Below, one piece after another: positions 1 through 64,000 of a DNA stretch of 64,000 bases (positions are counted from its first letter, which is position 1; each line of letters begins with the position of its first letter). The DNA comes from Lathyrus oleraceus (lineage: Eukaryota > Streptophyta > Magnoliopsida > Fabales > Fabaceae), in assembly GCF_024323335.1 (NCBI RefSeq), contig NC_066581.1:178367330-178431329 (forward strand), written 5' to 3'. Below the pieces are notes generated by a model, which worked only from the letters and a program-made list of their open reading frames with translations, did no database searches and was not told the DNA's origin. Position numbers and translations under genes: made by a program.

Positions 1-2878
1 TGATTGGGATTTTCTTTGCTGTTTAGCCATTTGTGAACTTTTATTGAGTGATCAACTTATATGATTTGGGAAATCCTCATGCATTATTGGATGGATCTAA
101 AATTTGGCATGTGCATTGTAGATATATTGAAGTTTGCCATGGATTTAGTCCCATTCATTTATCATGTTTGGTTTCTGTTTTACCCTTGCTTGAGGTTGAT
201 GCACCATTTGTGACCTAGTTTGGGTTTGTTTTTGCATACCATGACTTAGTGATTTAATTTCCATACTTCCTCTTGTCCAAATAGCATGAAATTTGATATG
301 ATGCTCATTGAATGTGTTCTGTTTAGACTTGAATTTTTGTAGGATTTATTGAGCTATTTTGGTATTGGTTCAATTGTGATCATTCTGTTTGCTCATATGT
401 GGTTCACACTTGCACACTTTGACCTAACTTGAGTATGAAATGAATTTGGTGTATAGTTTTGATATGAGACCAATTGGATTCTATTTTTGATTGATTAATC
501 TTGGTTTTGATCATTTTTCACTTGCTGTTTTGAATTTTTCACCTCCTTTTGACCCTAGGCTTGTCCTAGTGGTCTTATTTCTCATGTTTGAGTTTGACTT
601 TTCAGGTTAAGAAGCAAATGCTTTAAGTAGATTAATGCAAGTTGATTGAGTTTGGTTGATTGTTGTAAACTAACTTGTTTTGTTTTGTAGGATGCTTAGC
701 TCACTTGCTTTGAGCTTTATGCTTTACACATGTGATGGATTATGTTGTCTGTTGGTTCTCATGTTGTTTGTTTTGACTTAAAGAGTGGTATACTAATTAT
801 ATTTGATTGATTTCAGGTACATTAGTTGCTAATAGTTCTTTGAGAACTTGAATTGCTTTGCTTGATAGCATTTGCATTGAGGTATAGCACCTTCTTCTTC
901 ATGTAGTCTGGAAGACCTGGCTTGTTACTTAGCCAGGCAACTGCTGAAGTCCTCCTTAAGAGGCAATGCTTGTGCTTGTTTATTTTTGTCCCCAAGCAGG
1001 AAAAGTCCTTTGAATAAGGCAATTGGTAGATAAAAGAGATATGTAGCCTATCTCCTACTATTCTGTGTGTCTTCCCTTTGCTCACATTACATGTTTGAAG
1101 CATTGGGATCTTAACCCAAGATCTATAGAGTCAATAACTTGTGGAGAGAGTTCCATCTTTCTGAACTCCCACATCTTCTTTCATCCGATGCTCTCCCTGA
1201 CCAGGGATAAGAGCAATGAGGCACACCCCTCATATCCTTTCATCTGCTTCACCTTGACCCCTCAATGGCAAGGTTAAGAGCAACATTAACCCTATTCCAG
1301 TTGGCTTCAATGCCTAACCCCTTGTTTGAGCCTGATGCTTGTATATAGTGTGTGCTCTTTGCTTATGTGGCTTGATTACTTGATTCATTTGTACATGATT
1401 ACTTGAGTTTGCCATTGTGCATTTGTCATCATTAACTATTCATTTGTGCATGATCATTTCATTTGTCTTAGTGACACATTGTTGTTTGTCCATTGAGGAC
1501 AACTGTAAGTCCATTTATTGGCCAGTAGTATTCCCATGACATGGAAGGGATAGAGTGTAAGACCATTTCATTGGTCACTCATATCCTCTTTTGCTCTTTG
1601 TTTGAGCTTGTTGTTGTATGTGAGGATTCATTGTAAGTCCATGTAATTTGGCAGTTGTTTTCCTATGATCATCTGTTGGAGGTCAGTATAAGTCCAGATA
1701 GATTGGCAACTGACATCCATGTTTTGTTTTGTTTTATTCTGATGGAGATTAGTATAAGTCCATAGAGTGGCTTCTGATATCCTTGTTTGTTTTAGGAGAC
1801 TCGTATAAGACCATTGAGTGGCATCCGGTATCCGCTTTTGTTGACTTTCATCTGTTACCATGTTCATGTATCATTGCTCAGTTGTTGCCTATTCCAAAGG
1901 ACACACTTGAATCATCTTCTATATGATTTCAAGAGGTGAACCTTCTGAGAAGTTTTACATTCCATCTTCCATCATTCATCCCCATTATGTCCTAAACCTT
2001 TTCACACATTATTTTCCAAAACTTGAGATAAATATTGTGCAAACATTCTCACCTCTTTCCAAATTAGAAACCTGGACCTTAAGTCCTTGATTTTTTCAAA
2101 CTTCACTTTTGTAAATACTTCTTTTGAATTGATCTTAACCATACCTTGACCATATTTTGTGAATAATCCAATCAATTAACTTCACCCATTCAAATGTTTT
2201 GTGGCTTTGTCCATGTTTGTTAAGCTTTCCGTGCATTAGCCATAGGTTTCAATTACCATAGTGGTTGATGTAAATCTTACCTTATCCTTAGTGAGTTGAT
2301 TGTAAGTCTTCCATACTTATTATAGGGTTAACCCCTCACTAGTATGTTGAAGCCGTCCTCGCATGGTGGATTGTTGATTCAGGTTGAGTTTTCTCCCATT
2401 GGTAATGAAAAGCCTTAGTGCTTGTGTTTTAAAAATTGAATCCACTAACTTTTGGAAGTTTTTAGCCGAACTACGGCGTTTTGATCCTTTACCTTTTCAT
2501 GGAAAGGTACGTAGGCAACGGGTTCATCCGTTCAAACACAAAAATAATTAACTTGTACATTCTTTTCTCATCATCCCAATCATGTTTGCACAATACTTAT
2601 GTCATAACAAATAACAATTTCAAACAACAAGTGTGAAAAGGGCTCCCTAGGAGTACCTAGGATGTTTTGGGTGCCTAACACCTTCCCATTGCGTAATTTA
2701 CCCCTTACCCAGACTCTCTGATCTTTTCATTAGTTTTCTAAGTGTAAAACTTCTTAGGATTTTGTTCGCTTTTTAGCCAGTCCTTTGGATAAATAAAAGT
2801 GCGGTGGCGACTCGATTCTTTGTATACTTTGCTTTTGGTTTAATCAATAGACCATAAAGTGACGAATACACCGCTACA
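1..2878 (+). mobile_element. 5' LTR of element A (3' part only)
   Basis: Positions 1-2878 match 20141-23018 with a constant offset of 20140, which identifies the direct terminal repeat. It ends in CTACA directly before the primer binding site. The missing 5' 2.5 kb are represented in the 3' LTR. A TATATAG at 1342-1348 is followed by GTGTGTGCT, and a similar TATAG-TGTGTGCT occurs at the corresponding place in the B and F LTRs; it may be the TATA box, with the downstream hairpin repeats then lying in the RNA leader, but this is weak evidence. Short open frames on both strands in this LTR reappear in the 3' LTR simply because the DNA is duplicated; I do not regard them as genes. Confidence 0.92.
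1500..1832 (+). repeat. TAAGTCCA hairpin repeats in the LTR (six copies)
   Basis: Six diverged units of the form outer stem, TAAGT or TAAGA, inner CCA-N4 to N7-TGG, outer stem. Outer stems seen: ACTG 1502-1505 with CAGT 1523-1526; GAGTG 1553-1557 with CACTC 1576-1580; ATTG 1630-1633 with CAGT 1652-1655; TCAGT 1683-1687 with ACTGA 1709-1713; ATTAG 1748-1752 with CTGAT 1774-1778; and a last unit ending in CCGGT 1825-1829 whose left arm is intact (ACTGG) only in the 3' LTR copy. The sequence of the arms changes while pairing is kept. Confidence 0.7.
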
Positions 2879-2885
2879 GAAAAGT

Positions 2886-2903
2886 GGCGACTCTGCTGGG
2901 GAC
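2886..2903 (+). other. Primer binding site of element A
   Basis: TGGCGACTCTGCTGGGGA starts 7 nt after the LTR end. The same 18 bases follow the LTRs of E (39455-39472) and F (49593-49610). Its complement, ending in CCA, has the form of a tRNA 3' end; Ogre elements are described as using tRNA-Arg. The spacer between LTR and primer site varies: 7 nt here, 4 nt in E, 2 nt in F. Confidence 0.92.
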
Positions 2904-3566
2904 AGAAACTCCTTGGTGGTATTGCCTACTTTTCACCTTTGTTGTGCCATATTGTTATTTGTTATTTGACATATTTTTGTACAACTTGGGATGACTGTAT
3001 TGATTGTAATGTTTGAATTGTTTGATATACAATTGCTGTTTGCTTTGGTGATCTCTGTGAGATGAGTTCTATACCCGAACTCGAGTGCACCTTAGGATAG
3101 GAGAATGGCATAGTCTTGTTGACTGGTGTGGAGTATTCCTTAGCCAGTTGACTTGCGAGTCCATTCACTTGGTGGAGGTCATGTTGGATTAATAATGTCA
3201 CACAAGTTATTTGTGGTTAGGCATTATTCTTTCAATCATGTGCCTTAGAAGCCAAGGACCTTAGTTTACCAAGCCCATCTTGGCCTATTTTTAGGACGTA
3301 GTGCGGAGGTCGTTCAGATGTAAGTTCTGATACAATTGTTACGCGATACTACACTCATAAGAGTTTCTCTTGAGAATATTTTTGGAATACGAGTATTCGT
3401 TCCTCCGATAATATTCGAAAGATGGGACGATGATTATAGGAACCTCTGGTAGAACATGTCTGGCAGTTTTAAACCCTAGTACACTCCCTTTGGGTGGTTC
3501 TTAACCAAGACTCCATGCTCGTGACTCTCAGCAAACCCGTGATTCATGGTTGAGTCGTTCAGACAA

Positions 3567-3741
3567 CGTTAATATCAATGGAACCTGGGTGTTGATAAGG
3601 TGAAAGCCTAAATCCACCAAAACGGATGGTTGATATTAAGGATGTCTGAACCGGTTCATGTACCGTTAATATCAATGGAACTTGGGTGTCGATAAGGTGA
3701 AAACCTAAATCCACCAAAATGGATGATTGATATTAGGGATA
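3567..3741 (+). repeat. Tandem duplication of a folded unit in the leader
   Basis: Two copies with a period of 97 bp. Each copy is closed by an inverted repeat: TTAATATCAA 3569-3578 with TTGATATTAA 3630-3639, and TAATATCAA 3667-3675 with TTGATATTA 3727-3735. Inside each lies a second small stem, ATCC with GGAT, around an A-rich loop. The few differences between the copies lie mostly outside the stems. Confidence 0.75.
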
Positions 3742-3762
3742 CAATGAGCTTTCCCATGACCT

Positions 3763-5340
3763 TTGTCTGGTGTGCTTTGCTTGATCCTTGAGTGTGATTG
3801 TTGCATTCATGCATTCATCCGCATTCATGTCATAAAAAAAAAGAGAAAATTTTCAAGGAACTTAAAAGGGTTATTTGCAAAATTTTCAGACATAGAAAGA
3901 CCGAAAAGGCATACAAAGAAGTACAGTTTCCGACAGCCTGATGTAAAAGAGTTAAGTAATCTGACATCTTATGTACTAGATCCCTTGGGTTTCAAAGCTC
4001 GATATGGGAAGCTTCTACCTCTGCTGACTACTCAGGTGGATGAGGGCTTGATGAGTACCTTAGCTCAGTTCTATGATCCGCTGTATCACTGCTTCTCTTT
4101 TCCGGACTTCCAGCTGTTGCCTACTTTGGAGGAGTATTCTCATCTTATTGGGATCCCGATTCTGGATCAGGTGCCGTTCAGTGGCCTAGAGAGTATTCCG
4201 TCCGCTCGAGAGATTGCAAGCTTGTTGCATATAGATGAAGCTTTGATCAAAGCTAATCTGATTACCAAGGGTGGAATTCAGGGTTTTTCTTCCGAGTTCC
4301 TTATCGCTCAAGCTACCTTCTATGGGGAGGCCAGGAGTGAGGATGCCTTTGAGGCTCTGTTTGTGCTGCTCATCTATGGTTTAGTGCTATTTCCCAACTT
4401 CGATAAGTTCGTGGACATGAATGCTATTAGGATCTTCTCAGTCCTTAATCCTGTCCCGACTTTGTTGGGTGATGCCTATGTCTCTTTGCACCTGAGGAAT
4501 GCAAAAGGTGGAGGAGTCATTGTCTGCTGTTTGCCTTTGTTGTACAAGTGGTTTATTTCGCACTTGCCGCAAACAGTTGCTTTCAAAGAGAACAAGGGAT
4601 GTCTACGGTGGTCCCAGAGGCTTATGTCTCTCACTAATGATGATATCTCTTGGTATGATCGCGTGTATGATACCGTTCAGATCATTGATTATTGTGGTGA
4701 ATTCCCTAATGTGCCTCTTCTTGGTACATGTGGTGGGATCAGCTACAATCCTATTCTTGCACGTCGTCAGCTTGGGTTCCCCCTAAAGGATAAACCTCAT
4801 AACATTCTGTTAGAAGGTGTGTTCTTTCAGGAGGGTAAAGATCCCCAAGGCCTGAAAGCCAGATTTGTCCGTGCTTGGCGCAGTATCCGTAAGAAGAGTA
4901 GGAATGAATTGGGTCCGAAGAATTGCATTGCTTTGGAGCCATATACTTCTTGGGTCAGACAGAGAGCTGCCGAATACCTGATGCCGTACAATCATCCGAG
5001 ACCTACACCTTTGGATGTGGATGGGCCTTCAACCCTCCCTATCCAACGTGTAGAGGAGTTGAGAGAGGAAGATCTTTCACGTGCTTGGATCCGTGAAAGA
5101 GAGGAGTTGCTTCAGCAGATCAAGGAGAAGGATGCTTTGATAGAGTTCCTCGAACATCAGGTTATTGATGATCCTGATGATGCATGGACTTCTCTACTTC
5201 CTCAGTCTTCCAAGTTTTGGAAAAGGAAGTACGATCGACTCGCCAAGGAGAAGGCAGATATGGAAGCAGCCTATGAGAGAGAGATCAAGAAGCTGTGTAC
5301 TTCTCGTCTTCCAGCATCCCGAGCTCCTAGGGATCCATAG
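3763..5340 (+). CDS. ORF1 protein of Ogre-like element A
   Basis: An open frame of about 525 codons before gag, the place and size of the extra ORF1 that marks Ogre elements. Its role is unknown. The middle part (about residues 60-430) resembles the plant-mobile-domain-like ORF1 proteins of legume retroelements; I recognise the family only in general terms. The C-terminus (about 430-515) is rich in Glu, Lys, Arg and Leu in heptad spacing and looks like a coiled coil in two blocks. The frame opens at 3763 with a non-ATG codon; the first in-frame ATG is at 4051, well inside the conserved part, so the true start has been lost, is non-AUG, or is supplied from an upstream exon. The proximal part contains a run of nine A at 3834-3842, a likely site of slippage. 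It ends at TAG 5338-5340 and gag follows 300 bp later in the same orientation. Confidence 0.8.
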   Translation: MSGVLCLILECDCCIHAFIRIHVIKKKRKFSRNLKGLFAKFSDIERPKRHTKKYSFRQPDVKELSNLTSYVLDPLGFKARYGKLLPLLTTQVDEGLMSTLAQFYDPLYHCFSFPDFQLLPTLEEYSHLIGIPILDQVPFSGLESIPSAREIASLLHIDEALIKANLITKGGIQGFSSEFLIAQATFYGEARSEDAFEALFVLLIYGLVLFPNFDKFVDMNAIRIFSVLNPVPTLLGDAYVSLHLRNAKGGGVIVCCLPLLYKWFISHLPQTVAFKENKGCLRWSQRLMSLTNDDISWYDRVYDTVQIIDYCGEFPNVPLLGTCGGISYNPILARRQLGFPLKDKPHNILLEGVFFQEGKDPQGLKARFVRAWRSIRKKSRNELGPKNCIALEPYTSWVRQRAAEYLMPYNHPRPTPLDVDGPSTLPIQRVEELREEDLSRAWIREREELLQQIKEKDALIEFLEHQVIDDPDDAWTSLLPQSSKFWKRKYDRLAKEKADMEAAYEREIKKLCTSRLPASRAPRDP

Positions 5341-5637
5341 GATGTTGTTTTCCTTTTCTCTTTGTAATGATCAAAAATGCTGTACTTCTTTGTTGAATAT
5401 ATTGAATGAGATATTTTCCATATGAAATTAAAATGCTTTAAATGATCAAAATATTGCAAATAATACCCTAAGGGTTCCTTGAAAATCAATAAAGCATCTG
5501 CATAAGCATTTCATGCATCATTTTGCATAAGCAGGTACCCTTGTTTCTGGTCTTCTTGTCCTAACTCTGTGTTCTTCATTTATTTTGAAGACAAGCTGAC
5601 TCGCCGGTATTATACTCGAGCCAATTCCGCAAGAGTA
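5341..5637 (+). other. Spacer between ORF1 and gag of element A
   Basis: AT-rich non-coding spacer of 297 bp. The gag frame is already open from about 5569 but has no ATG before 5638. A pyrimidine-rich stretch surrounds GCAG at 5530-5533, which could serve as a splice acceptor; this is only a possibility. No hairpin family from the other non-coding regions was found here. Confidence 0.5.
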
Positions 5638-8600
5638 ATGGATCAGCTAGAGCAAGAAAACCGTGAACTGAAAGAAGAGGTCGCCAGACTTGGCGCTTTG
5701 ATGGAGCAACTCCTTGCTGCTCAGAATCAACCTGCTCAACCGCCTGCAACTCCTGTCCAGAGGACTGTGATCTCAGAGATTGTAGCTTCGACTGTGCCTG
5801 CTGCCAGTGCTCATTATGTGCCCAACGCTATGCCAGTCGGGTTCCCTTGGGGTATGCCTCCAGGTTTCATGCCTGACATCCCCGCTCCAACTTTTGCTCA
5901 TATGTCGGCATCTAGCCCGGTCCCTGTTGCTGCTCCTCCTGTCGTGCATACCATGCCAAGGGTAGACGACACCATCTACCATTCCGAGCCGTCTGAGGGC
6001 CCAGACGTTAATGAAAAGATGGACGCCATGAACGACCAATTCCTTGAGCTGAGGAAGGAATTGAAGACCCTCAGAGGTAAAGATCTATTCGGCAAGTCTG
6101 CTGCCGAGCTCTGCCTTGTTCCCGGTGTGAAGATACCGATTAAATTCAAAGTACCTGACTTTGAAAAATACAAAGGAAACACTTGTCCTCTTGCTCACCT
6201 GGTTATGTATGCCAGGAAGATGTCTACCCAGACTGATAATGATCAGCTGCTGATTCATTATTTCCAAGATAGCCTGTCTGGTGCTGCACTCAGATGGTAC
6301 ATGAGCTTGGACAGTGCTAACATCAGATCCTTCAACGATCTTGGAGAAGCCTTCGTCAAGCAATATAAATACAACGTCGATATGGCGCCTGACCGTGATC
6401 AACTTAGGTCCATGTCGCAGAAGGATAAGGAGACATTCAAGGAGTACGCCCAGAGGTGGCGAGAGCTGGCAGCTCAGATTACTCCACCGCTTGAGGAGAA
6501 GGAAATGACTAAGATCTTCTTGAAGACTCTTAGCTCATTTTATTATGAGCGGATGGTAGCTGGTGCTCCCTCTGACTTCACCGAGATGGTGAATATGGGG
6601 ATGCATCTCGAAGAAGGTGCCCGTGAAGGACGTTTGGCAAAAGATGAAGGCTCTTCTAGCAAGAGGTATGGAGCCTTTGCTAAGAAGAAAGATGGGGAAG
6701 CACATGCTGTGCAATCCCATAATAAATCAAGGAAACCTCCCGTTCAGAGGAAACCAGCACGTCGTGCCGGTCATCAGCATCAGGTGGCTCATATAGCACC
6801 TGTCTTCAAAGATAATGCTCAGCAACATCAGCAATATCAACATCAGCAACAATATCACCAGCCTCAGTATCAGCAACAACAACGTCCACAGCAACAGGCT
6901 TACCAGCCTCGTGGAAGCACAACCAACCAGGCTAACCTGAGTTATGACAGGAAGAAGATCAGCTTCGATCCTATCCCAATGTCATATGCAGAGCTTTATC
7001 CCTCCTTGTTGGAGAGGAAGTTGGTAACTCCCAGGGATCCTCCTGCTATCCCTGCAAATCCGCAATGGTGGTATAAACCAGATCAGCACTGCGTTTACCA
7101 TTCCGGAGCTCCGGGCCATAATATAGAGAACTGTTATCCACTCAAGACTAAGGTTCAGGACCTTATGAGATGTGGGATTTTGAGCTTCGAAGATTCGGGC
7201 CCAAATGTCACTAAGAACCCATTGCCCGCGCATGGGAAATCTGTGAATATGGTCCAGGGATGCCGTGGGAAATATAAGGTCAAATATGTTAGTCATATTC
7301 GACGGTCGTTGGTGGAGCTACATCGCTTGCTGTGTCAATATAGCTACATGGAACATGACCACGACAAATGCCGTATCTGTTCAGTTAACCGCTTGGGTTG
7401 CAACCAGGTGCGAAGAGAATTGCAAGAGTTATTAGACGAAGGAACCATTGAGATTCTGCAGAATCGCAATGTTGACGAAGATGAACCTGAGGTTAATGTT
7501 ATATCTCCAGTGTTCAAGTTACCCGAGCCTGTTGTTATTCGCTATGATAGCAGCAAGCCGAAGGCTTCTCCCTCGTTGGTCATTAAACCTGCCGGCCCCA
7601 TGCCTTATTCATCTGACAAAGCTGTACCGTTCAGATACAACCCCGTCGCTGTGCAAGATGGGGTAGAAGTGCCTTTGACTTCAACGTCTGTAACCAACAT
7701 CGCTGATGTAAGCGGTTTGACCCGGAGTGGTCGTGTATTTTCTGCGCCTCCTAAGGCTGTTGCGTCTGAATCTGCTGAACGTCCGGTTGGGACGGCCGTG
7801 AATAGTCAGAATCCAGCACTTGATGTTGCCAGACCCTCCTCCGTACAAAAGACTCCTACTTCTTCAGTTGGCCCGAGTGGCATTGCGAACGAAGAATCTG
7901 ATGAGATGCTGAGGCTCATCAAGAAAAGCGAGTATAACGTTGTAGACCAGCTTCTACAAACGCCATCCAAAATCTCCATATTATCCTTGCTGTTGCATTC
8001 AGAACCCCATAGGGAGGCTCTGCAGAAAGTCCTGGATTTGGCGTACGTTGATCACGACATCACTATTGAACAGTTTGACAGTATTGTTGCAAACATCACT
8101 GCTTGCAACACTTTAAGCTTTAGTGACGCTGATCTCCCTGAGGAGGGAAGAGACCACAACATGGCTTTACACATCTCCATGAATTGCAAATCTGATGCTA
8201 TGTCCAATGTGTTGGTGGACACTGGATCATCTCTTAATGTATTGCCAAAGACCACACTCGCTCGTTTGTCATATCAAGGTCCTCCTATGAGGCAGAGTGG
8301 GGTCGTTGTGAAAGCTTTTGATGGGTCGCGCAAGACCGTGATTGGGGAAGTTGATCTCCCTATCAAGATAGGACCAAGTGATTTCCAGGTTACCTTCCAA
8401 GTAATGGATATCCACCCATCATATAGTTGTCTCCTTGGCAGACCATGGATTCACGAGGCTGGCGCCGTGACATCCACTCTACACCAGAAGCTGAAATTTG
8501 TCAAGAACAAAAAACTGGTTGTAGTAGGGGGAGAAAAGGCTCTCCTGGTTAGCCACCTGTCTTCTTTCTCATATATTGATGCAGAGGATGAAGTTGGAAC

Positions 8601-8949
8601 GCCGTTCCAAGCTTTATCTATTGATGAACCGATTGAGAAGAAGTCTCCTTCATTTGCTTCCTACCGAGATGCAAAACTGGCCATTGAATGTGGTGCAGTT
8701 GCTGGTTTAGGGAAGATGATCGAGCTAGAAGACAATAAATCCCGGGCTGGCATTGGCTACTGTTCTGGGGCATATGATGAGCAAGGTTTGTTCAAGAGTG
8801 GAGGATTCATCCATGATGAGCAACCGGAAGAAGCTACTGCTATCTTAGAAGAGGAAACAGAGGACCTGAGCAACTTTGTTATTCCTGGTGGTGTCTGCCG
8901 CAATTGGGTCGCTATGGATGTTCCTACAGTTATCTATAGATCAGAGTAA
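5638..8949 (+). CDS. Gag-protease polyprotein of element A
   Basis: Gag forms the particle and the aspartic protease cleaves the polyprotein. I start at ATG 5638 because it opens a clear coiled coil (residues 1-29) and the upstream part of the frame has no ATG. Seen in order: a Pro/Ala-rich stretch; the Retrotrans_gag core at about nt 6120-6620; a Gln/His-rich stretch near 6810-6910; a knuckle-like motif C-x2-H-x5-H-x4-C at 7090-7134, in which the second Cys of the usual CCHC is His; and the protease active site Asp-Thr-Gly at 8218-8226 followed by Ser-Ser. The frame is intact for 1103 codons. Its stop TAA (8947-8949) overlaps the 5' splice site of the intron, so unspliced RNA makes Gag-Pro and spliced RNA continues in frame into RT. 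That is what is expected for Ogre, where partial splicing is known. Confidence 0.93.
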   Translation: MDQLEQENRELKEEVARLGALMEQLLAAQNQPAQPPATPVQRTVISEIVASTVPAASAHYVPNAMPVGFPWGMPPGFMPDIPAPTFAHMSASSPVPVAAPPVVHTMPRVDDTIYHSEPSEGPDVNEKMDAMNDQFLELRKELKTLRGKDLFGKSAAELCLVPGVKIPIKFKVPDFEKYKGNTCPLAHLVMYARKMSTQTDNDQLLIHYFQDSLSGAALRWYMSLDSANIRSFNDLGEAFVKQYKYNVDMAPDRDQLRSMSQKDKETFKEYAQRWRELAAQITPPLEEKEMTKIFLKTLSSFYYERMVAGAPSDFTEMVNMGMHLEEGAREGRLAKDEGSSSKRYGAFAKKKDGEAHAVQSHNKSRKPPVQRKPARRAGHQHQVAHIAPVFKDNAQQHQQYQHQQQYHQPQYQQQQRPQQQAYQPRGSTTNQANLSYDRKKISFDPIPMSYAELYPSLLERKLVTPRDPPAIPANPQWWYKPDQHCVYHSGAPGHNIENCYPLKTKVQDLMRCGILSFEDSGPNVTKNPLPAHGKSVNMVQGCRGKYKVKYVSHIRRSLVELHRLLCQYSYMEHDHDKCRICSVNRLGCNQVRRELQELLDEGTIEILQNRNVDEDEPEVNVISPVFKLPEPVVIRYDSSKPKASPSLVIKPAGPMPYSSDKAVPFRYNPVAVQDGVEVPLTSTSVTNIADVSGLTRSGRVFSAPPKAVASESAERPVGTAVNSQNPALDVARPSSVQKTPTSSVGPSGIANEESDEMLRLIKKSEYNVVDQLLQTPSKISILSLLLHSEPHREALQKVLDLAYVDHDITIEQFDSIVANITACNTLSFSDADLPEEGRDHNMALHISMNCKSDAMSNVLVDTGSSLNVLPKTTLARLSYQGPPMRQSGVVVKAFDGSRKTVIGEVDLPIKIGPSDFQVTFQVMDIHPSYSCLLGRPWIHEAGAVTSTLHQKLKFVKNKKLVVVGGEKALLVSHLSSFSYIDAEDEVGTPFQALSIDEPIEKKSPSFASYRDAKLAIECGAVAGLGKMIELEDNKSRAGIGYCSGAYDEQGLFKSGGFIHDEQPEEATAILEEETEDLSNFVIPGGVCRNWVAMDVPTVIYRSE

Positions 8950-9213
8950 TTGCTCACTTTGTTTAAAACCCTTCTCCCATGCCAAAAGGAGGAGTGATGA
9001 CATTGTTGGCTCATATATACAATGATGTTTTCATTCAATTATTGCATTGTTAAACATTTGTTTTTCCATTTGTTTTCACTTTTTGCTTTTTGCATGAAAT
9101 CGGTGATCACAAAAAACCCATAAAAACAAGAATAAAAGCAATCCTTTTTCATCTGCATAATGGTTCGCTTGTTTAAATTCTAAAGTTTTTCATTAACCAA
9201 AATCATTATGCAG
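8946..9213 (+). other. Intron between pro and RT in element A (268 bp)
   Basis: Proposed donor GTAATT begins at 8946, one base before the gag-pro stop TAA; proposed acceptor TTATGCAG ends at 9213. Removal joins the first two bases of a codon to a G at 9214 and keeps the reading frame of the RT exon that is open from there. The relic in C has the same arrangement (33333-33603, donor GTAATG), and E has the same donor at its gag stop (41488). An intron at this place is known in Ogre; the exact sites here are my prediction. Confidence 0.8.
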
Positions 9214-12200
9214 GTTGATCCTAAAACCCATTGAACATAATGATCCAACGCCATCTCCCAATTTTGAATCCCCTGTATTTGAGGCAGAGGAAGATAACGT
9301 TGAAGAGATTCCTGATGAGATTACCCGTCTCCTTGAGCACGAGAAGAAGATCATTCAGCCGCATCTCGAAGACTTGGAAACAGTCAACTTGGGGTCTGAG
9401 GATTATGTTCGTATGGTGAAGATTGGGGCACTCCTTGAAGGGTCTGTCAAAGAAGATTTGATCAGTTTGCTACGAGAATATTCCGATATCTTTGCTTGGT
9501 CATATGAAGACATGCCGGGTCTAGATACAGATATTGTGCAACATTTCCTGCCTTTGAAGCCTGAGTGCGTGCCTGTGAAGAAGAAGCTCAGAAGAACTCA
9601 TCCAGATATGGCAGTGAAGATCAAAGAGGAAGTTCAGAAGCAGATTGATGCGGGGTTTCTGGTGACTTCTACATATCCTCAATGGGTGGCCAATATTGTG
9701 CCTGTTCCTAAGAAGGACGGAAAAGTCCGTATGTGTGTTGATTATAGAGATTTGAATAAAGCTAGTCCGAAAGATGATTTTCCTCTACCACACATTGATA
9801 TGTTGGTAGATAATACAGCTAAATTCAAAGTCTTTTCGTTTATGGACGGTTTTCCGGATATAATCAAATCAAGATGGCACCCGAAGATATGGAAAAGACA
9901 ACATTCATCACACCTTGGGGAACATTCTGTTATCGAGTGATGCCCTTCGGTCTGAAGAACGCCGGAGCCACGTATCAAAGAGCTATGACTACCTTGTTTC
10001 ATGATATGATGCACAAGGAGATAGAGGTCTATGTTGATGATATGATTGCTAAGTCCCGAACGGAAGTTGAGCATGTTGAGCATTTGTTGAAGCTTTTTCA
10101 GCATTTGAGGAAGTTTAGACTTCGCCTGAATCCGAACAAATGTACATTTGGAGTCCGTTCCGGCAAGTTATTGGGTTTTGTTGTTAGCGAGAAAGGTATT
10201 GAAGTTGATCCTGCAAAGGTCAAAGCAATACAAGAGATGCCTGCACCCAAAACTGAGAAGCAAGTCCGAGGTTTTCTTGGCCGCTTGAATTACATTTCCA
10301 GATTCATATCCCACATGACTGCCACATGTGCGCCTATATTCAAGCTCCTCCGGAAAGATCAGTCTCATGATTGGACCGAGGATTGCCAGAAAGATTTCGA
10401 CAGTATCAAAGAGTATCTGTCTGAACCTCCGATCTTGTCTCCGCCTGTGGAAGGAAGACCTCTATTTATGTATCTGACTGTTCTTGAAGACTCGATGGGT
10501 TGTGTACTCGGTCAACAAGATGAATCAGGGAAGAAAGAATCTGCTATATACTACCTCAGTAAGAAATTTATTGATTGTGAGTCTCGGTACTCTATGCTTG
10601 AGAAGACGTGCTGTGCTTTGGCTTGGGCTGCTAAGCGTTTGCGCCAGTACATGATAAATTATACAACTTGGTTGATATCCAGAATGGACCCAATCAAGTA
10701 TATCTTCGAGAAGCCTGCTTTAACTGGGAGGATTGCTCGTTGTCAGATGTTGTTGTCTGAGTATGATATTGAGTATCGAGCTCAGAAAGCTATCAAAGGT
10801 AGTATTTTGGCTGACCATCTAGCGCACCAGCCGATTGAAGATCGTCAGTCTGTTCAGTATGACTTCCCTGATGAGGAGATTCTGTATTTGAAAATGAAAG
10901 ATTGTGATGAGCCTACACTTGATGAAGGTCCAGAACCTGGTTCCAGATGGACGATGGTGTTTGATGGCGCTGTTAATCAGTATGGAAATGGAATTGGGGC
11001 AGTGATTATTACTCCTCAAGGTTCTCATATTCCATTTACGGCAAGGCTAACTTTCAAATGCACGAATAATATGGCTGAGTATGAGGCCTGTATTATGGGA
11101 CTTGAAGAATGCATTGATTTGAGAATCAAGCATCTTGACGTGTATGGTGATTCGGCCCTCGTTGTCAATCAGATTAAGGGTGAATGGGAGACGAATCAGC
11201 CAAGTCTCATTCCGTACAGAGATTATGCGAGAAGGATTTCAACATTCTTTACAGAAGTTGAATTTCATCATATTCCTCGAGAGGATAATCGGATGGCAGA
11301 TGCGCTTGCTACGCTTGCTTCCATGATTGTAGTCAGACGATGGAATGAAGTCCCCAATATTACCGTGATGCGCTTGGATAGACCATCTCACATATTTGCA
11401 ATCGAAGAAATCGAAGATGACAAGCCTTGGTATTTTGATATCAAGAATTTCCTCCAGAACCAGGTCTACCCGCCTGGGGCATCTGTGAAAGATAGGAAAA
11501 CTTTGAGAAGGTTGTCGGGCAGTTTCTACCTCAGTGGTGAAGTGCTGTATAAGAGAAATTTTGACATGGTTTTGCTCAAATGCGTGGATAGACACGAAGC
11601 AAACCTGTTAATGACTGAGGTCCATGAGGGTTCATTTGGTACTCATTCCAATGGACATGCTATGGCTAAGAAGATGTTGAGAGCAGGCTACTATTGGCTG
11701 ACAATGGAGTCTGACTGTTGCAAATATGTGAAGAAATGTCACAAGTGTCAGATTTATGCGGATAACATTCATATTCCTCCGACACTCCTGAATGTGATAT
11801 CATCACCATGGACTTTCTCCATGTGGGGAATCGACATGATCGGCATGATCGAGCCGAAAGCGTCCAATGGACACAGGTTTATTCTCGTAGCAATTGATTA
11901 CTTCACCAAATGGGTTGAAGCCGCTTCATACGCGAATGTGACCAGACAGGTGGTTGTGAAGTTTATCAAGAACCAGCTGATTTGCCGTTATGGTGTGCCA
12001 GAGAGGATCATTACTGATAATGGATCCAATCTGAATAATAAGATGATGGATGAGTTGTGCGCTGAGTTTAAGATTGCACACCATAATTCCTCTCCCTACA
12101 GACCCAAGATGAATGGGGCTGTTGAAGCTGCTAATAAAAACATCAAGAAGATTATCCAGAAGATGACTGTCACGTACAAAGATTGGCATGAGATGCTGCC

Positions 12201-12675
12201 ATTTGCTTTGCATGGATATCGTACGTCTGTACGCACTTCAACAGGGGCAACCCCTTTCTCTCTTGTTTATGGCATGGAGGCCGTTCTCCCAGTAGAGGTG
12301 GAGATCCCATCAATGCGAGTCTTAATGGAAGCCAAGTTGACTGATGCTGAATGGGTTCAGAGTCGTTATGACCAACTGAATTTGATTGAAGAGAAGCGAT
12401 TAACTACCATGTGTCATGGTCAGTTATATCAGCAGAGAATGAAGAAAGCATTCGATAAGAAGGTCAAGCCTCGTGTGTTCCGAGAAGGTGACCTTGTGCT
12501 CAAGAAAGTTTTGTCTTTCGTGCCCGATTCCAGGGGCAAGTGGGCTCCAAACTATGAGGGTCCATATGTTGTTAAGAGAGCCTTTTCAGGCGGAGCTTTA
12601 ATGCTTACAACAATGGATGAGGAGGATTTCACTCGTCCTGTGAATTCAGATGCAGTCAAGAAATACTTTGCCTAG
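9214..12675 (+). pseudogene. RT - RNase H - archaeal-type RNase H - integrase exon of element A, one frameshift
   Basis: Reverse transcribes and integrates the element. The first frame (9215-9940) carries the N-terminal RT part; the second (from before 9874 to 12675) carries the rest. The break is a one-base loss in the T run at 9850-9853, in the conserved RT block with the first catalytic Asp; everything downstream stays open for over 930 codons. Seen: RT Tyr-Val-Asp-Asp at 10030-10041; a Ty3-type RNase H at about 10440-10830; a second RNase H with its first Asp at 10963-10965, as in the Tat lineage; integrase zinc finger with His at 11623 and 11644 and Cys at 11737 and 11746; catalytic Asp 11833, Asp 12016 and Glu 12124; and a C-terminal GPY-type module near 12555-12675. 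As it stands the frame cannot give full-length Pol unless the ribosome shifts. I see no slippery-site design, so a disabling mutation is more likely. Confidence 0.93.
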
Positions 12676-12706
12676 AAAAAAAGAGTGTATAAAAACAGAA
12701 TAGCTC

Positions 12707-12856
12707 GCTAAGTTGAAAACCCGAAAGGGCGGCTTAGGCAAAAATGAGCGTCTCGGTGGAGAACCCGCAAGGGTAATCCAGGCAAAAGTTAGAGACTTGA
12801 AAAAAAGAATATTTGCATCCCGCTAGATTGAGTACCTCACCCTGGGGCAATCTAGG
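12707..12856 (+). repeat. GNRA-type hairpin array directly after pol (element A copy)
   Basis: Three units begin 30 bp after the pol stop. Unit 1: CTAAG 12708-12712 pairs with CTTAG 12733-12737 and encloses CCC-GAAA-GGG (12720-12729). Unit 2: TGGA 12757-12760 pairs with TCCA 12777-12780 and encloses CCC-GCAA-GGG (12764-12773). Unit 3: CTAGATT 12823-12829 pairs with AATCTAG 12849-12855. Each is followed by GGCAAAA- or GGCAAGA-like linker with TTAG. Equivalent arrays with changed but still paired arms stand at the same place in E and F. Confidence 0.8.
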
Positions 12857-13359
12857 CAAGAATTAGGGATCTGGCAAGTAACTGCATCCTGACAAGACTT
12901 TCTGTTCCACCAGCTGTCTTTTTGTCAGAGATTCTCGATTCGTCGTCAACTGAAGCTTCGAATACATCGAGATTCAAATTGGTAGAGAAATGATCATTAT
13001 GTTCAATGTAGCCCTCTTCCAATATATATCACTGATTTCAAATTTGTACAGATCTATGGAGTCCAGCCATTTGCAGACTACCATTCCATCAAATAAATTT
13101 GAGCCTTTTATCCAATTATTTGCACTCTTATGTGTTTCAATTCAACAAATGTTTTGCATGTTTTAATTGATAAAATGTCATTGTTTTAGAAAACAAATTT
13201 TTTCAAAATAATTGTTTTAAACAAATTGAACATTCACAATGATAAAAGGATACTCAAAGAATTCCTCAGTGCTCTCCCAAGGGTGGCATGATTTCCAACA
13301 GGTAAGACATTGGTTCATGTTCCTGGTTTGGTTTGTATCCTTCTTCTCCAGATTTTTGT

Positions 13360-15780
13360 TGTTGGGGTTGTTCCCCAAGCAGAGATTTGTTGTTAGGGTT
13401 GTTCCCTAAGCAGAGCTTCTGTTGAGATTCTGACTCCCCAAAGCAGAGTTGTTGGCTGAAGACTCAGTTTCTTCCCCAATAGTAATCTCTCCCCGTGCCC
13501 TGTTGCTCTCCCCAGTGCGGTCAGAGCAGAGTGTTTGTTGAAGCCTCAGTTTCTTCTCCAGCAGTGGTCTCTCCGCAGCATGGGTGATTTCTTTTGAAGA
13601 TTCAGTGGTGGATTGGGTTGATCCCATTATTTCATCCATATTTCCCCAGCTTTGTCTGTATTCCTCAGCACAGTTGCTAGTGGGAGTTGTTGTTTCCTCT
13701 CCGTCAGAGTGCTTGTTCTCTTCAGTAGGACAGTTTCCTCTTCCTCCATGTGGAATCCTCAGTAGATCCCCGATGGAGCCGTCAGTAGATTTGTGATATG
13801 ATGGATTATATCTGTGATTTCTCCAAGATCCCCGTCAGAGTTGATATATTCGACAGAGTGCTGTTGTAGCAGTTTTTGCCTGGTGAATTCTCCGTTTCCC
13901 CAGCAAATCCTCTGTTCCCTAGTTGGGTGGTTGGTGATATATCATCCAGAGATTTGGTTGATATCTTGATGCCTTTGATCCTCAGTAGGGTGGCTTGTGT
14001 TGCATAATCTACTTGTGTGATCCTTTGTTCTCCCTCAGTGGATGTATCTCTGACAGTGGTTGACAGTACCCCCAGTAGAGTTGCTTGTGCAACCAGATTC
14101 TATTTGGGTGATCTTTGCTCCCTCAGTGGGTTGTTCCCCAGTGGAGTTATGTTGGATCCGTTCCCATAGCAGTGTTTGCTGGGATCCCCTGCAGGACTTT
14201 GAGACTCCTCTTGTTCCCCAACAGATTGGTCTTTGTGGCTGTTTTGCCTGTCGTGACTTTCTGTGCCCTAGTTGGGATGTTCGCTGATCCATCGCTCAGA
14301 GATTTTGTGGTATTCTCCAGATATCTCTGATTCTTTTGCCTCTGCTTCCCGCAGTACCCACAGATCTTTGCTTTTTAGCATATGGATCTCCAGCAAATTG
14401 GCTTTCCAGTTGGTTTTCCCCTGGAAGTATAATACCGGGTGTTTGACTCCTGGACCTGTTGTGTTAGATATGTCTGTTTTGTCAGCATTCATCAAACATA
14501 AATCACGCATATTCATACATATTCATAAACATTCAGATATTCATGTTGCATTTTTGCCATATATCCTTTGTTTGTTGTTCCCTGCTATGGTGATATATAT
14601 CTTTATAGATCTTCCTAAGCGGATGTCGGGTGTTAAATCTCTCCATATAGAGTCAGCCCATAAGCAGAAAGTGTCTGTCTTTCCTTCTGCAGTTCCCCAC
14701 TGAGATATACCCTCGTGGATGACGGTTTCTTCCATTTCCTCCCAACACATATATTGGGATGGATGCTCCTATTTGAGTTATATCCTCATTAGGACGTGTC
14801 ATGATTCAGTCTGTCTTTTCGGATCATTCCCGAATTGGCGTTTGTCGTCTGTTTCTTGTGCTTCCCTGTGGTAATTTTGATCCCCAGCGGAGTTTCGGGC
14901 CTCTACCCTCTTCCGGTAGTTGTAAGTCCTATTGTTCCCTCTTTTCCTCTTGGCGGAATTTGTGGTTATACACCTTTTATTCCTCAGCAAGAGTCGATTG
15001 GCCTCTACCCTTATACCGGTAGTTGTAAGTCCTATTTTTCTTGCCCTTTTGACGGAATTGGTGGTTATATACCTTTTATTCCTCGGCAAGAGTTGTTGGT
15101 TTTCTGCCTAGTAGTGGGTAGTCGTAAATCCTGTTTTATTACTCTCCAGTAGAGTGGGTGGTTGTTAAACCCTATTTTGTTTCCTATGGGGATTTGCGAT
15201 ATATTTCCATCCCCGCGTGGAGTTAGTGGTTTGAAGTAAACCCTAAAAACTTTTATCCTCATCAGAGTATGTGGCTGCTACCCCGTATTCGGTAGTCGTA
15301 AGTCCTATCTCTTTTCCCCTATTAGTGGTAACCTTTGTGGTTCGATCTGGTTGATGGAGGGATTTTCTGTTGTTGTGGTTTTATCCCTAACAGAGTTTTG
15401 TTCCCTGTGGTGATTTATATCCCAGTGGAGTTTGTGGTCTTCTACCCTTTTTCGGTAGTTGTAAATCCTATGTTGCTGTGATTTTGCCCTCCAGCGGAGT
15501 TGTATCTTATGATACAGGTGGATAATTGCCGGTTGCTAGCAATTTTATCCTCAGCTGAGCCTTTGGTTTCTCACCCAGTAGTCGCTATTGTTAAAACTCT
15601 TGTTTCCTCAGCCAGATTTTTGGTCTTCTGCCCCGTATTCGGTAGATGTAAACCCTAATCTCTCCTTTGTGGTTATCTTCATTCAATATTCGATGTTGAT
15701 ATCCCTCCCTGCTTCTGGGTAGTTGCTCTTGAGTAAGCACTTGTATCCCCAGCAGTCTTCTGGATCATTGCCGGATGCTT
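13360..15780 (+). repeat. Block of CCCCAGCAG-like words resembling the primer tRNA 3' end
   Basis: More than a dozen degenerate words of the form TCCCCAGCAGAGT recur at irregular spacing, for example near 13371, 13436, 14078, 14144, 14879, 15152, 15488 and 15748. They are in the same sense as the complement of the primer binding site at 2886-2903, so in the RNA they could pair with that site. Similar words are dense in the 3' UTR of B (23650-24060), in F (about 55030-55260) and in E (43640-43890, 63417-63434). Confidence 0.65.
14905..15660 (+). repeat. CTACC/GGTAG hairpins followed by GTAAGTCC
   Basis: Units with CTACC, 6-9 bases, GGTAG, then TTGTAAGTCC or a close variant, near 14910, 15004, 15270 and 15435, with weaker ones near 15100 and 15630. 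The arms pair. F carries the same unit near 55935 and 55980. The spacing of about 90-165 bp suggests a decayed tandem array. Confidence 0.55.
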
Positions 15781-16228
15781 GCAATGTTATCCTTTCGAAG
15801 TCGCCAGTGGGTCTTTTCACCGTTTGTTAGTGATTTGTTCCCCGGATTATTGATTGTTTATCAATGTATCCCCAGCTTTTGTGGATAATTGCCGGATGCT
15901 TGCAATTTATCCCCAGTGAGTCTTCTTTCATTTACCCGTTTTATTGGTAATGTTGTTGCTCCCTTTGATCGATCATCATTATATACCTAGTTGGTATCCC
16001 GATGCCTTTCTTTTTGGTCGATTTATCCTTTATTAACCCTTATACCGGTTGTGGATAATCTTCCATGCGAGTGTGTTATCCACGTTCTGACGGTAATGGA
16101 TAATATATCTCATGCACTCTTCAGTCGAAGCCTTTTGTGTTTCCCTGGTCGAGTAAGATTCGTTATTTCCCTTTGCGGAGTCGAATATTCTTCCTGTTGG
16201 ATAATTGCCGGATGCTTGCGATTTATCC
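15520..16228 (+). repeat. GGATAATTGC hairpins with loop CGGATGCTT (four copies)
   Basis: Left arms GGATAATTGC at 15520, 15762 (one change), 15883 and 16199; right arms GCAATTTATCC-like at 15539, 15781, 15902 and 16218. The loop is CGGATGCTT in three copies and CGGTTGCTA in the first. Pairing is nearly complete with one bulged base. Spacing is 242, 121 and 316 bp. Confidence 0.7.
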
Positions 16229-16641
16229 CTTTGAGTTGTCTTTCGTTTACCCGGATGCTTGGTATCGATTGTCTCTCTTTTTGGTTAGTCACCTATTATA
16301 TACTTCGGTATCTCTGGTGTCTTTTCCTTTCGAGTATATTATTCACGTTCTGACAGTAATGAATAATATGTCTCATGCGCTCTTTGGTTGGAATCCTTTG
16401 TTGATTTTCCCCAGAGCAAGATTCATATTCTTTGTAGAATCGAATATCCATCCTTTAACCAGTTTGTGTTTCGGGTGTGTGTTTTGGCATATATACCAAT
16501 TCACGTTTTCGGTAGATCTCCTACTATATACTTCGGTATCTCTGGTGTTTCTTACCATGCGAGTTTATTATCTACGTTCTGACGGTAATAGATAATATGT
16601 CTCATGTGAGTATTCTATCCACGTTCTGACGGTAATGGATA
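16076..16641 (+). repeat. Hairpins with a conserved 16-nt loop and covarying stems (four copies)
   Basis: The loop ACGTTCTGACGGTAAT (one change in copy 2) is flanked by arms that differ but always pair: TTATCC 16076-16081 with GGATAA 16098-16103; ATTATTC 16338-16344 with GAATAAT 16361-16367; ATTATCT 16567-16573 with AGATAAT 16590-16596; TATCC 16616-16620 with GGATA 16637-16641. F has a fifth copy at 56120-56149 with the arms ATTATCT and AGATAAT. Confidence 0.82.
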
Positions 16642-17560
16642 TTATATCTCATGCACTCTGTGGGTTTGTGTCCCCAGTTGAGTAAGATTCGTGTCCCGTT
16701 GTGGATTCGAATGTCCATCCTGTAAGTCGATTTGCTTTTTCAAGCCCTCCTTTCGGATGATGAGTGTCTTGGCATATATACCAATTCACGTTTTGGTCGG
16801 TCACCTATTATATACTTCGGTATCCCTGGTGTTCCTTCCTTTCTACTCCCTATTATGACCTTGGTCCCCTATGGAGTCAGATTTTCCTGAGTTTTGTACC
16901 TGTTTTAGGTCTTCCTCAGATATTGGTTGATTGATATCTCTCACCCTTATACCGGTCTTAGATATTCATTCTTCCTGAGTTTGTTGCCCTTATACAGGTA
17001 ACACCTCATCCTTGTTGCTTTTCCCAGGAGAGTAGGAGAGTCTCTTCGTTAGACATTCCCCTGCGGAGTTTCCTTTGGTGATTTTTTTCCCTTGCTATAT
17101 GGGCGTTTCCCCAGTATATGCATCTCCCGGCAGGGAGGTTCTTTGTGAATCTTTTCCTGGTCCGAGTCCGGATTTTTATCCGAAGTATCCTTTGTGGATA
17201 GTTTGAGTCAGCTTGTGTCTTTCCAATGGATTTATCTTCCTTTGGAATTCTTTATTCCCCAGTATGAGTCCTCTGCTTCCCCAGCGAGGTCTCCAGTCCA
17301 GTCGTGTCTTGGTCACGCTGTGTCAGTTTTGTTTTTCCCCTAATCAGAGTCGTGTCCTGCTCACGCATTCTTTTTCTTTATTATCCCAATAAGAGTCCTA
17401 ATAAGAGTCTTATTAGAGTCTCTGTTCCTGGTGAGTGTATTACTCCGATGGATCGTCTTTTCTTCTGTGTGAACCATATTCCCCACAGAATTTGTGTCTT
17501 TTGCATGCATACATCTGCATCATGAGGTCTCTTAGGGACCAAAATTTGTCTCATTACTGT

Positions 17561-17642
17561 TATTTAAGCCCATTCTACCGCGTCGAGATGAAGATTTCTA
17601 AACTTCATATCTCCGGATAGAATGACCTTAAATAGGGGCATC
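17561..17642 (+). promoter_or_regulatory. Polypurine tract of element A with an abutting long hairpin
   Basis: The purine tract AATAGGGGCA (17631-17640) precedes the 3' LTR and primes plus-strand DNA. It is directly preceded by a hairpin whose outer arms are TATTTAAG 17561-17568 and CTTAAATA 17627-17634, with inner paired segments CATTCTA with TAGAATG, CCG with CGG, GAGAT with ATCTC and GAAG with CTTC. The right arm ends where the G run starts. B, E and F have a stem at the same position with different sequences. Confidence 0.82.
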
Positions 17643-19560
17643 TGTAAGACCCCAATTTTGTCCCTAAGATCCCTCATGGCTCATATCATATCATATCATG
17701 GCCTCAAGGATCATTGCATACCCTAGCTTCCCTCCTAGTGGGTGGGTTATCTTGTGAGTGTGGTTCTTGATCACCAAGCATGTATTGCATTTGTATATCA
17801 TTGCTTTTCATATGTTTACTAACCAAAAGTACAAAAATATTGTCATCTAACCATGTTACTTGCAGATGAAGCTAACTAGGTCAAAACAGTCAAGGCATGC
17901 ATTGAGCCATAGATGGTGGCCATTCTTGAAGAATTTGGACACCATGGTCATTCATAAGAAGCTCCTATGACTTGTGACATCATTTGGAATCAAGATCTCA
18001 AGTGGAAGAGGCTTGAAGTTCATCAGAACATGGCTCAGTCAACCAAAACCCTAGAAAAGTCAACTGTGATCAACTGTGCATTTAATCAGGGATTGGAAGG
18101 TCTGAGATGGTTAGAAAGACCTAATTCATGTCCATACAAGTCTCATTTGACATTTCAAAGATCATCATTGAAGAATTTGAGGTCAAACAAAAACTTTCCA
18201 AAAATAGAAAGTGACCTGTAATTTCAAACTGCCAAAAATGGAAAGTTCTTCTCCTCAAAATTACATGTCCAAGAATGCTTCAAATGAAATTTTGTCCAAC
18301 ATGAAAGTTGAAGATCTTGCTCTCACCTTTCCAAAAAGTCCAAGAACACTCATTTCTCATGTGTGGTTGGCAAGTTATGGTCAAATCATTTTCAAGAAAA
18401 GTTGAAATTCAAAGTGGCATAACTTTTGAATGGAAAGGCGAAATTGGGTGATTATTTTTTGATCAAACCACATTTGATGTGCACTATCCAAATCCATCAT
18501 CACATTTCATTAAAAACCATCACATAAAAAGGTCATTTTTCAAGTGAACCATTTAAAATTTGGTGGGAAAAAAGGTCAATTTGAAAAGTACATGGAATTT
18601 TCATGCCAAACCAATTGGAATTGTTTCTAAACATGATTTGTGATGTGCTGCAAGCAAAAATTTACTGTTCCATTGGTTCTAAGTGAAAAAGGGCAATTTT
18701 GCCAAATTGCATAGCATGTGCATTTTGCTAATCACTTCCAATTTGCTTAATCATGATTAAGGCTTTGGATTAACAGGACTATAAGAGCTTAATCATAACA
18801 GAAACTCAGGATCCACATTCATTTTCTCAGATCAAACTCACAAATTTCTCAAATTCTCTCAATTCTTCTCAAGCTTCTTTTTCACTTTTCCATCGAATTC
18901 CTTAATTCCTCTTGCTGGTGTTTGTGTTGATCATCAATTTCAGGTGCTATTGAAGATCTGTTTGAGGCAAAGGTGTGGAAATTCTTGAAGAAAACTCACT
19001 GTTGAAGCAAGCTCACTCACATGGAAGTTGGAAAATTCTGGTGATCCAAGCATTGTTGAGCTGAAGCATTGATTCTATTCATCTCCTGCATCATTCTAGG
19101 CCACCTGTTTTCACCATTGGAGCCTTGAGGAGCTCGATTTCACTGCTGTTGCTTCATAGAGGTAAGAATTCAAATCCTTCGATTCTTGAAATTGACATGT
19201 GGCTTAGGTAGATCGTAGTACATAGATCATTCTGCCATTTGAATCGTGCTAATCCATCAAGTATTCATGGAGAAATCTTGATTTGAAGTTTGGACATCAA
19301 AACTTCCTTCCATCGAATCTTTTTCTATGTTGAATTCTAGATAAAATCATGATGATATTGTAGATCCTTGTTGAAAGACGAACCGATCCATATATAATTT
19401 TCCTATTTCTGTGTGAATTTGTTCTTGATGATGAAGAACATCAAGAACACGATGAGTTCTTCATGATTTTCGTTCCAGAACGCGTCCAGATCCGTTTTGC
19501 TATGCCTGGCGTTTGAATTGGTGTTTACCGTGTTTGCCATCCATTCATGCGTTGCCACCT

Positions 19561-19591
19561 CACTTAATGAAACGCAGCGTTTCATTAAGTG
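19561..19591. repeat. Perfect 31-bp palindrome in the LTR of element A
   Basis: Arms CACTTAATGAAACGC and GCGTTTCATTAAGTG surround a single A. The core AAACGC-A-GCGTTT is echoed in the D LTR near 35897 (AAACGCAGTGTTT) and loosely in the B LTR near 27513 (GAAACGGATGCGTTTC), so the centre seems to be an old feature of the U3 region. Confidence 0.85.
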
Positions 19592-21639
19592 AGTACCAGA
19601 ATTACGCTTTTGCCATTCGTTCACTTAATTTCATTTTAATTGTTAAATATTTATTTCATTTCATCATGAAACTTCAAAAAATCATAAAATATTCATGGAT
19701 GATCCAAATTGGCTGGGGATTTTTGCATTCATCTCCATTTTCTCTCTATTTTTTTTAGGCATGATAGCAAAAGTTGTGCATGGTTGATTTTTTATTTTGC
19801 CTAATGATTTTGATCATGTATGCTTTGTGTATAGGTTTTACCATTTTAATTGTAAAATAATGATGCCTTATTGGAAATGCTTGAAATTTTATATGCATGA
19901 TCTAGACTCATCCCTGGTGATTTTGGTATATAGTTTGCTATTTTTGAGTTTCTGGTTTGGTAGATATGATGTGATCAAGTTGAGTGTGACAATGTGTGTC
20001 ACACTATGTTATGTCTAACTTCTTGAATTTTGTTTCCATACTTATTGAATGCCATTTGCTCTGGATTTTTGCATGAGACCTCATCTAGATGTTAGCTTTA
20101 ACTATGTTTTTTAGTGGATTTTGTTGATCCATTTCCTATTTGATTCGGATTTTCTTTGCTGTTTATCCATTTGTGAACTTTTATTGAGTGATCAACTTAT
20201 ATGATTTGGGAAATCCTCATGCATTATTGGATGGATCTAAAATTTGGCATGTGCATTGTAGACATATTGAAGTTTTCCATGGCTGTAGTCCCATTCATTT
20301 ATCATGTTTGGTTTCTGTTTTACCCTTGCTTGAGGTTGATGCACCATTTGTGACCTAGTTTGGGTTTGTTTTTGCATACCATGACTTAGTGATTTAATTT
20401 CCATACTTCCTCTTATCCAAATAGCATGAAATTTGATATGATGCTCATTGAATGTGTTCTGTTTAGACTTGAATTTTTGTGGGATTTATTGAGCTATTTT
20501 GGTATTGGTTCAATTGTGATCATTCTGTTTGCTCATATGTGGTTCACACTTGCACACTTTGACCTAACTTGAGTATGAAATGAATTTGGTGTATAGTTTT
20601 GATATGAGACCAATTGGATTCTATTTTTGATTGATTAATCTTGGTTTTGATCATTTTTCACTTGCTGTTTTGAATTTTTCACCTCCTTTTGACCCTAGGC
20701 TTGTCCTAGTGGTCTTATTTCTCATGTTTGAGTTTGACTTTTCAGGTTAAGAAGCAAATGCTTTAAGGAGATTAATGCAAGTTGATTGAGTTTGGTTGAT
20801 TGTTGTGAACTAACTTGTTTTGTTTTGTAGGATGCTTAGCTCACTTGCTTTGAGCTTTATGCTTTACACATGTGATGGATTATGTTGTCTGTTGGTTCTC
20901 ATGTTGTTTGTTTTGACTTAATGAGTGGTATACTGATTATATTTGATTGATTTCAGGTACATTAGTTGCTAATAGTTCTTTGAGAACTTGCATTGCTTTG
21001 CTTGATAGCATTTGCATTGAGGTATAGCACCTTCTTCTTCATGTAGTCTGGAAGACCTGGCTTGTTACTTAGCCAGGCAACTGCTGAAGTCCTCCTTAAG
21101 AGGCAATGCTTGTGCTTGTTTATTTTTGTCCCCAAGCAGGAAAAGTCCTTTGAATAAGGCAATTGGTAGATAAAAGAGATATGTAGCCTATCTCCTACTA
21201 TTCTGTGTGTCTTCCCTTTGCTCACATTACATGTTTGAAGCATTGGGATCTTAACCCAAGATCTATAGAGTCAATAACTTGTGGAGAGAGTTCCATCTTT
21301 CTGAACTCCCACATCTTCTTTCATCTGATGCTCTCCCTGACCAGGGATAAGAGCAATGAGGCACACCCCTCATATCCTTTCATCTGCTTCACCTTGACCC
21401 CTCAATGGCAAGGTTAAGAGCAACATTAACCCTATTCCAGTTGGCTTCAATGCCTAACCCCTTGTTTGAGCCTGATGCTTGTATATAGTGTGTGCTCTTT
21501 GCTTATGTGGCTTGATTACTTGATTCATTTGTACATGATTACTTGAGTTTGCCATTGTGCATTTGTCATCATTAACTATTCATTTGTGCATGATCATTTC
21601 ATTTGTCTTAGTGACATATTGTTGTTTGTCCATTGAGGA

Positions 21640-21972
21640 CAACTGTAAGTCCATTTATTGGCCAGTAGTGTTCCCATGACATGGAAGGGATAGAGTGTAA
21701 GACCATTTCATTGGTCACTCATATCCTTTTTTGCTCTTTGTTTGAGCTTGTTGTTGTATGTGAGGATTCATTGTAAGTCCATGTAATATGGCAGTTGTTT
21801 TCCTATGATCATCTGTTGGAGGTCAGTATAAGTCCAGATAGATTGGCAACTGACATCCATGTTTTGTTTTGTTTTATTCTGATGGAGATTAGTATAAGTC
21901 CATAGAGTGGCTTCTGATATCCTTGTTTGTTTTAGGAGACTGGTATAAGACCATTGAGTGGCATCCGGTATC
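21640..21972 (+). repeat. TAAGTCCA hairpin repeats, 3' LTR copy
   Basis: Same six units as at 1500-1832. In the last unit the left arm is ACTGG at 21939-21943 and pairs fully with CCGGT 21965-21969; the 5' LTR has a C in this arm, which breaks the pair. All other stems are the same in both LTRs. Confidence 0.7.
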
Positions 21973-23649
21973 CGCTTTTGTTGACTTTCATCTGTTACCA
22001 TGTTCATGTATCATTGCTCAGTTGTTGCCTATTCCAAAGGACACACTTGAATCATCTTCTATATGATTTCAAGAGGTGAACCTTCTGAGAAGTTTTACAT
22101 TCCATCTTCCATCATTCATCCCCATTATGTCCTAAACCTTTTCACACATTGTTTTCAAAAACTTGAGATAAATATTGTGCAAACATTCTCACCTCTTTCC
22201 AAATTAGAAACCTGGACCTTAAGTCCTTGATTTTTTCAAACTTCACTTTTGTAAATACTTCTTTTGAATTGATCTTAACCATACCTTGACCATATTTTGT
22301 GAATAATCCAATCAACTAACTTCACCCATTCAAATGTTTTGTGGCTTTGTCCATGTTTGTTAAGCTTTCCATGCATTAGCCATAGGTTTCAATTACCATA
22401 GTGGTTGATGTAAATCTTACCTTATCCTTAGTGAGTTGATTGTAAGTCTTCCATACTTATTATAGGGTTAACCCCTCACTAGTATGTTGAAGCCGTCCTC
22501 GCATGGTGGATTGTTGATTCAGGTTGAGTTTTCTCCCATTGGTAATGAAAAGCCTTAGTGCTTGTGTTTTAAAAATTGAATCCACTAACTTTTGGAAGTT
22601 TTTAGCCGAACTACGGCGTTTTGATCCTTTACCTTTTCATGGAAAGGTACGTAGGCAACGGGTTCATCCGTTCAAACACAAAAATAATTAACTTCTACAT
22701 TCTTTTCTCATCATCCCAATCATGTTTGCACAATACTTATGTCATAACAAATAACAATTTCAAACAACAAGTGTGAAAAGGGATCCCTAGGAGTACCTAG
22801 GACGTTTTGGGTGCCTAACACCTTCCCATTGCGTAATTTACCCCTTACCCAGACTCTCTGATCTTTTCATTAGTTTGCTAAGTGTAAAACTTCTTAGGCT
22901 TTTGTTCGCTTTTTAGCCAGTCCTTTGGATAAATAAAAGTGCGGTGGCAACTCGATTCTTTGTATACTTTGCTTTTGGTTTAATCAATAGACCATAAAGT
23001 GACGAATACACCGCTACACTTCCTTTGTATTGCTCAGTTATGAGCCACACCTTTTTCAATCAATAAAATGCATATTCAGTCAAATAATTTTGTTTTTGTT
23101 TTTCATTACCGCTTTGATTGCAAAAACATCCAGTTATTTTTGATAAAGAATCTTTGCATTTTAAGACATACAGGTCCCTTCCAATGCATGTTATAAGATT
23201 GAAAACTTGAAATCTTATTCGGAAGGTGGGGTGACCCAAGTGTTGAAACTTTGGCAACGCCTGGGGCACGTTTTTATCTAACGATCTCTTTTGCAGATGC
23301 TGTTAAATACTTTCACTCACTTGCAGGTTGTGACGCGAAGCGTTCGTTTTAACAAAAAGATCCCCGGGGAGTCCAATCAGGGACAAGGGATCGAAGAATG
23401 GTGAAGGCAGCGAGAAACGTACGGCGATCCTGGAAATTAATCAAGAAGACTCTTCAAAGTCTGAGGACTGGAAAGTTTGTATGAATCCAGGAGTTCGATC
23501 TCTGTGGAGTACGGAGAAGTCGAGGATACAAGGTGATGAATCAGAAAAGTCCAGACGAGTCTGGGAGCTCTCAAAAGTGGAAAGCTGACACTGGATTTAG
23601 ATGTTGAATACCAGGGTTCGACGAGTCGACGGGTGTTCTGTGCCAGAAT

Positions 23650-24060
23650 TTCCTTATTTCCCCAAGCAGAGGCGGAATGGTTATTTCCCCAGCAGATTAA
23701 AGGTCTGTGTCTTCCCTAGCAGGGTCGGGATGGTTATCTCCCCAGCAGTTTCGAGGCTGATGTTTCCTCAGCAGCCAGGCCTGAAGGTTGCTATTTCCCA
23801 GCGGAGGTGTCTGTTGGTAGCTGTTTCCCCTAGCATGGCGGAGCTTGTTGGTTCCCCAGCAAGTCGAAGATTGTTGTTTTCCCCGCAGAGTGTGTTGGTG
23901 GTTTCTTCCGCAGTGAAGTCCCCAAGCGGATCAGGTTCAGTGGAGGTCATCCCTGGTGAGGGTTGTCCTTTCCCGGCAGAAATGCTATTCCCCAGCGGGG
24001 TGGAGATTGGAGCGTTAGCGAGTTCCTCAGCAGAGTGCCTCGAGCTCCCCAGAAGAGTCC
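23650..24060 (+). repeat. Primer-like CCCCAGCAG words in the B 3' UTR
   Basis: About ten words in 400 bp, each 30-50 bp apart, for example TCCCCAAGCAGAGGCGG near 23659, TTCCCCAGCAGATTA near 23685, TTCCCTAGCAGGGTCGG near 23713, TTCCCCAGCGGGGTGG near 23990 and CTCAGCAGAGTGCC near 24027. Another, TCCCCAGCAGGGGTCG, stands near 24459. They resemble the complement of the primer binding site. Confidence 0.65.
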
Positions 24061-24550
24061 CTTGAGGGGGATACTTTTTATGCATTCATCATGTAGATAA
24101 GCATAACATATTGCATAGCTAATCGCGAAGCATTTCCATGATTATGGAGCATTACGCTAAAAATCATCATGCATAAGCATTGCAAGCATAAGCTAGTCTC
24201 AAGCTGTGGTTACCGTTTGAGAATTGGTTTAGCCAAAGGGTGAAGATGTTACTCTGAGGAGTTTGGCATCGTGATTTTGAATCAACATTCCCCAGTAGTG
24301 CAATAGTGGAGGAAGGATTTCTGTCGGGCGGAGATGGAAATAAAAATCAAAGAAGTTTCGGGGTCCAAAAAGAAAAAAAGAAAGAAATAATCCCCAGCTG
24401 AGCGCAAACGGTTCGTTTGCTAGGGTTGAATAGAGGATAACATGCTCATGGCTTGTTATCCCCAGCAGGGGTCGTTGGCACGCGTGCCGCCTCATTTATC
24501 ACTATCCCTTATTTCTGCCGATGCTGACAGGCATGACAAGTTTTTCGGGT

Positions 24551-25340
24551 ATTCAGACCGATGTGGCGTTCAGGCCAGTTTTTTTGGGTATTCAGACCGA
24601 TGTGGCATTCAGGCCAGTTTTCCGATTTTCAGATCGAAGAAGCTTCCGAAGTTCATATCGATGCAGCTTACGGCATTCAGGTCAGGTTTCGGGTATTCAG
24701 ACCGATGTGGCACTCAGGCCAGTTTTCGATTTTCAGATCGAAGAAGCTTCCGAAGTTCAGATCGATGCAGCTTACGGCATTCAGGACAGGTTTCGGGTAT
24801 TCAGACCGATGTGGCACTCATGCCAGTTTCCGATTTCCAGATCGAAGAAGTTTTCGACGTTCAGGTCGAAGTACTTGTGGCATGCAGGCCAGTTTCCGAT
24901 TTTCAAATCGAAGAAGTTTCCGACATTCAGGTCGAAGTACTTGTGGCATGCAGGCCAGTTTCTGATTTCTAGATCGAAGAGGTTTCCGATGTTCAGGTCG
25001 AATTACTTGTGGCATGCAGGCCAGTTTCTGATTTCCAGATCGAAGAGGTTTCCGACGGTCAGGTTGGAGTACTTGTGGCACTCAGGTCAGTTTTCGGGTA
25101 TTCAGACCGAAGTGGTATCCAGACTGAAGTGGCATTCAGGCCAGTTTTTCGGGCATTCAGGCCAATCTCTCGGTGATCAGACCGATATTAATACTCTCAT
25201 ATTCCGATGCTCAGTATTCAGACTGACGAGCGGCGTTCAGGCCATGGTGTTTCCTGTGTTACCATTTATTTTGGTATCCAAGTCAATGTTCCTTTTCGGT
25301 ATTCAGGCCGACTTTCTCCATACCAGACGGATTCTTCTTT
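24551..25340 (+). repeat. Tandem array of NNTCAG-hexaloop hairpins (66-bp and 39-bp units)
   Basis: The right part has an exact period of 66 bp (units start at 24841, 24907, 24973, 25039); the left part alternates 39- and about 105-bp steps. At a finer scale the array is a string of small hairpins: a 3-4 bp stem, a six-base loop mostly ending in CAG, and the matching arm. Stems seen include GGT-ATTCAG-ACC, TGGC-ATGCAG-GCCA, CGAT-TTTCAG-ATCG, CGAC-GTTCAG-GTCG, CAGT-ATTCAG-ACTG and CGGT-GATCAG-ACCG. Neighbouring hairpins differ in stem but share the loop. F has the same design at 56167-56400. Confidence 0.82.
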
Positions 25341-25419
25341 TGAGATCACCTCGTTGCCGATTCTGACAGGCATTGTTAATTATTTCCCAGCGGAGTGCAA
25401 ATTGTTCGCCTGTTCTTGG

Positions 25420-25502
25420 TATTCAATCACTTTTCACCCTGATCATCTGAAAGCCGAGGTTGTTCATATCGACAGGTTCATAGTGGATTGAATAGGGGCA
25501 GC
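25420..25502 (+). promoter_or_regulatory. Polypurine tract of element B with abutting stem
   Basis: TATTCAATC 25420-25428 pairs with GATTGAATA 25486-25494; the right arm runs directly into GGGGCAGC (25495-25502) and the LTR starts at 25503. The enclosed stretch is 57 nt. Confidence 0.8.
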
Positions 25503-28500
25503 TGTAACACATCAAAATTTGCCCTCCTCTTCTTGGGACTAGCTTAGCATATTGCATTTCATTTTTTAGGACATTAGGTATTGGCATGTTGCATATCATG
25601 TGAGAATAGACAAGTCATCCTCCTAATTCTTTCTCAGAAGATAGAAAGGTTGAGAGATTCATGCCTGAGGGTCTTGTTGAATTGATCAAACATCTGAGGG
25701 TTGCTCTTCAATTAGGGTTTTATTGGTTCCTCAAGGAGGTTGAGTATTATCTTGGTTGAAAGGGTATGTCACCATCATCATGGTCTTATCATCCTCAAGG
25801 GGCTCATTGTTCATGCTCAGATTCTTTGGGATTAGGGTTTTGACCTCTGGTCAACCCTAATCAGTTGCATTCTACCAGTCAGGGTTTTTCAAGGAGATGA
25901 GGTTATTTGTTTGGATGGAGATCATATGGTTATTATGTGAAGCTTACAAGAGCTAGGGGTTCATTTTGGAGCCAATTCCTTAGGTGGTTGAGGCTCAAGC
26001 TGATCAGAGCATGGCTAGGTCATCTGAGGACCTAGAAAGTCAACAGAAAGTCAACTGAGGGCTAGGAGGTGGAGAAATGAGTTTCAACATCTCATTCATG
26101 TTCAAAAGAGGCTTATTCATCATGTCAAATGTATATCTTGAATAATTTGAGGTCAGATCAAAAGTTTCCAAAAATGGAAAATGACCTGTAATTGAAAGTT
26201 TCCAAAAATGGAAAGGTTTTGGTTCAAATTCAACTTGATCTTACATCATCAAATAAGCTTCAATTGAATTTTTGTCCAACATGAAAGTTGAATATCTCTC
26301 TCTCCCATTTCCAAAAAGTCCAAGATCATGAATTTATGATGAATGGTTGAGGAGATATGATCAAATCATTGCCAAGGATGCATGGAACTTCAAAAGGGCA
26401 TAACTTTTGATTCATAACTCCAAATTTGGTGGCTCTTCTTGCATTTTGCTTCTCATGACATGAAGTTTCCAAATTAATCATCACATTACATAAAATGTTA
26501 TCACATGATCATTTGCATATCCATGCTCATTTTGGAGGGAAACTTGAAAATTTAAAAATGGTGCATCATGAGAACTTTCTACCATTGCCAATGTGTTTAA
26601 AAAATGATTTTGAGTGACTTTGATCAAGCACATGACACTGTTCACGTGGGTTTACTACATGCACCATGCAATTTTCAAATTTTGCCAAACACCCTCATTT
26701 TGCTTAATCTCAAATTAACCATGATTAATTTTAATAAAAATGAGATTAGGACAGAGTATATATTGATAATCCTAACAGAATTTGAGAGAGGTTAATCATT
26801 TTTCACCCTTTTTGATCTAGTTTTCATCTCATATCAAAATTTTTCTCTCAACCAAAACTTGCAACTTCTTCACATAACCTTGCATTTTTCTTCTATATTC
26901 TGAATCATTGAGTGGAGTAGATGGATAATCAAGCTTTGGATCATTGATTTTGGTTAGAATTTGTGCATAGTAAGCTCAAGAACTCAATAATGGAAGTTGA
27001 TTGATAAGCTAGATCTACACGGTTTCAAGCTTCAATTTCTTCATCAAACATCATTACAAGGGTTCAGGAGTTGATTTGGATCATTGCAAGGCCTTAGATC
27101 GTGCGTTTTCAAGAGCTGTTCTTCAAGAGGTCACATTTTCGATCCTTTTAATTCTCTGTTTTATGTGTATGTTCATGTAGATCTTGTATTGCTAATAATT
27201 CTGAGCTAAATTTCACATGATTTGGTGCATTATTGAGGGAGTTATGTGTGATGGAAGTTTGATGCACCAATTTTCTTTTGTTCGATTCTCTTAATTGATG
27301 TTGAATTAAGCTTAGTTATGAGTTGATCCATGATGTACGTTGCATGAGCTTTGATTTGGTATCATTTTTGATGAATTCTGGAAAATTCTGGAAAATTGGT
27401 TTGAAGGTCTACTGTTCATCATCGTCTTCACGAGGAAGACGATGTTTTTCCAGATTAGCGACGGCCTAGCGTCCGTCTTTGCGTCCATCTGGTTCGCTAG
27501 GGTTCTTCATGTGAAACGGATGCGTTTCAATGTAGCGCGCCTCATTTCAAATCTGGACCGGCTTCGATTCTTGGCGCAAGCAATTTTTCAAATTAATGCT
27601 TCATTATGCCATTTCCCTCCCTATTTTCCATGCTATGATCATTTTGATTTTTATTTTTTCTTCCAACTTCAAAAATTCATAATAAATTGAAAAATGCTCC
27701 AAATAATCCCTGGTTTTTTGCTACTTGTTCATTGAGATGTCCTATATTTGATGATGTTAATTTCTGAAGTTGTGCATGGCTGAATTTTGGATTGTGCTAG
27801 ACTTTGTGATCATGTGTATATTTGTGACCTTGCTCCATTCTTTCCATTGTGAAATGCTTGATTTTAATCCAAATGCCATGAAATTTTGCATGATGATTTC
27901 TAACATGTTGATGAATGTTTTAGGCTTGGTTTGGTATTTTTCTCATTTGCCATTTCTGTTTTATGCACATGTTTGCATGGTGTGACAATTTGTGTCACAC
28001 ATTTGGTTGATCAACGTGTGCAATTTCATTTCCATATCAAATGACTTCTGTTGGTTCTGATTTTTTGTATGATGATCATGTTGGATGTGTTGAATGCTCA
28101 TGATTTTTTCCAGAATTATTTGAATCATTTCAGTTTTGATTTGGAATTTTCATTCTCAATGTCTAAATGTATGCTTTGAAATTGTCTTTGACTTCCCTTG
28201 CTTATTACATGGACTTGCTTGATGATCTTGACTTGGTCCTTTTTAGGACATGTTAATAAGTGTTTGAAGTTGCATTGTGTTGAATATTAGCTCCTGTTTT
28301 GGATTTTTTCTTCACCTTTGACCCTAGGCTTTGACCTAGTGGTTTGGACTTACATGTGAGCTTTGAATTTCAGGTCCGAGCACCTAATCTTCATGGTTGA
28401 TGTTGCTTCATCATTTGAATGTTGATGTTTGCTATTAATGGCTAACATTTGTTTGTTTTGTAGGTTGATGATAGCTCACTTGAGTTGTTTGGCTTATATG

Positions 28501-30371
28501 TTGTACATTGGGATTGTCTGTTTGTTGTTGACCGTCGTCTGTTTGTCTGAATACTGTACTGATTTGTTTAGTTGTTTACACAGGTACCTAAGTTGCTTTA
28601 AGTTCATTTGAACTTTGCTTTGCTTTGCTTGTGGTTGGCATACCACTTAGGTATAATCCCTATTCTTCATGTAGTCTGGAAGACCTGTCATGTTACTTTG
28701 GCAGGCACCTGTCTGAAGCCCTCCTTAAGAGGTAATGTTTGTGTTTGTTTATCTTTGTGCCTTGTACATATAAAGACCTCCTAAGTGAAAAGGCATTGGC
28801 AGATAAAAGGGATGTGTAATCCATCCCCTGCTATTCAATTGTGTCTTTCATCTTGCTCACACCATGTGTTGATGCACTTTGGATAAAAACCCAAAATCTT
28901 GTTGTGTCAGTCATGTGGAATAGAGTCCCACATTCTGGACTCCCACACTTTCATTGTCTGAAGCTCTCCCAGGCCAGGGATAAGAGCTATGAGGTCTTAC
29001 CCTCACTTCCCATTTCATCTGCTTCACCCTAACTCTCAATGTTAGGGTTAAGAGCAAATAACACCCCTTTCCAGTTGGCTTGTTTGTCGAGGTTGATTTG
29101 ACCTCTTAACTAAAGCCTAGCCTTGTATGAGCCACTTGTTTGCATATAGTGTGTGTGCTTGCTCTCTTGTGATTGCTTATTTGCTGTTTATCTGCTGTTT
29201 CACCTTGCTGCCTATGCGAGTTATCTCTTGTTAGAAACCTCAACCTAGGACTATTGTGGATTACATGATAACTATTAGGCTCGAGTCAGTCTCCCTTTTA
29301 GTTTGTCATTTCCCAGTCTCTGGTTAGGATAGAAATTTCTCCCCTGTTAAGGGGAACTACGTTGCCCTGATCCTCATACCAGATGAGGTACGTAGGCAGG
29401 AGATCGTACGAGATCTCTCCGGGCACCCTTTTCTTTTGTGTGTGTTTGCTTGACAGCTATTAGGCTCGAGTTCCCGACTCCCTATTAGCCTGTCTGTTTG
29501 GTAATCTTTTTTTGTGTGTGCTTGGAGTCTGATGTAAGTCCAGCGATTGGCATTCGGTTTCCTTGTTGTTGTTTATTTGCTTGGAGTCTGATGTAAGTCC
29601 AGCGATTGGCAATCGGTTTCCAGTTGGTGTTTGCTTGTTTGGAGTCTGACGTAAGTCCAGCGATTGGCAGTCGGTTTCCAGTTGGTGTTTTCTTGTTTGG
29701 AGTCTGACGTAAGTCCAGCGATTGGCAGTCGGTTTCCTGTGTGTGTTTGTTGGTTCGGAGTCTGATGTAAGTCCCGCGATTGGCGTTTGGTTTCCTTGTT
29801 CGTTTGTTTGGTCTGGAGTCGGACATAAGACCAGCCATTGGCAGTCCGTTTCCAATTGTGTGTTTGCCCGGACGTCTCGGCGTCTGTGCGTGTGTTTTGT
29901 TTCGGCGTGTGTTAGCCGAACTACGGTAGCTCTGATTCTCATTCCAGATGAGATACGTAGACATAGGATACGATATCCTAGCGAGCCCGTTCCCCATTTC
30001 CCCAAACTACGTTGACTCTAATGTTTGTGTCTGACAAACTACGTAGGACCAGGATGCGACATCCTGCCGAGTTACCTTCCTCCGTCTTTCACCTGTTCCA
30101 TTCCAGTGTGTGTGCATTCTTTGAGCAGTTTATTAGCAACCTTATTCTATTCCTTTTTGAGCGTGGATCCCGTCGAGTATGACGGACGTGAGGGGTGCTA
30201 ATACCTTCCCCTTGCGTAACCGACTCCCGTACCTTATAATCTCCGGTCGTAAGACCATTTCCTTTCCAGGTTTACTTCGAGCGTTTCCTTTCCCTCCTTT
30301 GGGATAAATAACGCACGGTGGCGGCTCTGTTTGTTTGTTTTTCCCGCCGGTTGTTTTTCGCGGATGCGACA
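25503..30371 (+). mobile_element. 3' LTR of element B (4869 bp)
   Basis: Begins TGTAACACATC after the polypurine tract and ends GATGCGACA, the same end as the F LTR. It then passes directly into the gag codons of C, so B is inserted in C; CACAC at 30372-30376 should be the right target duplication. The right half is close in layout to the F LTR (TATAG-TGTGTG near 29146, the hairpin repeats, and the GGATAAATAACGCACGGTGG end). The 5' LTR and body lie outside the window to the left. Minus-strand open frames at 29460-30005 follow the 58-bp repeat and are not genes. Confidence 0.92.
29523..29870 (+). repeat. TAAGTCCA hairpin repeats in the B LTR (six copies, about 58 bp)
   Basis: Near-regular tandem units starting near 29523, 29583, 29641, 29699, 29757 and 29815. 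Each has an outer left arm such as CTGAC, then GTAAGTCCA, five bases, TGGC, then the right arm such as GTCGG. In the last unit the arms are CGGAC 29820-29824 and GTCCG 29844-29848, so both sides changed together relative to CTGAC 29646-29650 and GTCGG 29670-29674. Confidence 0.78.
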
Positions 30372-33332
30372 CACACCTTACCCAGAGTGGAAGATACCAT
30401 CTATCATTCTGAGCCATCTGAGGGCCCAGATGTTTATAAAAAGATGGACGAGATGAAAGACCAATTCCTTGAGCTGCACAAGGAACTGAAGACTCTGAGG
30501 GGTAAGGACCTCTTTGGTAAAAGTGCTGCTGAGTTGTGCCTTGTGCCCAACGTTAAAATCCCTATTAAATTCAAAGTACCTGACTTTGAGAAGTATAAGG
30601 GAAACACATGCCCGCTCAGCCATCTTGTGATGTATGCTCGCAAAATGTCAACACAAACAGACAACGATCAACTTCTTATCCACTACTTCCAGGACAACCT
30701 GTCTGGTGCTGCTCTCTGGTGGTACATGGGTTTGGAATGTTCGAACATCCGCTCTTTCAACGATCTTGGAGAAGCTTTTGTCAAGCAATATAAATACAAC
30801 ATGGATATGGCTCCTGATAGGGACCAACTGAGGGCAATGTCGCAGAAGGAGAATGAAACCTTCAAAGAGTACGCCCAGAGATGGCGCGAGTTGGAAACTC
30901 AGATAGTGCCACCCCTTGAAGAGAAAGAAATGACTAAGATCTTTTTGAAGACTTTAAGTTCTTTCTACTATGAGAGGATGATATCCAGTGCTCCCTCGGA
31001 CTTCACCGATATGGTGAATATGGGAATGAGACTGGAAGAAGGAGTCCGTGAAGGACGATTGTCTAGGGATGAAGGCTCTTCAGCAAAGAGATATGGGGGC
31101 TTTACGAAGAAGAAGGAGGGAGAGGCACATGCTGTTTCCTCCCATATCAAGATAAGACCCTCTGTGAAGAGGAAGAACACGTGCCCTTCCGTTAGCCAAC
31201 ACCAGGTGGCTCATATAGCACCTGCCTTTAGAGAAGTACATCATCATCAACAACAACAATATCAACAACAACATCGTCCACAACAACAAGCCTACCAGCC
31301 TCGAAACAACAATAGCACCAGCACCAGCTACGAGAGGAAGAGGGTCACTTTTGATCCAATTCCAATGACTTACGCTGAGCTCTATCCTTTGTTGATAGAC
31401 AAAAAATTGATTACTCCACGAGACCCTCCCGTTATACCTACCAACCCTCAGTGGTGGTACAAGCCTGAATTACACTGTATATATCATTCCGGTGCTCCCG
31501 GATATGATGTGGAGAATTGCTATCCCTTGAAGACCAAGGTGCAAGACCTTGTAAGAAGTGGGATTTTGTTTTTCGAGGACGTAGGTCCTAATGTGAAGAA
31601 GAACCCATTGCCCGAGCATGGGAAAGCTGCTGTGAATATGGTCCAGGGTTGTCCTGGCAAATATAAAGTCCTGTATGTTAATGATATCAGGCAATCTTTG
31701 GTCAAGATGCATAAACTGTTGTGTGGATACAGTCACTATGAGCATGACCATGATAGGTGCCAGGTGTGCACTATCAACGAAAGAGGATGCCGACAAGTTA
31801 GAAAGGACATCCAAGAGATGCTGGATCAGGGAATGATCGAAATACTTTAGAATCGTAATGAGGATGAAGTTGATGTAATTTCTCCTGTATTCAGAACTCC
31901 AGAGCCTATTGTCATCAAATATGATGGCAGCAAGAAGAAAGTGTCACCATCTCTTGTGATAAAACCAGCGGGCCCTGTCCCATATGTGTCTGATAAAGCT
32001 GTTCCCTACAGATACAATGATGTGATGCTAGAAGATGGGAAGGAGGTGCCGTTGCCCTCAACCTCTGTTGTGAGAATCTCAAACGTCAGTGGTGTGACCC
32101 GTAGTGGTCGTGTTTTCTCGACGCAGCCGAAACCCCACGAAGATGTTGTGAGAAGAACTATGGTTAATCCTGCCGGTCCCGTGGGGACTTCTTCTTCCAA
32201 TCCTACTACTGTTGTGAAGGGTGTTGACCCTGTTGTCGATAAATATGTGAAAGCTCCTGTCCTAGTTGGCCAGTCTGGCATTATAAGAGAGGACTGTGAT
32301 GATATGCTAAGGCTCATCAAAAGGAGCAAATATAATGTTATTGATCAGCTGCTACAAACTCCATCAAAGATATCTGTGTTATCTTTGTTGTTGAATTCTG
32401 AGCCACACCGCGAAGCTTTGCAAAGGGTGTTGAACATGGCATACGTGGATCACGATGTCACAATTGAACAGTTTGATAGCATTGTTGCAAACATAACTGC
32501 TTGCAATAATTTGAGCTTCTGTGATGCTGATCTTCCCGAGGAGGGAAAAGACCACAATTTGGCTTTACACATATCTATGAACTGCAAGTATGATGCCTTG
32601 TCCAATGTGTTGGTGGACACATGATCATCGCTCAATGTATTGCCAAAATCCACTCTTGCTAAACTTTCTTACCAGGGGCCTCCCATGAGGCAAAATGGAG
32701 TGGTTGTTAAAGCTTTTGATGGATCGCGGAAAACTGTGATTGGTGAAGTAGAACTCTTGATCAGGATTGGACCTAATGATTTCCAGATCACTTTCCAGGT
32801 CATGGATATCCATCCATCATACAGTTGTTTGCTTGGCAGACCATGGATTCACGAGGCAGGCGCCGTGACATCCACCCTACACCAGAAGTTAAAGTTCGTC
32901 AAGAACAAGAAGTTGGTGGTGATAAGTCTTGGTCATCCATTTATCTTCCTTCTCCTACATTGACGTTGAGGATGAGGTTGGGACTCCGTTCCAAGCCTTA
33001 TCTATTGCTGAGCCTTCAAGGAAAGGACCTTCTTCATTTGCTTCCTATAATGATGCTAAGTTGGCCATTAAGCATGGTGCAACTATTGGTTTGGGGCAAA
33101 TGATCAAGATGGAAGATAATAAATCCTGAGCTGGCATATGATATTCTTCAGGTATTTCCAATTAGCGTGGGCTATTCCAGAGAGGTGGTTTCATCCACAC
33201 TGTTGAAGATCAAGAGGCTACTGCCATAGTGGAAGATGATGAAGAGGAAGATCCTGGCAACTTTGTCACCCCTGGAGGAATCTGCAATAATTGGGTCGTT
33301 GTTGATGTTCCAACAGTTATCCATAAGTCCAC
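30372..33332 (+). pseudogene. Gag-protease relic of element C (5' cut by B)
   Basis: Strongly similar over its length to gag-pro of A. It resumes within the Gag N-terminal part exactly where the B LTR ends. Seen: Gag core about 30540-31040; Gln-rich stretch near 31240-31290; knuckle-like motif near 31470, in which the central His is Tyr; protease region 32570-32900. Breaks: TAG at 31848-31850 in place of Gln; TGA at 32622-32624 in place of the Gly of the Asp-Thr-Gly active site; a small deletion with frameshift near 32920; TGA at 33127-33129. It is the oldest element here, being interrupted by both B and D. Confidence 0.92.
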
Positions 33333-33603
33333 GTAATGTGTTTATTTTGTTTAAAAACCCGTCTCCCATGCCAAAAGGAGAAGTGATGACATTATTGGCA
33401 CATATTTGATTAATACAATGATATTCATTCAATAATCACATGTTAAATGTTTGTTTTTCCAAATTATTTTTCCTTTTTGTTTTTGCATGAAATTGGTGAT
33501 CACCATAAAACCCTAAAGAGAATAAAATCAATCTTTTCATCTGCATAATGATTTGCCTTGTTTGAATTCTAAAATCTCTTTTATACTCAAAATCATTATG
33601 CAG
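33333..33603 (+). other. Intron of element C (271 bp)
   Basis: Donor GTAATG at 33333 overlaps the gag-pro stop TAA (33334-33336); acceptor TTATGCAG ends at 33603. Length, both sites, the phase and the inner words around CCAAAAGGAG-AAGTGATGACATT agree with the intron of A, which supports both predictions. Confidence 0.78.
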
Positions 33604-34099
33604 GTTGATCAAACCCATTGAACATAATGATCCAACACCATCTCCCAACTTAGAATTCCCTGTATCTGAGGTAGAAGAAGATGATGTTGAAGAGATTCCT
33701 GATGAGATTACCCGTTTGCTTGAGCACGAGGAGAAGATCATTCAGCCGCATCTTGAGAATCTGGAAACAGTCAACTTGGGGTCTGAAGACTGCGTTCGTG
33801 AAGTAAAGATTGGGGCACTCCTTGAAGAGTCTGTTAAGAAGGGGTTAATTGGGTTGGTACGAGAATCTTTCGACGTCTTTGCCTGGTCGTATGAAGACAT
33901 GCCTGGTCTAGATACTGATATCGTTCAACATTTCTTGTCGTTGAAGCCTGAGTGTGTGCCCGTGAAACAGAAGCTTAGAAGAACTCATCATGATATGGCA
34001 GTGAAGATTAAAGAATAAGTTCAAAAGAAAATTGATGTGGGATTTCTGGTGACTTCTACATATCCTCAATGGGTGGCCAATATTGTGTCCGTGCCTAAG
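33604..34099 (+). pseudogene. RT exon fragment of element C, cut by element D
   Basis: Matches the start of the RT exon of A (9214-9715). An in-frame TAA lies at 34016-34018. The match stops at 34099, inside the conserved RT block after the Val-Pro-Lys codons, where the D LTR begins. CTAAG at 34095-34099 should be the left target duplication of D. Confidence 0.9.
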
Positions 34100-37000
34100 T
34101 GTAGCACCTCAAATTTGCACCTATAATTGTACATACATTTTCATATTAGGTCATAGCATATCATGGTCCATTGCATAGCATTGCATTGCCTCTTTTGCCT
34201 CAAGTGCAAGCCAATCAAGAAATTAGGTCAAACTGGTCAGGAGATCAGTCAGTCAAGCAAGCAAGCACAATTCTCAAGGAGCCAAGGCCCTAGGGTTGGT
34301 CCAATTTGTTCACATGACTTGGGGATCCATTTGAAGTGTTTTGGTCAAGGATTGGATGTTCAGAAGTCATCAGTCAATGCATAGTCAGTCAGAAACCCTA
34401 AAAGTCAACTGTTGGTCAACTGTCCATTTAATCAGTGATTTGATGAATGGAAATGGTTTGAGAGATCTTATTCATGTCCAAATAGTCTTCATATATCATG
34501 TCAAACACCATCATGGAAGAATTTGAAGCCAGATCAGAAATTTCCAAAAATGGAAACTGGACCTGTAACTGAAACTTACCAAAAATGGAAAGTCTTGATC
34601 CTCAAACTTACATCATGATACAAGCTTCAAATGAATTTTTGCCCAACATGAAAGTTGAAGATCTTGTTCTCCCATTTCCAAAAAGTCCAAGAACACTCAA
34701 TTCCCATGTATGGTTGGCAAGTTATGATCGAATCATTTTCAGAAATTCTTGAACTTCAAAAGGCCATATCTCTCAAACCATTTGGCCAATTTGGGTGGGG
34801 CTTTTTCCTACAAGTCACATTTGATCCCCTCTTTCCAAAAATGTAACTTTCATGTGCCAAAACTTCACCAATCAAAATGACATTTTTTGACTTACTTGAA
34901 TTAATTTCAAGTGAAGTGAAATTTTGACTTTTCAAAATAAACCTTTTCCATCATTTTGGCCAATTGGAACTTGCTTGGAATGTTATTTACAGCATGTTCA
35001 AAGTCAAATTCGTGCAAGTACATACACCCATCACCTAGTTGCTTGAAAATGGGAAAAAGTACATTTCTCAACAACTCTATCCCACATATCCATGGACTTT
35101 GATTTGTACCACAAAACAGCAGATATATGCATCATTTTCTGTCATTGTGAACGCTAGTTGCAGCCATCTAACTCAGAATTCTTCACTTTCTCTCAAATCT
35201 CATTTTTCTCACTTTGCTTTTTTACCAAAAACTTCCAAAGAACTCGAGGATTCCTTTGTTGTTCTATCATCTGGCCATCATTTGGAGGTTATTTGCAGCA
35301 CCATTCACCAACTGGGAGCTCACTTTCTAGCACTGTTTTCAAAGAATCCTTCCATGGCAGATGTTGTCTAAAGCCATTCTGAGCCTTCTTGGGTCGAACT
35401 CTTTTAGCCATTCATCAAAGCACAGTTGAAGCTTCAACTGTTTCACTTCAAAACAGCCAAACAACCCTTGAATCTCAACTGTTTTGCAGATTTGGTGAGT
35501 TTTCGACTTCCACTATTCTTAAAATTATGCTATGCATTAGATAGGCCTCCTTGCCATGGTCATTTTGAGCTTTGAAGCACTAAAAATGGTGGTGTATTTT
35601 GAAAGAAATGTTGAGTGGAAATTTGATGATTCAAACTTGTTTTGTATGATGCATGCTATGTGGTTCGTTTCCATGTTAATGTTTGTTGAATTCGCGATGT
35701 GTGTTGTTTGCCGTTTCCATTAATATGCTGGTTTGCCATTTCTGGGCACGTTTGTTCTTCACGATTTTGAAGAAGATGATGATGCTACAGTAAACCCTAG
35801 CCTTTTTTTCCAGATTTTCTCTTCATTCACGCGTGCATGAGCCATACTGTTCCAATCCCTCACAGCCAATCAGCTTATTTCATTTTCTGGACCAAAACGC
35901 AGTGTTTTGATAAGTGGATTCAGGAATTACAAGTTTGGCATCAGCGTGGCACATGACCCATTAAATGATGTTGTTTTTTCATTTTTATTTCAATTTGATA
36001 CATCATCTTACAAAAATCATAACTTGTTCATTTTTAATCCAAATTTCATGGGATTTTTTGCATCATGATCATCATAATCTCTAGGTTTTTATCATGATAT
36101 TTCCAGATTTTTTTGATGAGTGGATCTTAAATGGTATGAGGGTTTGTGACATGTGCTCATATTTTGTACACTTTGCCAAAACATTTGTGAAATGGTGATA
36201 CTTTATCCAATGGCTCCCAAATTTTTTGTGCTTAAACTAGACACACTCATGGTGATTTTGGTGTAGAGTTTGTGAATTTATCATTGCTGGTTTGTGAGTT
36301 ATGATTTTTTTGAATTAGGGTGTGACAATTTGTGTCACACCATTGATGTCCAACTTGCTGATTTTTGTATCCATGCTTCTTGACCTCCAATTGATCTGAT
36401 TTTTTGCATGAACCTACTCTTGTATGTCTAGTTCACATGTGAATTTTCTTGGAATTATTTGTGGCATTTCCTAATTGTTTGAGATTTTCTCCCCTGTTTA
36501 GTCATATGTTGACTTTTTGTGACACATGTCCCCATTTCATTTGTGAAATTCTCATACTTTATTAGATGGACATGAAATTTTACATGAGATAACTAGACAT
36601 CCCAATCTTTGCCATGGTTTTAGTCCCATTCATTTATCATACACCATCTCTGATTTATGATTTTTCTAAGTTGATGCATGTTTGGTTGACTTCTTTGAGC
36701 ATGTTCAAAATTGCTTTGACTTTCTGATTTTCATTGACTGCCTTCCATTTGTCCAAATGAGATGAAATTTGACATGCTTACCATGCTGTGGGTTGTGTTT
36801 GATCATGATTTATTTGATGATTTTTGGAATTGTTTATGATTGGTTTTGATTCAAGTCTTGCTGTTGACTTCTATGAGCTTCTGTTTGCCATACTTTGACC
36901 TAAACTGTTCATGAAATGATGATGATGATTGATATGAATGTGAACCCAATTGGTTTGTGTTTCTTAATTGTTTGAACATGATTTTGGATGCTTGCCCTTT

Positions 37001-37484
37001 GCTGTTTTGACTTTTTCATTCTCTTTTGACCCTAGGCTTGCCCTAGTGGTCCTGTTACTCACCCTTGAGCTCATGTTTTCAGGTTAACCAACAATTGTCC
37101 AATGAGACCAATACAAATTGGTTGTGTTTGCTTGTTTATCATGACTAACATGTTTTGTTTTGTAGGTTGCTTGGCTCACATGCCTAGAGCCTTGTGCCTT
37201 GCACATTCACTTGCTTGTGTTGACTGTTGACTTCTGTTTCCTTTTGCTTTAATTTTGAAGTTGTATACTAATGTCTATTTGACTATTTCAGGTGCTTTTA
37301 GTTGCTTAGTTCCTTGTGAACTTTTGCTTTGCTTTGCTTGTATAAGCAATTTGCATTGAGGTATAACTTTTCATAACTTCATGTAGTCTGGAAGACCTGG
37401 CCTGTTACTTGGCCAGGCAACTGTCTGAAGTCCTCCTTAAGAGGCAATGTTTGTGATTGTTTAATTTTGTCCTTGCATAGAGTC
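34100..37484 (+). mobile_element. LTR of element D, interrupted by element E
   Basis: Starts TGTAGCACCTCAAATTTGCACC like the F LTRs and follows them with moderate divergence to a point matching about 48004, where E begins. Compared with F it lacks an internal duplication of about 190 bp (near 44290-44480), most of the expanded repeat at 45200-46500, and the tRNA-like unit. As the left edge of an insertion into C it is either a 5' LTR or a solo LTR; the rest lies beyond the window. No coding function is seen in its small open frames. Confidence 0.88.
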
Positions 37485-37516
37485 TGTCATACCCCAAAAA
37501 TTACCCATCATTTTTC

Positions 37517-37685
37517 CTAAAAAAAAAAAAAAAAAAAAAAAAACGAAAAAAAACGAAAAAAAAAACGAAAAAAAAAAAGAAAAAAAAAGAAAAAAAAGAG
37601 AATTTTTTTTTTATTAATTAATTAATTAATTAATTAATTAATTAATTAATTAAATAATTAAAATAAATAAATAAATAAAATATAA
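37517..37685. repeat. A-rich and (TTAA)n simple repeats in the U3 of E
   Basis: A run of A with occasional C and G (37520-37600) is followed by a TTAA-TTAA run (37612-37655) and AAATAAAT words. The copy in the 3' LTR (63740-63850) differs in length, mainly in the A run, as expected of replication slippage. Confidence 0.85.
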
Positions 37686-37743
37686 CAAATTATTTTGGAC
37701 TTGGGTCTCCCTCATTCCAAGCCCATTACCCACGAAATTAGTC

Positions 37744-37750
37744 TATAAAT
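37744..37750 (+). promoter_or_regulatory. TATA box of the E LTR
   Basis: TATAAAT within CTATAAATACTG, followed about 30 bp later by GGGAGTTACAC; the same stands at 63915-63921 in the 3' LTR. The U3 would then be only about 290 bp long. Confidence 0.7.
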
Positions 37751-39450
37751 ACTGAAGCTTCAGACTGGGAGTTACACTTGGAGTTTACACTGAGAGATTC
37801 ACTGGAGAAAGAAGGAAGAGAAGCAAAACACTCTGAGGTTTCCTTGGAACAAAACCTTGAGGAAAAAGAAAGAGAGAGAACAGAGAAGGACGGATAGAAA
37901 CTTTGACATAGGAACCCTGCCTACCCGGAGAATTCAGAGTAAAGAAACCCTGAAGGCAGCTCATCTGCACCGAAGCCATCGCCGTCCAATTCCCGCTGCC
38001 TAACTTATTCCGATACTACAAGGGGTCAATCCCTTCAACCTTGGATTGGCAAACAGGTCTGCGTATCTCTATTGTTTATACTTTCAATTGGCCATATCTA
38101 CGTATATAATGCATCATGATTAAATGTTGATATATAATTTGCTTTCGTATGGGAATTTAAATATGCCTGAATACCCTGAATGTTTGACCATGTTATTCCT
38201 GTGATAAAATGCCATAAAATTCAAAGTTCCTAACGTGGGGCTGTTTTCAAATTCAAAATCCGTGGCCTATTCTGTTTTTTTTTTATGTTTTATCATAGCC
38301 ATGCATTATTCATCCTATCCTATTTATTGTTGTGATATTTCTCCGGTGTAATCTTCGATTGCACCCTGATTTGGTGTTCTGACATGTTTCTTTTTTTGAG
38401 TTTCGTAAAGGTTCACATATCCCAGGAAAAGGTTATTGGCTAGGTATTCCACTTTATTTGTGGGATACCCTTGTGGAGTTTCACCCTAAATTAATTTTTA
38501 ATGTATTAATTTCTAATGTATTAATTTTTTAATATATTATTTTTAATAATTTTAATGTGGAGTTTCATCCTAATTATATAATTAATTGTAAAACTTTGCC
38601 TTTGAATAAGTGATCTTGGACCTCTCTTTGTTGCCTTACGATTACGATATTACGGTCATGTCCCGCGAACGTGGGGATACCCTTAGCAAAGACCCTTCGG
38701 TTAAATCATCATAAAATAAATTATAGTCCCTCGGATGTTGCCTTCGAATATACAACTTTGTCCCTCGATGACCCTCCGATGTTGCCTACGGTTAAAAGAT
38801 GATAGTCCCGTCGAATGCTAAGATATCCTCGTAACTGTTGCCTTCAATGACCTATCGATGACCCTACGATGACCCTTAAACATCCAAAGGATAAAACTAC
38901 TTATTTCTCAATAATAAGGACAGTTTTACCCTCATAAGGATAGGAAATGCTCATAAAGACCTTGGGTCGGTATAACTCTTAATTGCTGGCTCACAACCTA
39001 AAACATTTTTTCACACCTCACACCTTTCAAAATACCTTCAGAAAATCACCACTTGGTATACATTCATACTAGAATCATTACCGAGTTATATTTTTCTAAA
39101 CAATTTTCAAAACTAAACGAGATAATCATTTTGTATACATTCATACAAGAATCATTACAAAGTTAAATTCTCTTTCCAAAAACAATTTTCCAAACAATTC
39201 ACAAACACTTTTTTTTTCAAACAAAAATAATATAAGTGATCGAGCAATTAAGAGCCCATGGATAACCATGGATACAAAGGGTGCTAACACCTTCCCTTTG
39301 TATAATGTACCTCCCGAACCCAAAATCTAAATTAAGGTCTTTCCTGTTCTTTTCCACCTTTCCTTATTGGATAAAAGAAAAGTCGGTGGCGACTCTTGCT
39401 AACCGCGACATTGCGATAAAAAACACAAAAGTCCAGTTCACCGTATGACA

Positions 39451-40381
39451 GAACTGGCGACTCTGCTGGGGATCTCGGAATATTTAAAAAGAGAGGTTAC
39501 CGTAAAAACAAGATCACTTATTCAATTTGTCTGATTTATTTTTAAGGGAATGCTTGGGTATGTTATGCTTGAGTGAAAGATTCTACACCCGGATCTAGTG
39601 TACCTTAGGTAAGTAGCAAGAGATCATCGCGACTGTCCGGCGTATACTGGAATGGTCAAAATGATGGCTACGGTTAATGTGGCACTTTGGATGTCCTGAT
39701 GTTCCTCATGTTAGTTGAGGAAATATTTGGCATTCGCGTGGTGTCATAAAAGCATTAACCAGACCTTTAGAACCCTAATTGACTCATCCTGGCCATTAGA
39801 AAGTAGTGAGATAACTGGCTTCGGTTCCGACTGGAGTTGGTTGAGACTCGATACTACACTCTTTGAGATTGGACTTTAGGGAAGCTTCGGTCAACCACTT
39901 GGTGTTGCACTGAAGTGGACTTAAGGAAAGGTCAATGATTTGAGATCCTTCTAGAACCCGGTTACTATTCTAAGACAGGTTGAACCAACCAAACTTCAGT
40001 GGGGAGGGTATTTACCTATGGAACTCACGCAAGCCTTAAAACCTAGGAATGATTGTTGTGTGACTTGCTTGTGCTTGTTATTTATCTAACAACATGACAT
40101 CATAACAACATAACATCATAACATCATGGCATTGTACTAACCATTTCAAGGATTTAGGGATTTAACTCTGCTAAAAAAAAACAGAAAAAAACAAAAACAA
40201 AAGCAAAAACAAAAGAGAAAAAAAAAAGGCTCTTTTTGTTAGTTTATGCAAAGTTAAATCCCGAAAGTCCTTGAAAACATTTCATACATTGCATTGCATC
40301 GCATAACAGGTATTCTAAAGGATCAGTGTTCTCACGATTTTCCTGGCAAACAGATTCCAGCAGATTCAAACAGATTGAACA
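39451..40381 (+). other. Primer binding site and leader of element E
   Basis: TGGCGACTCTGCTGGGGA at 39455-39472 is the primer binding site. The rest is a non-coding leader of about 900 bp with an A-rich stretch (40172-40230) before gag. No ORF1 is present, unlike in A. Confidence 0.85.
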
Positions 40382-41491
40382 ATGGCTCTCGAACAAACTG
40401 TCAAAGATCTCCAGGCCCAGAATGCTCAATTCCAGGAAATGATGCTGAGCTTATCTAAGGGGCAGGAAGAACTGAAAGCTCTTTTGATGGAGAAGAAGAA
40501 GGACCAAAAACCTGTGGGTTACATCAACCCGGGGAGAAGGCTTAAGGGACAGGTTACAGGAGTCAAGATTAGAATTCCGAAGGATTCAGAAGAAGAGACC
40601 GAGAATGATTCGGAAGATGAGAATCCTAATCTCGTCAATTCTGAGGACGACGATGAAGATTATGAACATGAACAGTACTCTCCGAAGGATGATAAGTACA
40701 AGTTGCTGGAAGAACGTATGCTAGCTATGGAGGGGCAGAAAGTGCCCGGTCTGGATTTCGAAAACTTGGGTCTGGTCTCTGATGTGGTCATTCCCCGCAA
40801 ATTCAAGGTTCCCATTTTCACTAAGTACGATGGGGCATCTTGTCCTCAGATGCATCTGAGGGCTTATGTGAGAAAGATTCAGCCGCATACTACTGATAGG
40901 AAACTATGGATCCATTTCTTCCAAGAAAGTCTGGCTGGCACACAGTTGGACTGGTATTATCAGCTCGAGAGCTCTGACATCCACACATGGACTGATTTAG
41001 CGACAGCTTTCTACAAGCACTACCAGTACAATTCTGAATTGGCGCCTACCCGGCTACAGTTGCAGAATATGACTATGGGATCTAAAGAAAGCTTCAAAGA
41101 GTATGCTCAGAAATGGAGAGATTTGGCTGGCAGAGTCAAACCCCCTATGACTGATCGAGAATTAGTGGACATGTTCATGAGCACACTGACTGGCCCATTC
41201 TACAGCCATCTATTAAGAAGTTCCTCATTGGGTTTCACTGAACTTATATTAACAGGTGAACATGTTGAAAGCGACATTCGAAGTGGAAAGATACAGGCTG
41301 CCACCTCTGATCCTCCGGAGACTCCTAATGTCATCATTGCTCCTCTGCCAAATCATGACGAGACTGTTAATGCTGTAGAAGATGCTGACAACGATTGCAA
41401 CCTGGATAGCTGGATTTTTCCAACAATTGGTGACGGACTCAATAATTGGAAGGCTGAAGACACTATCCCAATTTCCTTTAGTCAGGAGTAA
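40382..41491 (+). CDS. Gag-only protein of non-autonomous element E
   Basis: An open frame of 369 codons starting at ATG 40382. Seen in order: N-terminal coiled coil (residues 1-40) as in other Ogre Gag; a very acidic stretch (about 70-105); the Retrotrans_gag core (about 135-300), with the conserved Phe-Lys-Glu-Tyr-Ala block at about residues 236-240; then a jump to a short tail matching the C-terminus of Gag-Pro. The zinc knuckle and the whole protease are missing, removed by an internal deletion that kept the frame. The stop TAA (41489-41491) overlaps the same donor GTAATT (41488) used in A. The product could still assemble or interact with Gag of other elements; that is inference. Confidence 0.82.
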   Translation: MALEQTVKDLQAQNAQFQEMMLSLSKGQEELKALLMEKKKDQKPVGYINPGRRLKGQVTGVKIRIPKDSEEETENDSEDENPNLVNSEDDDEDYEHEQYSPKDDKYKLLEERMLAMEGQKVPGLDFENLGLVSDVVIPRKFKVPIFTKYDGASCPQMHLRAYVRKIQPHTTDRKLWIHFFQESLAGTQLDWYYQLESSDIHTWTDLATAFYKHYQYNSELAPTRLQLQNMTMGSKESFKEYAQKWRDLAGRVKPPMTDRELVDMFMSTLTGPFYSHLLRSSSLGFTELILTGEHVESDIRSGKIQAATSDPPETPNVIIAPLPNHDETVNAVEDADNDCNLDSWIFPTIGDGLNNWKAEDTIPISFSQE

Positions 41492-42990
41492 TTGTTATTG
41501 CTGTTTTAGCATTTTAAGGCATTGTGTCTATACCCGGGGCACAATGGCTAATTTTTCAAGGGTTTTGTCATTTTCATAAGCATATTCATATTCAATAAAT
41601 CAATGGACTTTTTGCATTCAAATATTGCGCTCTTTATCTTTCCTGTCATTTTTCAAACAAGCTATGTTGTCTTGCACACACTCACGTAACCATTTGCCGA
41701 TCCATATCCACTCTGGATCCTGTTGGTAATGACTCTGCTACTGTTCATTATGACTTTGAAAATCCGATCTACCAAGCCTAGGATGGAAGTGAGGAAGATT
41801 GTGAAGTCCCTGGAGAACTTGCCAGACTGGTACTACAAGAAGAAAAGACCATACAGCCGCATGAGGAATCAATTGAAATTGTAAATCTGGGTACTGAAAT
41901 AGACAAGAAAGAAGTCAGAGGTTTCTTGGGACACTTGAATTACATTGCCCGATTCATTCCACACGTGACTGCTACCTGCAAACCCATCTTCAAATTACTG
42001 AAAAGGAAAAATCAAGAGATGGTGTGGAATGATGAATAACAAAATCAGGAAATATCTCCAAGAACCTCCAATTCTGATGCCACCAGTTGAAAGAAGACTT
42101 CTAATCATGTATTTGACCGTGTTAGAAAATTCAATAGGGTGTGCTGGGGCAACATTACGAGTCTGGTCGAAAAGAGCATGTCATACACTGCCTTAGCAAA
42201 AGGTACCGACTGTGAAACAAGATACTCACAGCTCGAGAAAGCTTGCTGCGCTTTGGCTTGGGCTGCTCGCCGACTAAGACAGTATATGTTGAATCATACC
42301 ACTTTATTGATTTCTAAGATGGATCTTATCAAATATACATTCGAGAAACCTGCTGTCTCCTGAAAGAGTTATCACTGATAATGGTATTAAACTGAACTCT
42401 GCATGCAGTTCAAAATAAAACACCATAACTCTTCTCCGTACCGGCCAAGGACGAACGGCGCCGTGAAGGCTGCTAACAATATCAAGAATATAACAGTAAC
42501 ATACAAAGACTGGCATGAGATGTTACCTTTTGCTCTTCATGGTTACCGCACTTCGACAGGGGCAACCCCTTTCTCTTTAGTCTATGGAATGGAAGCCGTT
42601 TTACCAGTGGAAGTTCAGATTCCCTCTCTGAGAATTGTGAAAGATGCAGGCTCAGATGAAGATGAATGGATTCAAACTCGACTCGATCAGATAAATTTGA
42701 TTGATGAAAAGAGACTTGCGGCTGTTTGTCATGGGCAGATATATCAGAAGCGCATGACCCAGGCATTTAACAAAAAGGTCAAGAGACGAGTGTGCCAAAT
42801 TGGCGACTTGGTAATCAAACGCATCATCCTACCACAAACTGACCCCAGAGGCAAATGGACTCCCACATACGAAGGGCCATTTGTAGTTAAGAAGGTATTC
42901 TCAGGTGGAGCCATGATACTCGCTACAATGGATGGTGAAGACTTCCCACATCCCGTGAACGCGGACATAGTTAAAAAATACTACGCATGA
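41492..42990 (+). pseudogene. Pol remnant of element E with large deletions
   Basis: After an intron-like stretch (to about 41730; no clear acceptor found) come short pol pieces. First are the codons before RT (about 41760-41910). A jump past the RT core then leads to the connection before RNase H (41910-42010), followed by a broken first RNase H (42050-42360). A second jump leads to the end of the integrase core and the C-terminal domain (42365-42990), open for 195 codons from 42403 to TGA. RT active site, archaeal-type RNase H, integrase zinc finger and the first catalytic Asp are gone; the catalytic Glu position is Lys. The element cannot copy or integrate itself. Confidence 0.9.
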
Positions 42991-42999
42991 AAGAGACCC

Positions 43000-43178
43000 G
43001 CTAGATCGACGTATCTAGGCAAAAGTAAGGGCATCCCGGCGAACCAAAAGGGTTCGGGCAAAAATTAGGAATATATATATAAAAATGTACACCCGGCAAG
43101 TCGAAAACCTGAAAAGGCGGCTTGGGCAAAAAAGGGTATCCTGGTGGACTGAAAACCTGAAAAGGCGGTCCAGGCAAA
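43000..43178 (+). repeat. GNRA-type hairpin array directly after pol (element E copy)
   Basis: Four units begin about 10 bp after the pol stop. CTAGAT 43001-43006 with ATCTAG 43013-43018; CCC plus GAACC (43035-43045) with GGTTC plus GGG (43051-43058); CAAG 43097-43100 with CTTG 43121-43124 enclosing CCT-GAAA-AGG (43108-43117); CCT and GGAC (43140-43149) with GTCC and AGG (43168-43174) enclosing CCT-GAAA-AGG. Linkers read GGCAAAA. The inner CCT/AGG pair replaces CCC/GGG of A and F. Confidence 0.8.
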
Positions 43179-43991
43179 AATTAGGGATTAAAGCGTATGA
43201 CTATGTCCCGTTCTCAGTCAACTTTATCCAAGTTCAAGGGATTGACCAAGCCAATCACTTCTATCCGACAGCAGGGGATGAGATGCTTGAAGACATAATG
43301 ACAGTAGTAGACTTAAAATCAATAAGACTTTTCTGCATAGCTTTCTCTTTGTTTTTGACAATTTCCTCTTACTAGGATTTCTGTCTCCTTGTACACAAAT
43401 TGCCTGTTCATAGGCCTCCTTTCAAAATCAATGCAATTCATTTCAAAAAAGATGCTTTTGTTTTACTTTTTCTGTTTTGTTTGCGTAAATGTCCATTGAT
43501 TTAATTTGAATTAATATGTGCATTTGAATATGATAAATGTTTACCAAAATATATGCGTAGAATAGCAATAGCAATTACTACCCGACTTCAGGATCGAGGA
43601 GAAGGTCTAACCATGCTTCCAATGAATCCGCTACCAATTCTACTCCCCCAGCAAGTCTGTTATTCCTCAGAAGAAATTAGCAGTATTCCCCGGCACAGCC
43701 AGTTACTCCCCAACAGAGGTCGGCATCATCAGACAGATTGATCATCTCATCCATCCTCAGCCAAGATCTGTAGAATATTTCTACCATCAGACAGAATCAA
43801 GAACCCCCTGCCGAGAAAGGGTCATCGTTACAAATATCTCCAATCAGTAGATGGGGATTTATTTTCCCCAGTAGAGTCCCCAAGCAGAGCTTCTCATACG
43901 CATAACTCATTCATTACATCATTTCACAGCATACGCATGCATACAACATTCGCATTTATTTTAGCATAACACGAAACATCTCATACATCAT
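43179..43991 (+). other. 3' UTR of element E, part left of F
   Basis: Non-coding. It contains CCCCAGCAAGTC near 43646 and CCCCAGTAGAGTCCCC-AAGCAGAGC near 43866, primer-like words as in the other elements. I see no other feature. It ends at the target duplication ATCAT (43987-43991). Confidence 0.75.
43987..43991. other. Target site duplication of element F, left copy
   Basis: ATCAT directly before the TG of the F 5' LTR; the same five bases follow its 3' LTR. A 5-bp duplication is standard for Ty3/gypsy integration. Confidence 0.9.
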
Positions 43992-45199
43992 TGTAGCACC
44001 TCAAATTTGCACCTATCATTGTACATACATTTTCATATTAGGTCATAGCATATCATGGTCCATTGCATAGCATTGCATTGCCTCTTTTGCCTCAAGTGCA
44101 AGCCAATCAAGGAATTAGGTCAAACTGATCAGGAGATCAGTCAGTCAAGCAAGCAAGTGCATTTCTCAAGGAGCCAAGACCCTAGGGTTTGTCCAACAAG
44201 CTTACATGACTTGGAGGTCTATTTGAAGTGTTCAAGTCAAGGGTTGAAGGCTCAGAGGTCATCAGTTCATACACAGACAATCAAAAACCCTAGACAGTCA
44301 ACAGTCAGTCAAAGCAGTGGATGGTAGCCATTCTTGTGGAATTTGGGCACCATGATCAATAATCAAGAGTCCATACAACTTGGGACATCATTTGAAGTCA
44401 AGGTTTCAAGGAATTAGGGTTTGGAAGTCATCAGTCAATGCACAGTCAGTCAGAAACCCTAAAAGTCAACTGTTGGTCAACCGTCCATTTAATCAGTGAT
44501 CTGATGATGGAAATTGGTTTGAGAGGTCTCATTCATGTCCAAATAGTCCTCATGTATCATGTCAAACACCATCATGGAAGAATTTGAAGCCAGATCAGAA
44601 ATTTCTAAAAATGGAAACTGGACCTGTAACTGAAACTTACCAAAAATGGAAAGTCTTGATCCTCAAACTTACATCATGATACAAGCTTCAAATGAATTTT
44701 TGCCCAACATGAAAGTTGAAGATCTTGTTCTCCCATTTCCAAAAAGTCCAAGAACTCTCAATTCCCATGTGTGGTTGGCAAGTTATGATCGAATCGATTT
44801 CAGAAAATCTTGAACTTCAAAAGGCCATATCTCTCAAACCATTTGGCCAATTTTGGTGGGGTTTTTTCCTACAAGTCACATTTGATCCCCTCTTTCCAAA
44901 AATATAAATTTCATGTGCCAAAACTTCACCAATCAAAATGGCATTTTTTGACTTATCTCATTTAAATGCAAGTTTGACCAATGTTTGACTTTTTGATTTA
45001 TCATTCTTTAAACCACTTGGCCAATTGAAATAGCTCAGAAATGTCATTTAAAGTATGTTTGCAAGCTCAAATTATGCAGTACTTGCACCCATCATGTATC
45101 CATGCTTAGTTGCTTGAATTGGAAGAAAGGTACACTTTCACCATGCTACTCCATACTATCCACCATACCTTGCTTTGTACTCTTAAAACAGAAAATTAG

Positions 45200-45900
45200 A
45201 AGGTCATTCTCTGTCATTATGAACACAATTTGCAGCCCAAAACCAACAGCAAAACAAAGGCCATGTCCTAGTTGCTTGAAAATTGGCAAAAGTACACTTT
45301 CATCCATACTTCCACACCTTGCTTTGTACCACAACCTAGCAGACCTTAGGCATGATTTTTTCTGTCATTTTGAGATTCAATTGCAGCCACAATCAAACAC
45401 ATTGCAGCAGAAAATCACTCATCCTAAAAAAAATTCATTCACCTTGCTTTGGCATTTTGAGAAAAGGCTGTCAAAAAACTCAAAAGTTTCAAGGCTTGGC
45501 ATGACCACAAAAAACAACATCCAACAGCAGAGTATATTTCATTATTTTTTCTGTCATGTTAAACACCAATAGCAAGAACAAACCATTTTCATTCATTCTC
45601 TAAAACATCATCTTGGATGCATTTCTAAAACCATGTCCAAAGACACCAAAGAGACAAATGCCTTGCCCTACCACAAACAACATCAAACAGAACTTTCAAA
45701 CATCTTTTTCTGTCATGGCCAAACCCTCATAGCAGACAGCACAAACCAATAGAACCTCATTCATTCATGCTCACTCTTGGCCATTTTCTCAAAAGGCTGC
45801 CAAAAGCCTCAAGTAACCTAACCTGGCCTTGCTTGAGACAATAATAAAACATCATTTTTCTGTCAAGAAAACACTAATAGCAGCCTCACTTTGACAGCAG
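45200..45900 (+). repeat. Diverged tandem repeats with CTGTCA words in the F LTR
   Basis: Words of the type TTTTTCTGTCAT followed by CAATAGCAG- or CAATTGCAGCC-like sequence recur at about 45208, 45359, 45549, 45708 and 45860, about 150-190 bp apart. D has one such unit (near 35140), so this part of the LTR expanded in the F lineage. Confidence 0.6.
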
Positions 45901-46979
45901 GAGGCATTGGTTCTCTCACTCTCTAAAAATCCCTCTTACTTGCATTTCTCAAAACCAGTCCAAAACACAAAAGAACCTAAGCCTTGCATTGATGTTTCAC
46001 CATCCATTCATCATTTTGAAGACACTAGAGGCAGCCACAAACCAGCAAAAGAGCCTCTAATCTCATTTTCACATTTCATTCAAAAAAGCCACAAAATAGC
46101 CAAAACATGACAACTCTTGTTCTAAGCATTTGTTGATCAAAAGAGCATTGCAAACACATCTCAAACATCACATAGCAAATGTCCAAAGCCTCAAAACCTG
46201 CAGAAAGCATCAAGAACTCAAAATCACTTTTCAACTTGTCACATTGTGTCAAATTTGCATTTTCAAAGCTACTTTCACTCTCAGGTCATTCCGAGCTTAG
46301 CAAATTAGTTTGTCATGGTCCATAGGGTATATTGAAGCTGTCTCAAACCTCCATTGCTCACTGTTTGAAAATCATAAACATCACCATTCTCAAAAATCAA
46401 GCAAAACCAGTTCAGTGGCCATCTTCATTTCCAGCTTGATTCAAGTTCAAGTAAGGTGTCAAACAGCCTGCCTTGGACCCTTTGAAGCTATTTGGATACC
46501 TGTCAAGCATTGAAAGCATCTCCAGCATCACATTCAACATTGCCCTGTTCAGGTTAGCAATTTGCCTTCGAAATGCTTGATAGAATGATTTTCATGTCTT
46601 GATGTGTGAATGAGAAATGCTATATTCAACCCCCTGAACATGACTGAATGCCTATTTTCATCCAACTTTGCTTGTGTGTGATTTTGAGTTTTGCTGCTAG
46701 ATGTTAGGGTTTCTGTGTTCATCATGATATATCTCTATGCACAGTGCACCATTTTGAATTTCATGGCCATGGTTGTGTTAAGCACATGAAGTAGATGAAT
46801 TTTGGTTTTTGTTTCATTTAATTTCGTGCACTGTAGAGGAAGATACATGGTGTTGAAGTTTGAAAAAAAATATGTTTTCGTATGAGTTTGGGGAAGAAGA
46901 TGAAGCCAGGGCGCGCGAATTTTAAATTTAAAAATATTGCTTGGCTTGTTTTGACTGGAAGCGAAAATGAATCACCAAG

Positions 46980-47063
46980 TGACACATAGCCCAGTGGTGG
47001 GCGCGCTGATTTGAATTATCAGGGGGAGGGGTTCGAATCCTACCTCCCCCATTTGTGATTTTT
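46980..47063 (+). other. tRNA-like Pol III unit within the F LTR (A box, B box, T run)
   Basis: A box TAGCCCAGTGG at 46987-46997, B box GGTTCGAATCC at 47030-47040, and five T at 47059-47063 as a possible terminator. The 32-nt spacing is that of tRNA genes and SINE heads. The T arm is plausible (GGGG, TTCGAAT, then CC), but the 7 bases upstream of the A box do not pair with the 3' end, so it is not a working tRNA gene. It is absent from the A, B and D LTRs, so it was gained in this lineage, probably from a SINE or tRNA fragment. Confidence 0.6.
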
Positions 47064-48394
47064 ACCTTTTAAAAAAATGCATTTTTTATGTTTTCTTTTA
47101 AATTTCCATTTTGATTTTTATTCTTGATTTTTATTTTACTTAACATGAAATAAATATGTGAACATGAAAAAATGACAAAAAAATATGAATGTTTGACTTT
47201 GTTGACTTTTTAGGCCATTTTGTGAATTTATCCCGATTTTATGAGTTCTATCGATTAAATGTCGTCTTGTGCGTTTCATGTGGTTATTTTGATCTTTCAG
47301 ACCTAGGATTTTTTGTGTGAAATCAATTTAGGGTAGGAACATGTCCCCTTAGACACTTAGGGTAATTTTTCACACAATGCTCGATTTAATTTTGACAAAG
47401 TCCCGATTAAATGTTTTGACCTAATTTGTTCATGAAATGATGATGGTGATTGATATGGATGTGAACCCAATTGGTTGTGTTTTCTAATTGATTGAACATG
47501 ATTTTGGATACTTGCCCTTTGCTGCTTTGACTTTCTCATTCATTTTTGACCCTAGGCTTGCCCTAGTGGTCCTGTTACTCACCTTTGAGTTTGTGTTTTC
47601 AGGTTGACCATCAAATGGCCATTGAGACCAATTCATTTGATTGAGCTTGCTCAAATATCATTGTCTAACTTGTTTGTTTTGTAGGTGGCTTGGCTCACAT
47701 GCCTTAAGCTTTGTGCCTTGCACATTCACTAGCTTGTGTTGACTGGTTGATGTCTGTTTCATTTTGATTTAACTCTGACTTGTATACTAACTGTGCTTGA
47801 CTGATTTCAGGTACTTTAGTTGCTTTTAGTTCCTTGTGAACTTTTGCTTTGCTTTGCTTGTATAAGCAATTTGCATTGAGGTATGTCTCCTTGTCTTCAT
47901 GTAGTCTGGAAGACCTGGCCTGTTACTTGGCCAGGCAACTGTCTGGAGTCCTCCTTAAGAGGCAATGTTTGTGGATGTTTAATTTTGTCCTTGCATAGAG
48001 TCAAAGACCTCCTAAGTGAAGAGGCAATTGGTGGAAGGTAGGGATATGCAATCTATCCCCCACTATTCAGTGTGTCATCTGCTTTGCTCACACCACTGTG
48101 TTGATGCATTGCAGATACAAACCCAAGATCTTGTACAATTGTATAGTTGAGTCAGTTTTAAATGTGTAGAAGGGTTCCCACTTTCTGAACCCACACATTC
48201 TTGTCTTGAGCTCTCCCAGGCCAGGGATAAGAGCTGTGAAGTCTTATCTTCACTCACCTTTCATCTGCTTCACCTTAGCCCCTCAATGGCAAGGTTAAGA
48301 GCAACCTTTAACCCCATTCCAGTTGGCTTCAATGCCTAACCCTTGTGTGAGCCTCTTGCTTGTGTATAGTGTGTGCTATCTGTGCTTGTAGGAT

Positions 48395-48580
48395 TGTTTG
48401 ACTTGCTTCCTGTGCAAGTTAGGATTGTTTGACTTGCTTCCTGTGCAAGTTAGGGTTAGTTTAGACTTGCTTCCTGTGCAAGTAGGTTTTGCTTGGCTTG
48501 CTTCCTGTGCAAGTTAAGTGTGTGTGTGGCTTGCTCCCTGTGCAAGTCATGATTAGGATAGGCTGGCTCCCTGTGCCAGT
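48395..48580 (+). repeat. ACTTGC/GCAAGT hairpin repeats in the F LTR
   Basis: Six units of about 30-35 bp. Five have a 6-base stem around TTCCTGT or TCCCTGT: ACTTGC with GCAAGT at 48401, 48432 and 48465, then two with GCTTGC. The last has CTGGC 48563-48567 with GCCAG 48575-48579, so both arms changed together. Confidence 0.72.
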
Positions 48581-48925
48581 TAGCTAGAAACCTTAACTTA
48601 GGGTTGATTTTGCATGACAACATCTAGGCTCGAGTCGTAGTCTCCCTAGAGTTGTGTCTCCCTCTGTTATCTGGTTAGGCTAGTCCTTTATCCCTCTGTA
48701 GGGGAACTACATCGCCCTGATCTTCATACCAGATGAAGTATGTAGGCAGGAGATTGAGCTGATCTCTCCGGGCGCCCTTTTTCCTTTTTGTGTGTGTTGT
48801 TTGACATTTGCTAGGCTCGAGTGCCTGACTCCTTAGCAATTTGTTGTTTGTTTGTTTGAGTGTGGGCTTGACAGTTATAGGCTCGAGTCCCCGACTCCCT
48901 ATCAACTTGTTGTGTTGTTGTGTGC

Positions 48926-49097
48926 TTGGAAGCTGATGTAAGTCCATCGAGTGGCATTTGGGTTCCAGTGTGCGTGTGTTTGGTTCGGATGCTGATGTAA
49001 GTCCAGCAATTGGCATTCAGGCTCCATGTTTGCCTTCTTGTGTGTGTTTAGGTTCGGATGCTGACATAAGTCCAGTGATTGGCAGTCGGGCTCCACG
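48926..49097 (+). repeat. TAAGTCCA hairpin repeats in the F LTR (three copies)
   Basis: Three units with TAAGTCCA and TGGC around five bases. Outer arms include CTGA with TCAG (second unit, from about 48990) and GCTGAC with GTCGGGC (third unit, from about 49058). Related to the arrays in the A and B LTRs. Confidence 0.68.
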
Positions 49098-49590
49098 TTT
49101 GCCTATTTGTGTTTGTTTGTGTGCGTGTCAGCCGAGCTACGAATGCTCTGATTCTTCTCTCGTCCGAGAAGATACGTATGCATAGGATGCGACATCCTAG
49201 CGAGCATGTGTCGTCTCCCCAGTCCGAACTACTTCGACTCTGATGTCTATGCCTGATAGACTAAGTAGGCCCAGGATTCGATATCCTGCCGAGTCAGTTT
49301 CAGTCAGTTTCTTTTGTCTCTTTCAGCCAGTGTGTGTGAGTATTTGAGCAGTGTTTAGCAACCAATTTTCTTTCCTTTTGTGCGTGGATCCCGTAGAGTA
49401 CTACGGATGCGTAGGGGTGCTAATACCTTCCCTTCGCATAACCGACTCCCGAACCCATTCTCTTTGGTCGCGAGACCATGTCTTTTCCAGGTTTACTCTG
49501 AGCGTTTCCTTTCCCTCTTTTGGGATAAATAACGCACGGTGGCGGCTCTGTTGTTCTTGTTTTCCCGCCGGTTTTTCGCGTGATGCGACA

Positions 49591-50719
49591 GCTGGCGACT
49601 CTGCTGGGGATCATAGAGAAGTTGACCTATGCTGGTCCATCTTCCCTGAGCGAGTCTCTCCTAGCGCTCTCTAGGTTAGGATTTTGGTTGTTGTTTGCTG
49701 TTGTATTTATTGCATTCATTGTATATATGTACATTTACTGTTTGCATTTATTGTGTACATTAATGTTTGCATTCATTCATTTTCATCTACTGTGCTGGCT
49801 GTGTTTCTCTGTTTGGGGGTGGGAGTTACTCGAGGTAAAAGGCCCAATACCCAGGCTATGAGTGAGATCTAGGATACTTAGGAATAGAGTGATTCATGGG
49901 AAGCGGGTGGTATTGCGCCACTTAGCGGAACATTGATATCACGAGCAGTTCAGACCCTGGTGGGATATTGTCGTTACATACTTCAGGTGTGTATATGATG
50001 GTATTCTGCGAAAGGTTATTTATGCTGCGTTTCTCTTCGACTTTACCCTGACCTAGATAACACCCGTGAGTGGGGAGGGTTTGATCATTACAGGTACAGT
50101 TGCTGATTATTGGTGACTTGTTGGTGACTCTTGGTACTGATGGTGACTGTGAGTTATGGGCATTTATTTCTGGGACGCTAGAGTTCTGTCCGTGATATCT
50201 ATCAGCGGGTTCCGTTTATTTCGGATCCCCGGGTTGAATTGAGAGCACTTGTTCAGAGGATCTGTTTGTCATCCGTTCAGTGGTTGTTCCTGTGAAGATG
50301 GTAATGTAATCTCCGGTTCCGTTTATTTCGGAACTCCCCAAGTCGGATTTATGGTGACTTAGTCCCGATGACTGTGACTGGTTCAGAGATTGGGTCTTCA
50401 GATGACTTGGTGGCACAGTGACCTGCATTCATGCATTTGCATAATATCATTTTGCATTCATCTGCATTCAAATCATGCCTGTCCATACTCAGGGTCCATT
50501 ATTTATTTTAATTAATTGAAACTCAGGTTGAGAGACATCCAGATGTCAGAATGTTGTTGATAAAATTTTAGTTGTCTCGATGAAACCGGAATCAAAGGAC
50601 AGAATTTTCCTGGTATGGATAGACATTGCATGCGTGAGTCATACTAACATTTTTGCTGTTTTGTAGGTGTCATTGACTAATTGGTACGCATAGCTCTTCC
50701 GTTCAAGTAGCTCAGACTA
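49591..50719 (+). other. Primer binding site and leader of element F
   Basis: Primer binding site TGGCGACTCTGCTGGGGA at 49593-49610, 2 nt after the LTR. The leader carries no ORF1. Two small repeated hairpins occur, GTTCCG-TTTATTT-CGG at about 50208 and 50310, the second with the perfect arms GTTCCG and CGGAAC. Nothing else was recognised. Confidence 0.8.
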
Positions 50720-51985
50720 ATGGATCCTCCCGACGCCGATATCTTCGAGTTGAAAGAAATAATAGGGGAGTTGTTCAAAGCCGTGCAGGGGCTCTCCTGG
50801 GGGCAGAAGGCGATTGCTGAGAGGTTGGATAGGATTGAAAGCTGGATGACAAAGGGGAAAGTTCAGGGGGATGCTCCGTCATCTGTGGTACAAAAATCCT
50901 CTGGCGATAGCCAGCTTAAGAAGGTCGAATCAGGTGGTATGCCTGTCCGAAGAGAGCGTAGTAAAGATCGTTATCACCCTTATGCTGCCACTGTAGCCAC
51001 TCCTGTCAGCAATCCACCTGCTCAACAGCAACAACTGCCACCTCAACAGAAGACACCGAGAGCTGAAAGCCAAGTGAAGAAGAAGAAAGAGGATCGTCAG
51101 TTTGAGGAACCACCCGTGACTTACGCCCTTCTGTTCCAAAGGTTGATGGATCTTGCTTTAGTACGGCCAAGGATATTGATTCCCATAGAACAGCAGAAGA
51201 GGCCACCAAACTATGATGAGAATGCCAAGTGCGAGTTTCACTCTAGGGCACCCGGACACAACATTGAGGGCTGTAGAGCTTTTAAGCATGTCGTCCAGGA
51301 CATGGTGGACTCCGAGACCATTAACTTGGCCCAGATTATGAAGGGGGATGTCAACCCTGCGCCCAGAAGGGGTCCTGCAAAAGTCAAGATGGTGAAGAAG
51401 GCCAAGAAAGGATTGAAGATGACTGAGGAGGATCAGCTAAAGGGTCCAATGGCTATGGTTCCAAAATCTCTGATGCAGGATGGAGCTTTCCCTGTTGTTG
51501 ATATTTGTTGTGCGACCGTCACTACAGAAGGATGTGCACTGACAGGGGCCACAACCCAGAAGATGAAGAAAGTAGAAATGGACAATGAAAGATGTAAAGC
51601 ACCCAGTCTGGCAGTTGAAACCGTCCAGGTGGAGAATGCCTTTGTCGCTGAGAAAAAGAAGAAGTTGTCCATTTCTTCTTATAAACAAGCTCTGGAAGTG
51701 GTGAGAAACAAAGAGGCGCAAGGCTGGGGAAGGATCATTGACATCGTGATAAAAGCAGACATGTTTGGGGTCGGATATCAGCCGGATTTAGAGTCGTCTA
51801 GACCAAACAGAGTATGTCGTCCGCCGTACACCTTCGTCAGTGCAGGGATGTTGGATCCTGGTCATGCCCGTTCAGTGGGTGAAGATGTTGACAGCGACCG
51901 CGAACTCGAGTTATGGATAAAGTCGTGCGTACCAGGCAACTGGAAGGCCTCCAAAAGCATCATTGCCACTCATCCAGGAGTGTAG
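50720..51985 (+). CDS. Reduced Gag-type protein of element F (421 aa)
   Basis: An intact frame from ATG 50720. The N-terminus (residues 1-45) is a coiled coil like that of other Gag proteins. A Gln/Pro-rich basic stretch follows (about 85-125); then the frame joins the part before the zinc knuckle, with C-x2-H-x5-H-x4-C at about residues 174-188. Next is a Lys-rich part (about 220-245), and the protein ends in a tail like the C-terminus of Gag-Pro. The Retrotrans_gag core is missing and the Asp-Thr-Gly protease motif is absent. The frame survived these deletions and shows no stop in a newly inserted copy, which hints at a kept function such as RNA binding; this is inference. It is the mirror image of E, which keeps the core and lacks the knuckle. 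Confidence 0.8.
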   Translation: MDPPDADIFELKEIIGELFKAVQGLSWGQKAIAERLDRIESWMTKGKVQGDAPSSVVQKSSGDSQLKKVESGGMPVRRERSKDRYHPYAATVATPVSNPPAQQQQLPPQQKTPRAESQVKKKKEDRQFEEPPVTYALLFQRLMDLALVRPRILIPIEQQKRPPNYDENAKCEFHSRAPGHNIEGCRAFKHVVQDMVDSETINLAQIMKGDVNPAPRRGPAKVKMVKKAKKGLKMTEEDQLKGPMAMVPKSLMQDGAFPVVDICCATVTTEGCALTGATTQKMKKVEMDNERCKAPSLAVETVQVENAFVAEKKKKLSISSYKQALEVVRNKEAQGWGRIIDIVIKADMFGVGYQPDLESSRPNRVCRPPYTFVSAGMLDPGHARSVGEDVDSDRELELWIKSCVPGNWKASKSIIATHPGV

Positions 51986-52960
51986 TATTTCTGTGTTTTA
52001 ATCTTGTTTGCATGAAAGCCATACGTTTTGCCCGAAGCGTACTGGTCCATTGTAAGGGCCACCTCATGTGTTTCATTTTGCAACATTTTGCATCAGTAAT
52101 AAATGGATGTTTTTGTAATTAAAAGCAGTGTTCCCTGTCTTTCACTTATTTTGCAGTTTTAAAAATAAAAATACAAATAAAAATGGCAATGTTTTTATTC
52201 TCTTTCCTTTTGATTCATTTGGTTCCGACCTTAAAAGTGATTCTCTTGAGCTCATCGATAACGATTTGGTTACACCTCTATATGACTTCGACAATCCAAG
52301 CTATCATGCCAAGAGAAAAAGACGAAGAAGATTGGGATTTGCTGGAATTAGCCAGGTCATTGAAATAAGAGGAGAAGGTGATTCAACCGCACGAGGAGCG
52401 ATTCAAGATTGTTACTCCAAGCTCCACCGAGGTTAGAAAGCAAAAGCTGAGGCCGACAAAGGATGAGAAAGGGAGAAGGTGTGAATAGACTATCAAGATG
52501 CGAGCAGAGCTAATCTGAAAGATGGATTCCCGGTACATCACAATGAGGTATTGGTTGATTATATGGCTCAGGTCTCAGTGTTTATCTTCTTGGATGACTT
52601 CTTGGCCCAGACCAGATTGAATTGTTGCCAGATGATATGAAGTAAACCAGGTCCATCACACAAGGGACACCTTCTTGTTCTAATTTGATGTCGTTCCGTC
52701 ACATAAGGCCGGTGTCACGTATCAGAGGTCTACGGTGACTTTGTTTCGTGATATGATTCATCGTGAAAGCAAATGCCATGTTGATGACATGGTGGCAAAG
52801 TCCCAAGCAGAACAGGGGCATCCGGTAGACTTGGGGCAAGTTGTTTGACCGTTTGAGATAACTCATACTTTTGAGTCTGAATCAGTGCACCTATGGAGTG
52901 TTGTCCATCAAGCTACCGAGGCTTGTTGTGAGCGAATCAGAGGAATCGAGGTCGATCCTG

Positions 52961-52995
<35 letters not shown>

Positions 52996-53940
52996 AGAGA
53001 TAAAGTTGCAGGAACCTCTGATTCCGATACCTCAGTGAAAGAAATAACTGTTAATCCGGTACTTGATAACCCTCGAGGGGTCTACGAGGTGCGTATTGAG
53101 TCAGCATGACTAGTCTTGTCGAAAAGAGTATGCAATTTACCTAAGCAAAAAGTTTATCGACGGTGAAACAATACACTCACTGTTCGAAAAAACTTGATGT
53201 ACTTTGGCATAGGCTGCTCGCCGACTGAGACAGTGTATGCTGATCCATACCACTTTGTGGATGTCCAAAATGGATCTGATTAGGTATGTGTTTGAAAAGC
53301 TAGCAGCAACCCGTGGAAGGTCATCAACCAAGGAAGTTTGAGGTCCCTGATGAGGACATCTCGAGGTACTCAAATCGAAAGATTGAGAGTGACTGATCCC
53401 GGAGGAGGGGTCTGACCCCGAATCCGAACAGATTCCGATGTCTGATGGGGAAGTTAGGGTGAATGAGGTAGTGCTTCCCGGATAACTTTTTAAATGCACC
53501 AACAATGGTGGCTGCACATAAAGTCTGTATCCTGGATATTGAACCTAGGGATGTGCATCTACCTGGGCCAGTGTCTTCCTCACAGAAATATGAGAAATCA
53601 GAGAAGACTGAATGGATAAGGACTCGGAATGACACGTTGGGTCCAGCTGAGGAAAAGGGCTGACAGTTACTTGACATGGGACAGTTGCACCCCAAGGAAT
53701 GAAGCGTGTTGTTAACCGAGAAGTGTGACCTTGTGCGTACCACGTGGGAGAACTGGTATTGAAAAGGACCCTTCCTCCTCAAGACGATCGTGGGGCAAAT
53801 GGATAAGCAGTTATGAGTGTCTCATTCGTGGTCAAGAAGGTTTTCTCAGACCAGGCCATGTTGTTGATGACCACGGATGACGACGATTTTCCATCCACTA
53901 TGAGTGCGGACGCAGTTAGAAAATACTTCGTGAAAGAAAC
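51986..53940 (+). pseudogene. Decayed pol of element F
   Basis: Scattered matches to Ogre pol in shifting frames: codons before RT (about 52225-52440), an RT piece with His-Val-Asp-Asp in place of the Tyr-Val-Asp-Asp motif (about 52710-52810), an A run of more than 20 bases at 52963-52991 near the codons before the RNase H connection, an RNase H piece (about 53105-53310), and the last 45 codons of the integrase (about 53810-53940). Stops and frame changes are numerous. There is no working enzyme. Confidence 0.85.
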
Positions 53941-54147
53941 CCGCTGGACAAAAAAAAAAAAAAAGAATAAAGAGTCCAGGCAAAAAATGGGCATCCCGGC
54001 GAACCAAGAAAAAGAGAAAGGTTCGGGCAAAAGTTAGGGATAATAAAAGAAAAGAAATGTACACCCGGCAAGTTGAAAACCCGCAAGGGCGACTTGGGCA
54101 AAAAAGGGTATCCCGGTGGACTGAAACCCGAAAGGGCGGTCCAGGCA
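53941..54147 (+). repeat. GNRA-type hairpin array directly after pol (element F copy)
   Basis: Four units in the order of E. CTGGAC 53944-53949 with GTCCAG 53974-53979, its loop enlarged by an A run; GAACC 54001-54005 with GGTTC 54020-54024 plus CCC with GGG; CAAGT 54069-54073 with ACTTG 54092-54096 enclosing CCC-GCAA-GGG (54080-54089); GGAC 54118-54121 with GTCC 54139-54142 enclosing CCC-GAAA-GGG. Linkers GGCAAAA. Confidence 0.8.
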
Positions 54148-56119
54148 AAAGAGGGAATGAAACGAACAACTGCGTCCAGCATGATCGTTTGTGCTCTTGA
54201 TGACTTGGCTAATCTCCGACAGAGACCGATCGGAAGCGTCTCGTTCAGAAGACAGAAAGTGCGGGAAGTCTTGAGGACATATGAGGTGTAACCGAGTTGG
54301 AACCCGATGAGATCACGGTTTCACGTTGCCATTAGGATAGAATTTTTTCCTTTATGTGCAATCACCTCTTTCCAGGGTTTGCTTCCTGTGTGTTGCTCAA
54401 TTTTTGAGCCATCTTTTATTCCAGTCAAATAAAGCGCGTGTTCGGTCAAATAAATTTTGTTTTTGTGTCATTACTGTTTTGATTACGAAAACATCTATTC
54501 ATTTTGATAAGAATATTTGCATTTTTGAAACATAGAGGTCCCTTCTGATGCATGCTTGTGAGATTGAAATCTGGAAATCTTACTTGGAAGTCTGAGTGAC
54601 CTAAGTGTTGAAATATCAGAACACCTGGGACATACCTGGGGCACGTTTTTATCTGACGATCTCTTGTGCAAGTACTGTTGGATATATTCATTCACTTGTC
54701 AGTGGTGATGTGAAGCCTTTATGACAAGAGATCCCTGCAGAGCCAAATCAGGGGCAAGGGATAGTTGAACGGTGAAAAGACAGTGAAGGATTACGACGAC
54801 GGTCCTGGAAAATTAATCAAGAAGACTCTTCAAAGTCTGATGATTGGAAAGTTTGTATGAATACCAGGAGTTCGATCCCCGTGGAGTACGGACGAGATTT
54901 GGAATACAAGATGATGGAGCAGAAAAGTCCAGAAGCGTCTGGGAGTTCGTAAAAAAGGAAAGCCGACACTGTGGGTGGACGATGGATGCCGCTGTTCGGC
55001 GACTCGACAGGTGTTCCGTGTCTAATAAGTTGTATTTCCCCAGTAGGTGTGAGAGCGTTACCTCCATAACAGATTCGAGATCAGTGTCTCCTCAGCAAGC
55101 CTGAAGGTTACCGTATCCCTAGCGGATTTGTGATTGTTTTCCAAGTCTGAAGCTGTCTTCCCAGCAGAGGTTGTGTTGATGGTTTTTCCCAGCAAAGGTT
55201 TGTCTTTCCCCAGCGGGATGGGAGTTGACATGGTTATAGGATCCCCAGCACAGTTCCTGGAGTTCCCCGGTGTTGTCTCTGGAGGAGACGTGTGTATGCA
55301 TTCATAATTTAGATAAGCATAGCATATTGCATCATTAGTGTATAGCATTTCCATGATCATGGGGCACTGTGTAAAACAAGAAGAAACCCATGCATCAACA
55401 TAGCAAGCATATCCATTAGCCCTAGGCCGTGGTGACCAGCCGAGATTGGGTTGTCGGAAAAAAGTTTAGCATCGCGCCATTGGATCGGCTTTAGAATTGG
55501 GTTCATCAGCATGGTTGAGAGGTTGGTGTTTTCCCAACAAGTGATTCCTCAGTCGAGTGAGTCTCCAGCAGTGTTACTCCCCAATTGTTAGTGTCTTGCC
55601 AGCTTGGGTCTTTTTCCTTAAGCAGATATGGGTGTGTCTGATCTCTCCATGTAGAGTCTACCCTTTAAGCAGAAAGTGTCAATCTTTTCCTGCCATTTCC
55701 CCACTGAGATACATCCTCGTGGATGACGGTTGCTTCCGTCCCCTCCCTAATGGGATGGGTTTTCCCTATTGAGTTCTTTCCTCATTAGGATGAGTCTTGA
55801 TTCAGTCTGCCTTTTTGGATCGATCCTAAATTGGCTTCTTGTTGACTGTCTCTTGTGCTGCCCTGGGGCATGAATGAATAGTGGCTCACTAACCGGCACT
55901 CATTCATTTCATCCTCAGCAGAATTTGTGGCCTCTACCTACAAACCGGTAGTTGTAAGTCCTATCCTTGTGGTTTTCTACCTACAGGCCGGTAGTTGTAA
56001 AATCCCACTTTCATCCCCTTGGTGGAGTTAACCCCTTGTGCTCATCCCGATGATGACTGGTTACTTTTCCGTTGGCCTCTACCTACAACCCGGTTATGGA
56101 TAATCTTCCATGCGAGTGT

Positions 56120-56149
56120 ATTATCTGCGTTTTGACGGCTATAGATAAT
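56120..56149 (+). repeat. Single 16-nt-loop hairpin in F
   Basis: ATTATCT 56120-56126 pairs with AGATAAT 56143-56149 around GCGTTTTGACGGCTAT, the fifth member of the family at 16076-16641 of A. Confidence 0.75.
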
Positions 56150-56166
56150 ATGTCTTATGTTTTTCC

Positions 56167-56430
56167 CGGTATTCGGACCGAAGGAGTTTCCGACGATCAG
56201 GTCGATGCACTCATGGCACTCAGGCCAATTTTCCGGTATTCAGACCGAAGGAGTTTCCGACGATCAGGTCGATGTACTCATGGAACTCAGGCCAATTTTC
56301 CGGTATTCAGACCGAAGGAGTTTCCGACGATCAGGTCGATGCACTCATGGCACTCAGGCCAATTTTCCGGTATTCAGACCGAAGTGGCGATCAGGCCAAT
56401 CCGATTTTCAAATCGAAGAAGTTTTCCTCC
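56167..56430 (+). repeat. 67-bp tandem repeat made of NNTCAG-hexaloop hairpins
   Basis: Units begin at 56167, 56234, 56301 and 56368 (the last partial). Each unit holds three hairpins: CGGT-ATTCAG-ACCG, CGAC-GATCAG-GTCG and TGGC-ACTCAG-GCCA (with small changes). The array is followed by CGAT-TTTCAA-ATCG near 56402. Same design as 24551-25340 in B. Confidence 0.85.
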
Positions 56431-56906
56431 TCTCCGTTGGTGTCGATAAACGTCGAGTTTTTCCCAATCATTTGTTGATGATTTGGTTGTGTTCACTCTC
56501 CTCAGTAGAGTTTCCTCCTCTCCGTTGGTGTCGATAAACGTCGAGTTTTTTCTATTCGTCCTATGACGTCTAGTTGTACCTGTCCCCACGTGGATTTACC
56601 TCTCCGTTGGTCTTGGTAAACGTTGAGTTTTGCCCATTTCGTCCATTGACGTATGGTTGTATCCCTTCCGGTCATTCATTAATGACTGGTTACCTCTCCG
56701 TTGGTCTTGGTAAACGTTGAGTTTTCCTAGTTGTCCGTTGGCATCTAGTTGTGATTTCTTTTCCCGTTCATCGTCGTTGCGATGTCTGGATGTGGCCGTA
56801 TCCTTTGAAAACAAAAACAAAAATATATACCCGGTAATAAATATCAAATCCCAGTGGACGTTTCCATTGGTGGATCCCCGTATTGTGCAAATTCTACGGT
56901 TCTTGG

Positions 56907-56988
56907 TATTCAATCCCTGTTTACCCTGAAAGTCTGACAGCCGTTGCTCTCATCCATTCGGGTTCCCAGCTGATTGAATAGGGGCAGC
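56907..56988 (+). promoter_or_regulatory. Polypurine tract of element F with abutting stem
   Basis: TATTCAATC 56907-56915 pairs with GATTGAATA 56972-56980, which is followed at once by GGGGCAGC and the LTR start at 56989. The enclosed stretch is 56 nt. Confidence 0.82.
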
Positions 56989-59975
56989 TGTAGCACCTCA
57001 AATTTGCACCTATCATTGTACATACATTTTCATATTAGGTCATAGAATATCATGGTCCATTGCATAGCATTGCATTGCCTCTTTTGCCTCAAGTGCAAGC
57101 CAATCAAGGAATTAGGTCAAACTGATCAGGAGATCAGTCAGTCAAGCAAGCAAGTGCATTTCTCAAGGAGCCAAGACCCTAGGGTTTGTCCAACAAGCTT
57201 ACATGACTTGGAGGTCTATTTGAAGTGTTCAAGTCAAGGGTTGAAGGCTCAGAGGTCATCAGTTCATACACAGACAGTCAAAAACCCTAGACAGTCAACA
57301 GTCAGTCAAAGCAGTGGATGGTAGCCATTCTTGTGGAATTTGGGCACCATGATCAATAATCAAGAGTCCATACAACTTGGGACATCATTTGAAGTCAAGG
57401 TTTCAAGGAATTAGGGTTTGGAAGTCATCAGTCAATGCACAGTCAGTCAGAAACCCTAAAAGTCAACTGTTGGTCAACCGTCCATTTAATCAGTGATCTG
57501 ATGATGGAAATTGGTTTGAGAGGTCTCATTCATGTCCAAATAGTCCTCATGTATCATGTCAAACACCATCATGGAAGAATTTGAAGCCAGATCAGAAATT
57601 TCTAAAAATGGAAACTGGACCTGTAACTGAAACTTACCAAAATGGAAAGTCTTGATCCTCAAACTTACATCATGATACAAGCTTCAAATGAATTTTTGCC
57701 CAACATGAAAGTTGAAGATCTTGTTCTCCCATTTCCAAAAAGTCCAAGAACTCTCAATTCCCATGTGTGGTTGGCAAGTTATGATCGAATCGATTTCAGA
57801 AAATCTTGAACTTCAAAAGGCCATATCTCTCAAACCATTTGGCCAATTTTGGTGGGGTTTTTTCCTACAAGTCACATTTGATCCCCTCTTTCCAAAAATA
57901 TAAATTTCATGTGCCAAAACTTCACCAATCAAAATGGCATTTTTTGACTTATCTCATTTAAATGCAAGTTTGACCAATGTTTGACTTTTTGATTTATCAT
58001 TCTTTAAACCACTTGGCCAATTGAAATAGCTCAGAAATGTCATTTAAAGTATGTTTGCAAGCTCAAATTATGCAGTACTTGCACCCATCATGTATCCATG
58101 CTTAGTTGCTTGAATTGGAAGAAAGGTACACTTTCACCATGCTACTCCATACTATCCACCATACCTTGCTTTGTACTCTTAAAACAGAAAATTAGAAGGT
58201 CATTCTCTGTCATTATGAACACAATTTGCAGCCCAAAACCAACAGCAAAACAAAGGCCATGTCCTAGTTGCTTGAAAATTGGCAAAAGTACACTTTCATC
58301 CATACTTCCACACCTTGCTTTGTACCACAACCTAGCAGACCTTAGGCATGATTTTTTCTGTCATTTTGAGATTCAATTGCAGCCACAATCAAACACATTG
58401 CAGCAGAAAATCACTCATCCTAAAAAAAATTCATTCACCTTGCTTTGGCATTTTGAGAAAAGGCTGTCAAAAAACTCAAAAGTTTCAAGGCTTGGCATGA
58501 CCACAAAAAACAACATCCAACAGCAGAGTATATTTCATTATTTTTTCTGTCATGTTAAACACCAATAGCAAGAACAAACCATTTTCATTCATTCTCTAAA
58601 ACATCATCTTGGATGCATTTCTAAAACCATGTCCAAAGACACCAAAGAGACAAATGCCTTGCCCTACCACAAACAACATCAAACAGAACTTTCAAACATC
58701 TTTTTCTGTCATGGCCAAACCCTCATAGCAGACAGCACAAACCAATAGAACCTCATTCATTCATGCTCACTCTTGGCCATTTTCTCAAAAGGCTGCCAAA
58801 AGCCTCAAGTAACCTAACCTGGCCTTGCTTGAGACAATAATAAAACATCATTTTTCTGTCAAGAAAACACTAATAGCAGCCTCACTTTGACAGCAGGAGG
58901 CATTGGTTCTCTCACTCTCTAAAAATCCCTCTTACTTGCATTTCTCAAAACCAGTCCAAAACACAAAAGAACCTAAGCCTTGCATTGATGTTTCACCATC
59001 CATTCATCATTTTGAAGACACTAGAGGCAGCCACAAACCAGCAAAAGAGCCTCTAATCTCATTTTCACATTTCATTCAAAAAAGCCACAAAATAGCCAAA
59101 ACATGACAACTCTTGTTCTAAGCATTTGTTGATCAAAAGAGCATTGCAAACACATCTCAAACATCACATAGCAAATGTCCAAAGCCTCAAAACCTGCAGA
59201 AAGCATCAAGAACTCAAAATCACTTTTCAACTTGTCACATTGTGTCAAATTTGCATTTTCAAAGCTACTTTCACTCTCAGGTCATTCCGAGCTTAGCAAA
59301 TTAGTTTGTCATGGTCCATAGGGTATATTGAAGCTGTCTCAAACCTCCATTGCTCACTGTTTGAAAATCAAAAACATCACCATTCTCAAAAATCAAGCAA
59401 AACCAGTTCAGTGGCCATCTTCATTTCCAACTTGATTCAAGTTCAAGTAAGGTGTCAAACAGCCTGCCTTGGACCCTTTGAAGCTATTTGGATACCTGTC
59501 AAGCATTGAAAGCATCTCCAGCATCACATTCAACATTGCCCTGTTCAGGTTAGCAATTTGCCTTCGAAATGCTTGATAGAATGATTTTCATGTCTTGATG
59601 TGTGAATGAGAAATGCTATATTCAACCCCCTGAACATGACTGAATGCCTATTTTCATCCAATTTTGCTTGTGTGTGATTTTGAGTTTTGCTGCTAGATGT
59701 TAGGGTTTCTGTGTTCATCATGATATATCTCTATGCACAGTGCACCATTTTGAATTTCATGGCCATGGTTGTGTTAAGCACATGAAGTAGATGAATTTTG
59801 GTTTTTGTTTCATTTAATTTCGTGCACTGTAGAGGAAGATACATGGTGTTGAAGTTTGAAAAAAAATATGTTTTCGTATGAGTTTGGGGAAGAAGATGAA
59901 GCCAGGGCGCGCGAATTTTAAATTTAAAAATATTGCTTGGCTTGTTTTGACTGGAAGCGAAAATGAATCACCAAG

Positions 59976-60059
59976 TGACACATAGCCCAGTGGTGGGCGC
60001 GCTGATTTGAATTATCAGGGGGAGGGGTTCGAATCCTACCTCCCCCATTTGTGATTTTT
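59976..60059 (+). other. tRNA-like Pol III unit, 3' LTR copy of F
   Basis: A box 59983-59993, B box 60026-60036, T run 60055-60059; identical to the copy at 46980-47063. Confidence 0.6.
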
Positions 60060-61390
60060 ACCTTTTAAAAAAATGCATTTTTTATGTTTTCTTTTAAATT
60101 TCCATTTTGATTTTTATTCTTGATTTTTATTTTACTTAACATGAAATAAATATGTGAACATGAAAAAATGACAAAAAAATATGAATGTTTGACTTTGTTG
60201 ACTTTTTAGGCCATTTTGTGAATTTATCCCGATTTTATGAGTTCTATCGATTAAATGTCGTCTTGTGCGTTTCATGTGGTTATTTTGATCTTTCAGACCT
60301 AGGATTTTTTGTGTGAAATCAATTTAGGGTAGGAACATGTCCCCTTAGACACTTAGGGTAATTTTTCACACAATGCTCGATTTAATTTTGACAAAGTCCC
60401 GATTAAATGTTTTGACCTAATTTGTTCATGAAATGATGATGGTGATTGATATGGATGTGAACCCAATTGGTTGTGTTTTCTAATTGATTGAACATGATTT
60501 TGGATACTTGCCCTTTGCTGCTTTGACTTTCTCATTCATTTTTGACCCTAGGCTTGCCCTAGTGGTCCTGTTACTCACCTTTGAGTTTGTGTTTTCAGGT
60601 TGACCATCAAATGGCCATTGAGACCAATTCATTTGATTGAGCTTGCTCAAATATCATTGTCTAACTTGTTTGTTTTGTAGGTGGCTTGGCTCACATGCCT
60701 TAAGCTTTGTGCCTTGCACATTCACTAGCTTGTGTTGACTGGTTGATGTCTGTTTCATTTTGATTTAACTCTGACTTGTATACTAACTGTGCTTGACTGA
60801 TTTCAGGTACTTTAGTTGCTTTTAGTTCCTTGTGAACTTTTGCTTTGCTTTGCTTGTATAAGCAATTTGCATTGAGGTATGTCTCCTTGTCTTCATGTAG
60901 TCTGGAAGACCTGGCCTGTTACTTGGCCAGGCAACTGTCTGGAGTCCTCCTTAAGAGGCAATGTTTGTGGATGTTTAATTTTGTCCTTGCATAGAGTCAA
61001 AGACCTCCTAAGTGAAGAGGCAATTGGTGGAAGGTAGGGATATGCAATCTATCCCCCACTATTCAGTGTGTCATCTGCTTTGCTCACACCACTGTGTTGA
61101 TGCATTGCAGATACAAACCCAAGATCTTGTACAATTGTACAGTTGAGTCAGTTTTAAATGTGTAGAAGGGTTCCCACTTTCTGAACCCACACATTCTTGT
61201 CTTGAGCTCTCCCAGGCCAGGGATAAGAGCTGTGAAGTCTTATCTTCACTCACCTTTCATCTGCTTCACCTTAGCCCCTCAATGGCAAGGTTAAGAGCAA
61301 CCTTTAACCCCATTCCAGTTGGCTTCAATGCCTAACCCTTGTGTGAGCCTCTTGCTTGTGTATAGTGTGTGCTATCTGTGCTTGTAGGAT

Positions 61391-62093
61391 TGTTTGACTT
61401 GCTTCCTGTGCAAGTTAGGATTGTTTGACTTGCTTCCTGTGCAAGTTAGGGTTAGTTTAGACTTGCTTCCTGTGCAAGTAGGTTTTGCTTGGCTTGCTTC
61501 CTGTGCAAGTTAAGTGTGTGTGTGGCTTGCTCCCTGTGCAAGTCATGATTAGGATAGGCTGGCTCCCTGTGCCAGTTAGCTAGAAACCTTAACTTAGGGT
61601 TGATTTTGCATGACAACATCTAGGCTCGAGTCGTAGTCTCCCTAGAGTTGTGTCTCCCTCTGTTATCTGGTTAGGCTAGTCCTTTATCCCTCTGTAGGGG
61701 AACTACATCGCCCTGATCTTCATACCAGATGAAGTATGTAGGCAGGAGATTGAGCTGATCTCTCCGGGCGCCCTTTTTCCTTTTTGTGTGTGTTGTTTGA
61801 CATTTGCTAGGCTCGAGTGCCTGACTCCTTAGCAATTTGTTGTTTGTTTGTTTGAGTGTGTGCTTGACAGTTATAGGCTCGAGTCCCCGACTCCCTATCA
61901 ACTTGTTGTGTTGTTGTGTGCTTGGAAGCTGATGTAAGTCCATCGAGTGGCATTTGGGTTCCAGTGTGCGTGTGTTTGGTTCGGATGCTGATGTAAGTCC
62001 AGCAATTGGCATTCAGGCTCCATGTTTGCCTTCTTGTGTGTGTTTAGGTTCGGATGCTGACATAAGTCCAGTGATTGGCAGTCGGGCTCCACG
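61391..62093 (+). repeat. ACTTGC/GCAAGT and TAAGTCCA hairpin repeats, 3' LTR copy of F
   Basis: The first array lies at about 61391-61576 and the second at about 61922-62093. They match 48395-48580 and 48926-49097 with no change in the stems. Confidence 0.7.
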
Positions 62094-62586
62094 TTTGCCT
62101 ATTTGTGTTTGTTTGTGTGCGTGTCAGCCGAGCTACGAATGCTCTGATTCTTCTCTCGTCCGAGAAGATACGTATGCATAGGATGCGACATCCTAGCGAG
62201 CATGTGTCGTCTCCCCAGTCCGAACTACTTCGACTCTGATGTCTATGCCTGATAGACTAAGTAGGCCCAGGATTCGATATCCTGCCGAGTCAGTTTCAGT
62301 CAGTTTCTTTTGTCTCTTTCAGCCAGTGTGTGTGAGTATTTGAGCAGTGTTTAGCAACCAATTTTCTTTCCTTTTGTGCGTGGATCCCGTAGAGTACTAC
62401 GGATGCGTAGGGGTGCTAATACCTTCCCTTCGCATAACCGACTCCCGAACCCATTCTCTTTGGTCGCGAGACCATGTCTTTTCCAGGTTTACTCTGAGCG
62501 TTTCCTTTCCCTCTTTTGGGATAAATAACGCACGGTGGCGGCTCTGTTGTTCTTGTTTTCCCGCCGGTTTTTCGCGTGATGCGACA

Positions 62587-62591
62587 ATCAT
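62587..62591. other. Target site duplication of element F, right copy
   Basis: ATCAT directly after the terminal GACA of the F 3' LTR; it matches 43987-43991. Confidence 0.9.
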
Positions 62592-62825
62592 GACATAGCA
62601 TGAAGCTAACTTTTCTTTGCAGGTTATTTATCCTCCTGATATAGTCAAAATAAAAGGTTCATTCAGACAGACACCTTTATCAATCACATTCAAGATTCAG
62701 ATACATATTTCAAATACAGTTTATGGGAACATTCATTCTGACAACACTTCGATATCCTCCTAACGATGGCATCTTTAAGCCCATCCCAGACATTTATTGC
62801 AAGTACAACATATACAGGTTATCAG

Positions 62826-63520
62826 ATACAACCTAACGTACGGTTCATTCTGATTCAGCCCAACATATGACTTCTTCAGCAACTCCAATGCGGTCTAACG
62901 TACGACCCATTTGGACCTTCAAATCCTCAGATGCTGCCTAGCGTACGGTACATTCAGGGGTGTAGTCTAGCGTACGACTACTTTCTTCTTCGGATACAGC
63001 CTAACGTACGGCTCATTCTGCAACTCAGATACGATCTAGCGTACGATCCATTCTGAACTCCAGCAACTCCAACGCGGTCTAACGTACGACCCGTTTGGAT
63101 CTTACAACCCTCAGATGCTACCTAACGTACGGTACATTTCTGAAGTGTAGTCTGGCGTACGACTACCGCTTTCATCATCAGATGCGGCCTAACAGACGAC
63201 TCATTCTGCGACGGTCTAACGTACGACCCGTTCGGATGTCCATCCCCTCAAATGCTACCTAACATACGGTACATTTCTGAGGTGTAGTCTAACGTACGAC
63301 TACCCCTTTCGTCATCAGATTCAGCCTAACGTACGGCTCATTCTGCAACTCAGATACGATCTAGCGTATGGTCCATTCTGATCCTTTATCCCCAACAGCA
63401 TATGACACACTTCGACTCCCCAGCGAAGTCGGCAGCCTAATGGATGACTCATTATTCGGTCTAATGTACGACCCAGTGTGGCACCCATGTCTTCAAATTG
63501 GCCTAATGTACGGCTCGATC
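62826..63520 (+). repeat. Array of TAACGTAC-octaloop hairpins with covarying stems
   Basis: At least 15 units, 35-50 bp apart, each a 4-6 bp stem around TAACGTAC (or TAGCGTAC, TGGCGTAC, TAATGTAC). Stems: AACC/GGTT (62830-62845), GGTC/GACC (62892-62907, 63076-63091, 63213-63228), TGCC/GGTA (62935-62950), GTAGTC/GACTAC (62962-62981, 63147-63166), AGCC/GGCT (62998-63013), GATC/GATC (63033-63048), TACC/GGTA (63119-63134), and others up to about 63515. Groups of four stem types repeat in the same order with a 184-bp then a 137-bp step. Confidence 0.85.
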
Positions 63521-63620
63521 TGAAGCTTTCGTCATCAAACCTCCCGGATGGCATCTTTAAGCCCATCTCCATCAAGACCAACTGTCGATTCTCAAGTGCA
63601 AATTTTTGGGGCATTCTAGT

Positions 63621-63705
63621 GTTCAATAATCTTCCACCTCCAGACCACGAATGGCATACACGCCATCCTAACTCTCTCGGTTCAAGAATATTGAACAGGG
63701 GCAGT
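63621..63705 (+). promoter_or_regulatory. Polypurine tract of element E with abutting stem
   Basis: GTTCAATA 63621-63628 pairs with TATTGAAC 63689-63696, with TCTT and AAGA extending the stem inward; the right arm is followed by AGGGGCAGT and the LTR start at 63706. The enclosed 60 nt contain a second hairpin, ATGGC 63651-63655 with GCCAT 63662-63666. Confidence 0.82.
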
Positions 63706-63740
63706 TGTCATACCCCAAAAATTACCCATCATTTTTCCTA

Positions 63741-63771
<31 letters not shown>

Positions 63772-64000
63772 TTTTTTTTATTAATTAATTAATTAATTAA
63801 TTAATTAATTAATTAATTAATTAAATAATTACAATAAATAAATAAATAAAATATAACAAATTATTTTGGACTTGGGTCTCCCTCATTCCAAGCCCATTAC
63901 CCACGAAATTAGTCTATAAATACTGAAGCTTCAGACTGGGAGTTACACTTGGAGTTTACACTGGGAGATTCACTGGAGAAAGAAGGAAGAGAAGCAAAAC
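63706..64000 (+). mobile_element. 3' LTR of element E (first 295 bp)
   Basis: Matches 37485-37800 apart from the length of the A and TTAA runs and two base changes seen by eye (A/C near 63830, A/G near 63963). The TATA box is at 63915-63921. Cut by the window end. Confidence 0.92.

Follow-up and report, generated by a model that had tools for sequence, protein, structure and literature searches.

In duck hepatitis B virus, a hairpin in the minus-strand DNA at DR1 controls where the RNA primer is used. Among LTR retroelements, the Sireviruses (Ty1/copia) carry an inverted repeat at the junction of the polypurine tract (PPT) and the 3' LTR; there, one end of the helix coincides with the 5' border of an 8-nt PPT, one of the two arms falls within the 3' LTR, on average 28 bp into it, and the authors propose that the repeat helps in forming the PPT primer (PMC2829016). 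In HIV-1 and SIV the cPPT and the PPT lie in conserved RNA structures, whose function is judged differently in two papers (PMC3616985, PMC4439019). Here we describe a paired structure at the PPT of Ogre elements. No description of a PPT hairpin for Ogre was found among the listed titles and abstract openings, which came mostly from outside subscription journals and did not include the original Ogre papers.

Ogre elements make up a large share of some legume genomes. The window that we analysed, 64,000 nucleotides of Lathyrus oleraceus (contig NC_066581.1), contains nested long-LTR elements, as found by self-comparison. Element F is complete, with LTRs at 43992-49590 and 56989-62586 that are 99.86% identical (an LTR pair of 5599 bp). 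Element A has its 3' LTR at 17643-23018 and the end of its 5' LTR at 2878, the 3' LTR of element B begins at 25503, and that of element E begins at 63706 and continues past the window edge; the 5' LTR of E starts at about 37,535, a position taken from the offset of the match 37569-37829/63740-64000. Elements C and D are fragments, with no 3' end in the window. In element A, an ORF at 3760-5340 matches DUF7745 (E 3.7e-135), which we take to be the domain corresponding to Ogre's extra ORF upstream of gag, and it lies upstream of the gag ORF (5506-8949). After an ORF gap between 8949 and 9823, the ORF at 9823-12675 contains RT_RNaseH (residues 212-314), RVT_3 (380-498) and integrase domains (588-761), and the order in the element is DUF7745, gag, protease, RT, RNase H, second RNase H, integrase. 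Very long LTRs are a criterion for Ogre, as are an intron between PROT and RT and the type of PBS. Another is a second RNase H (aRH) between RH and the integrase, which is common to Ogre and Retand (PMC6317226). The extra ORF upstream of gag and the position of the aRH were both found in element A and very long LTRs in element F, and the domain order of A, as predicted from its ORFs, fits Ogre (Ty3/gypsy, Tat clade).

Short tandem repeats lie just upstream of the 3' ends of B (24810-25139), F (56161-56384) and E (62833-63381), those of B and F being of a similar kind; a 310-residue open frame inside the repeats before the 3' end of B (24434-25366) has no Pfam match. Near the start of the E LTR a long A run is followed by TTAA repeats (63740-63835), and 63740-64000 has a second copy, 97.7% identical, at 37569-37829.

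At the 3' ends of A, B, E and F, a stem (P2) directly precedes the GGGG of the PPT; outside it lies a second helix (P1), in which upstream sequence is paired with the beginning of the 3' LTR. The features are located in the window as follows.

17521..17546, plus strand: element A, left arm of outer helix P1
17561..17568, plus strand: element A, left arm of P2 (8 bp)
17627..17634, plus strand: element A, right arm of P2, touching GGGG at 17635
17634..17642, plus strand: element A, PPT region AGGGGCATC, presumed extent; LTR starts at 17643
17654..17678, plus strand: element A, right arm of P1, inside the 3' LTR start
25389..25406, plus strand: element B, left arm of P1
25420..25428, plus strand: element B, left arm of P2 (9 bp)
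25486..25494, plus strand: element B, right arm of P2
25494..25502, plus strand: element B, PPT region, presumed extent; LTR starts at 25503
25514..25530, plus strand: element B, right arm of P1, in the 3' LTR
56885..56900, plus strand: element F, left arm of P1
56907..56915, plus strand: element F, left arm of P2 (9 bp)
56972..56980, plus strand: element F, right arm of P2
56980..56988, plus strand: element F, PPT region, presumed extent; 3' LTR starts at 56989
56995..57009, plus strand: element F, right arm of P1, in the 3' LTR
63601..63614, plus strand: element E, left arm of P1
63620..63628, plus strand: element E, left arm of P2, TGTTCAATA (9 bp)
63689..63697, plus strand: element E, right arm of P2, TATTGAACA
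63697..63705, plus strand: element E, PPT region, presumed extent; LTR starts at 63706
63710..63723, plus strand: element E, right arm of P1, in the 3' LTR

A first-pass annotation of the window had claimed a stem before the PPT in A, B, E and F, and the stem is present in all four complete 3' ends. Since these are all the Ogre-type 3' ends of the window (by self-comparison and a primer-site scan, counting Ogre-type elements only), the four cases are unselected. The enclosed length of 56-60 nt and the contact of the right arm with GGGG (a spacer of 0 nt) hold in every one of them, and the inner stems claimed for A and E both appear in folds. The stem length of 8-9 bp stands for A (8), B (9) and F (9), while the stem of E, at 63620-63628, has 9 bp and not 8. 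The stems do differ in sequence, but B and F are related to each other by self-comparison, so that the window holds three versions rather than four; a wider sample adds more. The PPT of Ogre elements, AGGGGCANN, is short and impure. The stem of the first-pass annotation is only part of the structure, as the outer helix with the LTR start was missing from that reading.

The likeness to the Sirevirus repeat, as its report describes the junction, is twofold: a helix arm borders the PPT without a spacer (67/68 Ogre loci; 12/12 when 0-3 nt were allowed), and one helix arm lies inside the 3' LTR, in Ogre P1 from LTR base 3-13. The layouts differ, however. The single Sirevirus repeat closes over the PPT, which lies in the loop, whereas P2 of Ogre is a separate hairpin wholly upstream; the partner of its PPT-bordering arm starts 72-80 nt before GGGG, and it is P1 that has an arm in the LTR. 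The lineages differ as well, Sireviruses being copia elements and Ogre a Ty3/gypsy Tat element with an aRH, as the domain order of element A indicates. Relative to the Sirevirus work, the present analysis also tests for covariation and for the strand that folds. With HIV and SIV, Ogre shares conserved pairing adjoining the plus-strand primer, but in the structures presented in PMC3616985 and PMC4439019 the 3' G-rich part of the PPT is itself paired, whereas the Ogre PPT lies outside P1 and P2. A 3' G-run paired in a conserved helix is not what we find, B and F having no CCCC. As in duck hepatitis B virus, a small hairpin of minus-strand cDNA may act on a plus-strand RNA primer, although that virus belongs to an unrelated family and its hairpin lies at the primer site and inhibits in-place priming. 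The Ogre structure thus shares the logic of the known PPT-adjoining structures, and differs from them in layout (an upstream hairpin plus an outer helix) and in superfamily.

One genome of 3,795,255,167 bases was searched for the stem. The primer-site pattern ATAGGGGCAGNTGT had 41,035 matches, against 46 for the reversed control. Within the window, a scan with this pattern gave 10 matches where 6 were expected; one, at 11475-11490, is a single mismatch off the pattern, lies inside the RT-integrase frame of element A and is possibly due to chance. Three sets of loci were examined: 68 with the ATAGGGGCAG primer site (the first 68 of the 100 listed among the 41,035 matches; 8 loci and 60 regions), 30 out of 8,902 places with ACAGGGG, and 50 out of 262 places with a base other than A before GGGG, the last 20 of which were picked for varied LTR starts. 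With the right arm fixed directly before GGGG, at least 7 of the 9 Watson-Crick pairs form in 67/68 loci of the ATAGGGGCAG set (at least 8 in 64/68), in 30/30 of the ACAGGGG set and in 39/50 of the non-A set. After the upstream sequence was shuffled, about 4-8% reached 7/9 across the three sets; in the ATAGGGGCAG set 8.3% did so, and 0.8% reached 8. Seven of the 11 misses in the non-A set are, from a reading of their rows, LTR starts without internal sequence (L033-L036, L103, L107 and L113); they have no stem and served as negative controls outside the 145-locus sets. The other misses, L013, L021, L029 and L115 from the non-A set and L086 from the ATAGGGGCAG set, are copies that have diverged or shifted. 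With a spacer of 0-3 nt permitted, the best Watson-Crick stem ended 0 nt from GGGG in 12/12 rows. The left-arm start varies from -72 to -80 relative to GGGG when the right arm is fixed, and the enclosed sequence and length vary. The 102 loci with A before GGGG comprise 71 with 9/9 pairs, 25 with 8, five with 7 and one with 6, and pair types were counted in the 101 with at least 7. Scans for relatives elsewhere yielded none: the pattern had no match in viral contigs, a protein-based scan gave two pattern matches, neither of them a relative, and the scan of other genome contigs returned two contigs, both bacterial, that match by chance and lack the stem (L099 and L100, left out of the 145-locus sets).

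The stem occurs in several versions, namely TATTCAATC/GATTGAATA, TATTTAAG(T)/(A)CTTAAATA, TATTTAATC/GATTAAATA, TATTTAATT/AATTAAATA and TGTTCAATA/TATTGAACA. One version with all nine pairs perfect (C-G at pair 5) has at least 27,655 copies genome-wide, and on the same fixed background the T-A version of pair 5 has at least 1,613, T.G at least 147 (plus-type) and C.A at least 192 (minus-type), in a table where kinship inflates the counts, T.G and C.A are the only mismatches counted and the 192 include a four-copy tandem array. Stems broken by T.G or C.A at pair 5 are rare, and the mismatched copies look like decay after insertion. The array, at G000:C2:363460081-363469378, has four 3' ends with the same C.A stem mismatch every 3.07 kb. 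Similar spacing, as in tandem arrays derived from element ends, is seen at G000:C1:9061245-9070022 (three primer sites about 4.38 kb apart) and at C1:162327132-162432333 (two pairs of primer sites about 3.98 kb apart).

At 80% identity, the 145 usable loci (141 from the genome and four from the window) fall into 13 clusters; three clusters contain 115 of the loci, and six consist of a single locus. Pairing could have been confined to a few subfamilies, which would have spoken against the first-pass annotation. Within this one genome, 11/13 clusters hold loci with at least 7/9 pairs, and the single-locus clusters L086 and L115 do not. We tested covariation in the 141 loci, leaving out A, B, E and F, for nine P2 pairs named beforehand, against a tree-aware null in which substitutions are reshuffled along the tree. 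Pairs 2 (E 0.0036), 5 (E 0.0002) and 8 (E 0.0085) covary, each with one change from one Watson-Crick pair to another on a branch of the reconstructed tree; the summed score was 326, versus -37 to 56 when the register was slid by 1-3. Pair 9, which is C.C or T.C in the A type, was not significant in the 141 loci (E 1.1). Pairs 3, 4, 6 and 7 are near-invariant, and pair 1 is tied to the A of the PPT. The significance of the covariation depends on the test having been restricted to nine pre-named pairs: in an unrestricted scan of about 11,900 column pairs no P2 pair fell below E 0.05 (best E at most 0.17), pairs 5, 2 and 8 ranking 2, 8 and 11 (E 0.17, 4.0 and 10.3), and the sole column pair below that threshold was -65/-59 (E at most 0.017), outside any helix. 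Covariation, which the first-pass annotation proposed to test, was seen at three of nine pairs against the tree-aware null, and neither at pair 9 nor for any P2 pair in the unrestricted scan. The annotation's claim of selection on pairing is upheld by the covariation in the 141 held-out loci, by a stem that stays directly before the PPT while the interior varies, and by perfect pairing in tens of thousands of copies; P2 is very likely real and selected for. The stemless L086 was kept in the pairing counts, clusters, RNAalifold, the folds of 24 representatives, covariation and the 145-locus P1 test, and lies outside the 23-representative sets (mismatch types, inner pairing, P1 energies and own-LTR comparison); these representatives, like the 24, were selected manually with the aim of covering the clusters.

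P2 is the base of a longer imperfect hairpin. RNAalifold, applied to the 24 representatives selected by hand, recovers P1 and P2 along with inner helices, with z values versus shuffled columns of -8.8 for the plus strand and -13.0 for the minus strand. In 23 representatives the hairpin makes 500 Watson-Crick pairs, arms included, versus 429 (sd 11.6) after the inner 21 bases on each side were shuffled; the inner helix contains a conserved ACC/GGT group whose pairs hardly vary. A tRNA-like fold was considered for this hairpin of about 75 nt with a 9-bp closing stem and was rejected, as RNAalifold gives one long hairpin and there is no Rfam match (0 matches in the window among 4227 models at the gathering score).

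The left arm of P1 lies about 95-115 nt upstream, and its partner is formed by the first bases of the 3' LTR (U3). The pairing exceeds 95% of a locus's own shuffles in 121/145 loci and does not in 24/145; among the LTR starts without internal sequence, 0/7 pass the same test. The first paired LTR base is 3-13 in 142/145 loci (most commonly 5, 12, 8, 7 and 4), and the A type P1 spans at least 25 nt, with mismatches. Mean pairing is 23.8 with the own LTR start versus 18.1 with those of other families, a comparison in which LTR starts are alike across families and in which L106, L073 and L108 score no better with their own. The primer site and the LTR junction sit between helices P2 and P1. Pairing of GGGG in the PPT with CCCC at LTR bases 8-11 (for example, window 17635-17653) is possible in many families and is seen in the RNAalifold model; a PPT-U3 hairpin of this kind was dropped as a general feature, since B has CATC and F has CCTC instead of CCCC.

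The first-pass annotation had left open whether the structure is one of RNA or DNA. In the 24 representatives (RNA parameters, mononucleotide shuffles), the hairpin region had a mean z of about -3.3 on the plus strand and about -5.0 on the minus strand, with the minus strand lower in 21/24 and the plus strand folding better in three. With DNA parameters and dinucleotide shuffles, applied to 13 of 14 chosen loci (one was too short), the means were -2.90 and -3.89, with the minus strand lower in 11/13 and the plus strand better in 2/13. Windows further upstream reached only -0.49 to -1.25 on either strand. This advantage of the minus strand is due to the kind of mismatch, with G.T kept and A.C avoided on that strand: among 133 mismatches in 23 representatives, plus-strand A.C (which is G.T on the minus strand) occurred 38 times versus 25.4 (sd 4.5) expected, and plus-strand G.T three times versus 10.9 (sd 2.8). 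P1 shows no excess of A.C (fraction 0.208 versus 0.217), and its duplex energies favour the minus strand in 20/23 (RNA parameters) and 17/23 (DNA parameters). The genome-wide wobble counts at pair 5, 147 plus-type versus 192 minus-type, are close and say little about the strand. Mismatch types and folding energies moderately favour the minus strand, that is, first-strand cDNA, over genomic RNA, so that the evidence leans to a DNA structure, and the chances that the structure acts in minus-strand DNA appear about even.

The data show that the arms pair, where the stem lies, that its pairs covary and how abundant it is; a role in plus-strand priming and folding of the minus strand are what we infer. 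The structure is likely a signal for reverse transcription, and P2 and P1 together would most likely act in cis to define or hold the plus-strand primer. Function is hinted at most strongly by the distance of 0 nt to the PPT, because a general RNA signal would not need contact. For the same reason we consider it very improbable that a structured RNA signal unrelated to priming, for nuclear export of unspliced RNA or for packaging, lies beside the PPT by chance; such a signal would also not need pairing with the LTR start. Ogre transcripts are partly spliced (PMC6317226), so that unspliced RNA may need help with export. Other retroelements have export elements close to the 3' LTR. Only slightly less improbable is the absence of any function, with the inverted repeat staying perfect because the reverse transcriptase switches template, or because conversion copies changes from one arm to the other. 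Quasi-palindrome correction is an established mutation path, few independent paired events were seen, and the long P1 of the A type resembles an inverted copy of the LTR start; yet the PPT-side pairs are usually perfect (71/102 at 9/9) whereas the inner helix retains mismatches that are biased in kind, and the stem is found at the PPT in 11/13 clusters.

The same structure may instead form in the plus strand, as genomic RNA. The reverse transcriptase, copying U3 and the PPT, would pause at the foot of the hairpin and so register where RNase H cuts near the junction of PPT and U3, or else the fold would expose the PPT, as has been proposed for the Sireviruses. P1 uses U3, which in genomic RNA is found only at the 3' end, and the plus strand also folds better than its shuffles (z about -3.3, n=24; -2.90, n=13). 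The PPTs of HIV and SIV lie within conserved RNA structures by SHAPE (PMC3616985, PMC4439019). Against this stand the rarity of plus-strand G.U mismatches (3 versus 10.9 expected) and the preference for the minus strand in 21/24 and 11/13; moreover, genomic RNA structure would be melted before the PPT hybrid exists, and a like argument is made for HIV in PMC3616985. We regard folding as genomic RNA as rather unlikely.

The explanation that we prefer, and to which we would give an even chance as a whole, is a structured cis signal of Ogre reverse transcription, with the minus strand folding around the plus-strand primer. After first-strand cDNA has been made and RNase H has removed the genomic RNA, the single minus strand would fold. 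The end of P2 would then stack on the end of the RNA/DNA hybrid at the PPT, which is short (about 8 nt), fixing the 5' border of the hybrid and preventing loss or digestion of the short primer, while P1 would bracket the U3 junction, the site of the RNase H cut and of the start of plus-strand synthesis. More tentatively, and at somewhat less than even chances, the folded minus-strand cDNA (P2 and P1) could be a cradle in which an RNA primer of about 8 nt is stacked upon at the 5' end and bracketed at the 3' end. A tract that is too short and impure to count as a classical PPT could then still prime; gypsy and copia elements would have arrived at this separately, with different layouts.

It has long been asked how reverse transcriptases pick a single short purine tract out of thousands of bases. 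An exact PPT register in tens of thousands of copies, kept through sequence change, amounts to a natural experiment on this question, and the Ogre hairpin offers a simple substrate for testing if flanking structure, and on which strand, defines the primer. The hairpin is also a landmark for annotating the 3' ends of Ogre elements.
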